DNA of 64,000 nt from positions 186,001 through 250,000 of the forward strand of contig NZ_JACHGF010000009.1 of assembly GCF_014202275.1 (NCBI RefSeq), read 5' to 3'. Below, piece after piece: positions 1 through 64,000 of the stretch. Position 1 is the stretch's first letter; every line of letters begins with the position of its first letter. A model generated the notes under the pieces. The model did not search any database. It was not told the origin of the DNA and saw nothing but the letters and a program-made list of their open reading frames with translations. This stretch comes from Rhabdobacter roseus. GTDB taxonomy: Bacteria; Bacteroidota; Bacteroidia; Cytophagales; Spirosomataceae. The position numbers and the translations under genes are program-made.

Positions 1-293
1 ATGGAAAGCCCCTCCTCCGTCAGTTCGTACTCGACCCTGGGGGGTACTTCGGCGTACACGATCCGCCGCACCAGCCCGTCTTTTTCCAGCTCTCGCAGTT
101 GTAGTACCAGCATCCGCTCCGAAATACCGGGGATGACCCTGCGCAACCTGCCGTACCGCATTTTGCCGTGCAGCAGCAAGTGCAGAATGGTCGGTTTCCA
201 GCGGCCGCCAATCACCGAAAGCGCGTGGGCCGTGCCGCAAATGGCACGGATCGTCTCCAGGTTGTGCTGGTTGGTAGAGTTCATTTTCTTCAT
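1..293 (-). CDS. HxlR-family transcriptional regulator (partial, 3' end off the window)
   Basis: Reading the minus strand from the ATG at 293 gives MKKMNSTNQHNLETIRAICG, then a winged-helix segment with GGRWKPTILHLLLHGKMRYG and IPGISERMLVLQLRELEKDG, the hallmark of HxlR-type DNA-binding proteins. About 97 residues are visible and the gene leaves the window before its stop. Members are usually 100-130 residues, so little is missing. A purine-rich GGGAAGT lies just before the start; a second in-frame ATG at 284 is possible. It is divergent from the dehydrogenase at 388 with a palindrome between them, the usual arrangement for an HxlR regulator controlling an adjacent redox gene. The family assignment is firm; the signal it senses is unknown. 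Confidence 0.88.
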   Translation of the reverse strand, partial: MKKMNSTNQHNLETIRAICGTAHALSVIGGRWKPTILHLLLHGKMRYGRLRRVIPGISERMLVLQLRELEKDGLVRRIVYAEVPPRVEYELTEEGLS

Positions 294-309
294 TACTTCC
301 CTTTTTGTT

Positions 310-334
310 AGTACTTAACAATTTTGTAAGTACT
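310..334. promoter_or_regulatory. Candidate HxlR operator (25-bp imperfect palindrome)
   Basis: The arms AGTACTTA (310-317) and TAAGTACT (327-334) surround an AT-rich centre, in the gap between the divergent HxlR gene and dehydrogenase. Ten of thirteen half-site positions are symmetric. HxlR-family dimers bind such AT-rich dyads between divergent genes. Binding here is inferred. Confidence 0.6.
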
Positions 335-387
335 TGATCTGGTAAAGGTACCCATCTACTTTTGTTCGATCAACTTTTAAGGGAAAT

Positions 388-1212
388 ATGACCCCTCAAG
401 TACCCAACACCGCCCTCATCACCGGGGCCAACTCCGGCATCGGGCTCGAACTCACCAAGCGTTTGCTTCAGGAAGGATGGCACGTCCGGGCGCTGATCCG
501 CTCCGACTTCCCCGCTACCGAAAGTACCCTTGCCCAGGCCCTCGCCACGGGGCAGCTGCGGACCTACCGGGCAGATCTGAGCCAACTCGGAGCACTGAAA
601 GCCGTTCTGAAACAAATTATCGAGAAGGAGGAAAAAATAGATGTACTTTTCAATAACGCCGCCGTGTCGCTGGAGTACCTGAAGCCATCGCCTCAAAAAA
701 GGGATCTGCACTTTGAGGTCAATGCGTTGGTGCCGTACCTCATCCTGAGGGAGCTTAAGCCGCTCCTGCTCAAAGGTACCTTGAAAACGGTGGTTAACAC
801 CTCCTCCAACGCGCTACTGATGGCCAAAAAATTCAACCCCCAAACCCTACAGTACCCCACTACCTTCCGGAAGATCACCGGCATTTATGGCGAATCGAAA
901 CTCGCTCTGTCCCTCTGGACCAGCGCCCTGGCCCCTTCGCTCCGGGCCGAGGGCATCACGATCCGGTCGGTTTGTCCGGGCGGCAACAAAACCCCCATGA
1001 CCGGCGGCAAGGGCATGCCCGGCTGGCTGCTGCTGGTCCGGCACCTGTTCTTTTCGCATCCGCGGGTGGGTGCTGGCAAGCTCTACGCTGCCGCTTTCGA
1101 CGCGCCCACCGGCGCTTTTATCAACAAGGGAAAAGCAACGCCGCTCCCCTTTGCACACCACGCCCCCGAAGTACTAGCGATGGTCGAGGAAATCTACCAA
1201 AACGAGTACTGA
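388..1212 (+). CDS. Short-chain dehydrogenase/reductase (SDR family)
   Basis: A 274-residue Rossmann-fold oxidoreductase using NAD(P)H, probably cytoplasmic. The cofactor motif TGANSGIG is at residues 12-19, the NNAA motif at 89-92, a catalytic serine candidate at S139/S140, and the YxxxK catalytic pair at Y167/K171. Length and motif order are normal for classical or retinol-dehydrogenase-like SDRs. The substrate cannot be read from the sequence. It is divergent from an HxlR regulator, which often controls such genes in response to electrophiles or quinones. That role is inference. Confidence 0.92.
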   Translation: MTPQVPNTALITGANSGIGLELTKRLLQEGWHVRALIRSDFPATESTLAQALATGQLRTYRADLSQLGALKAVLKQIIEKEEKIDVLFNNAAVSLEYLKPSPQKRDLHFEVNALVPYLILRELKPLLLKGTLKTVVNTSSNALLMAKKFNPQTLQYPTTFRKITGIYGESKLALSLWTSALAPSLRAEGITIRSVCPGGNKTPMTGGKGMPGWLLLVRHLFFSHPRVGAGKLYAAAFDAPTGAFINKGKATPLPFAHHAPEVLAMVEEIYQNEY

Positions 1213-1345
1213 TTCAATCCCAAAATCACGTAAAAAGCCCTCTTAAACTAAAAGGAAAGGCTGATTCAGACGGCAAATCATAAAAAGAAAACAAGTCCCC
1301 TTCTACTGAAAGAAGGGAGCGAGGTCTTGCGCAGGTAGGCACGGT

Positions 1346-1387
1346 TTTTAAGTATAGTCTTCTTCAAATTTACTGCTATACTTAAAA
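1346..1387. promoter_or_regulatory. 12-bp perfect inverted repeat upstream of the hydrolase gene
   Basis: TTTTAAGTATAG (1346-1357) and its exact reverse complement (1376-1387) are separated by 18 bases, ending 10 bases before the hydrolase ATG. The AAGTATA/TATACTT half-site resembles the half-site of the dyad at 310-334. It could be a repressor operator overlapping the translation start region, or a leader hairpin. Confidence 0.55.
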
Positions 1388-1397
1388 CACAAAAACC

Positions 1398-2177
1398 ATG
1401 AACAAGAACATTGTTTTTATCCACGGAATGTTCCAAAACGCGAAAAGCTGGGACAACTGGGTTGCCTACTTTAGCGAGCGGGGGTACCGCTGCGTCGCCC
1501 CTTCCTGGCCCGACCACGCGGGCGAACCGGTGCAGCTACGGGCCAACCCACCCGCGACGCTCGGAGACCTTTCCCTCGACGACGTCATTGCCGCCATGGA
1601 GCAAGAAGTACTGGCCGCCGACCGCCCCATCGTCATTGGGCACTCGGTGGGTGGCTTGTTGGCGCAAATCTTCGTCAACCGCAACCTGGTGAGCCGCGCC
1701 GTGGCGATAAGCCCCGTGGCACCCAACAAGATGATGACACTCGACTGGTCTTTCTTCAAAAACGTAACGGCCATTGCCAATCCGCTGGAGGGCAATTCCT
1801 ACTTCGAGCAAACCTCGGAGAAGTTTCACGCCGAATTTTGCAATACCCTGAGCGAGACCGAAGCCTTGCAGGCTTTTGGGCAAACGGCCACTCACGACAG
1901 CCGCAAGGTACTGCGCGACTGCCTGGGGTCCTCGGGGCACATTGACCTCGACACGCCGCACGTACCTATAGCCTTCATCAGCGGCACCGAAGACCGGATC
2001 ATCCCCCACGAGCTGGTCGAAAAAAACAGCGAGGCCTACAAAGACGCCGCCAGCCAAAGGGCCTATCGGGCGTTTGAAGGCCGCTCGCACTTCATTTGCG
2101 GCGAGCCCGGCTGGGAAGAAGTGGCGGAGTACGTCTATAACTGGCTGCAGCTACAACCTACCAGCGTACCCGCATGA
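1398..2177 (+). CDS. Alpha/beta-fold hydrolase
   Basis: A 259-residue single-domain alpha/beta hydrolase without a signal peptide. The oxyanion-hole region is FIHGMF (residues 7-12), the nucleophile elbow is GHSVGG with Ser83, the acid is likely in GTEDRIIPHE, and the catalytic histidine is in GRSHF near the C-terminus. This is the usual Ser-Asp-His arrangement of small esterases and haloperoxidase-like hydrolases. Start choice: ATG 10 bases after the inverted repeat at 1346-1387. It follows the dehydrogenase in the same direction after 185 bases and appears separately controlled. Substrate unknown. Confidence 0.9.
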   Translation: MNKNIVFIHGMFQNAKSWDNWVAYFSERGYRCVAPSWPDHAGEPVQLRANPPATLGDLSLDDVIAAMEQEVLAADRPIVIGHSVGGLLAQIFVNRNLVSRAVAISPVAPNKMMTLDWSFFKNVTAIANPLEGNSYFEQTSEKFHAEFCNTLSETEALQAFGQTATHDSRKVLRDCLGSSGHIDLDTPHVPIAFISGTEDRIIPHELVEKNSEAYKDAASQRAYRAFEGRSHFICGEPGWEEVAEYVYNWLQLQPTSVPA

Positions 2178-2301
2178 AAAAACCCCTGACACCCAGGCTC
2201 ACCGAAGCCGCCAGCCCGCCGCCAAGCGCTTTTTTACCGGCATTCTGCTGGCGGGTGGCATCAACGTCCTGTTGACCGATTATCGGGGTGGTACTGAGTA
2301 G
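2174..2301 (+). pseudogene. Possible decayed small gene after the hydrolase
   Basis: An ATG at 2174 overlaps the hydrolase stop and opens MKKPLTPRLTEAASPP before ending early. The neighbouring frame continues with a hydrophobic FFTGILLAGGINVLL segment and stops at 2301. The two halves would join into one small membrane protein if a single frameshift near 2220 were undone. No family is recognised. Low confidence: it may be noncoding. Confidence 0.25.
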
Positions 2302-2327
2302 AATAGTATCGTTTTAAACTTATCTTA

Positions 2328-2367
2328 GCTCGCCTTCGCATTTTTTCGTGCGGGGGCGGGCTTTTTT
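2328..2367 (+). terminator. Rho-independent terminator after the hydrolase
   Basis: GCTCGCC...GCA (2328-2340) pairs, with G-U pairs, to TGCGGGGGCGGGC (2349-2361), followed by TTTTTT. It marks the end of the GC-rich block before the AT-rich island. Confidence 0.65.
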
Positions 2368-2369
2368 GT

Positions 2370-2790
2370 TGGAGTACGCATATTATGGTGTTTTATAAAG
2401 AACTAATTACAATAAAGCTTTTATTTACACTAGGGATTTCTGAAAAAAATGCCGAAGGCATGATAGGATTATAGATATTTAAAATACCTGGATCGAAACC
2501 CCGAATGGGGTGGCAGTAGTGAATTATGTCACCCTATTTGGGGTCTGTCAGGCTTGAATTCCTATTATTTCTATAAGCATGGCATCCTTTCAGCGTTATT
2601 ATTTTTTACAAGAAAGCCCTGTATTTAACACTTAATTATATATTTACAGTTGTACAGATTCAATACCTATATCACTAGTGTTCAGTAAGTTGCAAACAAA
2701 AATAATTTTAGGCATTTGTTAATATTGGCAAGTGAATAGCCTACTTTAAAAATGGGCGGCTCTATTTTATTCTACATCCATTCTCTACAC
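2370..2790. other. AT-rich intergenic region with two short palindromes
   Basis: No supported gene. The stretch is markedly AT-rich. It contains ACCCCGAATGGGGT (2498-2511) and ACCCTATTTGGGGT (2531-2544), two near-identical short palindromes 19 bases apart that resemble in style the larger palindromic repeats at 50.0-50.3 kb. An upstream ATG at 2752 extends the peptidase frame by 13 residues, but that extension does not look like part of the protein. Confidence 0.5.
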
Positions 2791-4998
2791 ATGAAAAAAA
2801 TACTAACACTGCTTCTCATAATAGCAACTTTAAGTGGCCAAAGCCAGCAGCTTGAAAAGTACAATCTGGGGTTTGAAAATCAAACAAATAAAGGAAATCT
2901 TCCAGACGGATGGATAAAATGGGGGAATTATGACTTGACCGTCGACTCGCTATCTCATTCTGGAAAAAAGGCTGCGAAAATAACCTCTAATGAAACTGGT
3001 AGCTCTTTTGGTAGTATTGCTTATAAAATACCTGCAAATTATACGGGTACAACTATCAAGCTTGAAGGCTATATGAAAATTAAAAATGTCGAAAAAGGTT
3101 TTGCAGGCTTGCTACTACGAGTTGATGGCAACGGAAGTGCTCTGGCATTTGACAATATGCAGAACCAAAATATAGCAGGAACCATAGATTGGCAAAAATA
3201 TAGTATAACGCTCAAGTACCCCGCAGCAGCAGAAAATATATTTATAGCAGGAATACTGTCTGGCAAAGGAGAAGCTTGGTTTGACGATTTCACCTTGACC
3301 ATTGATGGCAAGGATGTTCAAACATTAAATGAGGTTAAAAAAGAATTACCGAAAGCACAACTGGATAAAGAGTTTGACCAGGGCTCCCTAATGAAGTTTC
3401 CAGACTTAACAACACAAAAGATTGAAAATCTTGTGCTGCTCGGTAGAGTATGGGGATTTCTTAAATACTATCATCCTGAAATTGCAAAAGGAAATTATAA
3501 TTGGGATTACGAACTTTTTAGATTCTTACCAAAGTACATTGAAGTTACAAACGATAAGCAAAGAAATGACTTTATCATCAAATGGATAGCCTCGCTAGGT
3601 GAATTAAAAAAATGCCTAGAATGCAAACAAACCGCTGAAAATGCAATATTAAAACCCGACTTAAAATGGATTGACAGCCAAGGAGAAGATTTAAAAAACA
3701 CATTACTTAACGTTTACAACAACCGCTCGCAGGGTAAGCATTACTATATTGAGTTAGCCCCAAATGTGGGCAATCCTGATTTCAAAAATGAAAATGCATA
3801 TTCAAGTATGCCATACCCAGATGAAGGATTCCGGCTTCTGTCTCTTTTTAGGTATTGGAATATGATAAATTACTTTTTCCCGTATAAAAATTTAATGGAC
3901 AAAGATTGGGACATAAAACTCAGGGAATATATTCCTATTTTCTTAAATGCAAAAAATGAATTAGAATACGAATTCGCTACACTTCAGATTATTGGAGATA
4001 TTCAAGATACACATGCAAATTTATGGGAGGGAGCAAATAAAGTAAATGAATGGAAAGGTAAATATTATCCACCTATTCACGTTCTATTTATAGAAGAAAA
4101 ACTGGTAATAACAGACTATTACAATACTGAATTAAAAGATAAAATAGGATTAAAAATAGGCGATATAATTACTAAGATAAACGGTATAATTATTGAACAA
4201 ATTATTAAAGAAAAGTCCAGATATTACCCAGCTTCAAATACACCAACCCAATTAAGAGATATTTCAGCAGATATTTTGCGTTCAAATTCTAATGAAATTG
4301 AAGTAACTTTCATTTCAGAAAAATCTGATAATCAGACAACAAAACTTAAGTTATATCCAAAAGACAGCCTCGATATATATCATTGGTATAGAAAAAGCAA
4401 TGATAAATCCTTCAAAATATTAGATAACAACATTGGATATATTACACTACAAACTATTAAAGAAGGGGACATACCTGAAATAAAAGATACATTTAAAGAC
4501 ACCAAAGGAATAATAATTGACATCCGGAATTACCCTTCCTACTTCGTCCCTTTCAGTTTAGGCTCTTATTTCGTTTCCTCCCCGACACCCTTTGTAAAGT
4601 TCACAACCGGAAACATTGATAATCCAGGAGAGTTTACATTCACAAAAAATTTAGAAATACCAAGCCAAGGCAAAACATACAAGGGCAAGTTAGTTGTACT
4701 GCTCAACGAATTATCACAAAGCCAAGCTGAATATACCGCAATGGCTTTTAAAGCTGGAGCCAATACTACAATTATAGGCAGTACTACCGCAGGAGCAGAT
4801 GGAAACATATCAACAATTTTGCTCCCAGGTGGACTTAGAACTATGATTTCAGGAATTGGCGTATACTATCCCAATGGTCAAGAAACGCAAAGAGTTGGCA
4901 TAGTTCCAGACATTGAAGTTAAACCTACAGTTGAAGGAATAAGAGCTGGTAAAGACGAATTACTCGAAAAAGCCATTGAAGTAATTATAAAAGAATAA
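2791..4998 (+). CDS. Secreted S41-family (C-terminal processing/tricorn-like) peptidase
   Basis: A 735-residue protein from the ATG at 2791, which begins a clean signal peptide (MKKILTLLLIIATLSGQSQ). The ATG at 2752 would put an unlikely 13 residues before it. After a jelly-roll-like region (about 20-175) comes an S41 N-terminal helical region, a PDZ-like segment (KIGLKIGDIITKINGI) and the catalytic domain. There, NELSQSQAEY supplies the S-x-S-x-x-E nucleophile motif (second serine about residue 644) and GSTTAGADGN follows. S41 enzymes are serine proteases using a Ser-Lys dyad or a tetrad. Base composition is far more AT-rich than its neighbours, with one AAGTACC word in about 2.7 kb, pointing to recent transfer. 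Confidence 0.9.
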   Translation: MKKILTLLLIIATLSGQSQQLEKYNLGFENQTNKGNLPDGWIKWGNYDLTVDSLSHSGKKAAKITSNETGSSFGSIAYKIPANYTGTTIKLEGYMKIKNVEKGFAGLLLRVDGNGSALAFDNMQNQNIAGTIDWQKYSITLKYPAAAENIFIAGILSGKGEAWFDDFTLTIDGKDVQTLNEVKKELPKAQLDKEFDQGSLMKFPDLTTQKIENLVLLGRVWGFLKYYHPEIAKGNYNWDYELFRFLPKYIEVTNDKQRNDFIIKWIASLGELKKCLECKQTAENAILKPDLKWIDSQGEDLKNTLLNVYNNRSQGKHYYIELAPNVGNPDFKNENAYSSMPYPDEGFRLLSLFRYWNMINYFFPYKNLMDKDWDIKLREYIPIFLNAKNELEYEFATLQIIGDIQDTHANLWEGANKVNEWKGKYYPPIHVLFIEEKLVITDYYNTELKDKIGLKIGDIITKINGIIIEQIIKEKSRYYPASNTPTQLRDISADILRSNSNEIEVTFISEKSDNQTTKLKLYPKDSLDIYHWYRKSNDKSFKILDNNIGYITLQTIKEGDIPEIKDTFKDTKGIIIDIRNYPSYFVPFSLGSYFVSSPTPFVKFTTGNIDNPGEFTFTKNLEIPSQGKTYKGKLVVLLNELSQSQAEYTAMAFKAGANTTIIGSTTAGADGNISTILLPGGLRTMISGIGVYYPNGQETQRVGIVPDIEVKPTVEGIRAGKDELLEKAIEVIIKE

Positions 4999-5004
4999 AT
5001 CCCC

Positions 5005-5199
5005 ATGAAACAACCCACACTACTAGCTCTATTCCTGCTCTCCATCCTAAGCGCTCATTCCCAAACAAAAAAAGAAACCGCATCCGAAGCGCAGAGCGAC
5101 CAAGTACCCCTCCACCTGGATAAAGCGAACAAGGTGTGGCTGATGACCTACTTTCGGCAGCGCTACCCTACCCGGAACACATCGATAAGCTCGGGATGA
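5005..5199 (+). pseudogene. 5' fragment of a secreted glycosidase-like protein (possible GH43)
   Basis: An ATG 6 bases after the peptidase stop opens a 64-residue frame: signal peptide MKQPTLLALFLLSILSAHSQ, then HLDKANKVWLMTYFRQRYPTR, then an abrupt end. The VWLMTYF segment resembles the first blade of five-bladed propeller glycosidases (GH43-like). Just past it the +1 frame reads EHIDKLGMKG, suggesting a frameshift. The protein is too short to be functional. A C-terminal piece of such an enzyme lies on the same strand at 9989-10204, so the two may be halves of one gene. Family assignment is from memory of similar proteins and is tentative. Confidence 0.4.
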
Positions 5200-5220
5200 A
5201 AGGGGTATGATTTCAGGATT

Positions 5221-5553
5221 TTATAGGTCGTCATACTTTTTGTTTGAACCTTTAGCTTTCTCCACAGGGTACTTTTGCGCGTTCCTTTTAAGTTTTGCCT
5301 CGATGATATCTTTTATGTTGAGATTATAGTGATCGGCAATAAGTAGCGCGGAATACAGTACATCCGCTAATTCTTCCTTGATTTTCTCAACATCCGCACC
5401 GTCGGCATTTTTCCACAGAAAAGCTTGTAATAGCTCCGAGGATTCGATAGTAAGGCATATAGCAAGGTTCTTAGGGTCATGAAACTGTTGCCAATCACGT
5501 TCATCCCGAAATGCTTTGATCTTTTCTATGATTGCCTCAATTTCTGTTTTCAT
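5221..5553 (-). CDS. MazG-like nucleotide pyrophosphohydrolase
   Basis: A 110-residue all-alpha NTP pyrophosphohydrolase of the MazG-like/dCTPase (iMazG) group. These enzymes hydrolyse (d)NTPs to NMP and pyrophosphate with Mg2+. The metal-binding E-x-x-E...E-x-x-D pattern is visible as IESSELLQ followed by KEELADVLYSALLIAD; WQQFHDPKNLA is the family's N-terminal signature. Length is normal. Its ATG overlaps the stop of the upstream HNH endonuclease (ATGA), so the two are translationally coupled. Such enzymes can sanitise modified nucleotides. A joint defence role with the endonuclease is inference. Confidence 0.88.
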   Translation of the reverse strand: MKTEIEAIIEKIKAFRDERDWQQFHDPKNLAICLTIESSELLQAFLWKNADGADVEKIKEELADVLYSALLIADHYNLNIKDIIEAKLKRNAQKYPVEKAKGSNKKYDDL

Positions 5554-6488
5554 CCTCGGTAAATGTTAGCGTTGTGCCATTCTATATATTTTTTGTCGGG
5601 CTTATCGGCATCGTTGATCGGAAGAATCAGCAAGTCTTTTCCATGGTACTGATAGTATTCTTTTCCATTCTCGAACTCCTCCTTTATTCTGTTACTTACC
5701 TCTACCTTGTAATCCCGGGTAACCGTTAAATAGCCATTGTCAAACAGTTTGTGCATATCAGAGCGGAGCAGTATACCGTTGGATGTAAGATGTGGTCCGG
5801 CCTCAGAATAGGATCTTATATGGGCTGCCTCGAGTACTGGTAGGGTTTTTTCGCCAGTGATACTACATCTTCTGGAATAGGCATCAGTGACTAAGATTCT
5901 GAATGCGCCCTGGCCAAGCCTGACTTTTGTTAATACTGGGTTTCCATAGGTTGGAAAAGGTGAATCTTCGACCGCAAAGGGGCTTAATGGGACTTGTTCT
6001 TCCACCATGTATTTATTTAGAAGTGCTTCTACCTGTAGCCATATTCCGTGTCCAATGGGTTCCTCCGTGCTATATGACTTACCCTGAACAATGCTGTTTG
6101 CCCAGTTGGACGGCGTTTCAATCCAATCCTCTTCCCTGAAAAACACCGGATTAGTCAGAACTACACATCCGATCGTCGGATTGATGTTGTGTTTATCAGA
6201 TCGATAGTTTAGAATCATCTTGCTGAACTCATCAAAAGTAGCGCATCCATTCCGGTTACGGAAAGTATCCCAGGCGATTGATATCGGCAGCGTCGTATGG
6301 CTTGAAAAGAAACCAACTCCACCAATGGCATTCAGAGGTTTTTTGAGCTTGAAAAGGAACGGAGCACCGGGCGATAGTAACTTAAAGCTCACATTACCAC
6401 TAGGTTGCCAGAAATTGGCATCCTCAGGGCTTATTTGGCTTAGGTACCGAAACCAATTATTATCTGTAACGCCTAAATATAGCTTCAT
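5550..6488 (-). CDS. HNH endonuclease with EVE/PUA-like N-terminal domain (likely modification-dependent)
   Basis: 312 residues from the ATG at 6488 (MKLYLGVTDNNWFRYL). An ATG at 6539 would add 17 residues that start at the junction with the truncated DUF1156 gene, so the inner start is preferred. The N-terminal half (DNNWFRYL, FWQPSG, PGAPFLFKLKKPLNAIGGVGFF) looks like an EVE/PUA base-reading fold. The C-terminal half carries the HNH nuclease: CSITGEK, LEAAHIRSY, NGILLRSDMHKLFD. EVE-HNH and SRA-HNH enzymes are known to cleave DNA with modified cytosines. It is the first gene of a two-gene unit with the pyrophosphohydrolase. Target modification unknown. Confidence 0.82.
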   Translation of the reverse strand: MKLYLGVTDNNWFRYLSQISPEDANFWQPSGNVSFKLLSPGAPFLFKLKKPLNAIGGVGFFSSHTTLPISIAWDTFRNRNGCATFDEFSKMILNYRSDKHNINPTIGCVVLTNPVFFREEDWIETPSNWANSIVQGKSYSTEEPIGHGIWLQVEALLNKYMVEEQVPLSPFAVEDSPFPTYGNPVLTKVRLGQGAFRILVTDAYSRRCSITGEKTLPVLEAAHIRSYSEAGPHLTSNGILLRSDMHKLFDNGYLTVTRDYKVEVSNRIKEEFENGKEYYQYHGKDLLILPINDADKPDKKYIEWHNANIYRG

Positions 6489-6532
6489 AAAAATTACATT
6501 ATATCCATCATATAAAGATATTATTTCTGTTG

Positions 6533-6649
6533 TTACCACAGGTGCAGCGTAGTGATATGCCCATGCCGAATGGACTTATCCCGCACGCTCTCAGCGGATA
6601 TTTCTTTGATCGGGAGGGCAACTTCTATGAGTTTTTTGAGGGAGGTCAT
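6533..6649 (-). pseudogene. Truncated DUF1156 (methylase-associated) gene, 38 codons left
   Basis: On the minus strand, an ATG overlapping the AbiEii stop (ATGA) begins [20 protein letters not shown], then [18 protein letters not shown] and a TAA. This is the conserved N-terminus of DUF1156 proteins, large DNA-methylase-related defence proteins of about 900 residues in which HLW is followed by WARRP. The frame breaks exactly after HLW, where sequence upstream of the HNH gene begins. The start and overlap are intact, so the gene was once an operon member and lost everything downstream of codon 38. Confidence 0.75.
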
Positions 6650-7497
6650 GGGGTATAACCTTGCTTCAATGCGTGTAAAATCAAAATATTATCTTCCAGT
6701 GTATTGTCAAAGTACTCGATCATAATCCTGGCTATCCCGCTGGTACGGGGATCCGCGGTATTGGCATCCAGAATATCGAGGACCCGCTGGTACAGCTGAT
6801 TGTTTCGTTGGGCAATTTTCCGAATCTCGCGTCCCATTACCTGGGCGGCAATATGCCTGAGGTCATCGTTTTTATTTTCAAACAGGTCCGAGTGGTGGGT
6901 CCAGATTTCCTCGTCGTACAGATCAAAGAAATGGTTCAGGATGTCGCTGATGTCCTTAATGTCATCGCGACGGGCCTCCGGCCGGTCGTCCCAGGCGATG
7001 AGTTTCAGCAGCACAATACCCGGCAGCGTACAGAACTTGAACTGGTGTTCTCCTTCCAGAATCAACTCGGGCAGCCCTTCCTCGTAAATCTCTCCAAAGC
7101 CCGGCATGTTGATGGCCGCGAACCCCGTACCCATGACCCGTACGGTACCGTCCTCATCCGCAATAGCTCCAAAGGGCAGCAGGTCCACCTGCGTCTTGTC
7201 CTGCCAAACGAGCACGAAGGGGTTTTCCTGGTACGGAAAAAACCCTTCATGCCGGATGAGATACTCTTTGAGGGCCTCGTAGGTACCAGGTTGGTTGATG
7301 AGTACAGCAAAGTCAATGTCCCCAGTCGTGCGTCGGGCCTTTTTTTCCTTGATGCTCATCCAGGCATCCCGGGCCACGGCCCCCACCAGGTAAAAGTCTA
7401 TGCCGAATTTTGAGAAGCCCCTTTCCAGACCCGCAAGCAGACCGTGCATTGTGGGGTTCTGCCGCAACTCACGAAAGTTCAGTTTGTAGGTACTCAT
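6646..7497 (-). CDS. abiEii: AbiEii/AbiGii-type nucleotidyltransferase toxin
   Basis: 283 residues from the ATG at 7497 ([11 protein letters not shown]). The polymerase-beta-like nucleotidyltransferase motifs are present: GAVARDAW and GDIDFAVL (the D-x-D metal pair), then VDLLPFG and the [16 protein letters not shown] segment typical of the AbiEii family. Such toxins of type IV systems transfer nucleotides to RNA targets and cause growth arrest during phage infection. The start lies inside the end of the AbiEi gene (29-base overlap), and its stop overlaps the DUF1156 start. No disruption is visible, so the toxin-antitoxin pair appears functional inside an otherwise broken locus. Confidence 0.88.
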
Positions 7498-8470
7498 CGT
7501 ATACTTTTTGGGCGGTTTCGCTGCACCGCCGGTCATGACTATTGATCAGGTCTGCGTATACCAGCAGGGGTGGTACGGTTGGCTGATCGGCTTCCTGTCC
7601 CTGCCAGAACTTCCTGTATACCCGTACGGGGCCTTCCTCATCGGGAATGAGCCGGTAGTTTTTCATCAGCTCGCCGCGGCTTTCCTCGGTGTACAGGGTC
7701 AGCTCGGCGGGTTTCAGGTAGCCCGTCAGCAGTTCCCCGGCCGGTTCGCTTCCCCACAAGGTTTTAGGCGTATTCAGTTTTAGGTTTTTCCAATCGTCAA
7801 ACCCGTCCCTGGCCACGAACCTGAACCGTCCCACGCTCAGGGATGGCTTCAGGGTCTGCCCGTAGGCCGCCGTCCAATGGCCCACTAGTTCATTCAGCCG
7901 CTGGAACTGGTATTCGTTCTTTGATACACTGACCAGGTAGCCTTCCTGCTTCAATCCGTTGATGATATGCGTGATATTACCAATGGACGTACCGGTTTGG
8001 CCGGCAATTTGCCGGTAGGGGAGGTTGATCAGTGCCTGGTCGCGCAGGAACGCAAAGAGAACCCGCAGGCCCGTCTTGGTAAAGGCACGGCTCCGGACCT
8101 GGGGCTTTACCTGCATGGGCTTATTCACCTCAATCCAGAACCACCTTTCTGGGGTTTTCAGGTAGAAGTTCCCGTTGGCTTCCAGGTAGGAGACGTTGTG
8201 GTTTCTCAGCTCCTCCTTGATCTTGGGATACAGCCGACCAGCTATGAGCAGAAAGGGCTGATGCGTTTCACTGAATGCAAAAATCTGGGGCAAAACGTGC
8301 TTTCCGAGCTCTTTTTTTACCTCCACATTAAATTGCAGTACACTTTCCCCAATCCTGACCCGCAAGGTACCATCCAGTCCCTTCTTTGTTTCTTTCTCCC
8401 ATTTCCCTTTGAATTGGGTGGTTTCCAGGAGGTTTTCCAAGGCCGTATGGACGATCTGTTCCTCGGTCAT
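7469..8470 (-). CDS. abiEi: AbiEi-type antitoxin/transcriptional repressor
   Basis: 333 residues, immediately upstream of and overlapping the AbiEii gene. The middle part contains a winged-helix region (LINLPYRQIAGQTGTSIGNITHIINGLKQEG split around residues 150-180), and the C-terminal part ends with PPLLVYADLI and [14 protein letters not shown], typical of AbiEi-like proteins. The N-terminal portion (VEVKKELGKHVLPQI, FLLIAGRLYP) resembles a restriction-endonuclease-fold segment seen in long AbiEi variants. AbiEi antitoxins neutralise AbiEii and repress their own promoter through inverted repeats. A matching repeat array lies directly before the ATG (8471-8505). Confidence 0.85.
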   Translation of the reverse strand: MTEEQIVHTALENLLETTQFKGKWEKETKKGLDGTLRVRIGESVLQFNVEVKKELGKHVLPQIFAFSETHQPFLLIAGRLYPKIKEELRNHNVSYLEANGNFYLKTPERWFWIEVNKPMQVKPQVRSRAFTKTGLRVLFAFLRDQALINLPYRQIAGQTGTSIGNITHIINGLKQEGYLVSVSKNEYQFQRLNELVGHWTAAYGQTLKPSLSVGRFRFVARDGFDDWKNLKLNTPKTLWGSEPAGELLTGYLKPAELTLYTEESRGELMKNYRLIPDEEGPVRVYRKFWQGQEADQPTVPPLLVYADLINSHDRRCSETAQKVYDEYLQTELS

Positions 8471-8505
8471 GTTTACAAAATTTTAGTGTTTACACAAACG
8501 TAAAC
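8471..8505. promoter_or_regulatory. Candidate AbiEi operator (GTTTAC repeats)
   Basis: GTTTACA at 8471-8477, GTTTACAC at 8488-8495 and the inverted GTAAAC at 8500-8505 lie directly against the AbiEi start codon. They form a direct repeat plus a GTTTAC-N6-GTAAAC dyad. Negative autoregulation through inverted repeats is established for AbiEi proteins. The match here is by position and symmetry only. Confidence 0.55.
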
Positions 8506-8531
8506 ATCTTTTATTGATAAACAAAATGTAC

Positions 8532-9694
8532 TCATAATTTAGCCCTCCACTCTCCCATTGGCAAAAAGTACTGCACCCCTTTCGGCTTCACCTGGAAGGT
8601 CAGCGTCTGGGCTAGGTTCTGGATCCGGTGTAGCTCAGGGGTACTTTTGCAGTTGATGACAATATACAGCCAGGCAGAATCACCCAGTTGGGCCAGGCGT
8701 AAGTTGATAGGCAATCGTTTTGGTGTAGCGGTTCTTATATAAGGGTTTGCCCTACCAATCCTTCATGTCTTCCTTCAAGCGCCGGATAAAGAACTTATTG
8801 ATGCCGTTATGCTCTAATTCTTTAATGCGGGTGGAGGCAATCTCATCAGTAGCAAAGATGTCTTCGTCCAGAATTTGCAGCAGTTTCTTGAAGATGTCCG
8901 TCCGACCGCGGTGAGGCGTGGCCGTTAACAACAGAATGTGTTCGCATTGCTGGGATAACAGCTGTGCCGCCTTGTACCGCTGGGAAAGGTACTGCCGGTT
9001 GCCGTAGTCGTAGGCCGACAGCTTGTGGCACTCGTCAATCACGATTAGATCCCAGTGAGAGTTCCCTGCAACATTCAGGACGTCGTCCCTAGAGATAAAA
9101 TCGATGGACGTAACAATCCGCGGAGCGGTATGGAAATATTCGGATCGGAGGAGAACAGACTCCTATTAACAAGCGTGAAGGGGATGTTGAACTTGATAGC
9201 CAACTCATCCTCCTGCCATTGTTTGGTGAGACCTCCGGGCGTAATGATAAGGATGCGCTCGATCAAGCCCCCCAGCAGCATTTCCTTGATCAGTAGGCCG
9301 GTCATGATCGTTTTACCCGCCCCGGTATCGTCGGCCAACAGGAATCGGATTTTTGGCAGGGGCAACAGATATTTGTATACAGCTTCTACCTGGTGTGGGA
9401 GCGGGTCCACGATGCTGCAATTGACGGCAAAGAGAGGATCAAACTGATAGGCAGAGTTGATACGTTCGGCTTCGGCAAACAAGGCAAAATGGACGGGATC
9501 TCCCTCAAAATTGAAAGTACCTCCGCCAGTACTTCGAGTTGCTCAAACTCCGAGACGGAGATAACCTTGGTATTGGTTCGTTTGGTGTTAACGCCCGTAA
9601 ATTTCACGGACACCATGGTGCCCAGGGGCTGGATATGGTTGAGCGTGACAGGTTCGGAGGGGATAAGATTCTTGATAATCTGACCGGGTTGCAT
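8532..9694 (-). pseudogene. Broken SNF2/DEAD-type defence helicase
   Basis: Minus-strand pieces of one large helicase, normally about 1000 residues. From the ATG at 9694: MQPGQIIKNLIPSEPVTLNH; after a frameshift near 9520, DPLPHQVEAVYKYLLPLPKI with Walker A ADDTGAGKT and Ia ITPGGLTKQW; after a second frameshift near 9140, the DECH box (VIDECHKLSA) and LLLTATPHRG. An in-frame TAG follows KEDMKDW near 8752, then KPLYKNRYTKTIAYQL. The frame then jumps by a large internal deletion to a DUF3883-like C-terminus (AWLYIVINCKSTPELHRIQN). Helicases of this kind pair with DUF1156 methylases in defence operons; the DUF1156 remnant lies downstream on the same strand. Clearly non-functional. Confidence 0.85.
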
Positions 9695-9813
9695 GGCGTG
9701 TTGCAAGAGGGACTGTGTTTTATAAGTTGTTTTAAAATAGTACTGGCAGGGGCCCAAAAAAGTACTTATTTCAAATCACCTTGGAGTGACCAAAGTTCAA
9801 GCTTACGTCTCCT

Positions 9814-9936
9814 ATGAGTATTCAACGAAAGAAAGCAAAGCGTAAGAAATATCCTAGTGACATTGGCAAGAATAGCCCAAGAAAACTCAACTCGAATTTA
9901 CCGAAAAGCAAATCGAGGGCAGAGGCGGAAAAGTAG
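9814..9936 (+). pseudogene. Possible N-terminal remnant of an IS5-type transposase
   Basis: A 40-codon frame beginning MSIQRKKAKRKKYPSDIGKN then continuing PRKLNSNLPKSKSRAEAEK and stopping. The KYPSDI...LP.SKS pattern resembles the start of IS5-group transposases, and the next codons after the stop still read VDRSVLGFL. It lies at the right edge of the defence island. No terminal inverted repeats were recognised, so the assignment is tentative. Confidence 0.3.
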
Positions 9937-9988
9937 ATCGTAGCGTATTAGGATTTTTAAGAGTCGATTAACAGCATCATATACGTAG

Positions 9989-10204
9989 TGGACTTGGCTG
10001 CTGCTCTACGATTACTGCATGACCAACCGCTTTGGGGCTTCCTACTCGCCCGATTTGATTCACTGGAGCGTGGAGGAGGACGTAAGCTTTCCGTCGGAAG
10101 CCCGGCACGGCTGCGTTTCGCTCTTAACCTCTAAGGAGGCTAAGGCTTTGCTGCAAAAGTACCCAGGTACCCCCTCAAACGTGCGTTCTTGGCAAGAGCC
10201 ATGA
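9989..10204 (+). pseudogene. C-terminal fragment of a GH43-like glycosidase
   Basis: The open frame reads WTWLLLYDYCMTNRFGASYS, then PDLIHWSVEEDVSFPSEARH and GCVSLLTSKEAKALL to a TGA. The pattern W.L.YD...RFGA..S.DL.HW....VSFP.EARHG is the last blade and tail of secreted five-bladed propeller glycosidases annotated as arabinosidase/GH43. No start or upstream part of the enzyme is present; an in-frame TAG sits at 9986. It is on the same strand as the secreted N-terminal fragment at 5005-5199. Confidence 0.6.
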
Positions 10205-10311
10205 AGCCTGAGCTGGTGTTTTGTGCCGGCATTTTATTCTGTATCGGCACCATTTCTCTTACATCCCTACAACCATTTTGCCACGATAAGGATCATAGTA
10301 TGAGCGAATGA
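10201..10311 (+). other. Small open frame with signal-like sequence
   Basis: The ATG overlaps the glycosidase-fragment stop (ATGA) and gives 36 residues, MKPELVFCAGILFCIGTISL, then a short polar tail. It could be the start of a lost downstream secreted protein or chance. No family recognised. Confidence 0.2.
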
Positions 10312-10340
10312 ATACAGCCATGGATTAAAAGCGTATTTTC

Positions 10341-10766
10341 ATGAAACAAATGCTCTCGTGTAAGACCACATCCGTCACAAAAAATTTCTTGCTTTGCTTC
10401 TTTTTAGTAGCTGGATGTACCGTTTCTGAACCTGATCCGTACGAAGCGGGGAAATGCTACGAAGGTACTTATATAAGGGGATTTTGCCCTAGCGTTGCGG
10501 TTGTATCAGTTACCAATGCAAACATCGGAATCAAATGGGATTACAACGGCAAAAAGTACAGCAATGCACTAGCCATTCATAACTTTGAGATCGACTCGCT
10601 GGGGCCAGATCGTACAATCTACTTTACAATTGACGTTGACGAAACCGCCAAAGGAGGTGAATGTTACCTACCTATTCATTGCCAAATGTGGCTGTTTGAT
10701 ACATCATCACCAGAAGTAGGTATTTGTGCAAAGACCATTTCGAACAGACCTTGTGATCAGTTATAA
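10341..10766 (+). CDS. Small hypothetical lipoprotein
   Basis: 141 residues. An N-terminal signal ends in the lipobox LVAGC (Cys26), so the mature protein is probably anchored in the outer membrane. Six further cysteines are spread through the mature part (KCYEG, FCPSV, ECYLPIHCQ, GICAKT, RPCDQ), suggesting disulfides. No family recognised. Flanked by remnants on the left and by a 230-base gap on the right. The coding call rests on the lipobox and a continuous frame. Confidence 0.65.
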   Translation: MKQMLSCKTTSVTKNFLLCFFLVAGCTVSEPDPYEAGKCYEGTYIRGFCPSVAVVSVTNANIGIKWDYNGKKYSNALAIHNFEIDSLGPDRTIYFTIDVDETAKGGECYLPIHCQMWLFDTSSPEVGICAKTISNRPCDQL

Positions 10767-10997
10767 TACGAATGGTCCTATTCTCCCAAAAATCACAAAA
10801 TTATAAGTACCTTTCCGCCTTCCTGAATTCTCCAAAAGCTTCCCCATCCCTAGCATCGACCAATAATTCCCGGCCCTGGCGCGTTCAATACTAGGACGAA
10901 AACGCCTCAAGTACCTCCGACCCGTCGGGGGTACTTGGGTAGATTTCGGCCCCTGGGTACTTTGTACCAAGTATCATCCAAGCCTATCCGACTTACT

Positions 10998-11939
10998 ATG
11001 CACGTTCTTTTTCCTAAACGCCTCTGGGTACTGGTCCTGATTTTTGTCACGCAGCTCAGCTATGCGCAGTCGGGCCAAGGTACCTCCCGCCGCGCCCAAA
11101 CCGATACGCTGCGCGTGTTCCTGATCGGCAACAGCTTTTCGCAAAACGCCGCCCGCTACCTGCCCCAGCTCGCCGCCCAAGGCGGGCATCCGCTGGTGAT
11201 TGGCCGCGCCGAGCTGGGTGGCTGCTCGCTGGAGCGCCACTGGACCCACGCCGCCGCCTTTGAAGCCAACCCCAACGACCCCAACGGCAGCCCCTATAAA
11301 GATAAATCGCTGCGGCAGCTGCTGTCGGAAGGTACCTGGGACCTCATCACGATTCAGCAAAACTCCATGAACTCGCCCGACCCAGGTACCTACCAGCCCT
11401 ACGCCCGCCAGCTCTACGACTACGTCAAGGCTATCCAGCCGCAAGCCGAGGTGGTGTTGCACCAAACCTGGGCCTACCGCTCCGACGCCGACGGCTACGG
11501 GCAGGTAAGCCCAGGTACCTTTGCCCAGAGCGAGCGCGACATGTGGGAGAAATCGCGGGCGGCCTACCACGCGACGGCCCAAAACCTGGGCGTGCGGGTG
11601 ATCCCCGTGGGCGATGCCTTTTGGGCCGTGAGCTCAGACCCCGCCTGGGGCTACCGCCAGGACCCGAACTATGATTTCAAAGCTCCCAAGTACCCCTCCC
11701 TGCCCAACCAGGCCAACTCGCTGCACGTGGGCTACCGCTGGACCAACGACCAGAAGTGGGGCTTTGATTCGCACCACGCCAACGAGGCCGGTTGCTACCT
11801 GGGTTCGCTGGTGTGGTACACGTTTCTGTTTGGCGATTCGCCCCAAAAGCTCACCTTTGTCCCCGAGCCCGTACCGGCGGTCCTGGCCGCCCAGCTCAAA
11901 AAAGTGGCGGAACAAACCGTGAGCCAGGTACGTAAGTAG
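10998..11939 (+). CDS. Secreted DUF4886 (SGNH-hydrolase-like) protein
   Basis: 313 residues from the ATG at 10998, which opens a signal peptide ending LSYAQ; the longer frame from 10935 is not needed. The SGNH block I is VFLIGNSFSQNA (Ser nucleophile), with ELGGCSLERHW and ITIQQNS following, and DSHHANEAGCYL near the C-terminus gives the D-x-x-H-like pair. DUF4886 proteins are SGNH/GDSL-fold hydrolases often found in glycan loci and thought to remove acyl groups. It sits 28 bases before the first ECF sigma gene on the same strand, so the two may be co-transcribed. Confidence 0.87.
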   Translation: MHVLFPKRLWVLVLIFVTQLSYAQSGQGTSRRAQTDTLRVFLIGNSFSQNAARYLPQLAAQGGHPLVIGRAELGGCSLERHWTHAAAFEANPNDPNGSPYKDKSLRQLLSEGTWDLITIQQNSMNSPDPGTYQPYARQLYDYVKAIQPQAEVVLHQTWAYRSDADGYGQVSPGTFAQSERDMWEKSRAAYHATAQNLGVRVIPVGDAFWAVSSDPAWGYRQDPNYDFKAPKYPSLPNQANSLHVGYRWTNDQKWGFDSHHANEAGCYLGSLVWYTFLFGDSPQKLTFVPEPVPAVLAAQLKKVAEQTVSQVRK

Positions 11940-11967
11940 AGCAGGTACTTCACACAACTCGAAGCCT

Positions 11968-12594
11968 ATGAATGATTTAGCAAACCCCACTGAACATAGC
12001 CGCCTCTGGGACGAATTCCGGGCCGGAAGCCAGGAGGCGTTTTCGCGGATGTACGAACTCTACGCCGAGGATATGTACCGCTACGGCTATAACCTGGTAC
12101 GCAACAAACAGCTGGTGGAAGACTGCCTGCACGAGCTCTTCCTGCACCTGCACAGCCACCGCCGACGCCTGGGTAGCACCGATAACATTCGCTTTTACCT
12201 GTACCTTTCGCTGCGGAGAAGGCTGTTTGACACCGTCCGGAAATCAAATCGCTACCGCTCCGACGAGTACGTTTTTGAAGACGCCGAGTTCCTGATCCAG
12301 CCCTACGAGCAGCAGTGGATTCATGAGCAGTCCGTAGCCTGGCAAAACAAGGTGGTGGTCACGGAGCTGAACAAACTACCCAAGCGGCAAAAAGAAATTC
12401 TGTACCTGGTGTACATGAAAGGCCTTACCTACCAGCAGGCGGCAGAAGTGATGGACATTACGCTCAAGAGCGTCTATAATACCGTGAGCGTGGCGCTGGC
12501 TACGCTGAAAGGGTACCTTAAGGAATCGTTGCAGCCCGAAGGGCTTACCTGGGGCATCGTTGGCTTGTTTCTAAAATATATTCTACATGGCTAA
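11968..12594 (+). CDS. ECF RNA polymerase sigma factor (unit 1)
   Basis: 208 residues with sigma region 2 (FRAGSQEAFSRMYELYAEDM, DCLHELFLHLHSHR) and region 4 (LPKRQKEILYLVYMKGLTYQ, then QAAEVMDITLKSVYNTV). It directs RNA polymerase to target promoters, here most likely those of the SusC/SusD genes downstream. The FecR-type anti-sigma factor follows directly. Normal for Bacteroidota surface-signalling sigma factors. Confidence 0.93.
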   Translation: MNDLANPTEHSRLWDEFRAGSQEAFSRMYELYAEDMYRYGYNLVRNKQLVEDCLHELFLHLHSHRRRLGSTDNIRFYLYLSLRRRLFDTVRKSNRYRSDEYVFEDAEFLIQPYEQQWIHEQSVAWQNKVVVTELNKLPKRQKEILYLVYMKGLTYQQAAEVMDITLKSVYNTVSVALATLKGYLKESLQPEGLTWGIVGLFLKYILHG

Positions 12595-12628
12595 CTACCC
12601 ATCTTCAAGTCCAAACCGGATATTTACC

Positions 12629-13612
12629 ATGAATTACCTCTCCTACGAAATCGACGATTTTTGTCAGGACTCGGACTTCATCGGCTGGGTACTTGCTCCC
12701 GGTCCCGAATCCGATGCTTTCTGGCGCAGTTTTCTGGAAAAGTACCCCCACAAAGCCGCCGCCGTGCAGGCCGCCGCCGAGCGGGTAAGGCTGTTTCAGT
12801 TTCAGGAAATAGAACCCCAACCGAGCGACCTGAACCGCCTCCGCGAGCGCATCTGGAACGACCTCGAAACACCGGTGCTCAGGCTGTCCTGGTGGCAAAA
12901 GCCCGCCTTCCGCGTGGCGGCTACCGTCGCGGTGCTGCTGGTGTCGCTGGGGGTACTTTGGTGGAGCAGGGTACCGGGCGCGTCCCAAACCTTCCAGACC
13001 GACTACGGCCAGGTACAGCGGATCGAGCTGTCGGACGGCTCCGTCGTAACGCTCAACGCGCATTCGTCGCTCAAGGTGGTGGAGAATCTCAAGGACCAGC
13101 CCGTGCGGGAAGTGTGGCTCACGGGCGAGGCGTACTTTGCCGTAGCCAAGCGCCAGGGCGGCAAATTTATCGTGCACACGCCCGAGGCCTCCATTGAGGT
13201 ACTGGGTACGGAGTTCAACGTCAATACCCGCCGCCAGCAAACCAAGGTAGTCCTTCAGGAAGGCAAAATTCAACTCCTCACCGACCAAGCCCCCGCCCTG
13301 ACCATGAAGCCCGGCGACATGGCCACCGTGAAGGAAAACGACCAGGCCGTGCAGTTACAGATTGTCCAACCCGAGCACTACAACGCCTGGAAGGAATCCT
13401 ACCTGGTGCTGGACGACCGCCCCGTGACCGAGATCGTGGACATGCTGGAAGATACCTACGGCCTGCGGGTGCAGTTTGAAAACAAAGTGCTGTTGAGCAA
13501 AAAACTAACGGGCAAGTTGAGCCTGAAAGAAATGGATGATTTCATCGAAAACCTAAGTACCATTCTGGACACGGATGTAGAAAAAACTACCGACGGGTAC
13601 CTGCTTAGGTAA
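12629..13612 (+). CDS. FecR-family anti-sigma factor (unit 1)
   Basis: 327 residues from the ATG at 12629 (MNYLSYEIDDFCQDSDFIGW); an ATG at 12587 that overlaps the sigma stop is possible but adds an untypical leader. A cytoplasmic N-terminal domain binds sigma. One membrane segment lies at about residues 95-113 (RVAATVAVLLVSLGVLWW). The periplasmic FecR domain contains ELSDGSVVTLNAHSSL and VLGTEFNV, and the C-terminal STN-like DUF4974 domain VTEIVDMLEDTYGLRV. It should relay substrate binding at the SusC transporter to the sigma factor. Confidence 0.92.
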   Translation: MNYLSYEIDDFCQDSDFIGWVLAPGPESDAFWRSFLEKYPHKAAAVQAAAERVRLFQFQEIEPQPSDLNRLRERIWNDLETPVLRLSWWQKPAFRVAATVAVLLVSLGVLWWSRVPGASQTFQTDYGQVQRIELSDGSVVTLNAHSSLKVVENLKDQPVREVWLTGEAYFAVAKRQGGKFIVHTPEASIEVLGTEFNVNTRRQQTKVVLQEGKIQLLTDQAPALTMKPGDMATVKENDQAVQLQIVQPEHYNAWKESYLVLDDRPVTEIVDMLEDTYGLRVQFENKVLLSKKLTGKLSLKEMDDFIENLSTILDTDVEKTTDGYLLR

Positions 13613-13673
13613 GTAGGTTCAGGGTACTTTGTCCTCGAAAACCGGCTGTCGGTCAGCCTTTTCGTTAGAAATA

Positions 13674-13711
13674 AAAAAGCGGCCTCAGGGGTGCCTGAGT
13701 GCCGCTTTTTG
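13674..13711 (+). terminator. Terminator/attenuator between FecR and SusC (unit 1)
   Basis: AAAAAGCGGC-CTCAGG (13674-13689), loop GGTG, CCTGAG-T-GCCGCTTTTT. A long, nearly perfect stem with a U-run, about 60 bases after the FecR stop. It should separate the regulator genes from susC or attenuate read-through. Confidence 0.85.
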
Positions 13712-13819
13712 TATAAAAGTTAAACTTTTTCAGAAAATAGTTCATAGAAAACCGGGAAATGTCAGGAAGCAGGCCGTTTAACAACCAGAGGCCTTACCAT
13801 TCATATTCCTGCTTTTACT

Positions 13820-16800
13820 ATGAAAAAACGTATTCCACTGATCCTGTTCCTGGCTCCGCTCCTCGGCGGCCACGGGTTTCAGGAGCTGCACGCACAAACC
13901 ATACTGGCCTACCAACCGCCCCAGGTCGAGAACCGGGCGGTACAAGAAAGCGCCAACAGCCTGATCAACTTACTCAAAAAACTCGAGACGATCCACAAAG
14001 TCAGCTTTGTGTACCAACGCGAGCTGCTGGAGAATAAAACGATTTCGACTTCCATTAACGAAAACGATAAGCCGGAGGCCATTCTGGCGCGGGTACTTCC
14101 GCCCATGAACCTGCGCTACAAAAAGCTCAAAGGCGGCGGCTACGCCATCCTGGCCCGCAAAGCCACCACCCCAGGTACCTCCGCCGAAAGCAAACCCGCC
14201 AGTACCACTACCACGCAGGTACCCCGCGAAAATGTGCCCGCAGGTACCTCCGGCGAAACCGCGCTCGTGTCGCCTCTCCCCCCCAGCCTGGCCCCGAGCC
14301 AGCCGGTCGAGATCACGGTGCAGGGGCGGGTCGTTGACGCCGAAAATGGCGAGGGCCTGCCCGGCGTGAGCATTACCCTGAAAGGTACTACCCGCGGCAC
14401 CAATACGGACGTGAGCGGCAACTACTCCCTGAGCGTCCCGGACGAGCAGGCCGTGCTGGTATTCAGTTTTGTGGGATACCAGGCCCGCGAGGAAGTGGTA
14501 GGTACCCGAACGACCCTCAACGTAACCCTCCGCACCGACAGCCGCGCGCTGGAAGAAGTGGTGGTGGTGGGGTACGGTACCGTCAGGAAAAGTGACCTGA
14601 CGGGCTCGGTGGCGCAGGTAAAATCCCGGGAGATCAACGCCTTCCCGGCGGCCAATCCGCTCCAGGCGCTGTCGGGCCGGGCGGCGGGCGTGCAGGTAAC
14701 CCAAAACAGCGGCGCACCGGGAGCGCCCGTCAGCGTGCGGATTCGGGGTACCAACTCGGTGCAGGGCAGCAACGAGCCGCTTTACGTGGTGGATGGTTTT
14801 CCCATTGCGGGTTCCAACCCGACGATCCTGAACAACGCCGACATCGAGAGCGTGGAGGTACTTAAAGACGCCTCGGCCACGGCCATTTACGGCTCTCGCG
14901 GGGCCAACGGCGTGGTCATTATCACCACCCGACAAGGGAAGGCGGGCATTACGCGGGTTGACTTCGAAACCAGCTACAGCGTACAGACCCTGCGGAAAAG
15001 AATGGACTTGATGAATGCTCAGGAGTATGCCCGGTTTTATAACATCCAGGCCGCCAACGACAACCTCAGCCCCTACTTCACGCAGCAGCAGATCGACGGC
15101 TTCGGCGAGGGCTTCGACTGGCAGGATCTGGTGTTTCGCCGGGCTCCCATGAAAACCACTTCCCTGAATGTTAACGGCGGAAACGAGAAAACCCAGTTTT
15201 CGGTGTCGGGTAGTTTCTTCGGTCAGGACGGCATCATTGTGGGGAGCGACTACAACCGCTACTCGCTCCGGACCAACATCAACCACAAGATGGGCGAGAA
15301 ATTCAGCGTGAACTTGTCAAGTACCCTGAGCCGCCTCAATACCGACCGCCGCGACAACGCCGGTGGGTCACGCGGCAACTCCATGATCTCAGCGGCGCTT
15401 TCGGCCCCGCCCACGCTCACGCCCTTCAATGAGGACGGCTCCTACCGCGTGCTGGCTACGGCCTACCCTTTCGTGGCCACGGACCTGATCAACCCCATTA
15501 ATTTTATCAACGAGCAAACCAACCAGATCCGGGCCAACCGGATTCTGACCAACGCCGCGCTGCTTTTCAACCCCATTCCCGAGCTCACCATTAAGATTTC
15601 GGGCGGGATCGAAAACGCCGACGACCGTACCGACGAATACACCACCCGCAACTACTTCAACTCGCCGGGGAGAGCGTCCATCAGTACCAGCCAGGTAATG
15701 AGCTTGCTGAACGAGAATACCATCAGCTACCAGAAAACCTTTCAGGAAACGCACAGCATCTCGGCCGTAGCCGGTTTTACCTACCAGGATTTTACCACGA
15801 CCTTTCTTTCGGCCACGGGCAACGGTTTCCTGAGCGACATCACCGAAACTGCCAACCTCGGCTCCGCCACGACGCCCGGCATACCGAGCTCGGGCTACTC
15901 CAAGGCGGTGCTGCTGTCGTACCTGGCACGGGTCAACTACGGCTACCAGGACAAGTACCTGCTCACGGCCAGCCTGCGCCGCGACGGCTCCTCGCGCTAC
16001 AGTGAAGGCAACAAATGGGGGCTCTTCCCCTCCGCAGCCGTGGCCTGGCGCGTCTCCAACGAGGAGTTCCTGCGCAACAGCACGCTTATTTCCGAGCTGA
16101 AATTCCGGGCGAGCTGGGGCTTAACCGGCAGCCAGGCCATTTCGCCTTACTCCACGCTCAACCAACTCTCGGCGGGGCGTACGGTATTTAACGACGCGTT
16201 ATTCACCACCTTTGCCCCCGGCACCACCCTGCCCGGCAACCTGAAATGGGAAACCACCGAGCAGATCGACGTTGGAATTGACCTGGGTATCTTCCGCAAC
16301 CGGGTACTTTTCACCGCCGACTACTACATCAAAAACACCCGCGATTTGCTCAATACCGTCCGGCTGCCGTCCTCGCTGGGCTTCACCACGACGATCCAGA
16401 ACGTGGGTGCCGTGCAGAACAAAGGCCTGGAGCTGGGCCTGGATGGCCGGATCTTCACGGGGGCTTTCGAGTGGGACCTCAACGCCAACATCTCGTTTAA
16501 CCGCAACAAAGTAGTGACGCTTTACGGCGGGGACGACATCCTGGGCGGCACCGTCAACGTAGTCGTGGTGAACGACGTAGCCAACATCCTGCGCGAGGGG
16601 CAGCCCATTGGGCGCTTCTGGGGCTACCAGGAAGACGGCTACACCGACCAGGGCCGCATCCGGTTCCGGGATCTGGACGGAGACGGGGCCATTACCCAAA
16701 ACGACAAAACCTACATCGGTGATCCGAATCCGAATTTTATTTATGGCATCAATTCCCGGATGTCGTTCAAGAATTTTGACTTGACGCTATTCATTCAGGG

Positions 16801-17230
16801 TACCCAGGGCAACGATATTTTCAACGTCAGCTCCATTACCAATACCATCGACTACGGTTTTGGACTGAACATGCCCAGGGAGGTACTTTACAACCACTGG
16901 TCGCCCAGCAACCCCGACGCCAAGTACCCGCTCATCAGCCGTAACACCGCCACCCGCCTGTCGGACCGCTTCGTAGAAGATGGCTCCTACCTGCGGCTGC
17001 GGAACATCCAGCTGGCGTACAACCTGCCCACCGAAAAGCTGGGCATTAACTGGCTGCGGAGCCTGCAAGTCTATGCCAGCGGCCAAAACTTGCTCACTTT
17101 CACCAAGTACTCCTGGTGGGACCCCGAAGTAAACAGCCGGGGCGGGGCCAACTCAACCGTACAGGGCATCGACCATAACAGCTACCCTACGGCTAAGGCG
17201 GTTACCGCTGGCCTGCGGGTAGGATTCTGA
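13820..17230 (+). CDS. SusC/RagA-family TonB-linked outer-membrane transporter with STN domain (unit 1)
   Basis: 1136 residues. Signal peptide to LHAQ; an STN (secretin/TonB short N-terminal) signalling domain at about 40-115; a Thr/Pro-rich linker; a carboxypeptidase-regulatory-like domain ([28 protein letters not shown]); a TonB-box-like [11 protein letters not shown]; a plug with the SusC signature ANGVVIITTRQG; then a 22-strand-type barrel ending in an aromatic-poor AVTAGLRVGF. It imports glycan fragments together with SusD. The STN domain indicates regulation through the FecR and sigma proteins just upstream. Substrate unknown; rhamnose-containing glycans are plausible from the downstream GH78. 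Confidence 0.95.
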   Translation: MKKRIPLILFLAPLLGGHGFQELHAQTILAYQPPQVENRAVQESANSLINLLKKLETIHKVSFVYQRELLENKTISTSINENDKPEAILARVLPPMNLRYKKLKGGGYAILARKATTPGTSAESKPASTTTTQVPRENVPAGTSGETALVSPLPPSLAPSQPVEITVQGRVVDAENGEGLPGVSITLKGTTRGTNTDVSGNYSLSVPDEQAVLVFSFVGYQAREEVVGTRTTLNVTLRTDSRALEEVVVVGYGTVRKSDLTGSVAQVKSREINAFPAANPLQALSGRAAGVQVTQNSGAPGAPVSVRIRGTNSVQGSNEPLYVVDGFPIAGSNPTILNNADIESVEVLKDASATAIYGSRGANGVVIITTRQGKAGITRVDFETSYSVQTLRKRMDLMNAQEYARFYNIQAANDNLSPYFTQQQIDGFGEGFDWQDLVFRRAPMKTTSLNVNGGNEKTQFSVSGSFFGQDGIIVGSDYNRYSLRTNINHKMGEKFSVNLSSTLSRLNTDRRDNAGGSRGNSMISAALSAPPTLTPFNEDGSYRVLATAYPFVATDLINPINFINEQTNQIRANRILTNAALLFNPIPELTIKISGGIENADDRTDEYTTRNYFNSPGRASISTSQVMSLLNENTISYQKTFQETHSISAVAGFTYQDFTTTFLSATGNGFLSDITETANLGSATTPGIPSSGYSKAVLLSYLARVNYGYQDKYLLTASLRRDGSSRYSEGNKWGLFPSAAVAWRVSNEEFLRNSTLISELKFRASWGLTGSQAISPYSTLNQLSAGRTVFNDALFTTFAPGTTLPGNLKWETTEQIDVGIDLGIFRNRVLFTADYYIKNTRDLLNTVRLPSSLGFTTTIQNVGAVQNKGLELGLDGRIFTGAFEWDLNANISFNRNKVVTLYGGDDILGGTVNVVVVNDVANILREGQPIGRFWGYQEDGYTDQGRIRFRDLDGDGAITQNDKTYIGDPNPNFIYGINSRMSFKNFDLTLFIQGTQGNDIFNVSSITNTIDYGFGLNMPREVLYNHWSPSNPDAKYPLISRNTATRLSDRFVEDGSYLRLRNIQLAYNLPTEKLGINWLRSLQVYASGQNLLTFTKYSWWDPEVNSRGGANSTVQGIDHNSYPTAKAVTAGLRVGF

Positions 17231-17266
17231 CGGACAACATCACGGACTTTTTAAAAGTACTTACCA

Positions 17267-18745
17267 ATGAAAAATAAAACATCCAAGTGGTTAACCAGCT
17301 CCCAAAAGCCCTTACGTTGGGGCCTTTCGGGAGCGCTGTGCCTGCTCCTGCTTACTTCCTGCGAAGATCTGCTGGAAGAAAATCCGAAGTCCATCGTCGT
17401 GGAGACGTTTTTCAATACGGCGGGCGAGGTAGAGTCGGCTACCAACGCCATCTACGCCCCGCTCCGCGCCAACCGCTTTACCGAATACGAGGCCACGCTC
17501 GAAGCCATGGCGGAGTACGCCTACGGGCGGGGTAGTTGGGCCCCGCTGCACGAGTTCCAGGGCTTCAACGATGTCAACATCAACCGGGTAGCTACCTTCT
17601 GGGATGCCTTTTACCTGAGCATTCGCAACGCCAACCTGGTGATCCAAAATGCGCCCAACGGCAGCGCTATTAGCCAGGCCGACATCAATCGGTTTGTGGG
17701 CGAGGCCAAGTTCCTGCGGGCGTTCAACTACTTCCAGCTGGTCCGGAACTGGGGCGGGGTACCGCTGCGTACCGAGCAGAACATGACGGTGGGTGATTTG
17801 CGCAAGAGCAGCCCGGAAGAAGTCTACACCCTCATCCTGGCGGATCTAACGGAGGCCGAAACCAACCTGCCCGACAACCCCACGCACGTGGGCCGCCCTA
17901 CCCGCTGGGCCGCCAAAACGCTCCTGGCCGACGTCTACCTGCAACGCGGAGAATACGCCCTGGCGCGCGACAAAGCCGACGAGGTGATGAAGTCCAACAA
18001 ATTCTCGCTGGTACCCGTCACTTCCCGGCAGGACTTCCAGCTGCGGGTTTTTGGCCCCGAGCTGCTCACGACGCCCGAAGAGATTTTTTACCTCAAGTAC
18101 GCCCGGCAGGTGGGTCAGGGCAACTACATGCTTTGGATCACCAACCACCCCAGCACCAACCTCTTCAATTTCGGAGGAGCGTACGCCATCCACGGCGACG
18201 CGACCAATCCCTTTTACCAAAACTGGGACAACGCCGATTTGCGTAAAGCCCTCTGGGACCGGGTGAACATTGGTCTGGGAGCTACGAGCCTGGTGAGTGC
18301 CAAGTTCATCGATCAGAACGCCATTGCTCAAAACGGAGCCGGCAACGATGATCCCGTTTATGGCTACTCCGACGTACTGTTGATGTACGCCGAGGCCGCC
18401 ACCCGCGCCGCCGGTGCCCCCACGCCCGAAGCGCTGGAGGCCCTCAACAGGGTACACCGCCGCGCCTACGGCCAAGCCCCCAACACGGCTTCAACGGTAG
18501 ACTACGTACTGGCCGACTACACGGCCGCGACCTTTCTGGAGCTGGTGAGTCGGGAGCGGGCGTACGAGTTTCAGCTGGGAGGCAAGCGCTGGCTGGAGCT
18601 CAAACGGACCGGCCGGGCTAACGAGGTGATCCGAGCCACCAAGGGCATTACCATTGCCGAGAAACACTACCTGTGGCCTATCCCGCTGTCGGAGCTGAAC
18701 TTCAACAAAGCGCTCACCGCCGCCGATCAAAATCCGGGATATTGA
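17267..18745 (+). CDS. SusD/RagB-family glycan-binding lipoprotein (unit 1)
   Basis: 492 residues, 36 bases after the SusC stop. Lipobox LLLLTSC with Cys32. The N-terminal TPR-like fold shows EVESATNAIYAPLR and AKFLRAFNYFQLVRNWGGVP, and the C-terminal SusD segment shows LLMYAEAATRA and ERAYEFQLGGKRWLELKRTG, ending in the usual LNFNKALTAADQNPGY. It forms the lid over the SusC barrel and binds the oligosaccharide at the cell surface. Confidence 0.95.
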   Translation: MKNKTSKWLTSSQKPLRWGLSGALCLLLLTSCEDLLEENPKSIVVETFFNTAGEVESATNAIYAPLRANRFTEYEATLEAMAEYAYGRGSWAPLHEFQGFNDVNINRVATFWDAFYLSIRNANLVIQNAPNGSAISQADINRFVGEAKFLRAFNYFQLVRNWGGVPLRTEQNMTVGDLRKSSPEEVYTLILADLTEAETNLPDNPTHVGRPTRWAAKTLLADVYLQRGEYALARDKADEVMKSNKFSLVPVTSRQDFQLRVFGPELLTTPEEIFYLKYARQVGQGNYMLWITNHPSTNLFNFGGAYAIHGDATNPFYQNWDNADLRKALWDRVNIGLGATSLVSAKFIDQNAIAQNGAGNDDPVYGYSDVLLMYAEAATRAAGAPTPEALEALNRVHRRAYGQAPNTASTVDYVLADYTAATFLELVSRERAYEFQLGGKRWLELKRTGRANEVIRATKGITIAEKHYLWPIPLSELNFNKALTAADQNPGY

Positions 18746-18899
18746 TGGCGTAGTAAAAAAGGTACCTGGAAGTAATAAGGCGCTTCTTGTAAAGAGATAA
18801 AACACGAGGAAGTAGGTAGAAAGCGTTAAGCCTTCTGCCTACTTCTTAGTCACAAAAAGAGTACAGGCTGGATTTGCGCTTACAAAAGCATTGGATACT

Positions 18900-20279
18900 A
18901 TGAAAAAAATGGAAAGAAGATCGGCGCTCGCTACGATCGGGGCCATGTCGCTGGGAATGGCCGCGCCCAAGCTGGCGAAGGGCGAACGCCTCGCTGAACC
19001 GTATAAGATTAAAAAGCAGTCTTTGAAAACCGATATTCTGGTGATCGGCGGCGGGACGGCCGGGGTCGTGGCCGCCATCCAGGCCGGGCGGGCCGGGCGG
19101 AAAACCATCCTGGTCGAGAACGGCAGCCAGCTGGGCGGCGTCACCACTACCGGCGGCGTGGCCTATCCGGGCATCTTTTTTGCCTGGGGCCAGCAGGTCA
19201 TTGGGGGCATTGGTTGGGAAATGGTGCAGGAAGCCGTGGCGCTGAACGACGATACGCTACCCAACTTTACGGTACCCCACGGCCGCCAGCACTGGACCCA
19301 CCAGGTGCGCCTCAACGGCCCGCTCTACGCCATGCTCATCGAGGAAAAATGCCTTGAAGCCGGGGTAGATCTCCGTTTTTACGAAACCCCCACCCAAATT
19401 TCGTTTCAGAAAAACAGCTGGGTAGTCCAAACCATGGGCAAAGGTACCCAAACGGAAATCACCTGCAACCAGCTCATCGACTGCACCGGCAACGCCTACG
19501 CGGCCTCCATAGCGGGCTTCAACGTACTGCGCGAGGTCGAAACGCAGCCCGGTACGCTGATGTTTGCGCTCGGTGGCTACGACTTCCAGTCGCTGGACCT
19601 GCCGCTGATCCAGAGCCGCTACAACGAGGAATTAAAAAAGGGGGATATGGTCAAGACGGAGTTTTACAACATCGTGGCCCTGCTCCGCAGCGCGGGCGAC
19701 AACGTGCAGCACATTAAGGGTGCCGACTCCACCACCTCCGAAACCCATACCATCGCCAACATCAAAGGCCGTACTTCGCTGCTAAAAATGCTGCGGTTTC
19801 TGCGCACCCTCCCCGGACTGGAAAAGACCCGGCTCATTGACATGCAGCCGGAAACAGCCGTGCGGGAAACCTACCGCATCGACGGGCACTACAAAATCAC
19901 CCAGGAAGACTACGTGACGGGTAAACATTTCGACGACGCCGTTTCGTACTCCTACTACCCCATTGACCTGCACGACGAGAAAGGCGTTATTCCCAATCAG
20001 CTCAATCCGGGCGTGGTACCTACCATCCCGATCCGGGCGCTGGTACCCAAGGGCAGCAAAAACTTCCTGGTGGCGGGCCGCTGCCTGAGCAGCGACCGCC
20101 TGGCCAACTCGGCCCTGCGCGTACAGGCCTCCTGCATGGGCATGGGCCAGGCCGCCGGAGCGGCGGCGGCACTGGCCAGTAAGCTGGGCAAATCGCCCCT
20201 GGAGGTACCTCTCGCCGACCTGCGTCAGCTCCTGGAGGCGCACGGGGGGATTTTTCCTACAAAAAATCGAAAAGGGTAG
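18900..20279 (+). CDS. Exported FAD-dependent oxidoreductase (unit 1)
   Basis: 459 residues from the ATG at 18900 (MKKMERRSALATIGAM), a twin-arginine-like leader; an ATG 9 bases earlier is equally open. The dinucleotide-binding motif VIGGGTAGVVAAIQAGRAG is followed by the family motif GSQLGGVTTTGGVAYPG. The C-terminal part (PKGSKNFLVAGRCLSSDRLA, RVQASCMGMGQAAGAAAALA) is the FAD-binding end of this PF12831-type family. It probably oxidises or reduces a sugar or sugar acid outside the cytoplasm. The next gene starts 16 bases later and may be its electron partner. The reaction is not known. Confidence 0.88.
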   Translation: MKKMERRSALATIGAMSLGMAAPKLAKGERLAEPYKIKKQSLKTDILVIGGGTAGVVAAIQAGRAGRKTILVENGSQLGGVTTTGGVAYPGIFFAWGQQVIGGIGWEMVQEAVALNDDTLPNFTVPHGRQHWTHQVRLNGPLYAMLIEEKCLEAGVDLRFYETPTQISFQKNSWVVQTMGKGTQTEITCNQLIDCTGNAYAASIAGFNVLREVETQPGTLMFALGGYDFQSLDLPLIQSRYNEELKKGDMVKTEFYNIVALLRSAGDNVQHIKGADSTTSETHTIANIKGRTSLLKMLRFLRTLPGLEKTRLIDMQPETAVRETYRIDGHYKITQEDYVTGKHFDDAVSYSYYPIDLHDEKGVIPNQLNPGVVPTIPIRALVPKGSKNFLVAGRCLSSDRLANSALRVQASCMGMGQAAGAAAALASKLGKSPLEVPLADLRQLLEAHGGIFPTKNRKG

Positions 20280-20295
20280 GTACTTTCGGGCAACG

Positions 20296-21474
20296 ATGCA
20301 GCGGCTTAATTCAACATACCCCATCCTCCTCACCAGCGCGTTTGCCGCGCTGGTTTTGTTGCTTTCGGCCTACCCCCGTTTTGACAAAATAAGGTACTTT
20401 GGCGCGGCTACGCTGGCGGTCCCGGCCGATACCGTACTGGCCCATACCGTTGATTTTCGCGACACCGTAGCGGGAAGTACCTTGTATCAGGTACTTTCCA
20501 AGGAAAAGTACCCCCTGGCCTACTACCGGGAGATCCGGACGGGCGTGTGCTTTGATAACAAGTGCCGCCTGCTCAACGTGGTACTTTACTGGAACCCCAC
20601 GGGCCGGTACCTGGGCTTTGAGCTACCCGAAAGCGAGTACCTGAGCAAGTCCGACCACGAGCCCTTTGTGGCCGAAGAGTACCAGCGCCTGCACGCCTTG
20701 CTGGCCGACTCGCTCTCACCCCTGAGTACTTTTTCCTACAACGAGATCGTACCCAGTACCACCCCGCCCAACCCCGACGTAGATGCCGTGTCGTCTGCTA
20801 CCGCGCGCGCCGTACTGGAGTACGTGGTGCCGGGCGCGGCCTATACGACCTACAAGCTCTGGCACCTGCTCTACGGCCCGGCGCAGGAGGAGGTCCAGCG
20901 GCTCACGCGCCAGCGCCTGTCGCCCGAGCTGCTGCTGATGATGCTGGATAGCCCCGCGCTGGGCGATCAGATCTGGGCGCTGAACCACAGCCGGGGGTAC
21001 CTGGAGCCGAGCTCCGCGCTGCGGCAAAGGGTACTTTCGTTCATTGACCCGCGCGACTACAACCTGGCCGAGCGCGCCATCAATGCCCTCAGTCCTCCGG
21101 ATTTGGAAAGTACCTCGTTGCAGGAAGTACTGCTCGATAAGTTTCAGACCGGCAACCACAGCCTCAAAAAACTACTGCTCACCAAGCTCCGGGAAGCCCC
21201 GGCCCTAAGTACAGCCAGCCAGCAGGCCCTGGCCCGTCAGCTAACTACCCTGAGCGGCGAGCTCGTGACCAGCGGCCTGGATCTGTACCAGCAACAACCC
21301 ACGCTCGACCCGGCGGCGGGCAGGGTACTTTCCGAGCTTCTGGAAAATGACAATGCCTATATTTCCAAAAAGGCGTATCAGTTTTTTGAAAAAGTACCCC
21401 TTCAAGATAAGCTCGTCCAAAAGCGGCTCGGCCAGTACCGGGCCCGGCACGGCCTCTCGGGTACTTCCCGCTAA
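20296..21474 (+). CDS. FMN-binding-like membrane-anchored protein with helical repeats
   Basis: 392 residues. A single N-terminal membrane segment (PILLTSAFAALVLLLSAYP), then an extracytoplasmic domain containing DAVSSAT (residues 163-169). This resembles the D-x-x-(S/T)-G-A-T flavinylation motif of FMN-binding domains, with Ser in place of Gly, followed by YTTYKLWHLLYGP. The C-terminal half is made of HEAT-like helical repeats. It is 16 bases after the FAD oxidoreductase gene, so an electron-transfer partnership is plausible. Whether it is really flavinylated is uncertain because of the Gly-to-Ser change. Confidence 0.6.
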   Translation: MQRLNSTYPILLTSAFAALVLLLSAYPRFDKIRYFGAATLAVPADTVLAHTVDFRDTVAGSTLYQVLSKEKYPLAYYREIRTGVCFDNKCRLLNVVLYWNPTGRYLGFELPESEYLSKSDHEPFVAEEYQRLHALLADSLSPLSTFSYNEIVPSTTPPNPDVDAVSSATARAVLEYVVPGAAYTTYKLWHLLYGPAQEEVQRLTRQRLSPELLLMMLDSPALGDQIWALNHSRGYLEPSSALRQRVLSFIDPRDYNLAERAINALSPPDLESTSLQEVLLDKFQTGNHSLKKLLLTKLREAPALSTASQQALARQLTTLSGELVTSGLDLYQQQPTLDPAAGRVLSELLENDNAYISKKAYQFFEKVPLQDKLVQKRLGQYRARHGLSGTSR

Positions 21475-21477
21475 AAG

Positions 21478-21485
21478 TACCTTTG
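21478..21485 (+). promoter_or_regulatory. Possible -7 promoter element for the rhamnosidase gene
   Basis: TACCTTTG fits the Bacteroidota -7 consensus TAnnTTTG and lies 26 bases before the GH78 start codon. No convincing TTTG -33 box was found at the right spacing, and the word overlaps an AAAGTACC that is common everywhere here, so the call is weak. Confidence 0.3.
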
Positions 21486-21511
21486 CTTCCAGTACCTAGT
21501 TTGATAGATCC

Positions 21512-24238
21512 ATGATTTTTCGCTCGTCAATTTCTTTTTGCCAAGTACCCCTACTCACGCTGTGCCTCCTGCTCGGCTCCCAGTATCCAACCCAAGCCGC
21601 CGCACCGCCCTGCCTGCCCGTGGGCCTGCGCTGCGAGTACCTACCCAATCCGCTCGGCATCGACGCGTCCCGGCCGCGCCTGAGCTGGTACCTGCAGGAC
21701 ACCCGGCCCGGCGCCCGGCAGCGCGCCTACCAGATCCGGGTCGGGACGGACTCGCTGGCGGTAGGCCGGGGCCAGGGTACCTCCTGGCAAAGTACCCAAA
21801 CGAAGACAGACCAAAGCCTGGTCACCTACCAGGGCAAAGCTCTGGAGCCCTTCACGAGGTACTTTTGGTCCGTTACGGTGTGGGATAAAGACAACAAACC
21901 CGCCACCTCGGCCGTAGCCAGCTTCGAAACGGGCCTGATGGACGCCAAAAACTGGCAAGGTACCTGGATCAGTGACGGCAACGACGTGGCCCTCAAGCCT
22001 GCACCCTATTTTCGTAAAGTTTTTACGGCCGCTAAAAAAATAAAATCGGCCCGCGCCTACGTAGCCGTGGCCGGGCTGTACGAGCTTTACCTCAACGGAC
22101 AGAAGATCGGCAACCACCGCCTCGACCCTACCTACACGCGCTTCGACCGCCGCACGCTTTACCTCACCCACGACGTAACGGCCCAGCTGCAAGCGGGTCA
22201 AAACGCCATCGGGGTACTTTTAGGCAACGGCTGGTACAACCACCAATCCACGGCCGTATGGTACTTCGACAAAGCCCCCTGGCGCGCCCGCCCTACCTTT
22301 TGCCTGGACCTGCGCATTACCTACGAGGACGGCTCGGTAGAGACCATCGGCTCGAACCGGAGCTGGAAAACGGCGCTGAGTCCGGTGATTTTCAACAGCA
22401 TCTACACCGCCGAGCACTACGACGCCCGCCTGGAGCAACCGGGTTGGAACACGCCCGATTTTGACGATACGAAGTGGAAAAACACCACCCACCGCTCGGC
22501 CCCGTCGCAGCAGATCGTGAGCCAAACGCTGCATCCTATACGCAACGTGGAGGCAATCCCGGCCCAAAGCGTAAAAAAGCTCAACGACACCACCTATGTC
22601 TTCGACCTGGGACGGAATATAGCCGGGATCAGTCAGATCAGCGTCCAGGGCCCGGCCGGAACGACCCTGCGCCTGAAGCACGGCGAACGCCTCTATGACA
22701 ACGGCCGGGTGGACCTCTCCAACATCGACGTGCACTACCGCCCCACCGACGACGCGGACCCTTTCCAGACCGATATTTTTATCCTGGCCGGTAAGGGCGA
22801 AGAACGTTTTATGCCCCGCTTCAACTACAAAGGATTTCAGTATGTGGAAGTGACCAGCAGCCAGCCGCTCTCCCTGACGCAGGAGAGCCTAAAGGGGTAC
22901 TTCATGCACAGCGACGTGCCACCAGTGGGGCGGGTGCGGTCGTCTAATCCTACGTTGGACAAAATCTGGTGGGCTACCAACAACGCCTACCTCTCCAACC
23001 TCTTTGGGTACCCTACCGACTGCCCCCAGCGCGAAAAAAACGGCTGGACCGGCGACGCCCACATTGCCATCGAAACCGGCCTATACAATTTTGACGGCAT
23101 CACGGTGTACGAAAAATGGATGGCCGACCACCGCGACGAGCAGCAGCCCAACGGGGTACTTCCGGCCATTATTCCTACCAGCGGCTGGGGCTACCACTGG
23201 GCCAACGGCCCCGACTGGACCAGCACCATTGCGCTCATTCCCTGGAATATCTACCTCTTTTACGGCGATACGCAGATCCTGCGCGACAACTACGACAACA
23301 TCAAGCGCTACGTGGATTACATCCACCAGCAGAGTCCCGGCGGGCTCACCGCCTGGGGCCTGGGCGACTGGGTACCGGTGAAGTCGAAGTCGCCCGTGGA
23401 GCTGACTTCTTCGGCCTACTACTTCGTTGATGCCCGCATTTTGGCCCAAGCCGCCAAGCTGCTGGATAAACCCGCTGACCACCAAAAGTACACCGCCCTG
23501 GCCGAGCAGATCAAAAGCGCCATCAACGCCAAGTACCTCGATACCAGCACCGGGCTCTACGGCAGCGGCCTCCAAACCGAGCTGAGCGTACCCCTGCATT
23601 GGGGCCTCGTACCGGACGAACACCAAGCGGCCGTAGCCCAAAACCTGGCCCGGCGCGTGGCCGCCGATGGATACCACCTGGACGTGGGCCTGCTGGGTAC
23701 CAAAGCCCTCCTGAACGCCCTGAGCGAAAACGGCCACGCGGAGACGGCTTACCAACTCGCCGCCCAGGAAACTTTTCCCTCCTGGGGCTGGTGGATCGTC
23801 AACGGCGCCACGACCCTCTACGAAAACTGGCCCATCGACGCCAAGTCGGACATTTCGATGAACCACATCATGTTTGGGGAAATCGGGGCCTGGTTCTACA
23901 AAGCCCTGGGCGGCATCAAGCCTGATCCCGAGCAGCCCGGCTTTAAAAACATCCTGCTGGAGCCCCACTTTGTCAAAGGGCTCAACCACTTTGAGGCGTC
24001 CTACCTCAGCCCGCGGGGGGAGGTACTTTCAGCCTGGCAACGAACCGAACTTGGCATCACCTACAGGGTGGTGGTACCGCCCAACGCCACCGCCACGCTG
24101 ACGCTACCGGCGGCCGAAGGAAGCACCATGTACCTGAACGAGAAGCTGGTCAAACCGTCACCAACCAGTCCAAAAAACGCAAAACCCGTTCACCGCCTCA
24201 CGGCAGGCACCTACCGCTTCGAGTTGCCGGGGCTCTGA
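21512..24238 (+). CDS. Alpha-L-rhamnosidase (GH78), secreted
   Basis: 908 residues with a signal peptide (cleavage near TQAAA). The order is an N-terminal beta domain, a CBM67-like domain (KSARAYVAVAGLYELYLNGQ, LDPTYTRFDRR, GVLLGNGWY), then the (alpha/alpha)6 catalytic barrel. Its signature is DCPQREKNGWTGDAH starting at Asp503, which carries acidic catalytic residues. A C-terminal beta domain (YLSPRGEVLSAW) completes the usual full length. It removes terminal alpha-L-rhamnose from glycans or glycosides. It closes the first SusCD gene block and is the best clue to that block's substrate. Confidence 0.94.
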   Translation: MIFRSSISFCQVPLLTLCLLLGSQYPTQAAAPPCLPVGLRCEYLPNPLGIDASRPRLSWYLQDTRPGARQRAYQIRVGTDSLAVGRGQGTSWQSTQTKTDQSLVTYQGKALEPFTRYFWSVTVWDKDNKPATSAVASFETGLMDAKNWQGTWISDGNDVALKPAPYFRKVFTAAKKIKSARAYVAVAGLYELYLNGQKIGNHRLDPTYTRFDRRTLYLTHDVTAQLQAGQNAIGVLLGNGWYNHQSTAVWYFDKAPWRARPTFCLDLRITYEDGSVETIGSNRSWKTALSPVIFNSIYTAEHYDARLEQPGWNTPDFDDTKWKNTTHRSAPSQQIVSQTLHPIRNVEAIPAQSVKKLNDTTYVFDLGRNIAGISQISVQGPAGTTLRLKHGERLYDNGRVDLSNIDVHYRPTDDADPFQTDIFILAGKGEERFMPRFNYKGFQYVEVTSSQPLSLTQESLKGYFMHSDVPPVGRVRSSNPTLDKIWWATNNAYLSNLFGYPTDCPQREKNGWTGDAHIAIETGLYNFDGITVYEKWMADHRDEQQPNGVLPAIIPTSGWGYHWANGPDWTSTIALIPWNIYLFYGDTQILRDNYDNIKRYVDYIHQQSPGGLTAWGLGDWVPVKSKSPVELTSSAYYFVDARILAQAAKLLDKPADHQKYTALAEQIKSAINAKYLDTSTGLYGSGLQTELSVPLHWGLVPDEHQAAVAQNLARRVAADGYHLDVGLLGTKALLNALSENGHAETAYQLAAQETFPSWGWWIVNGATTLYENWPIDAKSDISMNHIMFGEIGAWFYKALGGIKPDPEQPGFKNILLEPHFVKGLNHFEASYLSPRGEVLSAWQRTELGITYRVVVPPNATATLTLPAAEGSTMYLNEKLVKPSPTSPKNAKPVHRLTAGTYRFELPGL

Positions 24239-24298
24239 GGCAAAGCGCGGGAGGTACTTCCCGGGGAAGCGTCGGCTTCACAGGCAGAAGAGACCACC

Positions 24299-24853
24299 CT
24301 ACTCTATCTTGTGATCGTTGATTGTTTGGACAAACCTCGCCAGCAGTTCCTCTACCGCGCTAAGGGTACCTTCGTCCGTGATTGTATGGTCTGCACTTAT
24401 TTTTGTTTTAGCGTGCTGAATAACCAATTGCAGATTTTCGATATTTTTAGCTTCCAGGGCTTTCAGCGTTTCCATCAATGCCCGGTGCCCGTAGGTACCA
24501 TCCGTTGAGGCGGTAATGAGCATGGTCGGTTTATGGGGGAATTCAGCCGTAGAAACGGTCCAGTCAATCGCGTTTTTCAAGGAACCGGGTACTCCGCGGG
24601 CGTATTCAGGCGTACAGATGAGTAGGCCGTTGGCCGTGCGGAGTAGCTGCCGGAACTCCGCTACGGAAGCATCTACCTTTTCGCCGTCGTGGTCCGGGTT
24701 AAATGACGGAAGGCTCCCGATGCCCTCATACACGATCATATCCAGGCGGTCAGCCGCCAAATCGGCCAAGGCTTTGATCAGGCTGTGATTTACGGAATTT
24801 TGCCGGGTACTTCCCGCAATGGCTACTACCCTGGGCTTGCGTTGAGGTATCAT
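24299..24853 (-). CDS. NAD(P)H-dependent FMN reductase
   Basis: 184 residues from the ATG at 24853 (MIPQRKPRVVAIAGSTRQNS); a longer frame would begin inside the peptidase gene upstream and is unlikely. Flavodoxin-like fold: the FMN phosphate loop GSTRQNSVNHSLIKA, then SLPSFNPD, TPEYARGVPGSLKNAIDW (the second FMN site) and the end region EELLARFVQ. It transfers electrons from NAD(P)H to FMN or quinones. It is 19 bases downstream of the M28 peptidase stop and probably co-transcribed with it. Confidence 0.9.
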   Translation of the reverse strand: MIPQRKPRVVAIAGSTRQNSVNHSLIKALADLAADRLDMIVYEGIGSLPSFNPDHDGEKVDASVAEFRQLLRTANGLLICTPEYARGVPGSLKNAIDWTVSTAEFPHKPTMLITASTDGTYGHRALMETLKALEAKNIENLQLVIQHAKTKISADHTITDEGTLSAVEELLARFVQTINDHKIE

Positions 24854-24872
24854 AGGAGGTGGATGGCTATAC

Positions 24873-26528
24873 TTACCGCTGGGCTTCCCGGATGGCTTTA
24901 AACTCTGACCCTTCTTTCCACTGGGGCCACTTTTCTTCAAAGGCCAGGCGCTTGCCTACCCGGAAGAGAAGTTTCAGCTCGCTGATGGCTCCTTCCAGGG
25001 TCCAGGTGGCGGCGTCGTACTCGTCTGAGGGCTGGTGGTAGCTTTTTTCGGTGTACTCCTGCTTGAGTTTCTGGCCGTGCTCCTTCCCTTTCCCAACCAC
25101 GTCGATGCCGGTTTCGAGGTAGAGGGCGGGGATACCCACTTTGGCAAAATTGAAATGGTCGGAGCGGTAGTAGTAGCCCGCTTCGGGGTGGGTTTCGGCG
25201 GAAATGTACCCTCCGTCGGCCGCGATGATTTCCTGGGTATAGGTTTCCAGCTCGGACTGCCCCTCGCCCACCAGTACCATATCCTTGGTCGGCTCAAAGC
25301 GGTTCAGTCCGTCCATGTTGATATTGGCCACGGTGTTCCTGACCGGGTAGATCGGGTTCTGCGCGTAGTAAGCCGACCCCCACAGTCCCTGCTCCTCGGC
25401 CGTTACCGCCAGAAACACGATGGTCCGTTCGGTCTGGATTTTCAGGCTTTTAAAGGCCCGGGCCAACTCCAGCAGCCCCGCCGTGCCGGTGGCGTTGTCG
25501 AGCGCGCCGTTATAGATCGAGTCGCCGGTGGCGTCGGGCGTACCGATGCCCAGGTGGTCCCAGTGGGCGGTATAGATAAGTACCTCGTCCGGGCGTTTGG
25601 AGCCGTTAATCTTGCCAATGACATTGTGGGTTTTGTTGTAGGTGGTCTTGACCGTCATGGTGGTGCTTAGCTTCACCCCCAGCGGTACCGCCCGAAAGCC
25701 ACGCTGGTCGGCCTTCGTGAGCAGGTCGGTACTTTGCCCCGCCGATTCCAGCAGGCGCACCGCCACCGTTTCCGGCAACCAGCCGATCACGTCACAGTTC
25801 GGAAGGTTTTTGCCCCGGTTGTCCAGTTGCAGCCGGGACGTATTGAAATTATTCTGCTGAACCCCAAACGGGTAGCCCGCGGCCTCGGTCCGGTGAATAA
25901 TGAGGCAGCCCTTGGCACCCTGCCGCGCGGCTTCTTCAAACTTGTAGGTCCAGCGGCCGTAGTAGGTCATTTCTTTGCCCTTGAAGAGCGTCGTATCCCC
26001 CGCCCAGAAACCGGGATCGTTGACCATCACCATCACCACCTTACCCTTGACGTCCCGGTCGGCGTAGTCGTTCCAGTTGTATTCGGGAGCTACTACCCCG
26101 TAGCCGGCAAAGACCAGTTCGGTATTATCCAGGCTGATGTTCGCTTCGGTACGGTCGGTCCAGATCACGTAGTCGTCGAAGGCCTTCAGGGTACTTGTAC
26201 CCTTGGGCGAAAGTACTTGCATGCTGGGCGCGGCCGTGGCTTCGATGTTTACCATAGGTACTTCCTGCAGGTAGCTCTGGCCGTTGCCGGGTTCCAGGCC
26301 CACGGCCTTGAACTGCTTTTGGAGGTACTCAATGGTTTTCGTTTCGCCTTCGGTGAAGGGCTTCCGCCCCAGAAATTCGTCCGAGGCTAGGACCGCCACG
26401 TGTTGTTTGAGGCTATCGGCGCTGAAGGTCGCCAATCCGTCTTCGTGGTCGGAGGTACTTTGGTCGGTCTCGCAGGCGGCGAGCAGCACCAGGGAAAAGA
26501 GCGGTAAAATTTTAAAAAAGGAGTTCAT
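24873..26528 (-). CDS. M28-family zinc aminopeptidase lipoprotein
   Basis: 551 residues from the ATG at 26528 (MNSFFKILPL), which places the lipobox LLAAC (Cys19) properly; an upstream ATG at 26624 adds 32 non-signal residues. A PA-domain-like insertion (ELVFAGYGVVAPEYNWNDY, KGKVVMVMVNDP) precedes the di-zinc catalytic domain: AHWDHLG, GALDNATG, VTAEEQGLWGS, NINMDGLN, RSDHFNFAK. These give the metal ligands and the catalytic Glu. It should cleave N-terminal residues from peptides in the periplasm or at the outer membrane. Confidence 0.93.
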   Translation of the reverse strand: MNSFFKILPLFSLVLLAACETDQSTSDHEDGLATFSADSLKQHVAVLASDEFLGRKPFTEGETKTIEYLQKQFKAVGLEPGNGQSYLQEVPMVNIEATAAPSMQVLSPKGTSTLKAFDDYVIWTDRTEANISLDNTELVFAGYGVVAPEYNWNDYADRDVKGKVVMVMVNDPGFWAGDTTLFKGKEMTYYGRWTYKFEEAARQGAKGCLIIHRTEAAGYPFGVQQNNFNTSRLQLDNRGKNLPNCDVIGWLPETVAVRLLESAGQSTDLLTKADQRGFRAVPLGVKLSTTMTVKTTYNKTHNVIGKINGSKRPDEVLIYTAHWDHLGIGTPDATGDSIYNGALDNATGTAGLLELARAFKSLKIQTERTIVFLAVTAEEQGLWGSAYYAQNPIYPVRNTVANINMDGLNRFEPTKDMVLVGEGQSELETYTQEIIAADGGYISAETHPEAGYYYRSDHFNFAKVGIPALYLETGIDVVGKGKEHGQKLKQEYTEKSYHQPSDEYDAATWTLEGAISELKLLFRVGKRLAFEEKWPQWKEGSEFKAIREAQR

Positions 26529-26890
26529 GCGTATGCTAGAAAAGTAGGGCGAGGTTGGTGAAGCCTTATTCGTGGTTTGCTGCTGAAATATATCAAAAAA
26601 ATGGGACATAGTACTTTGAACCAAGACGGAGCGGGCTTGAAGTTGAAAAAAAGGCGTAAAGCACAGGCAAGTACCCCGAAATAATTCCGGCTGATCGGCG
26701 CTGTTGCGTATGGCTGGTTTACTTATTTTCCAAAATGCTTAAACCAACTTGTTACGGAGAAGTTAGTTTGGGATAGATAGGGTACTTTACTCGCTTCGAA
26801 GGTCCATGAGAGGTACGCTATGTATCTATTTCAGGCTTAATCAGTTTCTTTTTCTTGTACTCATCAAATATATTATGAAGATTTGTAAAG
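26529..26890. other. Divergent intergenic region, no gene seen
   Basis: About 360 bases between the leftward peptidase and the rightward sigma factor. It holds a possible N-terminal extension of the peptidase frame, rejected because the lipoprotein signal starts later, and several GTAC words. Promoters for both directions must lie here, but no clear -33/-7 pair was found. Confidence 0.4.
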
Positions 26891-27490
26891 ATGGCAGCTG
26901 ATCAGCCCCTACATGATGAAGAGTACGTGCTCTGGCAACGCTTCAAAAGCGGTGATCAAGAGGCCTTTGCGCTGCTATATGAGCAGTACGTCGGGATACT
27001 GTACAACTACGGCTACCACATCACCCCCCATACTGCACTGGTGCAAGACGCCATTCAGGATTTGTTTACGGATTTGTGGCGAACCCGGCAAAACTTGTCG
27101 GACACGACTTCTGTGAAGTACTATCTTTTTCGGTCGCTCCGCCGGAAGATTCATCGCTTATCTGAAACGTATCAAACCCTGCAATCCATTCCGGAATCCG
27201 ACAATCTACCGGACATTCCCCATATCCTTTCGCAAGAAGCCCTACGGATTGAAAAAGATACTCAGGAGGAGTTGATCCGCCAGCTGCAGCAAGCCCTTAC
27301 TAACCTACCGGAGCGCCAGCAAGAAGCCATCCGGCTGCGCTTTTTCGATGGGTTCGAGCTTCGGGAGGTAGCTTCAATCATGCAAATGAATGAGCAGTCG
27401 GTACGGAATTTAATCCAGCGCTCCATCAAAAAGTTGCGCCAAGCCTTTGAGCTTCTCCCAGTTCTGATGTTTTGTCATCAATTCATCTAA
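26891..27490 (+). CDS. ECF RNA polymerase sigma factor (unit 2)
   Basis: 199 residues. Region 2: FKSGDQEAFALLYEQYVGIL and DAIQDLFTDLWRTRQNL. Region 4: LPERQQEAIRLRFFDGFELR, VASIMQMNEQSVRNLIQRSI. It precedes a FecR-type anti-sigma gene by 90 bases and should control the SusC/SusD pair that follows. Base composition here is less GC-rich than unit 1. Confidence 0.93.
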   Translation: MAADQPLHDEEYVLWQRFKSGDQEAFALLYEQYVGILYNYGYHITPHTALVQDAIQDLFTDLWRTRQNLSDTTSVKYYLFRSLRRKIHRLSETYQTLQSIPESDNLPDIPHILSQEALRIEKDTQEELIRQLQQALTNLPERQQEAIRLRFFDGFELREVASIMQMNEQSVRNLIQRSIKKLRQAFELLPVLMFCHQFI

Positions 27491-27580
27491 AAAAATCCAG
27501 CAAAAAGTGAGTTAAATACACAAAAAATCTCTTTGGTACTTTCGAAGGATTAGATATATAGTACTTTACCTTCCTGATAT

Positions 27581-28693
27581 ATGAATTATTCCTCTTTTAA
27601 ATCTGAAGATTTTTTAATGGATCCTGCTTTCGTCCAGTGGATTAAACAGGATAAATACAATGATTTTTGGGAAAATTATCAAAAAAAGCATCCTCACCAA
27701 GCGTTGGAAATTCAGCGGGCCCGTTTAATTATACAGGCGGCGGCTACGCTGCCCGTGGCACCATTGAGTGATGATTCGCGCATAGGAATGTGGCAAAATG
27801 TGCAACAGAAAGTAGTGAGTAATACCGCATATGAAGCAGAAGTACCTACAAGACACACCCCCTTTCGTTCGTGGGTGTGGTGGGCGGCAGCCTCTATTGT
27901 GCTGGTAAGCGGCTGGCTGGGCTGGCAAGCGCTTCGCCCCCCACAAGCGGTAAGTACAGCGTACGAGCAACTCATGGACCAGACTACCGCCGAAAATCAG
28001 AAGCTGATACAGCATACCAATGCCTCCAACCGGCCCATGCTCATCAGTTTACCCGATGGTAGTTCGGCTTTATTACAAAAAGACAGCCGGATAAGCTATT
28101 CAGCACAGGAGTATGGGACCTCTAAACGAGAGGTACTTCTGTCGGGAGAAGCTTTCTTTGAAGTAGTAAAAGATCCCCAAGTACCTTTTTATGTATTTGC
28201 TAATGAGCTTGTTACCAAGGTATTAGGCACCAGCTTTACGGTTCAAGCCTACGAAGCCGACCGGGAAGTAAATGTATTTGTAAAAACGGGTAAGGTTTCT
28301 GTCTACACCAACAAAGAGTTCGAAACCCGGGCCAAGCCCGGAAAACCGGAAAAGGAAGCGGTGGTACTTTCACCTAATCAACTGATCACGCTGCACCGGG
28401 AAAGCCTTCGGCTGTCGCGGATTGCTATGGAGTCATCCAAGTTGCGTGTGCCCCAAACGCAAACCTCGTTTGAGTTTGACGATACACCCGTTACCCAGAT
28501 TTTCAAGCTCCTGGAAGAAACGTACGGCATAAGCATTGTGTACGATCAGCAACGGCTATCGGCATGCAAAATTACGGCCTCCCTTACGGACGAACCCTTA
28601 CCAGAAAAAATCCGGCTGCTTTGCCAGGGACTCGGGGCCAGCTACACCATTTCCGACAAATCAATCCACATCTATTCCAACGGTTGTAATTAA
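27581..28693 (+). CDS. FecR-family anti-sigma factor (unit 2)
   Basis: 370 residues: a cytoplasmic N-terminus (FVQWIKQDKYNDFW), one membrane segment (FRSWVWWAAASIVLVSGWLG), the FecR domain (SLPDGSSALLQKDSRISY, VLLSGEAFFEV, VLGTSFTV) and a C-terminal DUF4974 domain (VTQIFKLLEETYGISIVYD, LSACKITASL). It should hold the upstream sigma factor inactive until the SusC of this unit signals through its STN domain. Close in length and motif spacing to the FecR of unit 3 (39684). Confidence 0.92.
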   Translation: MNYSSFKSEDFLMDPAFVQWIKQDKYNDFWENYQKKHPHQALEIQRARLIIQAAATLPVAPLSDDSRIGMWQNVQQKVVSNTAYEAEVPTRHTPFRSWVWWAAASIVLVSGWLGWQALRPPQAVSTAYEQLMDQTTAENQKLIQHTNASNRPMLISLPDGSSALLQKDSRISYSAQEYGTSKREVLLSGEAFFEVVKDPQVPFYVFANELVTKVLGTSFTVQAYEADREVNVFVKTGKVSVYTNKEFETRAKPGKPEKEAVVLSPNQLITLHRESLRLSRIAMESSKLRVPQTQTSFEFDDTPVTQIFKLLEETYGISIVYDQQRLSACKITASLTDEPLPEKIRLLCQGLGASYTISDKSIHIYSNGCN

Positions 28694-28770
28694 TCAATTT
28701 CCTAACCTTTACTTATCCTTTAACAACTATGCATTAAAAAGACACTTTACACTTACTTCTTACGAAAAAA

Positions 28771-28798
28771 GGTCAGCCGTGCGGCTACACGACTGACC
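28771..28798 (+). terminator. Hairpin between FecR and SusC (unit 2)
   Basis: GGTCAG-C-CGTG (28771-28781), loop CGGCTA, CACG-A-CTGACC. It is preceded by AAAAAA but followed by no U-run, so it may be an RNA regulatory hairpin rather than a terminator. The apex TGCGGCTACAC resembles that of the hairpin at the same place in unit 3 (TGCGCCCACAC). Confidence 0.55.
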
Positions 28799-28886
28799 TC
28801 TAACCATCTCTCCCTCACAAGTTGGCGCTTAAAAAGGGAGGGCCTTGCCGAACTGTTTCTCGTTTCAACAAAACTCTTTCAAATGT

Positions 28887-31800
28887 ATGGAAAATCGTTT
28901 ACGATTTCGTGGGAAAGCCCTAAAAATCATGCGCATTACTTTTACACAATTGCTACTGTCGATGCTGCTGGTCAGCGTGACTTACGCCCACGAAAGCAAA
29001 GCTCAGGAACTCCTCAAACGGCGCATTACCCTCACGATGGAAGATCAAACCATCAAAACGGTATTGTCAAGTATTGAGCAACTCGCTGAAGTAAAATTTC
29101 TTTACAGCTCTAACGTCGTCAATTCCGGCCGTAAGATATCCGTGTCGGCCACAAATGAGCCATTGGGATTAGTGCTTTCCAAGGTTCTACAACCCTTGCA
29201 GCTGGAATATCAAATTTCTGGTAAGCAGATTGTCATCAGTAAAAAGATTTCGTCCTTGTTTCACCGGGGCGGTGAGCGATTTCTTACTCAACTACCCCTT
29301 CCGGACATTACTGTGACGGGTAAGGTCACAGATGAGCGGGGCGAGATGCTTCCCGGCGTGAGCGTCCTGATCAAGGGCACAAATCGAGGTACGACCACCG
29401 ACATTGATGGCAGCTACACCGTAGTAGTGCCAGATGCGAGGGCAGTGCTGGTGTTTAGCTTTGTGGGCTACCAGTCGATTGAGGAAGTAGTAGGCAACCG
29501 AACCACGTTGTCGGTAGCGCTTCAGAGCGATACCAAAGCGCTGGAAGAAGTAGTAGTGGTAGGCTATGGTACCATGAAAAAACGGGATATGACCGGCGCT
29601 GTATCACAGATCAACACCAATAAATTACAAAATGAGGCCCCTGCTCAGGTACAGGATTTGCTTAGAGGCAACGCGGCTGGCTTGAATGTGGGCTACTCTG
29701 CTTCGGCAAAAGGAGGAGGTTCGCTGCAAATTCGGGGACGGACCTCGTTCAATGCGGGTACCAGTCCGCTCATTGTACTGGATGGTGCCATTTACTACGG
29801 GCAGCTATCCGATATTAACCCAAACGACATTGAAACGGTTGATGTACTTAAAGATGCCAGTTCGGCGGCCGTGTTTGGAGCTAAGGCGGCCAGTGGAGTT
29901 ATATTGGTAACGACCAAGAAAGGGAAAACCGGCAAGCCAAAGATCAATTACAGTACTACACTGGGGGTAGCCACGATGGCCGTAAACCAGCCGGTACATG
30001 ACGCCGAAAGCTTCGTATCCTGGCGTTCAGATGTCTTTAAAAGCATTAATCCCAATGCCCAGGCCTACCGTTTCGACGATCCTCGTAACCTACCGTCCAA
30101 CATCACTACGGATCAATGGCTGGCTTATGACGGCTCTTCCGGTGATCCGGTACGCGTGTGGTTGCGAAGGCTCAACATGCAACCCATGGAGATCGATAAT
30201 TATATAGCGGGCCGTAGTGTAAACTGGTATGATCAGGTATTTCAAAACGGTTTTCGCCAGGATCACAACGTCAGTGTTTCGGGTAGAAATGATGGTGTTT
30301 CCTACTATTTAGGAGCAGGGTACCTCAATAACCAGGGCATTATTGTGGGCGATCAATTTTCCACGGTGCGTACCCGGGCCAACATTGAGGCCAACATTAC
30401 GCGTTTTCTTTCTGTGGGAATGAATACTCTCTTTTCTGTTCGGGACGAAAGTGCTGTACCGCACAGTTGGGGACAAATCACCAGCCTGTCGCCCTGGGGA
30501 AACGAATTTGATCAAAACGGCATGATGCAGTTTCGTCCAAACCAGGAAGTGAGCGGAGGCGTAAACCCTGCCTACGATCCGAGCTTCATCGACCGATTGG
30601 ACAAAACGACTACCCTCAACTCCACTATTTTTGGTAAAGTGACGCTCCCGCTCGGCATTACTTACCAGATCAATTTTACTCCTCAGTTTGAGTTTTACGA
30701 ACGGTATAACCACGAAAGTGCCCGGCATATCGAATGGGCGGCTTTTGGTGGAAGGGCTTCCCGTCGACAACGTAAAACCTTCTACTGGCAGGTGGATAAC
30801 ATCGTCAAATGGAACAAAGAATTTACCGATCACCGGTTCGATGTTACGCTATTGGCCAACGCCGAGAAATTTCAGCGCTGGGATAACACCATGACGAACG
30901 AAAACTTCGATCCGAATGATCAGCTGGGCTATCATAACCTCAGTGCTGGTATCAATCCGATCTTGTCCGTCAACGACGAGTACAGTACCGGCGATGCGCT
31001 CATGTCACGCCTACTCTACACGTTTAAGGATCGGTACATGTTTACAGGTACTTTCCGGCGCGACGGTTATTCGGCCTTCGGACAGAGCAACCCCCGCGCC
31101 AATTTTGGCTCGATCGCGCTGGGTTGGGTATTCAGCGACGAGAATTTCATCATGACGAGCAACTGGTTTAGCTACGGAAAATTGCGGGCGTCGTGGGGTA
31201 GTAACGGAAACCGGGATATTGGTCGCTATGCCGCCATGGCCGACCTGACCACCGGCAAGTACCTTTATGTACGTCCGGATGGTACTTTGATACAGGCAAG
31301 CCAGCTATGGGTAAACCGGATGGCCAACCGGAGCCTTCGCTGGGAGCGTAATACCTCCCTGAACCTAGGTCTCGATTTTGGTCTATTTAACAACAAAATA
31401 GACGGGACGATTGAGGTATACCAAATGAACTCCACCGATTTGCTGGTTCAACGGAGTTTGCCCAACGTGATCGCTTTTGACTGGGTTATGGATAATCTGG
31501 GCGAAGTACAAAACAGAGGAGTGGAATTGACGCTGAATACCATCAACATGAATAGGGATAATTTCTCCTGGCGAACCAATTTCAACTTCCAGCTCAATCG
31601 GAATAAAATCGTACACGTGTACCGCAACTATGACGCCGACGGCAATGAACTGAGTGATATTTCCAACCGATGGTTCATTGGCAAGCCCATCGACGTAATC
31701 TGGGATTGGAAACCGCTCGGCGTTTGGCAGCTAGGACAGGAGGAGGAAGCACGGGTGTACGGACTTTCGCCTGGAGATTATCGCCTGGAAGATGTGAACG

Positions 31801-32312
31801 GAGATGGCCGTCTGGATCAAAACGACCGACAATTTCTGGGATTCAGTGAGCCTCGTTTCCGCTGGTCGATGCGAAATGAGTTTCAATTCTTCAAACACTT
31901 CGATGCTTCTTTCATGATGTACTCGCTCTTGGGGCATCAATCCAGCTTCAACTGGTTGAAAAGCCGAAATGGCTTCCCGGACCGGATGAATTCGTACCAA
32001 TTCCCCTACTGGACTCCCGAAAACCCCTCGAACGAATGGGCCCGCATCAACTCTAACGAAGGAAGTACTACGGGTTTCAACCTATATCGCAAACGCTCCT
32101 TTGTCCGTCTGGATAACGTATCACTGGCCTATACTATCCCTAAGCCCGTGGTGAACAAATATAAAATCGAAAATCTACGTGTATACCTCAATGTGCGCAA
32201 CGCCGCTATGTTTTCTCCTCAGTGGTCGCTATGGGACCCTGAGTGGGATCCTGAAGTAGGCGCTGGCCCGACACCTCGCTTTTTCACTTTTGGCGTCGAT
32301 CTTACACTTTAA
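28887..32312 (+). CDS. SusC/RagA-family TonB-linked outer-membrane transporter with STN domain (unit 2)
   Basis: 1141 residues from the ATG at 28887 ([20 protein letters not shown]), a long leader typical of these proteins; starts at 28845 and 28929 are possible. Domains: signal peptide to SKAQ; STN ([20 protein letters not shown]); carboxypeptidase-regulatory-like ([20 protein letters not shown]); TonB-box-like [11 protein letters not shown]; plug with [12 protein letters not shown]; beta barrel. It takes up an oligosaccharide with the SusD encoded next. Only about three AAGTACC/GGTACTT words occur in its 3.4 kb, fewer than in most of the window, hinting at a different origin. Confidence 0.95.
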
Positions 32313-32343
32313 TGGAGAGGTTCCACAAAAATATAGTAGCAAT

Positions 32344-34182
32344 ATGAAAAGATACGGAATTAACCTATCGTCATCTCTGATCTGCCTGGCCATGCTTGCC
32401 CTTAGCGGATGCAATGAGTCGTTTTTAAAACCCAAGCCACTTTCCTTTTACGAACCCGATGTAACCTTTCAGGCATCATCAAGCCTCTGGGCCACGCTAG
32501 TAGCCTGCGAACGCAACATGCGAATAGAAGTTACGGGCGACGGCGCTCCAATCATTACGGAATACATATTCTCCGAAGTGGGCGTTGAGGGTACCACTGA
32601 CAAACCCGGTCCCGCTCAGGATATGAACCTGGTTATTCGGCCCGACGCCCAGCTCAACAGTGCAGATTACAACCGAATTGGTTGGTACTGGGCCGAAGGG
32701 TACCGGGGGATTCGGTATGCCAATGCAGCCATTGGCCGCATTGACATACCAACGGACTATTCTTCCGAAGCCGAGCGCAATCACCTGTTAGGGGCGGCTT
32801 ACTTCCACCGGGCTTTGCGCTACTATCGGCTCACTCATCAATTTGGGGATGTACCGCTGGTATTGGTCGAGCACAGTTCTCCTAAGCTCGATTTTCAAAC
32901 GACAAAGCGGGAGGTGATTCTACTCAAAATGAAGGAAGATCTGGAATATGCGCAGCAGTGGGTCCCTGATGCTGTCAATAAAGGCCAGGTAACCAAGGGA
33001 GCCGTCAGCCACCTGCTGACTAAAGTGAATCTGGCATTGGGCCTGTTTGATGATGCCATTGCCTCGGCCAGCAACGTGATCGACGGGGGCGTGTATCGCC
33101 TCATGACCAACCGGTTTGGCGTGGATGCCTCTAACCCGAACCGAAACGTGGTTTGGGACCTTCACCGACCTGAGAACAAATCACTGGCTATTAATACCGA
33201 AGCCCTACTACTCACCATCGACCGGCTCAATATCGACGGCAATACGGGGAACCCCGGCGGGCTTACCATCATGCGGCAGGCGCTGCCTTTTTGGGCCAAT
33301 GCCGGCATTATCACTCCCAACGGTAACCGTGGCACCAACGACCAGCCTACGGTACCCATCAACCAGGTAACGGCTTACGGGCGGGGCATTGGTCGGCTAA
33401 GAGGCACCCCCTACCATACCCAGAAAATCTGGAAAGACGCCACTGACCTGCGTCACGCCCCCGGCAACTGGATGAACATGGAAGACCTGGTCTACAATGA
33501 TCCTGCTTTGATCGGCAAAGATGACTTTTACGGCAAACCTCTCCAGTTTAGGAATAGCGCGGGCACGGTACTGGTAGCCGATACCATCCGCTGCTGGTTC
33601 GGGTGGCCGCACTATAAACTGTACGTGCCCGATCCTCTGCGCCCACAACCGCAGGGAGGCCATTCCGACTGGTACATTTTCCGCCTGGCCGAAACGCATT
33701 TGCTGCGAGCTGAAGCCTATTTCTGGAAAGGCCAGTTGCAGCAAGCGGCCGAAGACATCAACAAAGTACGAGTCAGGGCCAAGGCAACCCCGATCACCGC
33801 CAGCGAGGTAAACATAGGAACCATACTGGATGAAAGAGCCCGGGAGCTTTTCTACGAAGAACCCCGTAAAACGGAGTTGACCCGCATCGCCTACATTTTT
33901 GCACAAACCGGAAAAGTAGCCGAAAATGGCAAAACGTACTCTCTCGCTAATTTTTCGGACAACAACTACTTCTTTGATCGAATCATCGAAAAGAATGATT
34001 TCTATAACAAGGGAGTACGTACCAACTTTGGGGTAGAGTTTACGCTGAGCCCATTCCACGTGCTGTGGCCTATTCCGCAAAATGCCATAGACGCCAACGT
34101 CCAGGGACGGATTAATCAAAACAAAGGGTACTCCGGCTTTGAGCTCAACATTCCTCCCCTTACCGAAATCCCCCAAGAATAG
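32344..34182 (+). CDS. SusD/RagB-family glycan-binding lipoprotein (unit 2)
   Basis: 612 residues from the ATG at 32344, 31 bases after the SusC stop; an earlier ATG at 32290 would overlap SusC and displace the lipobox. Lipobox ALSGC with Cys23. SusD features: [36 protein letters not shown] and GDVPLV. The C-terminal part shows [20 protein letters not shown], the conserved REL-type segment [20 protein letters not shown], and the end [17 protein letters not shown]. Longer than the other two SusD proteins of the window. Confidence 0.94.
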
Positions 34183-34207
34183 CCCCTAGCATCCTATGCA
34201 ACCAGCC

Positions 34208-34243
34208 AGCGGTCGGGGCCAGAGTATTCTGGTCCCGACCGCT
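34208..34243 (+). terminator. Strong hairpin after SusD (unit 2)
   Basis: A 16-bp stem, AGCGGTCGGG-GCCAGA (34208-34223), with loop GTAT and a return arm containing one G-U pair. It lies 26 bases after the SusD stop. No U-run follows, so it may act as a terminator or mRNA stabiliser. The rest of the roughly 310-base gap to 34492 holds GTAC words and no gene. Confidence 0.6.
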
Positions 34244-34492
34244 TCGTATTAGGGCTACCAGGTACTTGCCTTTCAGTTACTCTCTTTATCCACTTTACTG
34301 CATGAGCACCCTGGAAGTACCTGGTCTGGTGAAAGAAAAGGCATGAGACCAGGTTCCGGCTTTTTATAAAATTTTGCGCCTGGGGTACTTTCCCAAATAT
34401 CTCCGCAAAAAAACTAAGGGTAAAGTAGCCCGAAGCGTGTCTGCTATATATATTGCAGTATCCCTAACTACTTATCCTCTTTACCCAAGCTA

Positions 34493-35734
34493 ATGAATAC
34501 AATTCCGACGACCCGTTCCAATTTCTCCTACCTTTTCAGTGCGCCCGTTATTGTTGCCGCCCTTGGCTACTTTGTGGATATTTATGACCTTCTACTTTTC
34601 GGCATTGTTCGCATACCCAGCCTGGTGTCGCTGGGGCTGTCCGAGGAGGCCATCTCGGTGGTAGGGGCCAGTATCCTCAACTGGCAGATGACCGGCCTGC
34701 TGCTGGGCGGGATTTTGTGGGGGGTACTTGGCGACAAAAAAGGACGGCTCTCGGTACTCTTCGGCTCCATTGTTACGTATTCCTTAGCCAACATCGCCTG
34801 CGGTTTTGTACAAGACCCTACTACGTATAAGGTACTTCGCTTCATTGCAGGCGTGGGCTTGGCGGGTGAGCTGGGGGCGGGCATTACGCTGGTGTCCGAA
34901 ATCCTTCCCAAGGAACTCCGGGCTATAGGTACTTCGCTGGTAGCCGGTATCGGTTTATTGGGGGCGGTCGTAGCCTACTTTACGGTCGAGTTTTTTGATT
35001 GGCGCTACGCCTACTTCATCGGCGGCGGGCTCGGAATCATGCTACTGCTGCTTCGGGTGGGTGTTTTTGAATCGGGTATTTTTGAAGACGTAAAACATCT
35101 CAAACACGTTCAGAAAGGGAATTTCTTTGCCCTCTTTACCAATCGGGACCGGCTCGTGCGGTACCTCCGCTGCATCGGCATTGGGCTACCTACCTGGTTT
35201 GTGATTGGGATACTCTCTACCTTCAGCAACGAATTTGGCCGGGCGCTGGGCATTACCGAAGCCGTCCGGCCCGGCCTTTCCATCATGTGGTGCTACGTGG
35301 GGCTGTCCATCGGGGATCTGTCGAGCGGGTTTCTGAGCCACTGGCTGGAGTCTCGCAAGAAAGCCGTTCTGTACCTCATGCTGTTTACGCTGCTGGTGAG
35401 CCTGGTGTACCTCTACGCGGGCATCGACTCGGCCGGGCACCTGTATTTCATCTCGGCCCTGCTAGGCTTTGGCATCGGATACTGGGCCATGTTCGTGACC
35501 ATCGGGGCCGAGCAGTTTGGCACTAACCTCCGCGCTACCGCCGCCACCACCATCCCCAACATGGTGCGAGGTACGGTGGTGCTGATGACCACCCTCTACG
35601 GTACCTTCAAGGGGTCCTTCTCGGTGATTGATTCCGGCGCGCTGGTGGGCGTCATCTGCTTCGCCATTGGTATCTACTGCATCCTGACCATTGCCGAAAC
35701 CCACGGCCGCGACCTCGACTTCCTCGAAGAATAA
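34493..35734 (+). CDS. MFS transporter (sugar/organic-acid symporter type)
   Basis: 413 residues with 12 predicted membrane helices. The MFS signature between helices 2 and 3 is GVLGDKKGRLSVLFGS; helix 4-5 carries RFIAGVGLAGELGAGITLVS and SEILPKELRAIGTSLVAGIG. This pattern fits metabolite:H+ symporters. In the inner membrane it would import the products released by the preceding SusCD system or the substrates of the RraA/dehydratase genes that follow. Its last 111 bases have a diverged, broken copy at 38579-38691. Confidence 0.9.
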   Translation: MNTIPTTRSNFSYLFSAPVIVAALGYFVDIYDLLLFGIVRIPSLVSLGLSEEAISVVGASILNWQMTGLLLGGILWGVLGDKKGRLSVLFGSIVTYSLANIACGFVQDPTTYKVLRFIAGVGLAGELGAGITLVSEILPKELRAIGTSLVAGIGLLGAVVAYFTVEFFDWRYAYFIGGGLGIMLLLLRVGVFESGIFEDVKHLKHVQKGNFFALFTNRDRLVRYLRCIGIGLPTWFVIGILSTFSNEFGRALGITEAVRPGLSIMWCYVGLSIGDLSSGFLSHWLESRKKAVLYLMLFTLLVSLVYLYAGIDSAGHLYFISALLGFGIGYWAMFVTIGAEQFGTNLRATAATTIPNMVRGTVVLMTTLYGTFKGSFSVIDSGALVGVICFAIGIYCILTIAETHGRDLDFLEE

Positions 35735-35769
35735 GAGGTACTTCGTATTTTTGAAAGTACCTTAGCTGA

Positions 35770-35817
35770 AAGCCCTTCCGGGTAGTTTGCAGAAAGACAA
35801 ACTATCCGGAAGGGCTT
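35770..35817 (+). terminator. Terminator after the MFS gene
   Basis: AAGCCCTTCC...TAGTTTG (35770-35789) pairs over 20 bases with 35798-35817 with one G-U pair and an 8-base loop, followed by CGCTTATTTC. A strong stem without a good U-run. Confidence 0.7.
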
Positions 35818-35886
35818 CGCTTATTTCTAAGCTGGGTGAAGCCTACATCCTAGGGCTTAGAAACTCCCCACTGGGGCATCAAGAGG

Positions 35887-35946
35887 CCATCGCGGTGGTA
35901 CTGCTGCAACCAGACCGTAGAGGTTCCAGCAGTACCACCGCGATGG
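35887..35946. repeat. 25-bp inverted repeat with 10-base loop
   Basis: Arm 35887-35911 begins CCATCGCGGTGGTACTGCTG and its reverse complement ends at 35946, with a single mismatch in 25 and loop AGACCGTAGA. It stands in the gap between the MFS terminator and the RraA gene and is not followed by a U-run. It is much longer than needed for a terminator. It may be a mobile palindromic repeat or a structured RNA element. Confidence 0.75.
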
Positions 35947-36081
35947 GCAAATCGGGAAAGAGCAAGATTAGGTGTAAAACCGACTTCCAGGTACCCTTAA
36001 TGGTCTCATTATACCATACATACGGATAAGTAGAATCCGGCGGAAGCCTGCCTTTACTGGAAAGTGAAAATAAAAAAGGCA

Positions 36082-37032
36082 ATGAAAAGAAAAACCGGCA
36101 TTCTGCTGACTTTCCTGGCTGTCCTTCTGGCAATGCGCGCCGTCGGTCAGCAGATTTCAAAAGCTGACCTGTTGCTCCTTACTTCCGAATGGAAGGGGGA
36201 ACGCTTTGAAGACGGACGTCCCAAGGTACCTGATCAGTTGCTCGACCGGCTAAAACGGGTCACCCACGAAGAAGCGTGGGCCGTGATGAAAGGGAAAAAT
36301 TACCGGTACCAGTATGCGGAAGGCTGGATGTGCATCAATCCCGACAGCGTACTGGTGGGCAGGGCCGTCACCGCTACCTTTTTCCCCGGAAGGCCGGACA
36401 TCCACCGGATCATTGATAAAAAGGGGCATGAGCAGGATGGGCGCATAAAATCCCAGAATGCCTGGCCGCTGGAGCTGCTGGTAAAGCGTGATGTATATGT
36501 AGTGGATCAGTTTGGGATGCACGAAGACGGCCCTACGATCGGAGATAACCTGGGGAATTCGATTTACGCCAAAACCGGAAACGGCATTGTGTACGATGGG
36601 GCGATTCGGGACATCGCCGGCCTCAAGGAGATCGGCTCGTTTACTTCGTTTTTCAGATCCTATCATCCTTCCCATCACCTCAACAACCCCGAAGGTGTTT
36701 TGAACACCACGTTGGTGGGTATCAACCAGCCCACCCGCATCGGAAAAGTGACCGTCATGCCGGGAGATGCCGTCCTGGGACGCGACGGAGCCGTTTCATT
36801 TATCCCCCCGCATCTGCTGGAGCTGGTGGTGACCACCTCCGAAATCGTAAGACTACGCGATATGTTCGGGCATGAGCGGCTAAAACAACAGAAATATACC
36901 GCCGGTGAAATTGATAACCGCTGGTCCGATGCCATTGAGAAGGACTTTTCCCAATGGCTCAATCAGCACCTGGACGCGCTTCCCGTACCCAAAGAGGCCA
37001 TCAAGAAGTACCTGGAAACACGCACGTGGTAA
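36082..37032 (+). CDS. Exported RraA-family protein
   Basis: 316 residues from the ATG at 36082 (MKRKTGILLTFLAVLLAMRA); a GTG at 36064 is also open. Unusually for the family it has a signal peptide and about 60 extra N-terminal residues. The RraA fold is visible in GRAVTATFFPG, DVYVVDQFGM, GDNLGNSIYAKTGNGIVYDG and AIRDIAGL, the last with the Arg/Asp substrate and metal residues. Family members include metal-dependent 4-hydroxy-2-oxo-acid aldolases. It is 32 bases before an enolase-superfamily dehydratase gene, fitting a sugar-acid pathway. The actual reaction is not established. Confidence 0.85.
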   Translation: MKRKTGILLTFLAVLLAMRAVGQQISKADLLLLTSEWKGERFEDGRPKVPDQLLDRLKRVTHEEAWAVMKGKNYRYQYAEGWMCINPDSVLVGRAVTATFFPGRPDIHRIIDKKGHEQDGRIKSQNAWPLELLVKRDVYVVDQFGMHEDGPTIGDNLGNSIYAKTGNGIVYDGAIRDIAGLKEIGSFTSFFRSYHPSHHLNNPEGVLNTTLVGINQPTRIGKVTVMPGDAVLGRDGAVSFIPPHLLELVVTTSEIVRLRDMFGHERLKQQKYTAGEIDNRWSDAIEKDFSQWLNQHLDALPVPKEAIKKYLETRTW

Positions 37033-37064
37033 GGTATTCTATCAACCTATAACCCTGAAAAGTA

Positions 37065-38348
37065 ATGCAGCCAAACCAATCCCGCCGATCGTTTATCCGA
37101 AAAAGCGCCCTGTTGGGGGCGATGGGTACCACTGCCGCGTCTTCCTTTGGAAGCGGCCTCATAACGGCCCTCGACCGTACCCCAATGGCCTCCAACCCAT
37201 CCGAGCTCCGAATTACGGACATCAAATGCGGATTTATACGAAACGGACACAGCCTTTTTGTTAAAATATACACGAACCAGGACGTCTGGGGCTGCGGGGA
37301 AGGGGTCGATGCAACGCCCGGAACGTACCACCTAGTAAAAATGATGGGAGCGCGGATCAAGGGCAGGAGCCCGCTCAATGTGCACCGACTTTTCGAAGAC
37401 CTGAGACGTGGCGGCTTTTTTGAAGGTGCCCAGTCGGGCATGTACGTCGCCGTTCTGACCGCTATCGAAACGGCCCTGTGGGACTTGACGGGGAAGGCGC
37501 TTGGACTACCCGTTTACCAACTTTTGGGAGGAAAATTCCGCGACAAAATCAGGGTTTATTGTGATACCGCGGCTTACCGTAGCGTCAACCCCACGCCCGA
37601 TGATTTTGCCAAAAGCGCGCAGGATGCCGTTAAGATGGGCTTTACCGCCGTGAAATACGATATCGATCAGCGCAACGATCCCAATAAATACGACTTCTAT
37701 AACTGGACAGCCAGCCCGGGTGAGCTGGAAAGAATGTACAACCAAGTGGCGGCCATCCGGAAGGCGGTAGGTCCTAAAATCGATATCTGCATCGATATGC
37801 ACGGACGTTATGACCTCACTACCGGAAAAAGAGTAGCCAAACTCATGGAACCTCTGAACCTGATGTTTTTGGAAGAGCCCATTCCGGCCGAAAATGCCGA
37901 CGCTTACCGACTGGTCACCGAATCGACCACCACGCCGATTTGCGCCGGAGAAAACCATTACCTGGCTCATGGCTTCCGGCCTCTGCTGGAAAAAGGCGGG
38001 GTAGATATCATTATGCCCGACCTTCAGAAAGCCGGCGGACTAGGCGAAGGCCAGCGGATCGCCAATCTTGCCAACCTGTATTATATTCCTTTTGCCCCCC
38101 ACATGGTAGCTTCTTACCTCGGGGCGATGGCCTCGTGCCACGTCTGCGCATCGGTCCCCAACTTTCTTATCCTGGAATGGCAGATGTACTTTCATGAGGA
38201 TCCCATGTTCAAGGAAATCGTCACCTTCGAAGGGGCAATGGTAGAGAAAGGCTTTATTACACTTTCCGAAAAACCAGGGATCGGGGTCGAAATCAACGAA
38301 GAAGGCATGCGGAAATACGCCACACCAGGCGTTCCTTTTTTTGAGTAA
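37065..38348 (+). CDS. Enolase-superfamily (mandelate racemase/galactonate dehydratase-like) enzyme, Tat-exported
   Basis: 427 residues with a twin-arginine leader (QSRRSFIRKSALLGAMG). The N-terminal capping domain is followed by the modified TIM barrel. Likely metal ligands are Asp in DICIDMHGRYD, Glu in FLEEPIPAENA and Glu in ICAGENHY; the catalytic His is probably in FAPHMVASY. These resemble sugar-acid dehydratases of the galactonate dehydratase type, which remove water from aldonic acids to give 2-keto-3-deoxy acids. Paired with the RraA-family gene. The Tat leader on an enzyme that is normally cytoplasmic is noteworthy. Confidence 0.88.
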   Translation: MQPNQSRRSFIRKSALLGAMGTTAASSFGSGLITALDRTPMASNPSELRITDIKCGFIRNGHSLFVKIYTNQDVWGCGEGVDATPGTYHLVKMMGARIKGRSPLNVHRLFEDLRRGGFFEGAQSGMYVAVLTAIETALWDLTGKALGLPVYQLLGGKFRDKIRVYCDTAAYRSVNPTPDDFAKSAQDAVKMGFTAVKYDIDQRNDPNKYDFYNWTASPGELERMYNQVAAIRKAVGPKIDICIDMHGRYDLTTGKRVAKLMEPLNLMFLEEPIPAENADAYRLVTESTTTPICAGENHYLAHGFRPLLEKGGVDIIMPDLQKAGGLGEGQRIANLANLYYIPFAPHMVASYLGAMASCHVCASVPNFLILEWQMYFHEDPMFKEIVTFEGAMVEKGFITLSEKPGIGVEINEEGMRKYATPGVPFFE

Positions 38349-38578
38349 ATGTGGTTCTCTTCCCTGTCTCTTTATTCGTACTTAAAATCGGTTTTTTCAC
38401 TAGGGGATTATGCTAATCCTCACCTCCTTAATGCCTGGGTTTATTGAAGTAATAACCTATCGAATGGAGGAAATGGACTTTGAAGACAACGGCCCCCCAT
38501 CGGATGTTATCGTTTGTTGGTTATTTTCTAGCGCCATAGGGGCCTTGCACACCTACTCTCCTCTAGGGCTTCAACAAA
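38349..38578. other. Gap with one doubtful small frame
   Basis: A 57-codon frame from the ATG at 38410 (MLILTSLMPGFIEVITYRME) ends at 38583, overlapping the MFS remnant. It matches no family I know and its codon use gives no support. The region probably contains worn-down sequence of a second transporter gene. Confidence 0.3.
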
Positions 38579-38691
38579 GTGATTGATTCTGGGGCGTGCT
38601 GGTGGGCGCCACCTGCTTTGCCATTGGTATCTACTGCATTCTGACCATCGCCGAAACCCACGGACGTGATCTGGATTTTCTGAAAGAGTAG
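38579..38691 (+). pseudogene. 3' remnant of a second MFS transporter gene
   Basis: These 113 bases align to the last 111 bases of the MFS gene (35624-35734) at about 85% identity, with a two-base insertion near 38598 that breaks the frame. After the shift the encoded end is GIYCILTIAETHGRDLDFLK plus E and a stop. Most differences are third-position changes, so it came from a diverged paralogue, not a fresh duplication. It suggests an original RraA - dehydratase - MFS order whose transporter was deleted. Confidence 0.8.
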
Positions 38692-38738
38692 GGGAAGTTT
38701 TAAAAGGCTCTCATAACCATCATGATCCTACAAACTAC

Positions 38739-38794
38739 CTCCCCCGCCACGAATCGTTTTTGACCACGAAAGTCAAAAATACGTGGCGGGAGAG
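38739..38794. terminator. Long hairpin after the MFS remnant
   Basis: CTCCCCCGCCACG (38739-38751) pairs imperfectly with CGTGGCGGGAGAG (38782-38794), and inside it TTTTTGAC (38757-38764) pairs with GTCAAAAA (38772-38779). It is probably the terminator of the lost transporter gene. The remaining bases to 38981 hold GTAC words and a promoter candidate. Confidence 0.6.
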
Positions 38795-38948
38795 CTTTGC
38801 GTGTAAGCCTTCCTTTTGTAAACCAACTACCCCGGCCGGTCCCGCTTCTTCAACCTCCGCACTGGCTCCAAAGTACCTTCCTGCCAAAGGCCCCTCCCCA
38901 AAAAGTACCTTTAGGCAAGTACTCTCTCCCGTTGGGTAAAAACTTTCC

Positions 38949-38956
38949 TACATTTG
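38949..38956 (+). promoter_or_regulatory. Possible -7 element before the unit 3 sigma gene
   Basis: TACATTTG matches TAnnTTTG and lies 25 bases before the sigma start codon. The nearest TTG upstream (38932) is only 14 bases away, shorter than the usual spacing, so confidence is low. Confidence 0.35.
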
Positions 38957-38981
38957 CTTTGCTTAAGATAACTTCAAGCCA

Positions 38982-39581
38982 ATGGCAGCAAGGCCCCTTT
39001 CGGATACCGACCAAACGCTATGGCATCGCCTCCGCCAGGGCGATGAAGGGGCTTTTACGGAGCTGGCCGAGCACCATTACCGCAAGCTGCTCAACTACGG
39101 GCGCAAATTTAGCGCCAATCAACCCCTGCTGGAAGACGCCCTCCAGGAGCTCCTCGTGAACCTCTGGCTCCGCCGGGAGCACCTGGGCGACCCGCCGTCG
39201 GTGCGCCTGTACTTACTTAAGGCGTACCGCCACCAGCTATTCAAGGCCATCAAGCAAGACCCCTTCCGCAGCTCCGACGACCTCTCGGCTTCCGACGAAC
39301 CCCTCGAATTTTCCATCGAAGATACCTTCATCCGTAACGAGAAAAACCAGGACCTACAGGAGCGCCTCTACCACCTCATCAACGAGCTGCCGGAGCGGCA
39401 AAAGGAAATGATCTACCTGCGCTTCTACCAGGGGCTTTCGGTGGAGGAAATCGCACAGTTGCTCGACCTCAAGCCGCAGTCGGTGAGCAACGCCCTCCAG
39501 CGGGCCCTGGCCAACCTCCGCGACAAATGGCCGCACTCGTTGCTGGCGCTTCTCTTCCTGCTAGGGTGGAGCCTGGGGTAG
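38982..39581 (+). CDS. ECF RNA polymerase sigma factor (unit 3)
   Basis: 199 residues: region 2 with LRQGDEGAFTELAEHHYRKL and EDALQELLVNLWLRREHLGD, region 4 with LPERQKEMIYLRFYQGLSVE then EIAQLLDLKPQSVSNALQRA. It precedes the FecR gene by about 100 bases. It should activate the third SusCD locus. Its upstream region follows directly on the transporter remnant. Confidence 0.93.
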   Translation: MAARPLSDTDQTLWHRLRQGDEGAFTELAEHHYRKLLNYGRKFSANQPLLEDALQELLVNLWLRREHLGDPPSVRLYLLKAYRHQLFKAIKQDPFRSSDDLSASDEPLEFSIEDTFIRNEKNQDLQERLYHLINELPERQKEMIYLRFYQGLSVEEIAQLLDLKPQSVSNALQRALANLRDKWPHSLLALLFLLGWSLG

Positions 39582-39683
39582 TTTCTTTTACTTTTTTCAA
39601 AAAAAATTGTCTTTAAGTGAGTATCCGTACGGAGAAATGGGATAATACTAGCAGAAAGTATTTACAATTTGCTCTCCGGTGCT

Positions 39684-40796
39684 ATGGACAAGGCTCACCT
39701 TGTAGAAGAACTTCTTGACAATCCGCGGTTTGTGGAATGGGTAACTAAAAAAAACCACCACGACGACGCCTACTGGGAAGCCTGGACCCGCCACGACCCC
39801 GCTCGCACCGAAGCGCTAGAGCGGGCCAGGTACCTGCTCCTGACGTTGCAGGGGGAACTCCCCATTCTGACCGACCAGCAAGTAAAGCAGCGCGTACAGG
39901 CCGCCCTGCGGCGCGCCCAGGCCCAAGAAACAAACCTCCGACCTATATCCACACCTACTCCCTCCCCCTTTTACCGCAGCCGCTGGCTAGCCGCCGCCAG
40001 CGTGGTAGTACTGCTCGGCTTGGGCTGGCTCATCTACCGGACCACCAACGCGTCAGACGCCCAGGTGCTTTACCAGGCCCAGACGCAGGAGGTAGTTCAG
40101 AAGGGCCTTCAGCTCGTAGAAGTAGTCAACGAAGGTACCTCGCCCAAGTCCGTGGCGCTGCCCGATGGTAGTTCCGCCCTGCTTTCACCCCGTAGCCGCC
40201 TGAGCTTTCCGCATGAATTTGAGCCCAACCAGCGGCAGGTTTTTCTGGAAGGAGAAGCGTTTTTTGAAGTTACCAAAAACGCGGATCGGCCCTTTCGGGT
40301 GCAAGCCAGTGAGCTTACGACGGAGGTACTTGGTACGAGTTTCACGGTGCGGGCCTACGCTAAAGACGCCGATTTTAAGGTGGTAGTCAAAACGGGGAAA
40401 GTATTTGTTTTTTCCCAATCAAAAACCACCGAAGTACCCACCAGCCGCGAAGTGGAAGGCCTGCTGCTTACGCCCAACCAGCAGGCACTCTTCGACCGCA
40501 GGCAGATCCGGCTGAGCCGGTCGCTGGTAGAAGAGCCAGAAGTAGTGGTGCCGCCTACGGTCAATCAAACGTTTACGTACCGGGGTACCCCCGTCAAAGA
40601 GGTGTTTGAGGCGCTGGAGAAAGCCTATGGCGTGGAGATTATCTACGACGAAGAAGTCCTGGCGGCCTGCACGATCACGGCGGAGCTGGGGGAAGAACCG
40701 CTCTTTAAAAAGCTGGACTGGATCTGTACCATTCTGGAGGCGACCTACCAGCTGCGGGACGGGAAGATCATCGTGGTGGGTAAGCCCTGTAACTAA
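39684..40796 (+). CDS. FecR-family anti-sigma factor (unit 3)
   Basis: 370 residues from the ATG at 39684 (MDKAHLVEELLDNPRFVEWV); a TTG at 39669 is in frame but unnecessary. One membrane segment (YRSRWLAAASVVVLLGLGWLIY), the FecR domain (SVALPDGSSALLSPRSRL, QVFLEGEAFFEV, VLGTSFTV) and DUF4974 (VKEVFEALEKAYGVEIIYDE, CTITAEL). It couples the third SusC to the sigma factor just upstream. Strongly similar in design to the unit 2 FecR. Confidence 0.92.
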   Translation: MDKAHLVEELLDNPRFVEWVTKKNHHDDAYWEAWTRHDPARTEALERARYLLLTLQGELPILTDQQVKQRVQAALRRAQAQETNLRPISTPTPSPFYRSRWLAAASVVVLLGLGWLIYRTTNASDAQVLYQAQTQEVVQKGLQLVEVVNEGTSPKSVALPDGSSALLSPRSRLSFPHEFEPNQRQVFLEGEAFFEVTKNADRPFRVQASELTTEVLGTSFTVRAYAKDADFKVVVKTGKVFVFSQSKTTEVPTSREVEGLLLTPNQQALFDRRQIRLSRSLVEEPEVVVPPTVNQTFTYRGTPVKEVFEALEKAYGVEIIYDEEVLAACTITAELGEEPLFKKLDWICTILEATYQLRDGKIIVVGKPCN

Positions 40797-40860
40797 TCTT
40801 TTTCACCCTAAAACCAAGTACCTATGTAGCACAAGTACCCGTTTTTCTTTCAAACAAAAA

Positions 40861-40888
40861 AGTGAACGATGCGCCCACACCGTTCACT
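40861..40888 (+). other. Hairpin with TGCG-N3-ACAC apex between FecR and SusC (unit 3)
   Basis: AGTGAACG (40861-40868) and CGTTCACT (40881-40888) form a perfect 8-bp stem over ATGCGCCCACAC, preceded by a run of A. Position, flanking A-run and apex resemble the hairpin at 28771-28798 in unit 2. It may be a shared RNA element of susC leaders. Confidence 0.5.
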
Positions 40889-40896
40889 GATTCACT

Positions 40897-40952
40897 CCCA
40901 GCCAGGTAGTTTGGTCGACTCCTCCCCCGACGGGGAAGGCTGGGCTTTTTTT
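40897..40952 (+). terminator. Terminator upstream of SusC (unit 3)
   Basis: CCCAGCC (40897-40903) pairs with GGCTGGG (40938-40944), an inner CCCCGACGGGG adds a second stem, and CTTTTTTT follows. It ends 35 bases before the susC ATG, so susC must have its own promoter very close by or be controlled by attenuation. Confidence 0.75.
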
Positions 40953-40987
40953 GCCGATTCCTTTCAAACCGTCAAACAAACAAATCT

Positions 40988-43900
40988 ATGAAAAAAACAC
41001 TATTGTCGCACGCTCTGGCAATAAAAATCATGAAAAACAGCCTAGTACAACTGATGATCATGGCCGTATTTGCCGGCTTAGGCTACGCCCACAACGGGCG
41101 CGCGCAGGAGCTGCTCAACCAGCGCGTCACGGTGCAGGTGCAGAACCAGAAAATAGAAATGGCGCTGGACCTGATTGCCAAACAAACGGGAACGCGCTTT
41201 ATGTACAGCCCGGAGCTCATCAAGGCCCAACGGAAAATCAGCTACGAAGCCCAAAATAAAAAGCTGGAAACGGTACTTGATGAACTCCTCAAGCCCATCC
41301 AGATTGGCTACGAAGTATCAGGCTCGCAGATTCTGCTCAAACGCCTGGCCCCTCAGTCGTCGCTGCTCCGCCGGGTCGAAGATGAAATCCATAACCTCCA
41401 CCTGGACCTGCGGGTATCGGGTACCGTTACCGACGAAACCGGCAATGGCCTACCGGGTGTGAGCGTGGTGCTGAAAGGTACCCAGCGCGGCACAACTACC
41501 AATCCGGAGGGGAAATTTCAATTAGAGGTGCCTGACAACAGCGCCGTGCTGGTGTTCAGCTTTGTGGGGTACATTACGCAGGAAATCACCGTGGGGGCAC
41601 GAAGTAATTTATCCGTTTCGCTGGCCCCCGAAGACCAAACCCTGAATGAGGTCGTGGTGGTAGGCTATGGTATCCAGAAGAAAGTAAACCTCACGGGTTC
41701 CGTGGCGTCGGTGTCGTCGGATGAGCTCATCAAGCGTCCGGTGGGACAAACTACCGCCGCCCTGCAAGGCATGGTACCGGGGCTTACGATCACGCAGCGG
41801 TCGGGCCAGCCCGGAAAAGACGGCGGTAACATCCGGATCCGGGGCATAGGTACCCTCAGCGACGCCAATCCGCTGGTGATCCTGGACGGGGTAGAATCCA
41901 GCCTCAACAACATTGACCCCAACGAGATTGAAAGTATTTCGGTACTGAAAGACGCTGCTTCGGCGGCCATCTACGGCTCCCGGGCCGCCAACGGCGTGAT
42001 CCTGATCACCACCAAGCGCGCCAACGACAAAGGATTTAGCCTGAATTACAATACGTACTTCGGGGTACAGTCGCCCACCAACATGCCCACCATCGTGGGG
42101 GCGCTTGACCACATGGAGATGATCAACGAAGCCTACACCAACGTGGGCCGCAGCCCGCTGTACACGCAGGCGTTCATCGACGAGTACCGCACCCAGGGCT
42201 CCACCAATCCCGACCGCTACCCCAACACCGACTGGCAGAAGCTCACGCTCCGCAACAACAGCCTCATGCAAAGCCACTATGTGGGGCTCAACGCCGGCAA
42301 TGAACGCATCAAGGTACTGGGCTCGTTCAGCTACCTGAACCAGGACGGGATTATTCCGAACACGAACTTCAAGCGGTACAACGTCCGGATCAACTCCGAC
42401 ATCAAGCTGAACGAGAAATTCAGTACTTCGATGGACCTCTTTCTGCGCCGCACCGACCTCACGGAGCCTTCGGCGGGTACCGGCTACGTATTTCACTGGA
42501 TGCGCCGCATCCCGGCTAACCAGGCGGGGGTACTTTCGACGGGGCAATACGGCGAAGGCTGGAACGGCGACCACCCCCTGGCCCGCGCCCAGGACGGCGG
42601 CCTGAACCTGGAGTCGGCCCTGAGTGCCATCATGAACTTGAACCTGCGGTACAGCCCTACCAAATGGCTCACCGCCAACCTGATCTACGCGCCTAAGTTC
42701 AACGAGCCGCACAACAAGTCGTTTTCCAACATTACCCGAACCTACCGCTGGGACGGCACCCCTAGCTTTGCCATTCCGGGCCGCAACTCACTCACCGAGC
42801 AGTTTACCCGCAGCTGGTACAACAACCTCCGCGCCACGGTTACCTTCGACAAACTGCTCGCCAACAGCCACCAGCTCACGGTGCTGGCGGGTTTTCAGCA
42901 GGAAGATCAGCGCGACAACTGGATCTCGGCCTACCGGGAGGTATTCATCCTGCCCGACTACCAGGAAATCAACTCCGGTAACCGCGAAAACGAGCGCACC
43001 GGCGGCTCGGCTTCGCACTGGGCCCTGCAGTCGTTCTTCGGGCGCTTGAACTACAACTACAAGGAAAAGTACCTCTTTGAAGCCAATGCCCGCTACGACG
43101 GCTCCTCCCGCTTTGCGCAGGGCAACAAGTACGCGCTCTTCCCGTCGGTATCGGCGGGCTGGCGTATTTCGCAGGAGTCGTTCATGAACAGCGTAGCCAA
43201 CGTCGTGACCGACCTGAAGATCCGGGCCTCCTGGGGCCGCCTGGGCAACCAGAACATCGGACTTTATCCGTTCTCGGCCTTCATTGGCATTGGCAACAGC
43301 AACTACGTCTTCGGCGACCAGATCCAAACGGGCGCTTCGCTCAACGCCATGGCCAACCCCGAGATTCAGTGGGAAACCACGACCGTCTCCGACCTGGGAC
43401 TGGACCTGAACCTGTGGTCGAAGCTGACGGTAACGGCCGACTACTACCACCGCAAAACGACGGGTATTCTGCTGCAGCTGGATATACCCACCATGCTGGG
43501 CCTGACGGCTCCCTACCAAAACGCCGGGGTGGTGGAAAACAAAGGCTGGGAGCTGGCCCTCAACTACCGCGACCGCGTGGGTGACCTCAGCTACGGCGTG
43601 ACGGTCAACCTCTCCGACGTCAAGAACAAGGTACTTGACATGCGCGGCATCCAGCGCAGCGGCCGCCAGGTGAGCCGCGAGGGCCACGCCATCGACTCCT
43701 TCTTTGGCTACGAAGCCATCGGCCTTTTCCAAAGTGCCGACGAGGTCGCGTCCAGTCCGAAGCAGTTTGGTACCGTAGCGCCGGGCGACATCAAGTACCG
43801 CGACGTCAACGGTGATAACGTCATCAACAACCAGGATCAGGTGATCATTGGCAGCCCCATTCCGCGCTATACCTACAGTACCAACTTCGACCTGGGCTAC

Positions 43901-44329
43901 AAGGGCTTTGATCTGTCGGTGTTCTTTCAGGGCGTAGGCAAGGCCGACGGCTTCCTGTTTGGGCAGGGCATCATGCCGTTTTACCTGGGTGGTACCGTGC
44001 AGGAGCAACACAAGGATCGTTGGACGCCCAATAACCCCGACGCCACCTTCCCGCGCTTTGCGTTCAATGAGATCAACAACGAGCAAAACTCCGACTTCTG
44101 GATGAAGAGCGCCGCCTACCTACGGCTCAAAAACGTACAGCTCAGCTATACCATACCGGGTACTTTACTAAAGAAGTACATCCAGCGCGCCCGGATCTAT
44201 GTCAGCGGCCAGAACCTACTCACCTTCGATAACTTCTGGCAGGGCTACGACGTGGAAGCACCCGTGAGCGACGGCGGCTGGTACCCGCAAATGAAAGTGT
44301 ACTCTCTTGGCTTAGATCTGAAATTCTGA
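40988..44329 (+). CDS. SusC/RagA-family TonB-linked outer-membrane transporter with STN domain (unit 3)
   Basis: 1113 residues. Signal peptide to GRAQ; STN domain (QKIEMALDLIAKQTGTRFMY); carboxypeptidase-regulatory-like domain ([28 protein letters not shown]); TonB-box-like NEVVVVGYG; plug with ANGVILITTKRA; large barrel ending LGLDLKF. It imports a glycan fragment with the SusD encoded 20 bases later. The STN domain ties expression to the FecR/sigma pair upstream. The substrate is unknown; GH97 and sulfatase genes downstream suggest a galactose- or glucose-containing, possibly sulfated, glycan. Confidence 0.95.
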   Translation: MKKTLLSHALAIKIMKNSLVQLMIMAVFAGLGYAHNGRAQELLNQRVTVQVQNQKIEMALDLIAKQTGTRFMYSPELIKAQRKISYEAQNKKLETVLDELLKPIQIGYEVSGSQILLKRLAPQSSLLRRVEDEIHNLHLDLRVSGTVTDETGNGLPGVSVVLKGTQRGTTTNPEGKFQLEVPDNSAVLVFSFVGYITQEITVGARSNLSVSLAPEDQTLNEVVVVGYGIQKKVNLTGSVASVSSDELIKRPVGQTTAALQGMVPGLTITQRSGQPGKDGGNIRIRGIGTLSDANPLVILDGVESSLNNIDPNEIESISVLKDAASAAIYGSRAANGVILITTKRANDKGFSLNYNTYFGVQSPTNMPTIVGALDHMEMINEAYTNVGRSPLYTQAFIDEYRTQGSTNPDRYPNTDWQKLTLRNNSLMQSHYVGLNAGNERIKVLGSFSYLNQDGIIPNTNFKRYNVRINSDIKLNEKFSTSMDLFLRRTDLTEPSAGTGYVFHWMRRIPANQAGVLSTGQYGEGWNGDHPLARAQDGGLNLESALSAIMNLNLRYSPTKWLTANLIYAPKFNEPHNKSFSNITRTYRWDGTPSFAIPGRNSLTEQFTRSWYNNLRATVTFDKLLANSHQLTVLAGFQQEDQRDNWISAYREVFILPDYQEINSGNRENERTGGSASHWALQSFFGRLNYNYKEKYLFEANARYDGSSRFAQGNKYALFPSVSAGWRISQESFMNSVANVVTDLKIRASWGRLGNQNIGLYPFSAFIGIGNSNYVFGDQIQTGASLNAMANPEIQWETTTVSDLGLDLNLWSKLTVTADYYHRKTTGILLQLDIPTMLGLTAPYQNAGVVENKGWELALNYRDRVGDLSYGVTVNLSDVKNKVLDMRGIQRSGRQVSREGHAIDSFFGYEAIGLFQSADEVASSPKQFGTVAPGDIKYRDVNGDNVINNQDQVIIGSPIPRYTYSTNFDLGYKGFDLSVFFQGVGKADGFLFGQGIMPFYLGGTVQEQHKDRWTPNNPDATFPRFAFNEINNEQNSDFWMKSAAYLRLKNVQLSYTIPGTLLKKYIQRARIYVSGQNLLTFDNFWQGYDVEAPVSDGGWYPQMKVYSLGLDLKF

Positions 44330-44349
44330 CCCTTCATAACCTATTATAT

Positions 44350-46017
44350 ATGAAAGCCATCAAACTACTTTTAACGTTATTCATCGGGCTGGTTACTTTT
44401 TCCTGCTCCGACTACCTCGAAAGGTACCCGCTCGACAGCCCCGCCGCCGAAACGTTTCTGCGCACCGAGGCCGAGCTCGACCTGGCCGTGACGGGCGCTT
44501 ACAATACGCTGTGGTTCAAAGCCATCGATAACGGCCCTTTTGCCCTGTCACTGGACTACGCCTCCGACATCGGCTGGGACCGCAACGGCTCCGCTCTGCA
44601 AGAACTGGGCAAGGGCATCACCACGCCCGACAACGGCTTTACGAAGTCCTTCTGGGATACGTTTTACCGGGGCATCGGCCGCTGTAACTACATTTTGTCG
44701 AAGGCCGAGCCCCTGGCCGATGTCGTTCCTGCCGAAAAGTACAACCGCCTACTGGCCGAAGTCCGTTTCCTAAGGGCCTACTACTACTTTTATATCAACG
44801 AGCTCTTTGGCGGGGTACCTTTGCTCACGCAGCCTACGTTGCTGTCCGAGTCACAGATTCCGCGCGCGTCCAAGGCCGAGATCACCGACTTCATCCTGGC
44901 GGAGCTGGCGGCCATCAAGCCGCACCTACCTACCCAGGTAGCCACCAACGCCCGGGGGCGGGCGTCGCGTGGCGCGGCGCTGGCGCTCATGGCCCGGGCT
45001 GCTCTTTACAACCAACAGTGGGAAACCGCCGCGCAAGCCGCCCAGGAGCTCATGCAGCTGAACGTGTACCAACTCCACAACAACTACGGGCAGCTGTTTA
45101 TGTACGCGGGGCAAAACTCCTCCGAAATCATCTTGGCCACGCAGTTTTTGAAGGGAATCAGCGTACACAGTACCCCCCGGCAGTTTTATTCGCGCATCGC
45201 GCTGGGGCACTCCAACAAAATTCCGGTGCAGGCGCTCGTCGATTCCTACGAAGCTACCGACGGCCGGTCCATTGATAAGTCCACGGTCTTCGATCCGGCC
45301 AAGCCCTTCGCCAACCGTGATCCCCGTCTGGGCTACACGGTGGTACTTCCGCAGTCGTTGTTTATCAATTTTATCTTCGAAACCCACCCCGACAGCCTCC
45401 AAACCTGGAGCTACGCCTCGGGTACGCCGCGCCGCGTCCAGAACGAAGAGGCCACCCATGCCTACGCCTCTTTCTCAGGCTACCTGTGGCGCAAGTACGC
45501 CGACGTGGGCGACAAAGACGATCGCGACAACAGCGACCTGAACATCATCCTGTTTCGCTACGCCGAGGTACTGCTTAACTACGCCGAGGCCAAGATTGAA
45601 CTCAATCAGCTCGATCAGTCGGTCTACGACGCCATCAACGCGGTCCGGACGCGCCCTACCGTCAACATGCCGCCCATTGCGGCGGGCAAAACCCAGGAAG
45701 AACTCCGGTACATCGTGCGGCGGGAAAGAAAGTACGAGCTGGCCGGCGAGGGGTTGCGTTTGTTTGATATTCGCCGCTGGGGTATTATGAAGGAAGTAAT
45801 GCCCGGCAATCTGCTCGGACGCGTACAGCGCGCCTTTCTTGCCAACGCTCCGCGCATCGACGAGCACGCGACGCCTCACTACGAAAACGTAGCCAACGCC
45901 AGCCAGATGCGCGTAATCGAAACCCGCCTCTTCGATCCGAACCGCGACCAGCTGTGGCCCATTCCGCGCATCGAGCTCGAAACCAATCCGGCTTTACAGC
46001 AAAATCCTAACTACTAG
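44350..46017 (+). CDS. SusD/RagB-family glycan-binding lipoprotein (unit 3)
   Basis: 555 residues with lipobox TFSC (Cys19) after a short signal. N-terminal SusD features AELDLAVTGAYNTLWFKAID and EVRFLRAYYYFYINELFGGVP; C-terminal RYAEVLLNYAEAKIELNQLD, RRERKYELAGEGLRLFDIRR and WPIPRIELETNPALQQNPNY. It caps the SusC of this unit at the cell surface. A perfect 20-bp hairpin follows its stop. Confidence 0.95.
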   Translation: MKAIKLLLTLFIGLVTFSCSDYLERYPLDSPAAETFLRTEAELDLAVTGAYNTLWFKAIDNGPFALSLDYASDIGWDRNGSALQELGKGITTPDNGFTKSFWDTFYRGIGRCNYILSKAEPLADVVPAEKYNRLLAEVRFLRAYYYFYINELFGGVPLLTQPTLLSESQIPRASKAEITDFILAELAAIKPHLPTQVATNARGRASRGAALALMARAALYNQQWETAAQAAQELMQLNVYQLHNNYGQLFMYAGQNSSEIILATQFLKGISVHSTPRQFYSRIALGHSNKIPVQALVDSYEATDGRSIDKSTVFDPAKPFANRDPRLGYTVVLPQSLFINFIFETHPDSLQTWSYASGTPRRVQNEEATHAYASFSGYLWRKYADVGDKDDRDNSDLNIILFRYAEVLLNYAEAKIELNQLDQSVYDAINAVRTRPTVNMPPIAAGKTQEELRYIVRRERKYELAGEGLRLFDIRRWGIMKEVMPGNLLGRVQRAFLANAPRIDEHATPHYENVANASQMRVIETRLFDPNRDQLWPIPRIELETNPALQQNPNY

Positions 46018-46030
46018 CGAACTTATTGTG

Positions 46031-46075
46031 TACATGGTCTGGCGTAGTATGGTAGATACTACGCCAGACCATGTA
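46031..46075 (+). terminator. Perfect 20-bp hairpin after SusD (unit 3)
   Basis: TACATGGTCTGGCGTAGTAT (46031-46050), loop GGTAG, exact reverse complement 46056-46075. It lies 13 bases after the SusD stop. No U-run follows; it may stop transcription or protect the SusCD mRNA end. Confidence 0.7.
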
Positions 46076-46142
46076 ACTTGCTACGTTTTCCGTTAGAATT
46101 CGCTCCCCTGCTCCTTTTATTCATTACCTCAACCTCTACCCA

Positions 46143-48182
46143 ATGTCTCCTGCGTTTACCAAATTCCCGAAGAGTGTGGTTCTTCTGCTGATCTGCGTCC
46201 TACTTGCCGCTAACCGAGCGCCCCAGGTACCCCAGGAAGAAACCTTCGACATCTGCATCTACGGAGGCAGTTCGGCCGGGGTGATTGCCGCTTATACTGC
46301 CCAGCAGATGGGCAAGACAGTACTTTTGATTGAGCCAAGTACCCACCTGGGTGGCCTCACCACCGGCGGCCTGGGCTACACCGACATTGGCAACAAGTAC
46401 GCCATCACCGGCCTGGCCCGCGACTTCTACCGGCGCATTGGCAAGCACTACGGCAAGTTTGAACAGTGGACCTTTGAGCCTAAGGTCGCAAAGAAGTACC
46501 TCCAGCAGTACCTCGACGAAGCCAACCTCAAGGTACTTTATTCGCACCGGATCGTCTCCGCCCAGAAACAGGGTGCCAGCATCCGGACCATCGTGCTGGA
46601 AAACAGCCAAAAACCCAGCGCTGCCACCAACCGGACCGTCGCCGCCAAAGTGTTCATCGACTGCTCCTACGAAGGTGACCTCATGGCGCGGGCGGGGGTA
46701 AGCTACGCCGTAGGCCGCGAAGCCAATGCCGACTATAACGAAACCATCAACGGCGTGCAGCTCATGGGTGGTCACCAGTTCCCCGACGGCATCGATCCTT
46801 ACAAAGTACCCGGCAAGCCGAAAAGCGGGCTGCTGTGGGGCATCTCGGGCGAGAAGCTCGCCGCCAACGGCACCGGCGACAAAAAAGTACAGGCCTACAA
46901 CTACCGGATCTGCCTCAGCGCTGACCCCGCCAACCAGGTACCCATCACCAAGCCCCAGGGCTACGACCCCAGCCGGTACGAGCTGCTGGTGCGTTTGTTT
47001 GAAAAGCAGCCCACCAAAACCAGCCTGAACGACTACTTCATCTGGAGCCGGATGCCCAACCAAAAAACCGACATCAACAACCGCAACGGCTTCTCGACCG
47101 ACATGATCGGCATGAACTACAACTACCCCGACGGCTCCTACGCCGAGCGGGCACGGATCATCAAGGAGCACGAGAGCTATACCAAAGGGCTGCTGTACTT
47201 TTTTGGCCACGACCCGCGCGTACCCAAGCAGGCACAGCAGGAGATGCTCCAATGGGGCTACCCCAAAGACGAGTACGTGGAGAACGGCCACTGGTCGCCG
47301 CAGCTCTACGTGCGCGAAGTGCGCCGCATGGTAGGCAGCTACGTCATGACGCAGGCCAACTGCCAGGGCAAGGAAGTGGTGACCGACGGCGTGGGTATGG
47401 CCGCCTACACCATGGACTCGCACAACTGCCAGCGGATCGTGGTAGAAAAGAACGGGAAAAAGATGGTCAAAAACGAAGGCAACGTGGAAGTAGGTGGCTT
47501 TGGTCCCTACCCGATTTCGTACCGCTCCCTGGTACCCAAAGAAACCGAATGCCAGAACCTGCTGGTACCCGTCTGCCTGTCGGCGACGCACATCGCCTAC
47601 GGGTCGATCCGGATGGAGCCCGTCTTCATGGTACTGGGGCAGTCGGCGGCCGTGGCGGCCACCCTGGCCATTGACGGCAACCTGCCGGTGCAGCAAATCA
47701 ATATCGCAAGGCTCCAGCACGCCCTCAAAACCAACCCGCTGGCCAACCGAAGTACCCCGGAAGTACTCGTCGACAACGAGGATAGCACGCAGGTGACGCG
47801 CCAGGGTCACTGGACCACCATCCAGCGGGGTACCTACGGACCTAGCGCGCTAGCCTCCGACCCCAAAAGTACCCAGCTGCAGTCGGTACGCTTTACGCCG
47901 GATATTCCCCAAAAAGGCAAGTACCGGGCCTACATGTACTTTCCCAAACTACCCGATATTTCGTCGAGCATTGCGCTTCACGTACACGACGGAACCAGCG
48001 TTAAGTCGCTTACCGTGAAGGCATCGGACATTGTAGTGGAGGGACAAACCTCCGGCGAGTGGTACCATTTGGGTACTTTTGATGTACCTAAGGGCCAGAA
48101 AGCCTACGTAGAAATTTCCACCCAGGGGGCCGATGGGCTGGTGCTGGCCGATGCCGTACTTTGGGTACCTGATTTTAACTAA
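46143..48182 (+). CDS. Exported FAD-dependent oxidoreductase with golvesin-like C-terminal domain
   Basis: 679 residues. N-terminal export signal (SVVLLLICVLLAANRA), then the FAD-binding motif ICIYGGSSAGVIAAYTAQQM and the family motif THLGGLTTGGLGYTDIGN. The long central part ends in IAYGSIRMEPVFMVLGQSAA, the C-terminal FAD contact of PF12831-like enzymes. From about residue 545 comes a beta-sandwich (GHWTTIQRGTYGPSALASDP, RAYMYFPKLPD, VLADAVLWVPDF) like the golvesin/xanthan-lyase C-terminal domain. The following gene encodes a paralogue without this extra domain. Probably acts on glycan-derived sugars outside the cytoplasm; the reaction is unknown. Confidence 0.88.
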   Translation: MSPAFTKFPKSVVLLLICVLLAANRAPQVPQEETFDICIYGGSSAGVIAAYTAQQMGKTVLLIEPSTHLGGLTTGGLGYTDIGNKYAITGLARDFYRRIGKHYGKFEQWTFEPKVAKKYLQQYLDEANLKVLYSHRIVSAQKQGASIRTIVLENSQKPSAATNRTVAAKVFIDCSYEGDLMARAGVSYAVGREANADYNETINGVQLMGGHQFPDGIDPYKVPGKPKSGLLWGISGEKLAANGTGDKKVQAYNYRICLSADPANQVPITKPQGYDPSRYELLVRLFEKQPTKTSLNDYFIWSRMPNQKTDINNRNGFSTDMIGMNYNYPDGSYAERARIIKEHESYTKGLLYFFGHDPRVPKQAQQEMLQWGYPKDEYVENGHWSPQLYVREVRRMVGSYVMTQANCQGKEVVTDGVGMAAYTMDSHNCQRIVVEKNGKKMVKNEGNVEVGGFGPYPISYRSLVPKETECQNLLVPVCLSATHIAYGSIRMEPVFMVLGQSAAVAATLAIDGNLPVQQINIARLQHALKTNPLANRSTPEVLVDNEDSTQVTRQGHWTTIQRGTYGPSALASDPKSTQLQSVRFTPDIPQKGKYRAYMYFPKLPDISSSIALHVHDGTSVKSLTVKASDIVVEGQTSGEWYHLGTFDVPKGQKAYVEISTQGADGLVLADAVLWVPDFN

Positions 48183-48217
48183 TCTTCCGTTTTTTCTTTT
48201 ATTTATTCAAAACCCTT

Positions 48218-49879
48218 ATGAAGCAACTTTTTTTTCTTGTAGTACTGATGCTGGGTAGTTTTTCCTGCGCTACCACCAACACCCAGGACAAGCAAAAGCA
48301 GTACGAGGCCGACGTCATCATTTATGGAGGTACTTCCGCCGCCGTGACGGCCGCCGTGCAGGCCCAAAAAATGGGCAAGTCCGTAATCGTCGTCTCGCCC
48401 GATAAGCACCTGGGCGGGCTTTCGTCGGGCGGGCTGGGCTTTACCGATACCGGCAACAAATCCGTGATCGGCGGGCTGGCGCGGGAATTTTACCACCGCG
48501 TGTACATGCATTACCAAAAAGACGACGCCTGGGCCTGGCAGAAAAAATCGGAGTACGGCAACAAAGGGCAAGGCATCCCCGCCATGGACGGCGCCGAACG
48601 CACCATGTGGATCTTCGAGCCGCACGTGGCCGAGCAGGTTTTTGAGGATTTTGTCAAAGAAAACAACCTGGACGTACACCGCGACGAATGGCTCAACCGC
48701 GAAAGCGGCCTGGTGAAGAAGGATGGCAAAATTGTTTCGTTCACGACCCTGAGCGGCAAAACCTACCGCGGAAAAATGTTCATCGACGCCACCTACGAAG
48801 GCGACCTGATGGCCGCTGCGGGCGTGAAGTACCACGTGGGGCGCGAGGCCAACAGCGTGTACGGCGAAGAGTGGAACGGCGTGCAGGTGGGCGTACTGCA
48901 CCACAAGCACTGGTTTGCCAAGAATATCAGCCCCTACAAAGTACCCGGCGACCCCAGCAGCGGCTTGCTGCCGCGCGTCTCGGGCGAGCACCCCGGCGTG
49001 AAAGGCCAGGGCGACGACAAGATCCAGGCCTACTGCTACCGCATGTGCCTCTCCAACCACCCCGACAACCGCATCCCCTTTGCCAAGCCCGCGGGCTACG
49101 ACGTGAGCCAGTATGAGCTCCTGGCGCGGGTGTACGAAGCGGGCTGGGACGAAACCTTCGAGAAGTACGACGACATCCCCAACCGCAAAACTGACACCAA
49201 CAACCACGGCCCCTTCAGCACCGACAACATCGGGATGAACTACGACTACCCCGACGCCACCTACGAGCGCCGCCGCGAAATCCTGAAGGAGCACGAGCTG
49301 TACCAAAAGGGCCTGATGTACTTCCTGGCCAACGACCCGCGCGTACCGCAGGACGTACGCACCGAAATGCAAAAGTGGGGGCTGCCCAAGGATGAATTCA
49401 AGGACAACGGCGGCTGGCCGCACCAGATCTACGTGCGCGAAGCGCGCCGCATGATTGGCCACGAGGTCATGACCGAGCACGAAACCCTCAGCAAACGCCC
49501 CGTGGCGCAGTCGGTGGGGATGGGCTCCTACACCCTCGACGCCCACAATGCCCAGCGCTACGTGAAGGAAGATGGTTTTGTACAAAACGAAGGCGACATC
49601 GGCGTGTCGGCCAAAGTACCCTACCGGATTTCGTACGGCTCGCTTATTCCCAAAAAAGAAGAGTGCCAAAACCTGCTGGTACCGGTGTGCCTGTCGGCCT
49701 CGCACATCGCCTTTGGGTCGATCCGGATGGAGCCCGTCTTCATGATCCTGGGCCAAAGTGCCGCCGCCGCCGCTGTGCAGGCCATCGACGCCAACCAGGC
49801 CGTGCAGGACATCGACTACGGTACCCTGCGCGCGCAGCTTCTCAAAGACAAGCAGCGCCTGGAGCACATGCCCAATTGA
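48218..49879 (+). CDS. FAD-dependent oxidoreductase lipoprotein
   Basis: 553 residues with lipobox GSFSC (Cys17). FAD motif VIIYGGTSAAVTAAVQAQKM, then KHLGGLSSGGLGFTDTGNKS, and near the C-terminus IAFGSIRMEPVFMILGQSAA. It is a close paralogue of the protein encoded 35 bases upstream and lacks that protein's C-terminal domain, so a tandem duplication followed by specialisation is likely. A surface or periplasmic location is indicated by the lipobox. Function presumed in sugar oxidation within the third glycan locus. Confidence 0.88.
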   Translation: MKQLFFLVVLMLGSFSCATTNTQDKQKQYEADVIIYGGTSAAVTAAVQAQKMGKSVIVVSPDKHLGGLSSGGLGFTDTGNKSVIGGLAREFYHRVYMHYQKDDAWAWQKKSEYGNKGQGIPAMDGAERTMWIFEPHVAEQVFEDFVKENNLDVHRDEWLNRESGLVKKDGKIVSFTTLSGKTYRGKMFIDATYEGDLMAAAGVKYHVGREANSVYGEEWNGVQVGVLHHKHWFAKNISPYKVPGDPSSGLLPRVSGEHPGVKGQGDDKIQAYCYRMCLSNHPDNRIPFAKPAGYDVSQYELLARVYEAGWDETFEKYDDIPNRKTDTNNHGPFSTDNIGMNYDYPDATYERRREILKEHELYQKGLMYFLANDPRVPQDVRTEMQKWGLPKDEFKDNGGWPHQIYVREARRMIGHEVMTEHETLSKRPVAQSVGMGSYTLDAHNAQRYVKEDGFVQNEGDIGVSAKVPYRISYGSLIPKKEECQNLLVPVCLSASHIAFGSIRMEPVFMILGQSAAAAAVQAIDANQAVQDIDYGTLRAQLLKDKQRLEHMPN

Positions 49880-49913
49880 TTGAGGTACTTTTTGAAAATG
49901 ATTAGGTAACAAA

Positions 49914-49945
49914 AACCCTGGCTGCGGCTGGGGTTCTTGTTTTTC
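49914..49945 (+). terminator. Terminator after the FAD oxidoreductase pair
   Basis: AAACCC...GGGTT with an inner GGCTGCGGC-type loop, followed by CTTGTTTTT. Short but well placed, 35 bases after the stop. Confidence 0.55.
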
Positions 49946-49984
49946 AGGCATTCTGTTTTTTGCAAAAAAGAAAGGTACCTTGAT

Positions 49985-50275
49985 GCGGCCGGCGAGGTGC
50001 GACCGGCGAGGTGCAACCCCGCCGGGGTCGGAGTAGTGGTGGGGTGACTGCGTTGCTATAAACATGTGACCCCGCTGGGGTCGAGGCGTAGCAATGTCCA
50101 GTCTGATACTGTAAGTCAATCCCTTAACTAACAAATCGATGACCGCAGGGCGGTCACACGTTTATAGAAATATTCAACCCCACAAGTACCTACGACCCCA
50201 GCGGGGTCGCAGGTTTATAGAAATATCAACCCAGACAAGTACCCGCGACCGGCGAAGTACCCCGCCGGGTACGTG
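49985..50275. repeat. Cluster of palindromic repeats (REP-like)
   Basis: GC-rich palindromes GACCCCGCTGGGGTC (50068-50082), GACCGCAGGGCGGTC (50141-50155) and GACCCCAGCGGGGTC (50194-50208) recur in both orientations. The last two are each followed by CA-C/G-GTTTATAGAAATAT-CAACCC; the first is its inverted relative. Partial copies lie at 49985-50031 and 50245-50270. This fills most of the 553-base gap between the oxidoreductases and GH97. The arrangement resembles REP/BIME-like mobile palindromes seen in Cytophagales intergenic regions. No transposase is present nearby. The rest of the gap, to 50432, shows only GTAC words. Confidence 0.75.
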
Positions 50276-50432
50276 ATCTGATCAATAATTGGCTTAAATG
50301 GCATCAGGCCGTTAGGGAAAGTATCCTTTTTTTCGTCTTAGGAATAAAGGTACTTTCAAAGTACTGCGTAAGTAGAATGTACCCCGCACCCCCTCTTACC
50401 GGCACGAACCTAACCCTCGGCCCGCTTACTTC

Positions 50433-52322
50433 ATGAAACCAAGTACTTTCGTTTGCCTATTCTTTTTCGCTTTATCAACGGGTAGTTTTGCGCAAAATCC
50501 CGATACGCTGCGGGTACTTTCGCCCGACGGCCAGCTGTCGCTGGCGCTCTCCCTGCGCGACCTCGACGGCGACCTGGCCGTACCCTGCTACGAGGTACTT
50601 TACAAGGGCCGGGCGGTGGTGCTGCCTTCACGGCTGGGCCTGAAAAAAGTACCCCACAGCCACCGCAACTCCGACTGGTACCGGGGGTTTAAAATCACTG
50701 GCGTGGAGCGCCGCAACCAGAACAGTACCTGGAAGCCCCTCCTCGGCGAGCAGGAAACCTACCCCGACCACTTCAACGAGCTTACCGCGACCTTTCAGCT
50801 CACCGACACCCTGCGCAAGGGGATTGTGCAGATCATCGCCCGGGCTTACAACGAGGGCGTGGCGTTCCGGTACCACTTCCCGGAGCATTCCCATACGCAG
50901 GTACTGGAGCTCGCCGACGAGCAGACGCACTTTGCCTTGCCCGCCGGTACCCAGGCCTGGCACACGCACGCCGCCCAGGAAACCTACCAGAAAGTACCCC
51001 TGCGCGACTGGAAACGCAACGCCGAGCTGCCCGTCACACTCGAATTGCCCGGCGGCCTCTACGCCAGCATTGCCCAGGCCGAGCAGGTCAACTACCCCCG
51101 CATTCAGCTGGCTACCACGGCTCAGGAAAATGTACTGCGGAGCCAGCTCTTCGGCGAGGTAGTCGAGACGTCGCCCTACGCCACGCCCTGGCGGGTGGTG
51201 CTGGTGGCCGAGCGGCCGGGGCAGCTTTTGGAAAATAACTACCTGATTCAGAACCTTAACCCGCCCTGTGCCATCGCGGACCCGAGCTGGATCAAACCCG
51301 GCACGGTGATGCGCGAGGTAACGCTCTCGACGGAGGGCGCGCGCCGCCTGGTGGACTTCGCCGTGCAGCAGCAGATCGACTACATCCACTTCGACGCGGG
51401 CTGGTACGGCTACGAGTACGACCACCTCTCCGACGCCACCACCGTTACGGTAGATCCGCGCCGCAACCCCAAGGGTGATCTGGACTTGCCGGAGGCTATC
51501 CGCTACGCGGCTTCCAAGGGCAAAAAAGTGATCTTGTACGTAAACCACCGCGCGCTGGAAAAACAGCTGGACACGCTGCTGCCGCTCTTTAAAAGCTGGG
51601 GCGTGGCGGGCATCAAGTACGGTTTTGTGCACACGGGCTCGCACCGCTGGACCGCCTGGATGCACGAGGCCGTGCTGAAAGCCGCCAAGTACCAGCTCGT
51701 GCTCGACATCCACGACGACTACCGCCCCACGGGTTTTAGCCGCACCTACCCCAACCTCCTCACGCAGGAAGGCATCCTGGGCAACGAAGGTTTTCCCGAC
51801 GCTACGCACAACACCATTTTGCCCTTTACGAGGTACCTAGCCGGCGCCGCCGACTATACTTTTTGCTTCAATACCCACCTCATCCGGCCCGATAAAAGCA
51901 AAACGACCCAGGCGCACCAGTTGGCCCTGCCGGTACTGTATTTCAGTCCGTTGCAGTACCTCTACTGGTACGGCAAGCCCGAGCATTTTCCCAATACCGA
52001 GGAGTTTGAGCTCTGGAAAGGCATTCCCACCGTCTGGGACGAAACGCGCGTGCTCGACGGCCAGCCGGGTGATTTTGTGAGCATAGCCCGCCGGAAGGGT
52101 ACTTTGTGGTACCTGGGTGGCATCACCAACACCGAAGCCCGCACGCTAAAAATAGATTTGAACTTCCTGGAAAAAGGTAAAAAGTACCTCGCCACGCTCT
52201 ACGAAGACGACGGCACCGGGAAAGTCAGGAAACGCGTTGAAAAAGTAAAAGCCGGTACTTCGCTCAAAGCCTCGCTGCTGGCCTCGGGCGGCGTCGCGAT
52301 GCTGATCCGGGAATGTGAGTAG
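50433..52322 (+). CDS. Glycoside hydrolase family 97
   Basis: 629 residues with a signal peptide ending SFAQ. An N-terminal beta-super-sandwich (SPDGQLSLALSLRD, NEGVAFRYHFPE) leads into a TIM barrel (WIKPGTVMREV, YIHFDAGWYGYEYD, GVAGIKYGFVHTG) and a C-terminal beta domain (ARRKGTLWYLGGITN, LYEDDGTGK). Asp425 in VLDIHDDYRPTG is the candidate nucleophile of the retaining alpha-galactosidase branch. The calcium-dependent inverting alpha-glucosidase branch (SusB-type) places Glu residues elsewhere, so an alpha-galactosidase is favoured but not proven. It is periplasmic or surface-attached and follows the third SusCD locus. Confidence 0.9.
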   Translation: MKPSTFVCLFFFALSTGSFAQNPDTLRVLSPDGQLSLALSLRDLDGDLAVPCYEVLYKGRAVVLPSRLGLKKVPHSHRNSDWYRGFKITGVERRNQNSTWKPLLGEQETYPDHFNELTATFQLTDTLRKGIVQIIARAYNEGVAFRYHFPEHSHTQVLELADEQTHFALPAGTQAWHTHAAQETYQKVPLRDWKRNAELPVTLELPGGLYASIAQAEQVNYPRIQLATTAQENVLRSQLFGEVVETSPYATPWRVVLVAERPGQLLENNYLIQNLNPPCAIADPSWIKPGTVMREVTLSTEGARRLVDFAVQQQIDYIHFDAGWYGYEYDHLSDATTVTVDPRRNPKGDLDLPEAIRYAASKGKKVILYVNHRALEKQLDTLLPLFKSWGVAGIKYGFVHTGSHRWTAWMHEAVLKAAKYQLVLDIHDDYRPTGFSRTYPNLLTQEGILGNEGFPDATHNTILPFTRYLAGAADYTFCFNTHLIRPDKSKTTQAHQLALPVLYFSPLQYLYWYGKPEHFPNTEEFELWKGIPTVWDETRVLDGQPGDFVSIARRKGTLWYLGGITNTEARTLKIDLNFLEKGKKYLATLYEDDGTGKVRKRVEKVKAGTSLKASLLASGGVAMLIRECE

Positions 52323-52362
52323 CGGCGGGCAGATGGTACTTTATCCGTAAAGCACCTTCGTT

Positions 52363-52410
52363 AAACGCCCTTTTTCCGGCGAAGAAAGGCCCGGGGATAG
52401 CGTTTTTTTT
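52363..52410 (+). terminator. Rho-independent terminator after GH97
   Basis: AAACGC (52363-52368) pairs with GCGTTT (52400-52405), an inner CCTTTTTC/GAAGAAAGG stem supports it, and a run of eight T follows. Confidence 0.7.
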
Positions 52411-52463
52411 GCCTTGGAGCGACTCTATTTAAAGTACCCTTTCGCCGGATAATCCTTTAAAAA

Positions 52464-53918
52464 ATGAAGAAACGACTTTCGCTTTTCTTACTATTCCTAA
52501 ACCTGCTGCCGCTCGGTGGAGTGCGGGCGCAGTCGGCTCGTCCCAACATCCTGTTTATCTTCGCCGACGACCTCCGCGCCGACGCCCTGGGCTGCTACGG
52601 CAACCCGTACGTAAGTACCCCTACCCTCGACAGCCTGGCCCGCCAGGGTACTTCCTTCGCCAACGCCTACATTCTGGGGGGCGACCAGGGGGCCGTTTGT
52701 GCGCCCAGCCGGGCCATGCTCCTGAGCGGTCAGTCGTTTTTTCGGGTGAGCGATAAGCTCAACGGGGTACTTACGCTGCCCATGCACCTGCGGCAGCACG
52801 GCTATACTACCTTCCTGACCGGTAAGTGGCACAACGAGCGCGAGGCCGTGGCGGCGGGCTTCGACCGCGCCCAAAACGTGATGCTGGGCGGCATGGCCAA
52901 TCACTTTGAAGTACCCGTGCGCGACCTGAAGCCCGACGGTACCTTTACCGAGCCCGAAAAAAAGGGATTCTCTACGGATATTTTTACCAATACTGCCCTC
53001 GACTTCCTCGACCAGCACGACGGCCAAAAACCGTTCTTTGCCTATGTGCCCTACACCGTCCCGCACGACCCGCGCTCGCCCCTGCCCGAGTACCTTCGCC
53101 AGTACGACGAGCAGGGCGTGCCCCTGCCACCCAACTTCATGCCGCTGCATCCCTTTAGTTTTGGCAACTCCATGGCCATCCGCGATGAGCAGCTGGCGGC
53201 TTTTCCGCGCACGCCGGACGTCATCCGGGCCCAAACCGCCGCCTACTACGCGCTGATCACCCACCTGGACCAGTCGGTTAACCTATTGATTCGGAAATTA
53301 AAGCAAAAGGGATTGGATAAAAATACGCTGATCATTTTCACCTCCGACAACGGCCTGGGCCTGGGGAGCCACGGGCTGCTGGGCAAGCAAAACGTCTACG
53401 AGCACTCCGTACGGGTACCTCTTATCCTGGCGGGGCCGGGTATTCCTAAAAACAAAACCACCGACGCCTTTGCTTACCTCTTCGACCTTTTCCCTACGCT
53501 CTGCCAGTACGCGCGCCTACCCGTGCCCGGCGGGCTCGACGGGCAGGGACTCTGGCCGGTGATCCAGGGCAAAGCCAAAGGCGTGCGTACGGAGCTGATG
53601 ACGGCCTACATGCAGTTCCAGCGGTCGGTGCGGGATGCGCGCTACAAGCTCATCCGGTACCCGGCCATTGACCACACGCTCCTTTTCGACCTCCGGCAAG
53701 ACCCCTACGAGCTGCGCAACCTGGCCGAAAAACCCGAGCACGCCCCGCGCGTGCAGGCCCTGCTCGCGCTGCTGCAAACAGAACAAAAAAAGTACGGCGA
53801 CACCCTCCCGCTCACCGCCGAAAAGGTACTTCCGCGCCACTGGGACTACCGCACCATCGAGCGCAAGCCCGATCCCTGGCAGCCGCAGGAACTCATTGAA
53901 AGGTACTTCAAAGACTAA
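52464..53918 (+). CDS. Secreted type I sulfatase
   Basis: 484 residues, signal peptide to VRAQ. Metal-binding ADD (Asp35-Asp36 in IFADDLRAD) and the sulfatase signature C-A-P-S-R at residues 79-83, where Cys79 is the residue converted to formylglycine. GKWHNE supplies the Lys/His, and FTSDNGLGLGSHG the Asp-Asn metal ligands. Such enzymes remove sulfate esters from glycans. No maturase gene is in the window, so activation must come from elsewhere. It lies in the block downstream of the third SusCD unit, pointing to a sulfated substrate. Confidence 0.93.
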   Translation: MKKRLSLFLLFLNLLPLGGVRAQSARPNILFIFADDLRADALGCYGNPYVSTPTLDSLARQGTSFANAYILGGDQGAVCAPSRAMLLSGQSFFRVSDKLNGVLTLPMHLRQHGYTTFLTGKWHNEREAVAAGFDRAQNVMLGGMANHFEVPVRDLKPDGTFTEPEKKGFSTDIFTNTALDFLDQHDGQKPFFAYVPYTVPHDPRSPLPEYLRQYDEQGVPLPPNFMPLHPFSFGNSMAIRDEQLAAFPRTPDVIRAQTAAYYALITHLDQSVNLLIRKLKQKGLDKNTLIIFTSDNGLGLGSHGLLGKQNVYEHSVRVPLILAGPGIPKNKTTDAFAYLFDLFPTLCQYARLPVPGGLDGQGLWPVIQGKAKGVRTELMTAYMQFQRSVRDARYKLIRYPAIDHTLLFDLRQDPYELRNLAEKPEHAPRVQALLALLQTEQKKYGDTLPLTAEKVLPRHWDYRTIERKPDPWQPQELIERYFKD

Positions 53919-53961
53919 TTTCCGTATATTGCTCATTCTAAAAACTACCTAATCACGCTTT

Positions 53962-54816
53962 ATGAAAAAATCAGTTTTTACCCTACTATTCGCCGTGCTG
54001 GTGGCGGTACCTCTTTGGGCGCAGAAAGGCAAGGCGATCTTTCCCGAAATGCCCGGCATGGTGTCGTACACCTACCGCAACAGCTTTCAGAAAGACGTAG
54101 CCGCGACCCTCGACACCATCAAAGCCCTGGGTATTACCGACATGGAGTTTTCGAATCTTTTTGGCAAAACCGCCCAGGAGCTGCGCAAACTACTGGACGA
54201 GCGCGGTATGAAGTGCTCGTCGTTTGGCGTGGGCTACCCCGACCTCACCGACAAAATAGACCAGGTGGGTCAGAACGCCAAAACCCTGGGCGCGCAGTAC
54301 GTACGGGTGGCCTGGATACCGCACAAAGGCGATTTTACGCTCGATATGGCCAAGCAAACCGTGGCCGACTTCAACCAGTTTGGCAAAACGCTCAAGGACA
54401 AGTACGGACTGACGTTCTGCTACCACAACCACGGCTTCGAGTTTCAGCCGCACGGCGAGGGTACTTTGTTTGACTACATTGTTCAGAACACCGACCCCAA
54501 GTACGTAAGCTTCGAGATGGACATCCTCTGGACGTACTTTCCGGGTGCTGACCCCGTGGCGCTGCTCAACAAGTACGGCAATCGCTTCAAGCTCATGCAC
54601 CTCAAAGACCTCAAAAAGGGCGTGCAGGGCAACCTGTCGGGCGGTACCGACAAGGATAACGACGTAGCCCTGGGTACCGGCCAGCTGGATCTCCCGGCCA
54701 TCCTCATCGCCGCCCGCAAGGCCGGCGTGAAGCACTACTACATCGAGGACGAAAGCGGCCACATTGCCACGCAGGTACCTCAGAGCATCGCTTACCTCAA
54801 AAGCCTGCGGAAGTAA
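53962..54816 (+). CDS. Exported sugar phosphate isomerase/epimerase-like TIM-barrel protein
   Basis: 284 residues with a signal peptide ending PLWAQ. Xylose-isomerase-like TIM barrel: ITDMEFSNLFG, CYHNHGFEFQPHG, VSFEMDILW, FKLMHLKDLK and HYYIEDESGH carry the expected Glu, His, Asp and Glu metal ligands. Exported members of this family occur next to Gfo/Idh/MocA oxidoreductases in glycan loci and are thought to act on keto-sugars or sugar acids. It begins 43 bases after the sulfatase. Confidence 0.87.
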   Translation: MKKSVFTLLFAVLVAVPLWAQKGKAIFPEMPGMVSYTYRNSFQKDVAATLDTIKALGITDMEFSNLFGKTAQELRKLLDERGMKCSSFGVGYPDLTDKIDQVGQNAKTLGAQYVRVAWIPHKGDFTLDMAKQTVADFNQFGKTLKDKYGLTFCYHNHGFEFQPHGEGTLFDYIVQNTDPKYVSFEMDILWTYFPGADPVALLNKYGNRFKLMHLKDLKKGVQGNLSGGTDKDNDVALGTGQLDLPAILIAARKAGVKHYYIEDESGHIATQVPQSIAYLKSLRK

Positions 54817-54929
54817 GGTACTTGGGGGTCTATTACTTTTTCAACCCACGGAGGTACTTTTTGCGACGGTATAAAAGTACCTCCATGGTCTTTTTCGGGT
54901 AACTACCCAACCTACCTAAACCTACCTTC

Positions 54930-55919
54930 ATGCGAAGTACCTGCCTTTTGCTGCTAGGCCTGATGCTACTGGGCCCTACAGCCACCACGGCCCAAACGCG
55001 CCCCGTACCGCTCATTTTTGACACCGACTTCGGCCCCGACTACGACGACGTGGGGGCCATTGCGCTGCTGCACGCCTTCGCCGACAGCGCGCAGGTGGAG
55101 ATTCTGGCCACCGTAGCCAGCACCAACTACCCCCGCGTGGGGCAAGTCATACACGCCTTCAACACCTACTTTGGTCGGCCCGAACTACCCATTGGGGTAC
55201 CTAAAGGGAAAGCCGTAAGTACCCGCGATAGCCAGGGCTGGTCGGACCTGGTGCTTGAAAGGTACCCCCACCACGCCAAGCCCAACGACCAGCTACCCGA
55301 CGCCGTGGCCGTGTACCGCCAGCAGCTCGCCCGCCGCGCCGACCGCAGCGTCACCATCGTGACGGTGGGCTTCCTGACCAACCTCGCCAACCTGCTGGAC
55401 TCCAAGCCCGATAAGTACTCGCGGCTGTCGGGGCGGGAGCTGGTGGCCCAAAAGGTAGGGCGGCTGGTGTGCATGGCCGGGAAGTTTCCGCAGGGCCGGG
55501 AGTTCAACGTACACGAAGATGCCCCCGCCGCCCAAAAGGTATTTGAGCAGTGGCCCACGGAGATCGTGTTCAGTGGGTTTGAGATTGGGCAAAAAATAAA
55601 AACCGGCCTGCCGCTCATCCAGAACGCCGCGATTCAGAGCAGTCCCGTCCAGGACGTTTTTGCGCTCTGCATTCCTAAAGCCAAAGAAGACCAGGCGGGC
55701 CGCATGAGCTGGGACCAAACCGCCGTGCTGGTAGCAGCCCTCGGGGCTGAGCCCTACTACACGCTAGCGCCCGGCCGCATCGTCACCAAAGACGACGGCT
55801 CCAATACCTGGGACGCCACGAAGTCGGGGCACTTTCATTTGGTAGAAAAAATGCCCGTAGAACAGGTGACGCGGCGCATCGACCACTGGATGCAGCACCC
55901 GCCCCGAAAGAAACGCTAG
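54930..55919 (+). CDS. Exported nucleoside hydrolase
   Basis: 329 residues with a signal peptide (cleavage after TTAQ). The calcium-binding motif DTDFGPDYDD is at residues 31-40, typical of inosine/uridine-preferring nucleoside hydrolases, and VTVGFLTNLANLL and FNVHEDAPAAQKV follow. It splits nucleosides or related N-ribosides into base and sugar. Secreted members are common in Bacteroidota glycan loci, where the true substrate may be a different furanoside. Location between the isomerase and the propeller gene suggests shared expression. Confidence 0.88.
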   Translation: MRSTCLLLLGLMLLGPTATTAQTRPVPLIFDTDFGPDYDDVGAIALLHAFADSAQVEILATVASTNYPRVGQVIHAFNTYFGRPELPIGVPKGKAVSTRDSQGWSDLVLERYPHHAKPNDQLPDAVAVYRQQLARRADRSVTIVTVGFLTNLANLLDSKPDKYSRLSGRELVAQKVGRLVCMAGKFPQGREFNVHEDAPAAQKVFEQWPTEIVFSGFEIGQKIKTGLPLIQNAAIQSSPVQDVFALCIPKAKEDQAGRMSWDQTAVLVAALGAEPYYTLAPGRIVTKDDGSNTWDATKSGHFHLVEKMPVEQVTRRIDHWMQHPPRKKR

Positions 55920-55971
55920 GGTACTTGCTTTATTTGTACTGATCTTTCCTAAACGCAAAAGTACCTTTCTC

Positions 55972-57237
55972 ATGCAACGACGTACTTTTTTGAAGCAATC
56001 GCTGGTAGGGGGCCTTTCGCTGGCTTCGGGGCCGATGTTTTTTCCCAGGGCAGAATTCCCCCTCGTGCGCATTACCGACGGCCAGCATTTCCACTGGTTT
56101 GGCTACTACGACAAGTGGCAGATTGACCCTACGGGCCGCTACGCGCTGGGGGCCAGGGTACCTTTTGAAGGCCGCACGCCCGAAGCCACCGACAAGCTAA
56201 GCATTGGACTCATTGACCTGAAAAACCAAAACCGCTGGACCGAGCTGGGTACTTCGCGGGCCTGGGGCTGGCAGCAAGGCTGTATGCTCCAGTGGATACC
56301 GGGCTCGCGCGAGGAGGTGATCTGGAACGACCGGGAGGGCGGTGCCTACGTGAGCCGGATCGTGAACATTCGTACCAAAAAACAACGTACCCTGCCCAAG
56401 GCCATCTACGCCCTGTCCCCCAACGGCCAGTTTGCGGTAGGTACCGAATTCAACCGCATCCAGAACCTCCGCCCCGGCTACGGCTACGCAGGTCTGCCCG
56501 ATCCCTACCAGGCCGAGAAAGCCCCGGAGGCCATTGGGTTGTACAAAATGGATCTCAAAACCGGGAAGCATAACCTGCTGATCTCCATTGCCGAGATGGC
56601 CCGCACGCCCCACCAGGGAAAAGATGTACGTGACAACTGGCACTGGTTCAACCACCTGCTGGTGAGCCCCGACAGCCAGCGGGTACTTTTTCTGCACCGC
56701 TGGCGCCCGGAGCTGACCGACCGGCAGCGCATGGCCGCCACCGGCTTCGTGACGCGTATGGTTACGGCCGGTACCGACGGCCAGGACCGGTACATCGCCG
56801 ATCCGTCGGGTTTTTCGTCGCATTTCGTTTGGCGCGATCCGGGCCATATCTTCGTCTGGACCAAACCCATGGGCCAAGAAAACGGCTTTTGGCTCCTGAA
56901 AGATAAAACCCAGGAGAGCGAAAAGATCGGGGCGGAAGCCATGCTCGTCAACGGCCACAATACCTACGTACCCCACACCAACCACGAGTGGGTACTCAAC
57001 GACACCTACCCCCAAACCGAGCAGCGCCTTCAGACGCTCTACCTCTACCACATTCCATCCAAACGTAAGGTCGTACTGGGCGCTTTTCACGCGCCCGCGG
57101 ATTACAAAGGCGAGTGGCGCTGCGACCTCCACCCCCGCTGCGACCAGCAAGGCAAGCGGGTCTTCTTCGACTCCACGCACGAGGGGCTGGGGCGGCAAAT
57201 GTACTGCATCGACATCGAGCGGATCGTACGAGGCTAG
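55972..57237 (+). CDS. Exported TolB-like beta-propeller protein of unknown function
   Basis: 421 residues. Leader MQRRTFLKQSLVGGLSLASG with a twin-arginine motif. The rest is repeated WD/TolB-like blades: FGYYDKWQIDPTGRYALG, ALSPNGQFAVGTEFNRI, LLVSPDSQRVLFLHRW and DLHPRCDQQGKRVFFDSTHE. Conserved His and Trp residues (HFHWFGYYDKW, WHWFNH, NGHNTYVPHTNHEW) recall oligogalacturonate-lyase (PL22) propellers, but I cannot assign it. A lytic or binding role on a glycan is possible. Confidence 0.7.
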   Translation: MQRRTFLKQSLVGGLSLASGPMFFPRAEFPLVRITDGQHFHWFGYYDKWQIDPTGRYALGARVPFEGRTPEATDKLSIGLIDLKNQNRWTELGTSRAWGWQQGCMLQWIPGSREEVIWNDREGGAYVSRIVNIRTKKQRTLPKAIYALSPNGQFAVGTEFNRIQNLRPGYGYAGLPDPYQAEKAPEAIGLYKMDLKTGKHNLLISIAEMARTPHQGKDVRDNWHWFNHLLVSPDSQRVLFLHRWRPELTDRQRMAATGFVTRMVTAGTDGQDRYIADPSGFSSHFVWRDPGHIFVWTKPMGQENGFWLLKDKTQESEKIGAEAMLVNGHNTYVPHTNHEWVLNDTYPQTEQRLQTLYLYHIPSKRKVVLGAFHAPADYKGEWRCDLHPRCDQQGKRVFFDSTHEGLGRQMYCIDIERIVRG

Positions 57238-57417
57238 CGCCAGGTACCTGATTTATTTCCTGGCTGGGTCTATTTTCAGCCCCGATGGCTTGCCTGCATG
57301 AGGCTAGTCGTTATATTTGGTCATTGGGGCCGCCAGCAGGTACCCGCCGGATCAGTCCGATTTGAGCTCAGAATAAACGCGTTTATCAAAAATTTGTATC
57401 TGAAAACCAAAGCAGGA

Positions 57418-58158
57418 ATGGAAATCTTGGGAATCGACATTGGCGGATCGGGCATCAAAGGCGCGCCGGTCAACATCAAAACCGGCGAGCTACTCACCGA
57501 GCGCTACCGCGTAGCTACGCCCCAGCCCTCTACGCCCGCGCAGGTGGCCGACGCCGTCAAAACGCTGGTGGATCACTTTCAGTGGAAAGGACCCGTGGGC
57601 TGCGGCTTCCCGACGGTGATTGCCCACGGCCAAGCCCGCTACCACAGCAACATGGACCCCAGCTGGGTAGGCGTGCAGGTGGACGAGCTGTTTAGCCAGC
57701 GTACGGGGCTTCCGTTCCGGGTCATCAACGACGCCGACGCCGCCGGCCTGGCCGAGATGCACTTCGGCGCGGGCCAGGGCCAGATGGGCCTCGTTTTTGT
57801 GATTACCATCGGCACCGGCCTGGGGTCAGGGGTATTCTACAACGGCACGCTGATCCCCAACTTCGAGGTAGGACGCCTCCTGCACAAAGACGGCAAGCCC
57901 ATTGAATTCTACGCCTCGGATGCCGCCCGCCAGCGCAAGGGCCTCAGCTACAAAGCCTGGGGCCGCCGCTTCGATCTTTTCCTCCAGCACGTGGTCCGTC
58001 TCTTCTCCCCCGACCTGTTCATCCTGGGCGGCGGGGCCAGCAAAAAATTGGCGAAGTTTGAAGATATGCTTACGGTGGATGTACCCATTCTGGCCGCCGA
58101 GAGCCGCAACCGCGCCGGGATCATCGGGGCCGCGATGGCCGCGCGGGATTTGCTCTGA
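57418..58158 (+). CDS. ppgK: Polyphosphate glucokinase (ROK family)
   Basis: 246 residues from the ATG at 57418 ([20 protein letters not shown]); the open frame from 57298 adds 40 unlikely residues. Phosphate-binding [11 protein letters not shown], the polyphosphate-glucokinase pattern [34 protein letters not shown] with the catalytic Asp, and [12 protein letters not shown], then [11 protein letters not shown]. It phosphorylates glucose with polyphosphate or ATP in the cytoplasm. Its place after exported glycan enzymes suggests that glucose is an end product of this locus. Confidence 0.9.
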
Positions 58159-58541
58159 GTACCTCATAAATAAGGTACTGCTGAAAGCCGGGCTGGACAA
58201 GCAGTTTTTCCCCCTAAGCGAAGCAGGTACCTTTCCCCGCCAACGCAGCAAAAAAGCAAAGGCCTCTTTATGCTCCCCGAACCCATAAAAGCTTTACCCG
58301 CGAGTGCCAAGAAAAAATGACCCAGAAGGTAAAAGTCCTGGTTTTCGTGGATTGACCCAAACCCGGTCCTCCCCTTACCTTTGCTTTACACTTCATCAAT
58401 GACACAACAGCCTGGGTGGGTAGCTAGCTACCTGCCCGGGTATTTTATCAAAAAACCTACTTTCGGCCATGATCAAGCTCTATCCGGCCCAGGCTTCGTT
58501 ATCATGGTGATCCAAACGTCCCCACCGAACCGCTACAAAGA
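58159..58541. other. Intergenic region with palindrome and promoter candidate
   Basis: No gene. A 14-base palindrome GGTAGCTAGCTACC inside CCTGGGTG...CTGCCCGGG (58411-58440) forms a strong hairpin. A candidate promoter has TTG at 58352 and the -7 element TACCTTTG at 58376-58383, spaced 21 bases. It would give a long leader containing the palindrome before the sensor kinase. Confidence 0.45.
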
Positions 58542-60557
58542 ATGAGTCCTAATCGACAGAAAAGCGTCATTGTGGCACTGCTATGCTTAGGAAGTACTTT
58601 TTCACTTTCGCAGGAAAAAGGGGGTACTTTCTACGCCGATAGCCTTTTGCAGCTGGCGCAGGCCGCCCCCAATGACAGCCTGCGCATCAGGTACCTGCTG
58701 GAGCTGAGCAACTTCTGGTCAGACCACGACACCACCCAGGCTTTCGCCTACCTTCGGCAGGCCGCTCAGCGCATGCCCAAAGCCAACGGGTACTACCAGG
58801 GCTTGCTACACTTCTATACGGCGGGGATCTACTTCGGCCAAGATATTGAGCGAGCAAAACGGGAATACCAGCTCGCCGAGCGCCAGTTGAAGCGGTATTC
58901 GCACCCGGAGGCGTACCGTTTTCGGGCCCGCACGTGGAACAACTACGGTATCCAGCTGCAGATGCAGGACCAGGAAAAAACCTACGCCGCTATTTTGCTC
59001 ACAAAGTCGATTCCGCTGGCTATCAAGGCCCGGGATACCCTTCTGCTGGCCGACTACCACCACAACCTGGCGTTGGTACTGATGAACACCACGGACTATG
59101 CCAAGGCCGACCAGTACTACCGCCTGGCCTTGCAGCAACTTACCAACTACCCCAACGCGCACGAACAAAAACTGACGGCTTACGTCAACGCCGCCAAAAA
59201 CGCGGTGTACGGTCGGCGGTTTCCGGCGGCCCGGAAGTACCTCGACAGCGCCCAACGCGAAATGACCATCATTCCACATTCGCTGTATGCGCCCGCCTAC
59301 TACCGTACTGAAGGCAACTACTACCGGCACCAGAAACAATTCCGGCAGGCGCTCCTTCTGCTCGATCAGGGCCTTAAGGCAGCCCGCACATACGAGGATT
59401 CTTTTTATATCTCGGATATTTTATTCGAAAAGTACGGGGTATTTCGGGATATGGGCGACTACGGCCAAGCGCGGGTGGTGCTGCTGGAAGCCTTCGCTTA
59501 TTTCTCCAAAGCGGCTAATACGCACAATCGTCGCCTGCTCTTAAAAGAACTGGCCCAGCTCGACGCCAAGCTGGGCAACTACCGCCTCGCCTTTCAGTGG
59601 CTCGATCAGTACACGACCCTGTCTGACAGCGTCTTTGAAGCAAACGCCCAGCTGGCCATTCTTGAATTGGAAAAAAAGTACCAGACGGTAGAAAAAGAGA
59701 ACGAAATCCTGAAGCTACGCAACCAGACCCACCACCAGTTGGCCAAAATAGAACGCAACCGCTGGTCGATTGCCGCGCTGGCCCTGGGGCTGGTGCTCAC
59801 GCTGTTGCTGTTGTACCTAGGCTGGAAGCTTATCCGAAAAAATAAAGAAACCGCACGCCAGCGGGAGCAACTCCACCAGCGTGAGCTGAAAACGCTCCGT
59901 CAGCAAGAGCAGATCAGGCTGTTCAATGCCATGATTCAGGGACAGGAAAAAGAGCGAAGCCGCATTGCCCGGGACCTGCACGACGGCCTGGGTGGACTCT
60001 TAGCGGGAGTAAAGCTCCGGCTTTCGTCCATTGCTACCAAAGAATCCGAAAAAGCAAAAACACCCGATATGGAACTCTACAAAGTCATCACCCAACTGGA
60101 CCAGTCAGTCGATGAACTTCGGCGTATTGCCCGCAATATGATGCCGGAGTCGCTGCTGTACATGGGCCTGGAGCCCGCGCTACGTGACTTATGCCGCTCG
60201 CTAAGCTCTAGCCGCACGGCGGTGCAGTTTCAGGCGTTCGATCTTCGCAATGCCTACGAGCAGGCCCTGTTGATAGCGGTGTACCGCATTGTACAGGAGC
60301 TCCTTACCAACGCCCTCAAACACGCCCAAGCCAGGCACATCCTGGTGCAATGCAGCGAAAACGGGGATCATTTGTATATTACCGTCGAGGACGACGGCGT
60401 GGGGTTTGACCCTGAAGCGGCCCAAGCCAGCCAAAATGGTATTGGATTATCCAACATACGAAATCGGGTGTCGATCCTGAACGGAACCCTGGAGATTGAC
60501 TCGCAGGTAGGTCGGGGCTCGACCTTCCACATAGACATTCCCCTGTATGGAAACTAA
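58542..60557 (+). CDS. TPR-containing sensor histidine kinase (NarL/DesK type)
   Basis: 671 residues. Export signal, then a periplasmic region of tetratricopeptide-like repeats (about 30-380; for example ADYHHNLALVLMNTTDYAKA), a coiled coil (LEKKYQTVEKENEILKLRNQ), one membrane helix at about 407-430, a second coiled coil, the HisKA_3 dimerisation domain with phospho-acceptor His480 in RIARDLHDGLGG, and an HATPase domain (ELLTNALKHAQA, VEDDGVGFDP, GIGLSNIRNRV). It should sense a periplasmic cue and phosphorylate the response regulator, whose gene overlaps its end by 11 bases. Confidence 0.93.
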   Translation: MSPNRQKSVIVALLCLGSTFSLSQEKGGTFYADSLLQLAQAAPNDSLRIRYLLELSNFWSDHDTTQAFAYLRQAAQRMPKANGYYQGLLHFYTAGIYFGQDIERAKREYQLAERQLKRYSHPEAYRFRARTWNNYGIQLQMQDQEKTYAAILLTKSIPLAIKARDTLLLADYHHNLALVLMNTTDYAKADQYYRLALQQLTNYPNAHEQKLTAYVNAAKNAVYGRRFPAARKYLDSAQREMTIIPHSLYAPAYYRTEGNYYRHQKQFRQALLLLDQGLKAARTYEDSFYISDILFEKYGVFRDMGDYGQARVVLLEAFAYFSKAANTHNRRLLLKELAQLDAKLGNYRLAFQWLDQYTTLSDSVFEANAQLAILELEKKYQTVEKENEILKLRNQTHHQLAKIERNRWSIAALALGLVLTLLLLYLGWKLIRKNKETARQREQLHQRELKTLRQQEQIRLFNAMIQGQEKERSRIARDLHDGLGGLLAGVKLRLSSIATKESEKAKTPDMELYKVITQLDQSVDELRRIARNMMPESLLYMGLEPALRDLCRSLSSSRTAVQFQAFDLRNAYEQALLIAVYRIVQELLTNALKHAQARHILVQCSENGDHLYITVEDDGVGFDPEAAQASQNGIGLSNIRNRVSILNGTLEIDSQVGRGSTFHIDIPLYGN

Positions 60558-61170
60558 TATATCGGTGATCATCATCGACGATCATCCCATTGTGTTGCAA
60601 GGCTTCACCTATGTTCTTCAGGATATTGCCTACATCCAGCTGCTAGGTACCTTCATCACCGCTTCAGATGGGCTTGAGTTTCTGGCTCAGCAAGCCGTAG
60701 ACGTCGTACTGCTGGACATCAATATGCCAGACATGAACGGCATCCATGCCTGCCAGGAGATCGTCCGGCGGCACCCGGCCTCGAAGGTACTGGCGATCAG
60801 CAATAACAACGAGGCCAGCATTATCCAGCGCATGCTACAAAGCGGGGCTGCGGGGTATATCCTGAAAAATGCCGCGACCGAAGAGCTTCTGGCCTGTATC
60901 AAAAGCGCCATGCGGGGCGAAACCGCGCTCAGTACGACCATCCAGGAAATCCGAAAAAATACCGAAACCGGTGAACTACCCATGGTGACGCGCCGCGAAA
61001 AAGAGGTACTTCACCTACTGGCTCAGGGCCTCACGACGCCCGAAATTGCGGAGAAAATCTTTGTAAGTCCTCTGACCGTCGAAAGCCATCGCCGTAATTT
61101 ATTGCAGAAATTCAGGGTTACTAATTCCGCCTCGCTGGTGCACAAAGCCACCGAGCTACGGTACATTTAA
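60547..61170 (+). CDS. LuxR/NarL-family response regulator
   Basis: 207 residues. Receiver domain with the acidic pair D11/D12 (IIDDHPIVLQG), phospho-acceptor Asp57 (VVLLDINMPDMNG) and Lys107 (YILKNA). Helix-turn-helix at about 145-205 with VTRREKEVLHLLAQGLTTPE, IAEKIFVSPLTVESHRRNLL. It is the cognate output of the overlapping kinase gene. Targets are not evident; the gene pair stands between the sugar kinase and the Gfo/Idh genes. Confidence 0.94.
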   Translation: METNISVIIIDDHPIVLQGFTYVLQDIAYIQLLGTFITASDGLEFLAQQAVDVVLLDINMPDMNGIHACQEIVRRHPASKVLAISNNNEASIIQRMLQSGAAGYILKNAATEELLACIKSAMRGETALSTTIQEIRKNTETGELPMVTRREKEVLHLLAQGLTTPEIAEKIFVSPLTVESHRRNLLQKFRVTNSASLVHKATELRYI

Positions 61171-61420
61171 GCCTTTTTCATCCTGACTCAAGTACCCTCT
61201 ACAGCAACGTCTCCCCTACGGCCGGTTGCTCGATCTGGCGGAGCCTATCGGTGAAGTACCTTTCCCCAAAATTATTTTTAGCCGCGCACTAGCCCTTCCG
61301 TGGTGTTTGAGGGTATTAGAGTAAGTGGCGCTTTTCCAGGCCTTTGAGTAGGGGAAAGCCTGTTCTTTCTTATCTGCCAAGCCAATTTGAATCTTTCCTA
61401 TCCTATTTTCCTAACGATCT

Positions 61421-62869
61421 ATGAAGAAGAAAGTACCCTTAACCCTGAACCCTTCCCGTCGGGATTTCATCAAAACTTCCTCGCTGGCCGCTTCGAGCTT
61501 TTTCATTGTACCTCGCCACGTACTGGGCAAGGGGTACATTGCTCCCAGCGATAAGCTCAACATCGCCGGGATCGGCGTGGGCGGCAAAGGAAAAAGCGAC
61601 TTGACGTCTTTTGCCAAAAGCCCCAACGTGAACATCGTGGCGCTCTGCGACGTAGACGACCGCCAGGCCGTGGATTCCCGCAAAAACTTCCCGAAAGCCA
61701 AGTACTACAAGGATTTTCGGGAGATGCTCGCTAAGGAGAACAAGAACATCGACGCCTGCTCCATCTCCACGCCCGACAACACCCACGCCGTGGCTACGCT
61801 GGCGGCCATGCAGCTGGGCAAGCACGTGTATACCCAAAAACCCCTGACGCACGATATTTACGAGGCGCGTATCCTGGGGCAAGCCGCCAAAAAGTACAAG
61901 GTGGTGACCCAAATGGGCAACCAGGGTGGCTCGGGCAACGGCGTGCGGCGCATGAAGGAAATTTACGACAGCGGGCTCATCGGCGACGTCCACAAGGTAC
62001 TTACCTGGACCAACCGCCCCGTGTGGCCGCAGGCCGTACCCACCGACCGCGTAGACCCTATCCCGAGCGAGCTCAACTACGACCTCTGGCTGGGACCCGC
62101 CGCCAAGGTACCTTACAACAAAGATGTGCTCCCCTGGAACTGGCGCGGCTGGTGGCCCTACGGCACCGGTGCCCTGGGCGACATGGCCTGCCACATCATG
62201 GACCCCGTGTACCGCATCCTGCCTATACTCTACCCGACCTCCGTGGAGTGTAGCGTGGCAGGTACCTGGACCTTCACCCTGCGGGAAAAAGACGACAATC
62301 CGGACTGGACGCCATTCTCTACCTCCATCCACCTTGACTACCCCCGCAACGACGGCAAGGGCAACATCAAGGTAAGCTGGTACGACGGCGGCATCTTGCC
62401 CGAACTACCCGAGGAGCTACAACCCGGCGAAGCCTTCGGCAACTCCGACGGTGGGGTACTTTTCATTGGCAGCAAGGGCAAGCTCATGGCCGACTGCTAC
62501 GGAGCCAACCCGCGCCTGCTGCCGCTGAAAGCCAATGAGTCGTTGAATATTCCGGAGACGATCGCGCGCGTACCCAACGAGGACCACTACCTGCAGTGGG
62601 TCAACGCTTGCCTGGCGGGCTATGGCAACGCCACCACCAGCTCACCTTTCGAGTATGCGGGTCCGTTCACGGAGAGTATTCTGATTGGTAACCTGGCGCT
62701 GCGCAGCTGGATGCTCCGCGATAAGCCGACTGCCAATCGTACCCACGAGAAGTATAACGGCCGCAAGAAGCTCTACTGGGACGCCGAAAACATGAAGATC
62801 ACCAACTACGACCTGGCCAACCAGTTTGTGAAGCGCGAGTACCGCGACGGCTGGAACCTGGTGCTATAA
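61421..62869 (+). CDS. Exported Gfo/Idh/MocA-family oxidoreductase
   Basis: 482 residues with a twin-arginine leader (PSRRDFIKTSSLAASSFF). Rossmann motif IAGIGVGGKGKSDL for a nicotinamide cofactor, and the family EKP motif appears as TQKPLTHDIYEA, with Gln for Glu. The C-terminal Gfo/Idh domain contains WTNRPVWPQAVP, LPWNWRGWWPYGTGALGDMA and CHIMDP. Exported family members with tightly bound NAD act as glycosidases or sugar oxidoreductases (GH109-like). Convergent with a second family member at the right edge. Confidence 0.9.
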   Translation: MKKKVPLTLNPSRRDFIKTSSLAASSFFIVPRHVLGKGYIAPSDKLNIAGIGVGGKGKSDLTSFAKSPNVNIVALCDVDDRQAVDSRKNFPKAKYYKDFREMLAKENKNIDACSISTPDNTHAVATLAAMQLGKHVYTQKPLTHDIYEARILGQAAKKYKVVTQMGNQGGSGNGVRRMKEIYDSGLIGDVHKVLTWTNRPVWPQAVPTDRVDPIPSELNYDLWLGPAAKVPYNKDVLPWNWRGWWPYGTGALGDMACHIMDPVYRILPILYPTSVECSVAGTWTFTLREKDDNPDWTPFSTSIHLDYPRNDGKGNIKVSWYDGGILPELPEELQPGEAFGNSDGGVLFIGSKGKLMADCYGANPRLLPLKANESLNIPETIARVPNEDHYLQWVNACLAGYGNATTSSPFEYAGPFTESILIGNLALRSWMLRDKPTANRTHEKYNGRKKLYWDAENMKITNYDLANQFVKREYRDGWNLVL

Positions 62870-62893
62870 GTTTTTATGTAAGTACCTCCTCTT

Positions 62894-62938
62894 GTCCTCC
62901 TCGTTTCGGAAAGTCTTCGAAACGAGGAGGACCTTTTT
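62894..62938. terminator. Bidirectional-looking terminator between convergent genes
   Basis: GTCCTCCTCGTTTCG (62894-62908), loop GAAAGTCTT, exact complement 62918-62932, followed by CTTTTT. A perfect 15-bp stem placed just after the plus-strand oxidoreductase and before the end of the minus-strand one. Confidence 0.88.
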
Positions 62939-63063
62939 AACTCCTTAGATCACGCTGGCTACCGTTGTCTCTTGAAGATCGCTCGCCGTTAATCAAGAGT
63001 AACAAAAGAGGTACTTTATCAAATTGAAATCTGTGATTCTTTGGCTGTATTTTTGCCTGACTA

Positions 63064-64000
63064 CTAAATGGTTACCGTTTTGCCTGAGGCTACTGATTTA
63101 TAGATGGCCTCCACAACCCGGATGTCCCGCAAGCCTTCTTCTCCCGGCGCAATCAGCTCGGTGTTGTTCATGAGGGCCGCACAATCTTCGTCCATTTGCT
63201 TGGCTTGCTGGCTTTTGATGGGAAAGTTGATCACCGTGCCATCCGACATGCTCCCTTTATTGCCGTTGTAGGCCGACTGTGGTTCTAGCTTCAGCCAGCC
63301 CTTTTCGTAGTTTACCTGCAAGTAGTTCATGTTGATCCCGAAGCTAGTCTGGCAAGCGGCCCGGGCTCCACTGGGAAACTCCAGCATAAACATCATGGTC
63401 TCTTCCACTTCCTTATAAATGTCCGGGCGGGTCGTGGACGCTTGGGCCATCACACGCACGGGCTCTTCGCCGGTGGCCAGTCGGGCCCCTTGCAGGGCAT
63501 ACACGCCCATGTCCCCCATGACGCCCCCGCCCAGGGCTTTGTTCTGCTTCCAGTGGTTGGTGCGGGCGTCAAAGTACCCCGCCGCACTGTTGATCATTTT
63601 TACCTTTCCGAACTTTTGCGCTTTGGCTACCTTCATAACGGCCTGGATGTTGGGGTCGTGCTGGCAGCGGTAGCCGATGGCCAGCTTCACCTTATTTTTT
63701 TTACAGGCATCGATCATCGCCTGGCAGTCGGCCACCGAGGGGGCCATGGGTTTTTCGCAGAAGACGTGCTTGCCCGCCTTGGCCGCCCGAACCACAAATT
63801 CGCGGTGCATCGACGGTGGCAGGACCACGTACACCACATCAATATCGGGATTGTTGGCGATTTGGTCGAAATTCTGGTAGTTGTAAATATTTTTATCGGG
63901 GATTTGGTACTTGGCTTTCCAGGCTTCCGCCTTGGCCGGGGTACCCGTCACGATGCCCGCCAGGTAGCATTTTTCGGTCTGTTGCAGCGCCGGGGCCAGC
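63064..64000 (-). CDS. Gfo/Idh/MocA-family oxidoreductase (partial, 5' end off the window)
   Basis: The minus-strand frame is open to the right edge and reads LAPALQQTEKCYLAGIVTGT before PAKAEAWKAKYQI, so the ATG at 63951 is internal and the true start lies beyond the window. About 311 residues are visible. DIDVVYVVLPPSMHREFVVR, GKHVFCEKPMAPS (canonical EKP) and GYRCQHDPNIQAVM are Gfo/Idh features, with ALGGGVMGDMGVYALQGAR in the C-terminal domain. It resembles glucose-fructose oxidoreductase-type enzymes. Convergent with the gene ending at 62869. Confidence 0.92.
   Translation of the reverse strand, partial: LAPALQQTEKCYLAGIVTGTPAKAEAWKAKYQIPDKNIYNYQNFDQIANNPDIDVVYVVLPPSMHREFVVRAAKAGKHVFCEKPMAPSVADCQAMIDACKKNKVKLAIGYRCQHDPNIQAVMKVAKAQKFGKVKMINSAAGYFDARTNHWKQNKALGGGVMGDMGVYALQGARLATGEEPVRVMAQASTTRPDIYKEVEETMMFMLEFPSGARAACQTSFGINMNYLQVNYEKGWLKLEPQSAYNGNKGSMSDGTVINFPIKSQQAKQMDEDCAALMNNTELIAPGEEGLRDIRVVEAIYKSVASGKTVTI

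Follow-up and report, generated by a model that had tools for sequence, protein, structure and literature searches.

An intact AbiE pair in the remains of an Hma defence operon of Rhabdobacter roseus is probably optional cargo that outlived its operon

Why should a toxin–antitoxin pair stay intact inside a defence operon that has otherwise fallen apart? The question is raised by a 64 kb stretch of Rhabdobacter roseus DNA (the window), whose minus strand carries an AbiEi–AbiEii Type IV pair in the midst of an Hma / Type-1 BREX-related defence operon that is now dead (Table 1). The original prediction took the pair to be an integral part of the operon, not a later insertion, and offered as one reading that it guards the larger system or makes the host addicted to it. 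The locus can be treated as a natural experiment on the role of toxin–antitoxin genes inside defence operons, and we consider it probable that optional AbiE cargo has here outlived its dead Hma operon as a self-contained toxin–antitoxin or abortive-infection cassette persisting for its own sake.

Table 1. Features of the derelict locus (positions in the window)
Feature	Position	Strand	Basis
HmaA remnant (SNF2-type helicase)	8535..9694	-	PADLOC PDLC00659 fragments 6.8e-41 and 1.8e-15
Promoter-like TTTG-N19-TACGTTTG, just upstream of AbiEi	8495..8525	-	consensus match
Candidate operator-like palindrome TGTTTACGTTTGTGTAAACA	8487..8506	-	also upstream of AbiEi in L077, L078, L043
AbiEi antitoxin / presumed autoregulator, intact, 333 aa	7469..8470	-	AbiEi_2 family PF09952 5.8e-27
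AbiEii nucleotidyltransferase toxin (predicted), intact, 283 aa	6646..7497	-	PF08843 5.7e-6
HmaB (DUF1156 adenine N6-methyltransferase) N-terminus, cut after codon 38	6533..6649	-	PF06634 3.5e-9
HNH nuclease (HNH_2), intact	5550..6488	-	PF13391 9.1e-11
MazG-like nucleotide pyrophosphohydrolase, intact; overlaps HNH gene end	5221..5553	-	PF12643 1.3e-15
HmaC (DUF499 ATPase) scrap, ~residues 494-555	about 5028..5243	-	tblastn, E about 2e-5

The remnants lie on one strand in the order HmaA', AbiEi, AbiEii, HmaB', HNH, MazG, HmaC', collinear with the intact operons L043 and L044, and the Hma order A-(cargo)-B-C is still recognisable. HmaA residues 3-60, 62-190 and 191-336 follow in successive frames, broken by frame changes near 9521 and 9135 and a stop near 8752, after which the match jumps from residue ~336 to a last piece (1086-1140). 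At the DNA level 1001 nt align to intact HmaA at 74% identity with two gap openings, and ~2.25 kb is then absent. The middle fragments are 88-92% identical in amino acids to the intact HmaA of L041, L042 and L043 and the end fragments 64-79%, and the HmaB stub shares 87-89% identity with the 38 N-terminal HmaB residues of L040-L043; the HmaC scrap matches at 64% over 25 aa (L045), 50% over 46 aa (L043) and 39% over 72 aa (L042) in tblastn. The helicase with two frameshifts, a stop and an internal deletion, the truncated DUF1156 gene and the two intact AbiE genes of the original prediction are thus all borne out, as are its gene overlaps: the AbiEi stop (7469) and the AbiEii ATG (7497) define a bicistronic overlap of 29 bases, and the AbiEii stop shares an ATGA at 6649-6646 with the HmaB start. 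In the whole 6.9 Mb genome the strong HmaA matches are the window fragments, a separate ~1100-aa SNF2-like frame reaching 80 bits vs 692 for intact HmaA, and a DUF1156 search returns the window fragment as its sole match. With all three core genes present only as remnants, the window is a derelict member of the Hma / Type-1 BR family. A suspected transposase remnant upstream of HmaA gave no match in a Pfam search.

The HNH and MazG-like genes occupy the site of the HmaB body and the front half of HmaC, so the loss of HmaB involved more than a bare truncation. Both lie within the interval covered by the original prediction (5221-9694), which left them unmentioned; the HmaC scrap, mostly outside that interval, was missed. 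Their order is kept in genome G565, where the counterparts are 86% (HNH) and 87% (MazG-like) identical, and the nuclease is weakly similar to phosphorothioated-DNA restriction endonucleases (NF045808, 76.7 bits, below the 180-bit cut-off). We rejected the two genes as normal Hma neighbours: an HNH at >=58% identity is present in 11 family genomes (its own included), but MazG adjoins it in just three, those of the window, G565 and G580, within stretches of ~4 kb.

The AbiE genes themselves show no such damage. AbiEi aligns full-length to its relatives, and AbiEii, whose Pfam score is modest (26.9 bits vs a 22.5-bit cut-off), shares 30 invariant columns with the other members of a 12-sequence alignment, including G39, R43 and the conserved nucleotidyltransferase catalytic residues D60, D62, D105 and K165. 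Motif I of nucleotidyltransferases is typically G-S or G-G; in AbiEii it reads G-A within the divergent LVGAVARD...DID. The predicted model (pLDDT 87) has nucleotidyltransferases as its nearest solved folds, only two of them at E <= 0.001, and a profile search against the sequences of solved structures gave no useful match. The pair is under purifying selection: dN/dS against G443 is 0.12 for AbiEi and 0.14 for AbiEii, and AbiEi spans 0.12-0.14 across comparisons, with synonymous sites near saturation in those with G565. These ratios cannot date selection relative to the loss of Hma in the window, which looks recent. AbiEii genes at under 60% identity are also carried by 23 plasmid records.

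Is AbiE a regular part of such operons? The order helicase-AbiEi-AbiEii-DUF1156 does exist in intact form (L043/L088, L044 and L094), and the clearest case, in Emticicia agri (L043/L088), reads HmaA-338aa-AbiEi-AbiEii-HmaB-HmaC with the same ATGA overlap as the window and is a complete Hma system by PADLOC (HmaA 692, HmaB 462, HmaC 475 bits). Intact relatives thus do place AbiE between helicase and DUF1156, contrary to the finding that would have overturned the original prediction, and the original view holds in so far as the pair already sat in the operon before it decayed. As to its being integral and not a later insertion, the evidence points the other way. From at least 585 HmaB loci the best 80 were kept, a sample that leans to close relatives, and 65 of them could be surveyed as operons (in the other 15 either a same-strand HmaA upstream or HmaB itself was not called); AbiE lies between hmaA and hmaB in five, and an eight-seed phmmer search (E <= 1e-3), which divergent copies could escape, found no AbiEii in the slot of the other 60. 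The slot pairs come from three AbiE classes, AbiEi_2 (L043/L088, L044, L094), AbiEi_1 (L089, L092) and DUF6577 (L121, where AbiEii is split by a stop); at L040 the contig ends within AbiEii. The ATGA junction between AbiEii and HmaB is found in 5 of 8 slot loci, the window counted. An AU test rejected a single entry (p 4e-61 for a tree uniting in one clade the six window-type AbiEii linked to Hma or to its debris), the AbiEii of L044 and L094 sit on long branches, and AbiE presence switches at least six times on the HmaB tree. AbiE is thus optional cargo that entered the slot several times, and in intact Hma operons a second defence-like or toxin module often occupies the slot.

The position is nonetheless specific, which makes it unlikely that AbiE, as a gene frequent in defence islands, simply arrived at this place at random, its survival reflecting which bases happened to be deleted. 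AbiE is certainly widespread (79 genomes yield 157 Pfam rows for AbiEii, with two rows from some genes), most inspected window-type pairs stand alone, and defence islands are hot spots of turnover. Against chance, a Pfam-only test on these 79 genomes found three same-strand AbiEii genes immediately preceding DUF1156 vs ~0.03 expected (P 6e-6); this is the fair count, yet the window-type AbiEii of L088 and L094 escape Pfam, the embedded AbiEii of L043 and L094 scoring below the cut-off. A slot-versus-flank count over the 80 best loci places 5 of the 7 AbiEii-like loci in the slot, which makes up 11.8% of the sequence outside the Hma genes (p 4e-4); it is biased, however, as the eight seeds include three slot genes taken from counted loci (L043 = L088, L089, L121). 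The ATGA junctions, the several independent entries into one slot, the dN/dS well under 1 and the intact pairs beside Hma debris in stretches that share no flanks likewise argue against chance. Co-occurrence also exceeds chance, a window-type AbiEii match being present in 6 of 8 family genomes with DUF1156 vs 24 of 214 others (Fisher p 9e-5), a count that includes the window itself and ignores kinship and genome size. In G437 (a stub), G549 and G550, half of these six, the matching gene is not at the Hma operon.

That AbiE guards Hma, sensing or needing the intact system and being unleashed on its failure so that the host is tied to it, we regard as very improbable. The repeated placement inside the operon, often translationally coupled to hmaB, would suit a guard, and the concept exists for CRISPR-Cas in CreTA, as described in the available text of PMC9458426 and PMC10097628. 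Guarding is however unsupported, since the pair stays whole where no intact Hma was found. As in the window, the two closest AbiE pairs, from other genera (G443 and G565), are intact; in G443 the pair lies beside clear HmaA debris (residues 917-1139 in pieces) and in G565 beside a short, probable HmaA trace (43 nt at 77%), while an HmaB trace after AbiEii was absent from G443 and weak in G565 (shuffle p 0.028). The three do not appear to share a chromosomal site, as the flanks of the window locus (5 kb on its left, 12 kb on its right) gave no tblastx match to the stretches of G443 and G565. Solo AbiE is common: 14 of 18 inspected stretches had no Hma match, and one more had a generic helicase-domain match only. 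A pair that brings its own antitoxin, is missing from most slots and has a split AbiEii in the Hma operon of L121 is likewise at odds with guarding, and the repeated entry of pairs as self-contained passengers means that survival does not imply it.

AbiE could instead act on the operon. A promoter-like sequence (TTTG-N19-TACGTTTG, the Bacteroidota-type consensus) overlaps the palindrome before AbiEi; it is one of two matches in the window where 0.55 are expected by chance, and is weak on its own but lies beneath the palindrome. The palindrome occurs only once in the 6.9 Mb genome when up to one mismatch is allowed. In L043 a 20-bp palindrome precedes AbiEi inside the intact operon. A perfect-palindrome scan found no repeat before AbiEi in L044, L089, L092 or L121; a mismatch-tolerant search found arms of 23 nt (87% complementary) in L044, 18 nt (94%) in L089 and 15 nt (93%) in L092, the latter two recurring in 0 and 1 of 2000 shuffles, and only a weak 10-nt repeat in L094. 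An AbiEi operator between hmaA and abiEi might control abiEi-abiEii-hmaB-hmaC, the antitoxin setting the level of methyltransferase and ATPase, a rather unlikely arrangement that would be compatible with a self-contained cassette. Inverted repeats directly before AbiEi in intact operons of two AbiE classes, the ATGA coupling to HmaB and a DUF6577-AbiEii pair 63 bp upstream of hmaA (L046) would fit it; the weak or missing repeats of L094 and L121, a short gap after hmaA in L121 that suggests read-through, and the chance that the L089 and L092 repeats are hairpins acting otherwise speak against. Possible, if somewhat doubtful, is the wider reading that AbiE pairs are a recurrent built-in module of some Hma/Type-1 BR systems, with AbiEi as operon-internal repressor of methyltransferase and ATPase and AbiEii as last-resort growth-arrest effector, the cassette being left behind or re-partnered (here with HNH-MazG) so that dying operons spawn new small ones. 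Both readings are rated higher, and the surviving cassette marginally lower, because of the repeats in L044, L089 and L092.

For the surviving cassette that we favour, AbiEi would repress its own promoter and neutralise AbiEii, and AbiEii, a nucleotidyltransferase, would arrest growth once this balance is upset, for example by infection. In AbiE systems of Type IV, neutralisation involves no protein–protein contact and phage resistance is a further trait. In intact operons, where it is translated adjacent to hmaB, AbiEii may add a backup layer of abortive infection. Having a regulator and a neutraliser of its own, the pair would tolerate deletions on either side; loss of the antitoxin or of the pair would be penalised, or the pair would still be useful, and AbiE would outlast Hma, in this locus together with HNH-MazG. 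Gene order, the recurrence of AbiE in the slot, whole pairs next to Hma debris, purifying selection and the conserved palindrome, unique in the genome, favour this reading. On the other side, AbiE is not always kept, as 9 of the 30 family genomes that have a window-type AbiEii match show an in-frame stop in that gene and the slot AbiEii of L121 is split, and the HmaA trace of G565 is short. From conservation one cannot tell an abortive-infection benefit from selfish addiction. One slot filled repeatedly from different AbiE classes, by pairs able to stay intact after the operon is gone, argues against guarding and favours cassettes that act autonomously, as a backup or selfishly, and that may regulate the operon as well; the intact Emticicia agri operon offers a concrete place for testing the role of AbiE.

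The Hma system (Payne 2021, PMC8565338) corresponds, in the available text of both sources, to the Type-1 DUF499-centred BREX-Related system (PMC12839542). The window resembles it in its HmaA, HmaB and HmaC remnants, and the intact L043 fits all three PADLOC models; the window copy differs in being non-functional, and some relatives in having AbiE between helicase and methyltransferase. Another AbiE Type IV pair, in the part of PMC3985639 available, shows autoregulation, bacteriostasis and plasmid stabilisation; in common are an AbiEi antitoxin, a nucleotidyltransferase AbiEii, overlapping genes and inverted repeats before AbiEi, whereas the window pair, known from its sequence, is of the AbiEi_2/PF09952 class with a divergent AbiEii inside a defence operon. 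CreTA shares a toxin–antitoxin module beside a defence system but, in the available text of PMC9458426 and PMC10097628, needs a Cas effector for repression; AbiE has its own antitoxin and, judging by gene content, is intact where neither a DUF1156 beyond a fragment nor an intact HmaA was found. Finally, BREX and BR operons have auxiliary or backup effector modules within or beside them, the companions named in the available text for Hma / Type-1 BR being HEPN, HEPN-MNT, Schlafen, PIN, TOPRIM/OLD, HNH and PD-(D/E)XK, with no AbiE among them; the word AbiE is absent from the main text of PMC12839542, and the AbiE of the window differs from these effectors in having outlived its core system.

The window carries a wrecked Hma operon. 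Hma is the three-gene helicase/methyltransferase/ATPase system that owes its name to Payne et al. (PMC8565338) and is re-described as the Type-1 DUF499-centred BREX-Related (BR) system (PMC12839542). Residues 3–60, 62–190, 191–336 and 1086–1140 of the SNF2 helicase HmaA are left, the pieces being separated by two frameshifts, a stop codon and a ~2.25 kb deletion, and the DUF1156 methyltransferase HmaB ends after 38 residues. Both AbiE genes are open and, compared with their relatives, of full length: AbiEi has 333 aa and AbiEii, counted from its inner ATG, 283 aa. The notable point is that this pair is undamaged inside a ruined host operon. An intact HNH nuclease gene and a MazG-like gene follow the HmaB stub on its 3′ side, then a scrap of the DUF499 ATPase gene hmaC. 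The original prediction had listed a broken helicase, an intact AbiE pair and a truncated DUF1156 gene, and this gene-by-gene description is correct as far as it goes, with HNH, MazG and the HmaC scrap absent from it. Genome searches returned the window fragment as the only DUF1156 and, as strong HmaA matches, the window's own fragments. A 40-residue reading frame just past the HmaA remnant, on its 5′ side, resembles the start of an IS transposase; its Pfam search gave no match.

Coordinates of features in the window and in related locus stretches
Stretch	Feature	Position	Strand
Window	Wrecked Hma operon	5028-9694	minus
Window	HNH nuclease and MazG-like pair, intact, where HmaB body and HmaC front are expected	5221-6488	
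Window	Palindrome	8506-8487	
Window	Promoter-like sequence	8525-8495	
Window	40-residue reading frame	9814-9933	plus
L078 (G565)	AbiEi-AbiEii-HNH-MazG	8020-11169	
L043 (Emticicia agri)	Gene directly after HmaA	11828-12844	
L041	Gene directly after HmaA	8272-9339	
L089	Inverted repeat 5′ of AbiEi	1146-1188	
L092	Inverted repeat 5′ of AbiEi	8351-8387	
L027 (G188)	AbiE pair and DUF499/DUF1156 system	10833-19901	
L079 (G558)	AbiE pair and hsdM-hsdS-hsdR-like genes	6913-17279	

DUF1156 is present in 8 of 222 family genomes, the window's own among them, and the other seven (G437, G493, G549, G550, G555, G556, G585) served for comparison. The intact helicase–AbiEi–AbiEii–DUF1156 order, for which the original prediction had proposed a search, does exist: G493 (Emticicia agri) and G585 both have AbiE in that position. 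The E. agri operon (L088) runs HmaA–338 aa protein–AbiEi–AbiEii–HmaB–HmaC, matches all three PADLOC Hma models, has AbiEi and AbiEii 55% and 61% identical to the window's and has the same ATGA junction between AbiEii and HmaB. A gene of 338–355 aa directly follows HmaA both here (L043, the same operon) and in L041, and its PDLL...FEVKE motif suggests, by eye, a PD-(D/E)XK nuclease; neither gave a Pfam match over cut-off, and the L043 copy gave no PADLOC match. G437 has an other-class AbiEii directly 5′ of DUF1156, with the contig start falling within it, and the helicase is preceded by a DUF6577–AbiEii pair in G550 (63 bp) and by a DUF6088–AbiEii pair in G555 (~1.1 kb). No AbiE adjoins the G549 operon, which has a YhcG-type nuclease between HmaB and HmaC and an opposite-strand gene between HmaA and HmaB; a window-type AbiE pair lies ~13 kb off on the same contig. 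G556 has an interrupted HmaB and no AbiE in the stretch examined.

Scanning an HmaB alignment against the genomes of 84,980 species gave at least 585 loci. Among the best 80 of these, HmaA lies 5′ of HmaB on the same strand in 65, and the hmaA–hmaB slot holds AbiEii in five of the 65 (L088, L089, L092, L094, L121). By Pfam, L089 and L092 carry AbiEi_1 with AbiEii, L094 carries AbiEi_2 with AbiEii below cut-off (0.0014), and L121 carries DUF6577 followed by an AbiEii that is split, of which Pfam recognises the first piece. Other slots hold GmrSD (L090), a Schlafen AlbA_2 protein (L124) or an HD-domain protein (L122) by Pfam and, labelled by eye, an OLD-like ATPase and further GmrSD, AlbA_2 and HD pairs. 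In the hmaA–hmaB slots of L122, L129, L135, L136 and L151, which belong to sulfate reducers, methane-cycling archaea and a planctomycete, the HD-domain protein (Pfam-confirmed in L122 only) has a small partner, another TA-like cargo; the partner, which we take to be possibly a Panacea/SocA-like antitoxin, has no Pfam match. A Pfam search of 79 genomes (L109's genome left out) gave 157 AbiEii match rows; with DUF1156 positions (83 rows) from the 51 of these genomes that have an AbiEii match, and the other 28 genomes counted with one DUF1156 each, AbiEii stands directly 5′ of DUF1156 on the same strand three times (G613, G616, G644) against ~0.03 expected (P 6e-6), and three more (G645, G662, G683) lie within ~9 kb.

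A single clade for the window-type AbiEii tied to Hma or its remnants is rejected (AU p 4e-61, 24 rows), and AbiE presence changes at least six times on the HmaB tree (31 rows, 29 labelled); AbiE is therefore repeatedly gained cargo outside the Hma core. The pair had been called integral to the operon and not a later insertion; this is not supported, but the pair was in place before the window operon decayed. None of the main texts of PMC12839542, PMC8565338 and PMC7641849 contains the word AbiE, and PMC3710099 has it a single time, in the title of a reference. As judged from main texts, which do not mention AbiE as part of Hma/BR loci, novelty is provisional.

If the pair guarded the larger system or addicted the host to it, as the original prediction suggested, it might persist once the effectors were lost, and it did indeed sit inside the operon and outlive it. 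The closest pairs, both intact, are in G443 (AbiEi 86%, AbiEii 88%), with clear HmaA C-terminal debris 5′ of the pair (E 2e-34), and G565 (75%, 82%), where the HmaA trace is only 43 nt at 77% identity, in the expected position; neither genome has a DUF1156 match, and neither stretch has flanks in common with the window. Between window and G443, dN/dS (Nei-Gojobori) is 0.12 for AbiEi and 0.14 for AbiEii (dS 0.56 and 0.44). The low G565 ratios (AbiEi 0.12–0.14, AbiEii 0.05, MazG 0.04; for HNH, pN/pS 0.10) are only indicative because dS is at least 1.4 or beyond estimate. Against retention as a rule, window-type AbiEii has in-frame stops in 9 of the 30 family genomes with such a match. Of 18 inspected AbiE-bearing stretches (4–20 kb each), 14 lack any Hma match; the rest are L028, with a 26% helicase-domain match only, L077 (G443) and L078 (G565), with the HmaA debris, and L027, with a decayed AbiE next to another DUF499/DUF1156 system. 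AbiE in this sample is thus mostly solo and often decays. The original interpretation is half right: the pair did outlive the operon that contained it, but an autonomous cassette fits the evidence better than a guard does.

In G565, HNH–MazG directly follows AbiEii (86% and 87% identity to the window's), so that the order AbiEi–AbiEii–HNH–MazG is common to two stretches without a flank match, possibly a small four-gene defence unit. L027 has the reverse pattern, defence alive and AbiE dead: open DUF499 and DUF1156 frames of a system different from Hma have a decayed AbiE pair a few kb away, encoded on the other strand, and the gene after these frames resembles, by eye, the phospholipase-D helicase of a Type-2 BR system. 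In L079 an AbiE pair (AbiEii 67%) stands directly 5′ of genes that by eye are hsdM-hsdS-hsdR-like (Type I restriction), and this stretch and that 5′ of G555's Hma have a DUF6088 gene in common (97.5%).

Directly 5′ of the window AbiEi lies TTTG-N19-TACGTTTG (2 matches in 64 kb against 0.55 expected), which we take to be a Bacteroidota-type promoter pattern, overlain by the palindrome TGTTTACGTTTGTGTAAACA, which has no second site in the 6.9 Mb genome at ≤1 mismatch. This palindrome is also found 5′ of AbiEi in L077, L078 and, within an intact operon, L043, and several solo pairs are preceded by a TGTTCAC variant. Other inverted repeats lie just 5′ of AbiEi in L044 (23-nt arms, 87% complementary), L089 (18-nt, 94%) and L092 (15-nt, 93%), and 2000 shuffles reproduced the repeat not once for L089 and once for L092. 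In L094 the repeat is weak and just 10 nt long, and a stricter scan found none 5′ of the AbiEi-position gene in L121. From sequence, an AbiEi-proximal operator within the intact operon is plausible in four of six slot loci examined, which makes AbiEi control of downstream hmaB–hmaC a live possibility. The L089 and L092 repeats, TTGCAATAAACCCC...GGGGTATATTGCAA, are near-identical in intact Hma operons of different genomes, a candidate operon-internal operator or hairpin.

In another AbiE system (PMC3985639), AbiEi represses its own promoter via inverted repeats, the toxin acts bacteriostatically and a plasmid is stabilised by the pair; by analogy the window pair may do the same. Among solved structures, the folds nearest to an AlphaFold model of AbiEii (pLDDT 87) are nucleotidyltransferases: ANT(2'')-Ia and LnuA reach E ≤ 0.001, and CCA-adding enzymes and a CD-NTase match more weakly. 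Residues D60, D62, D105 and K165 are invariant across 12 homologues.
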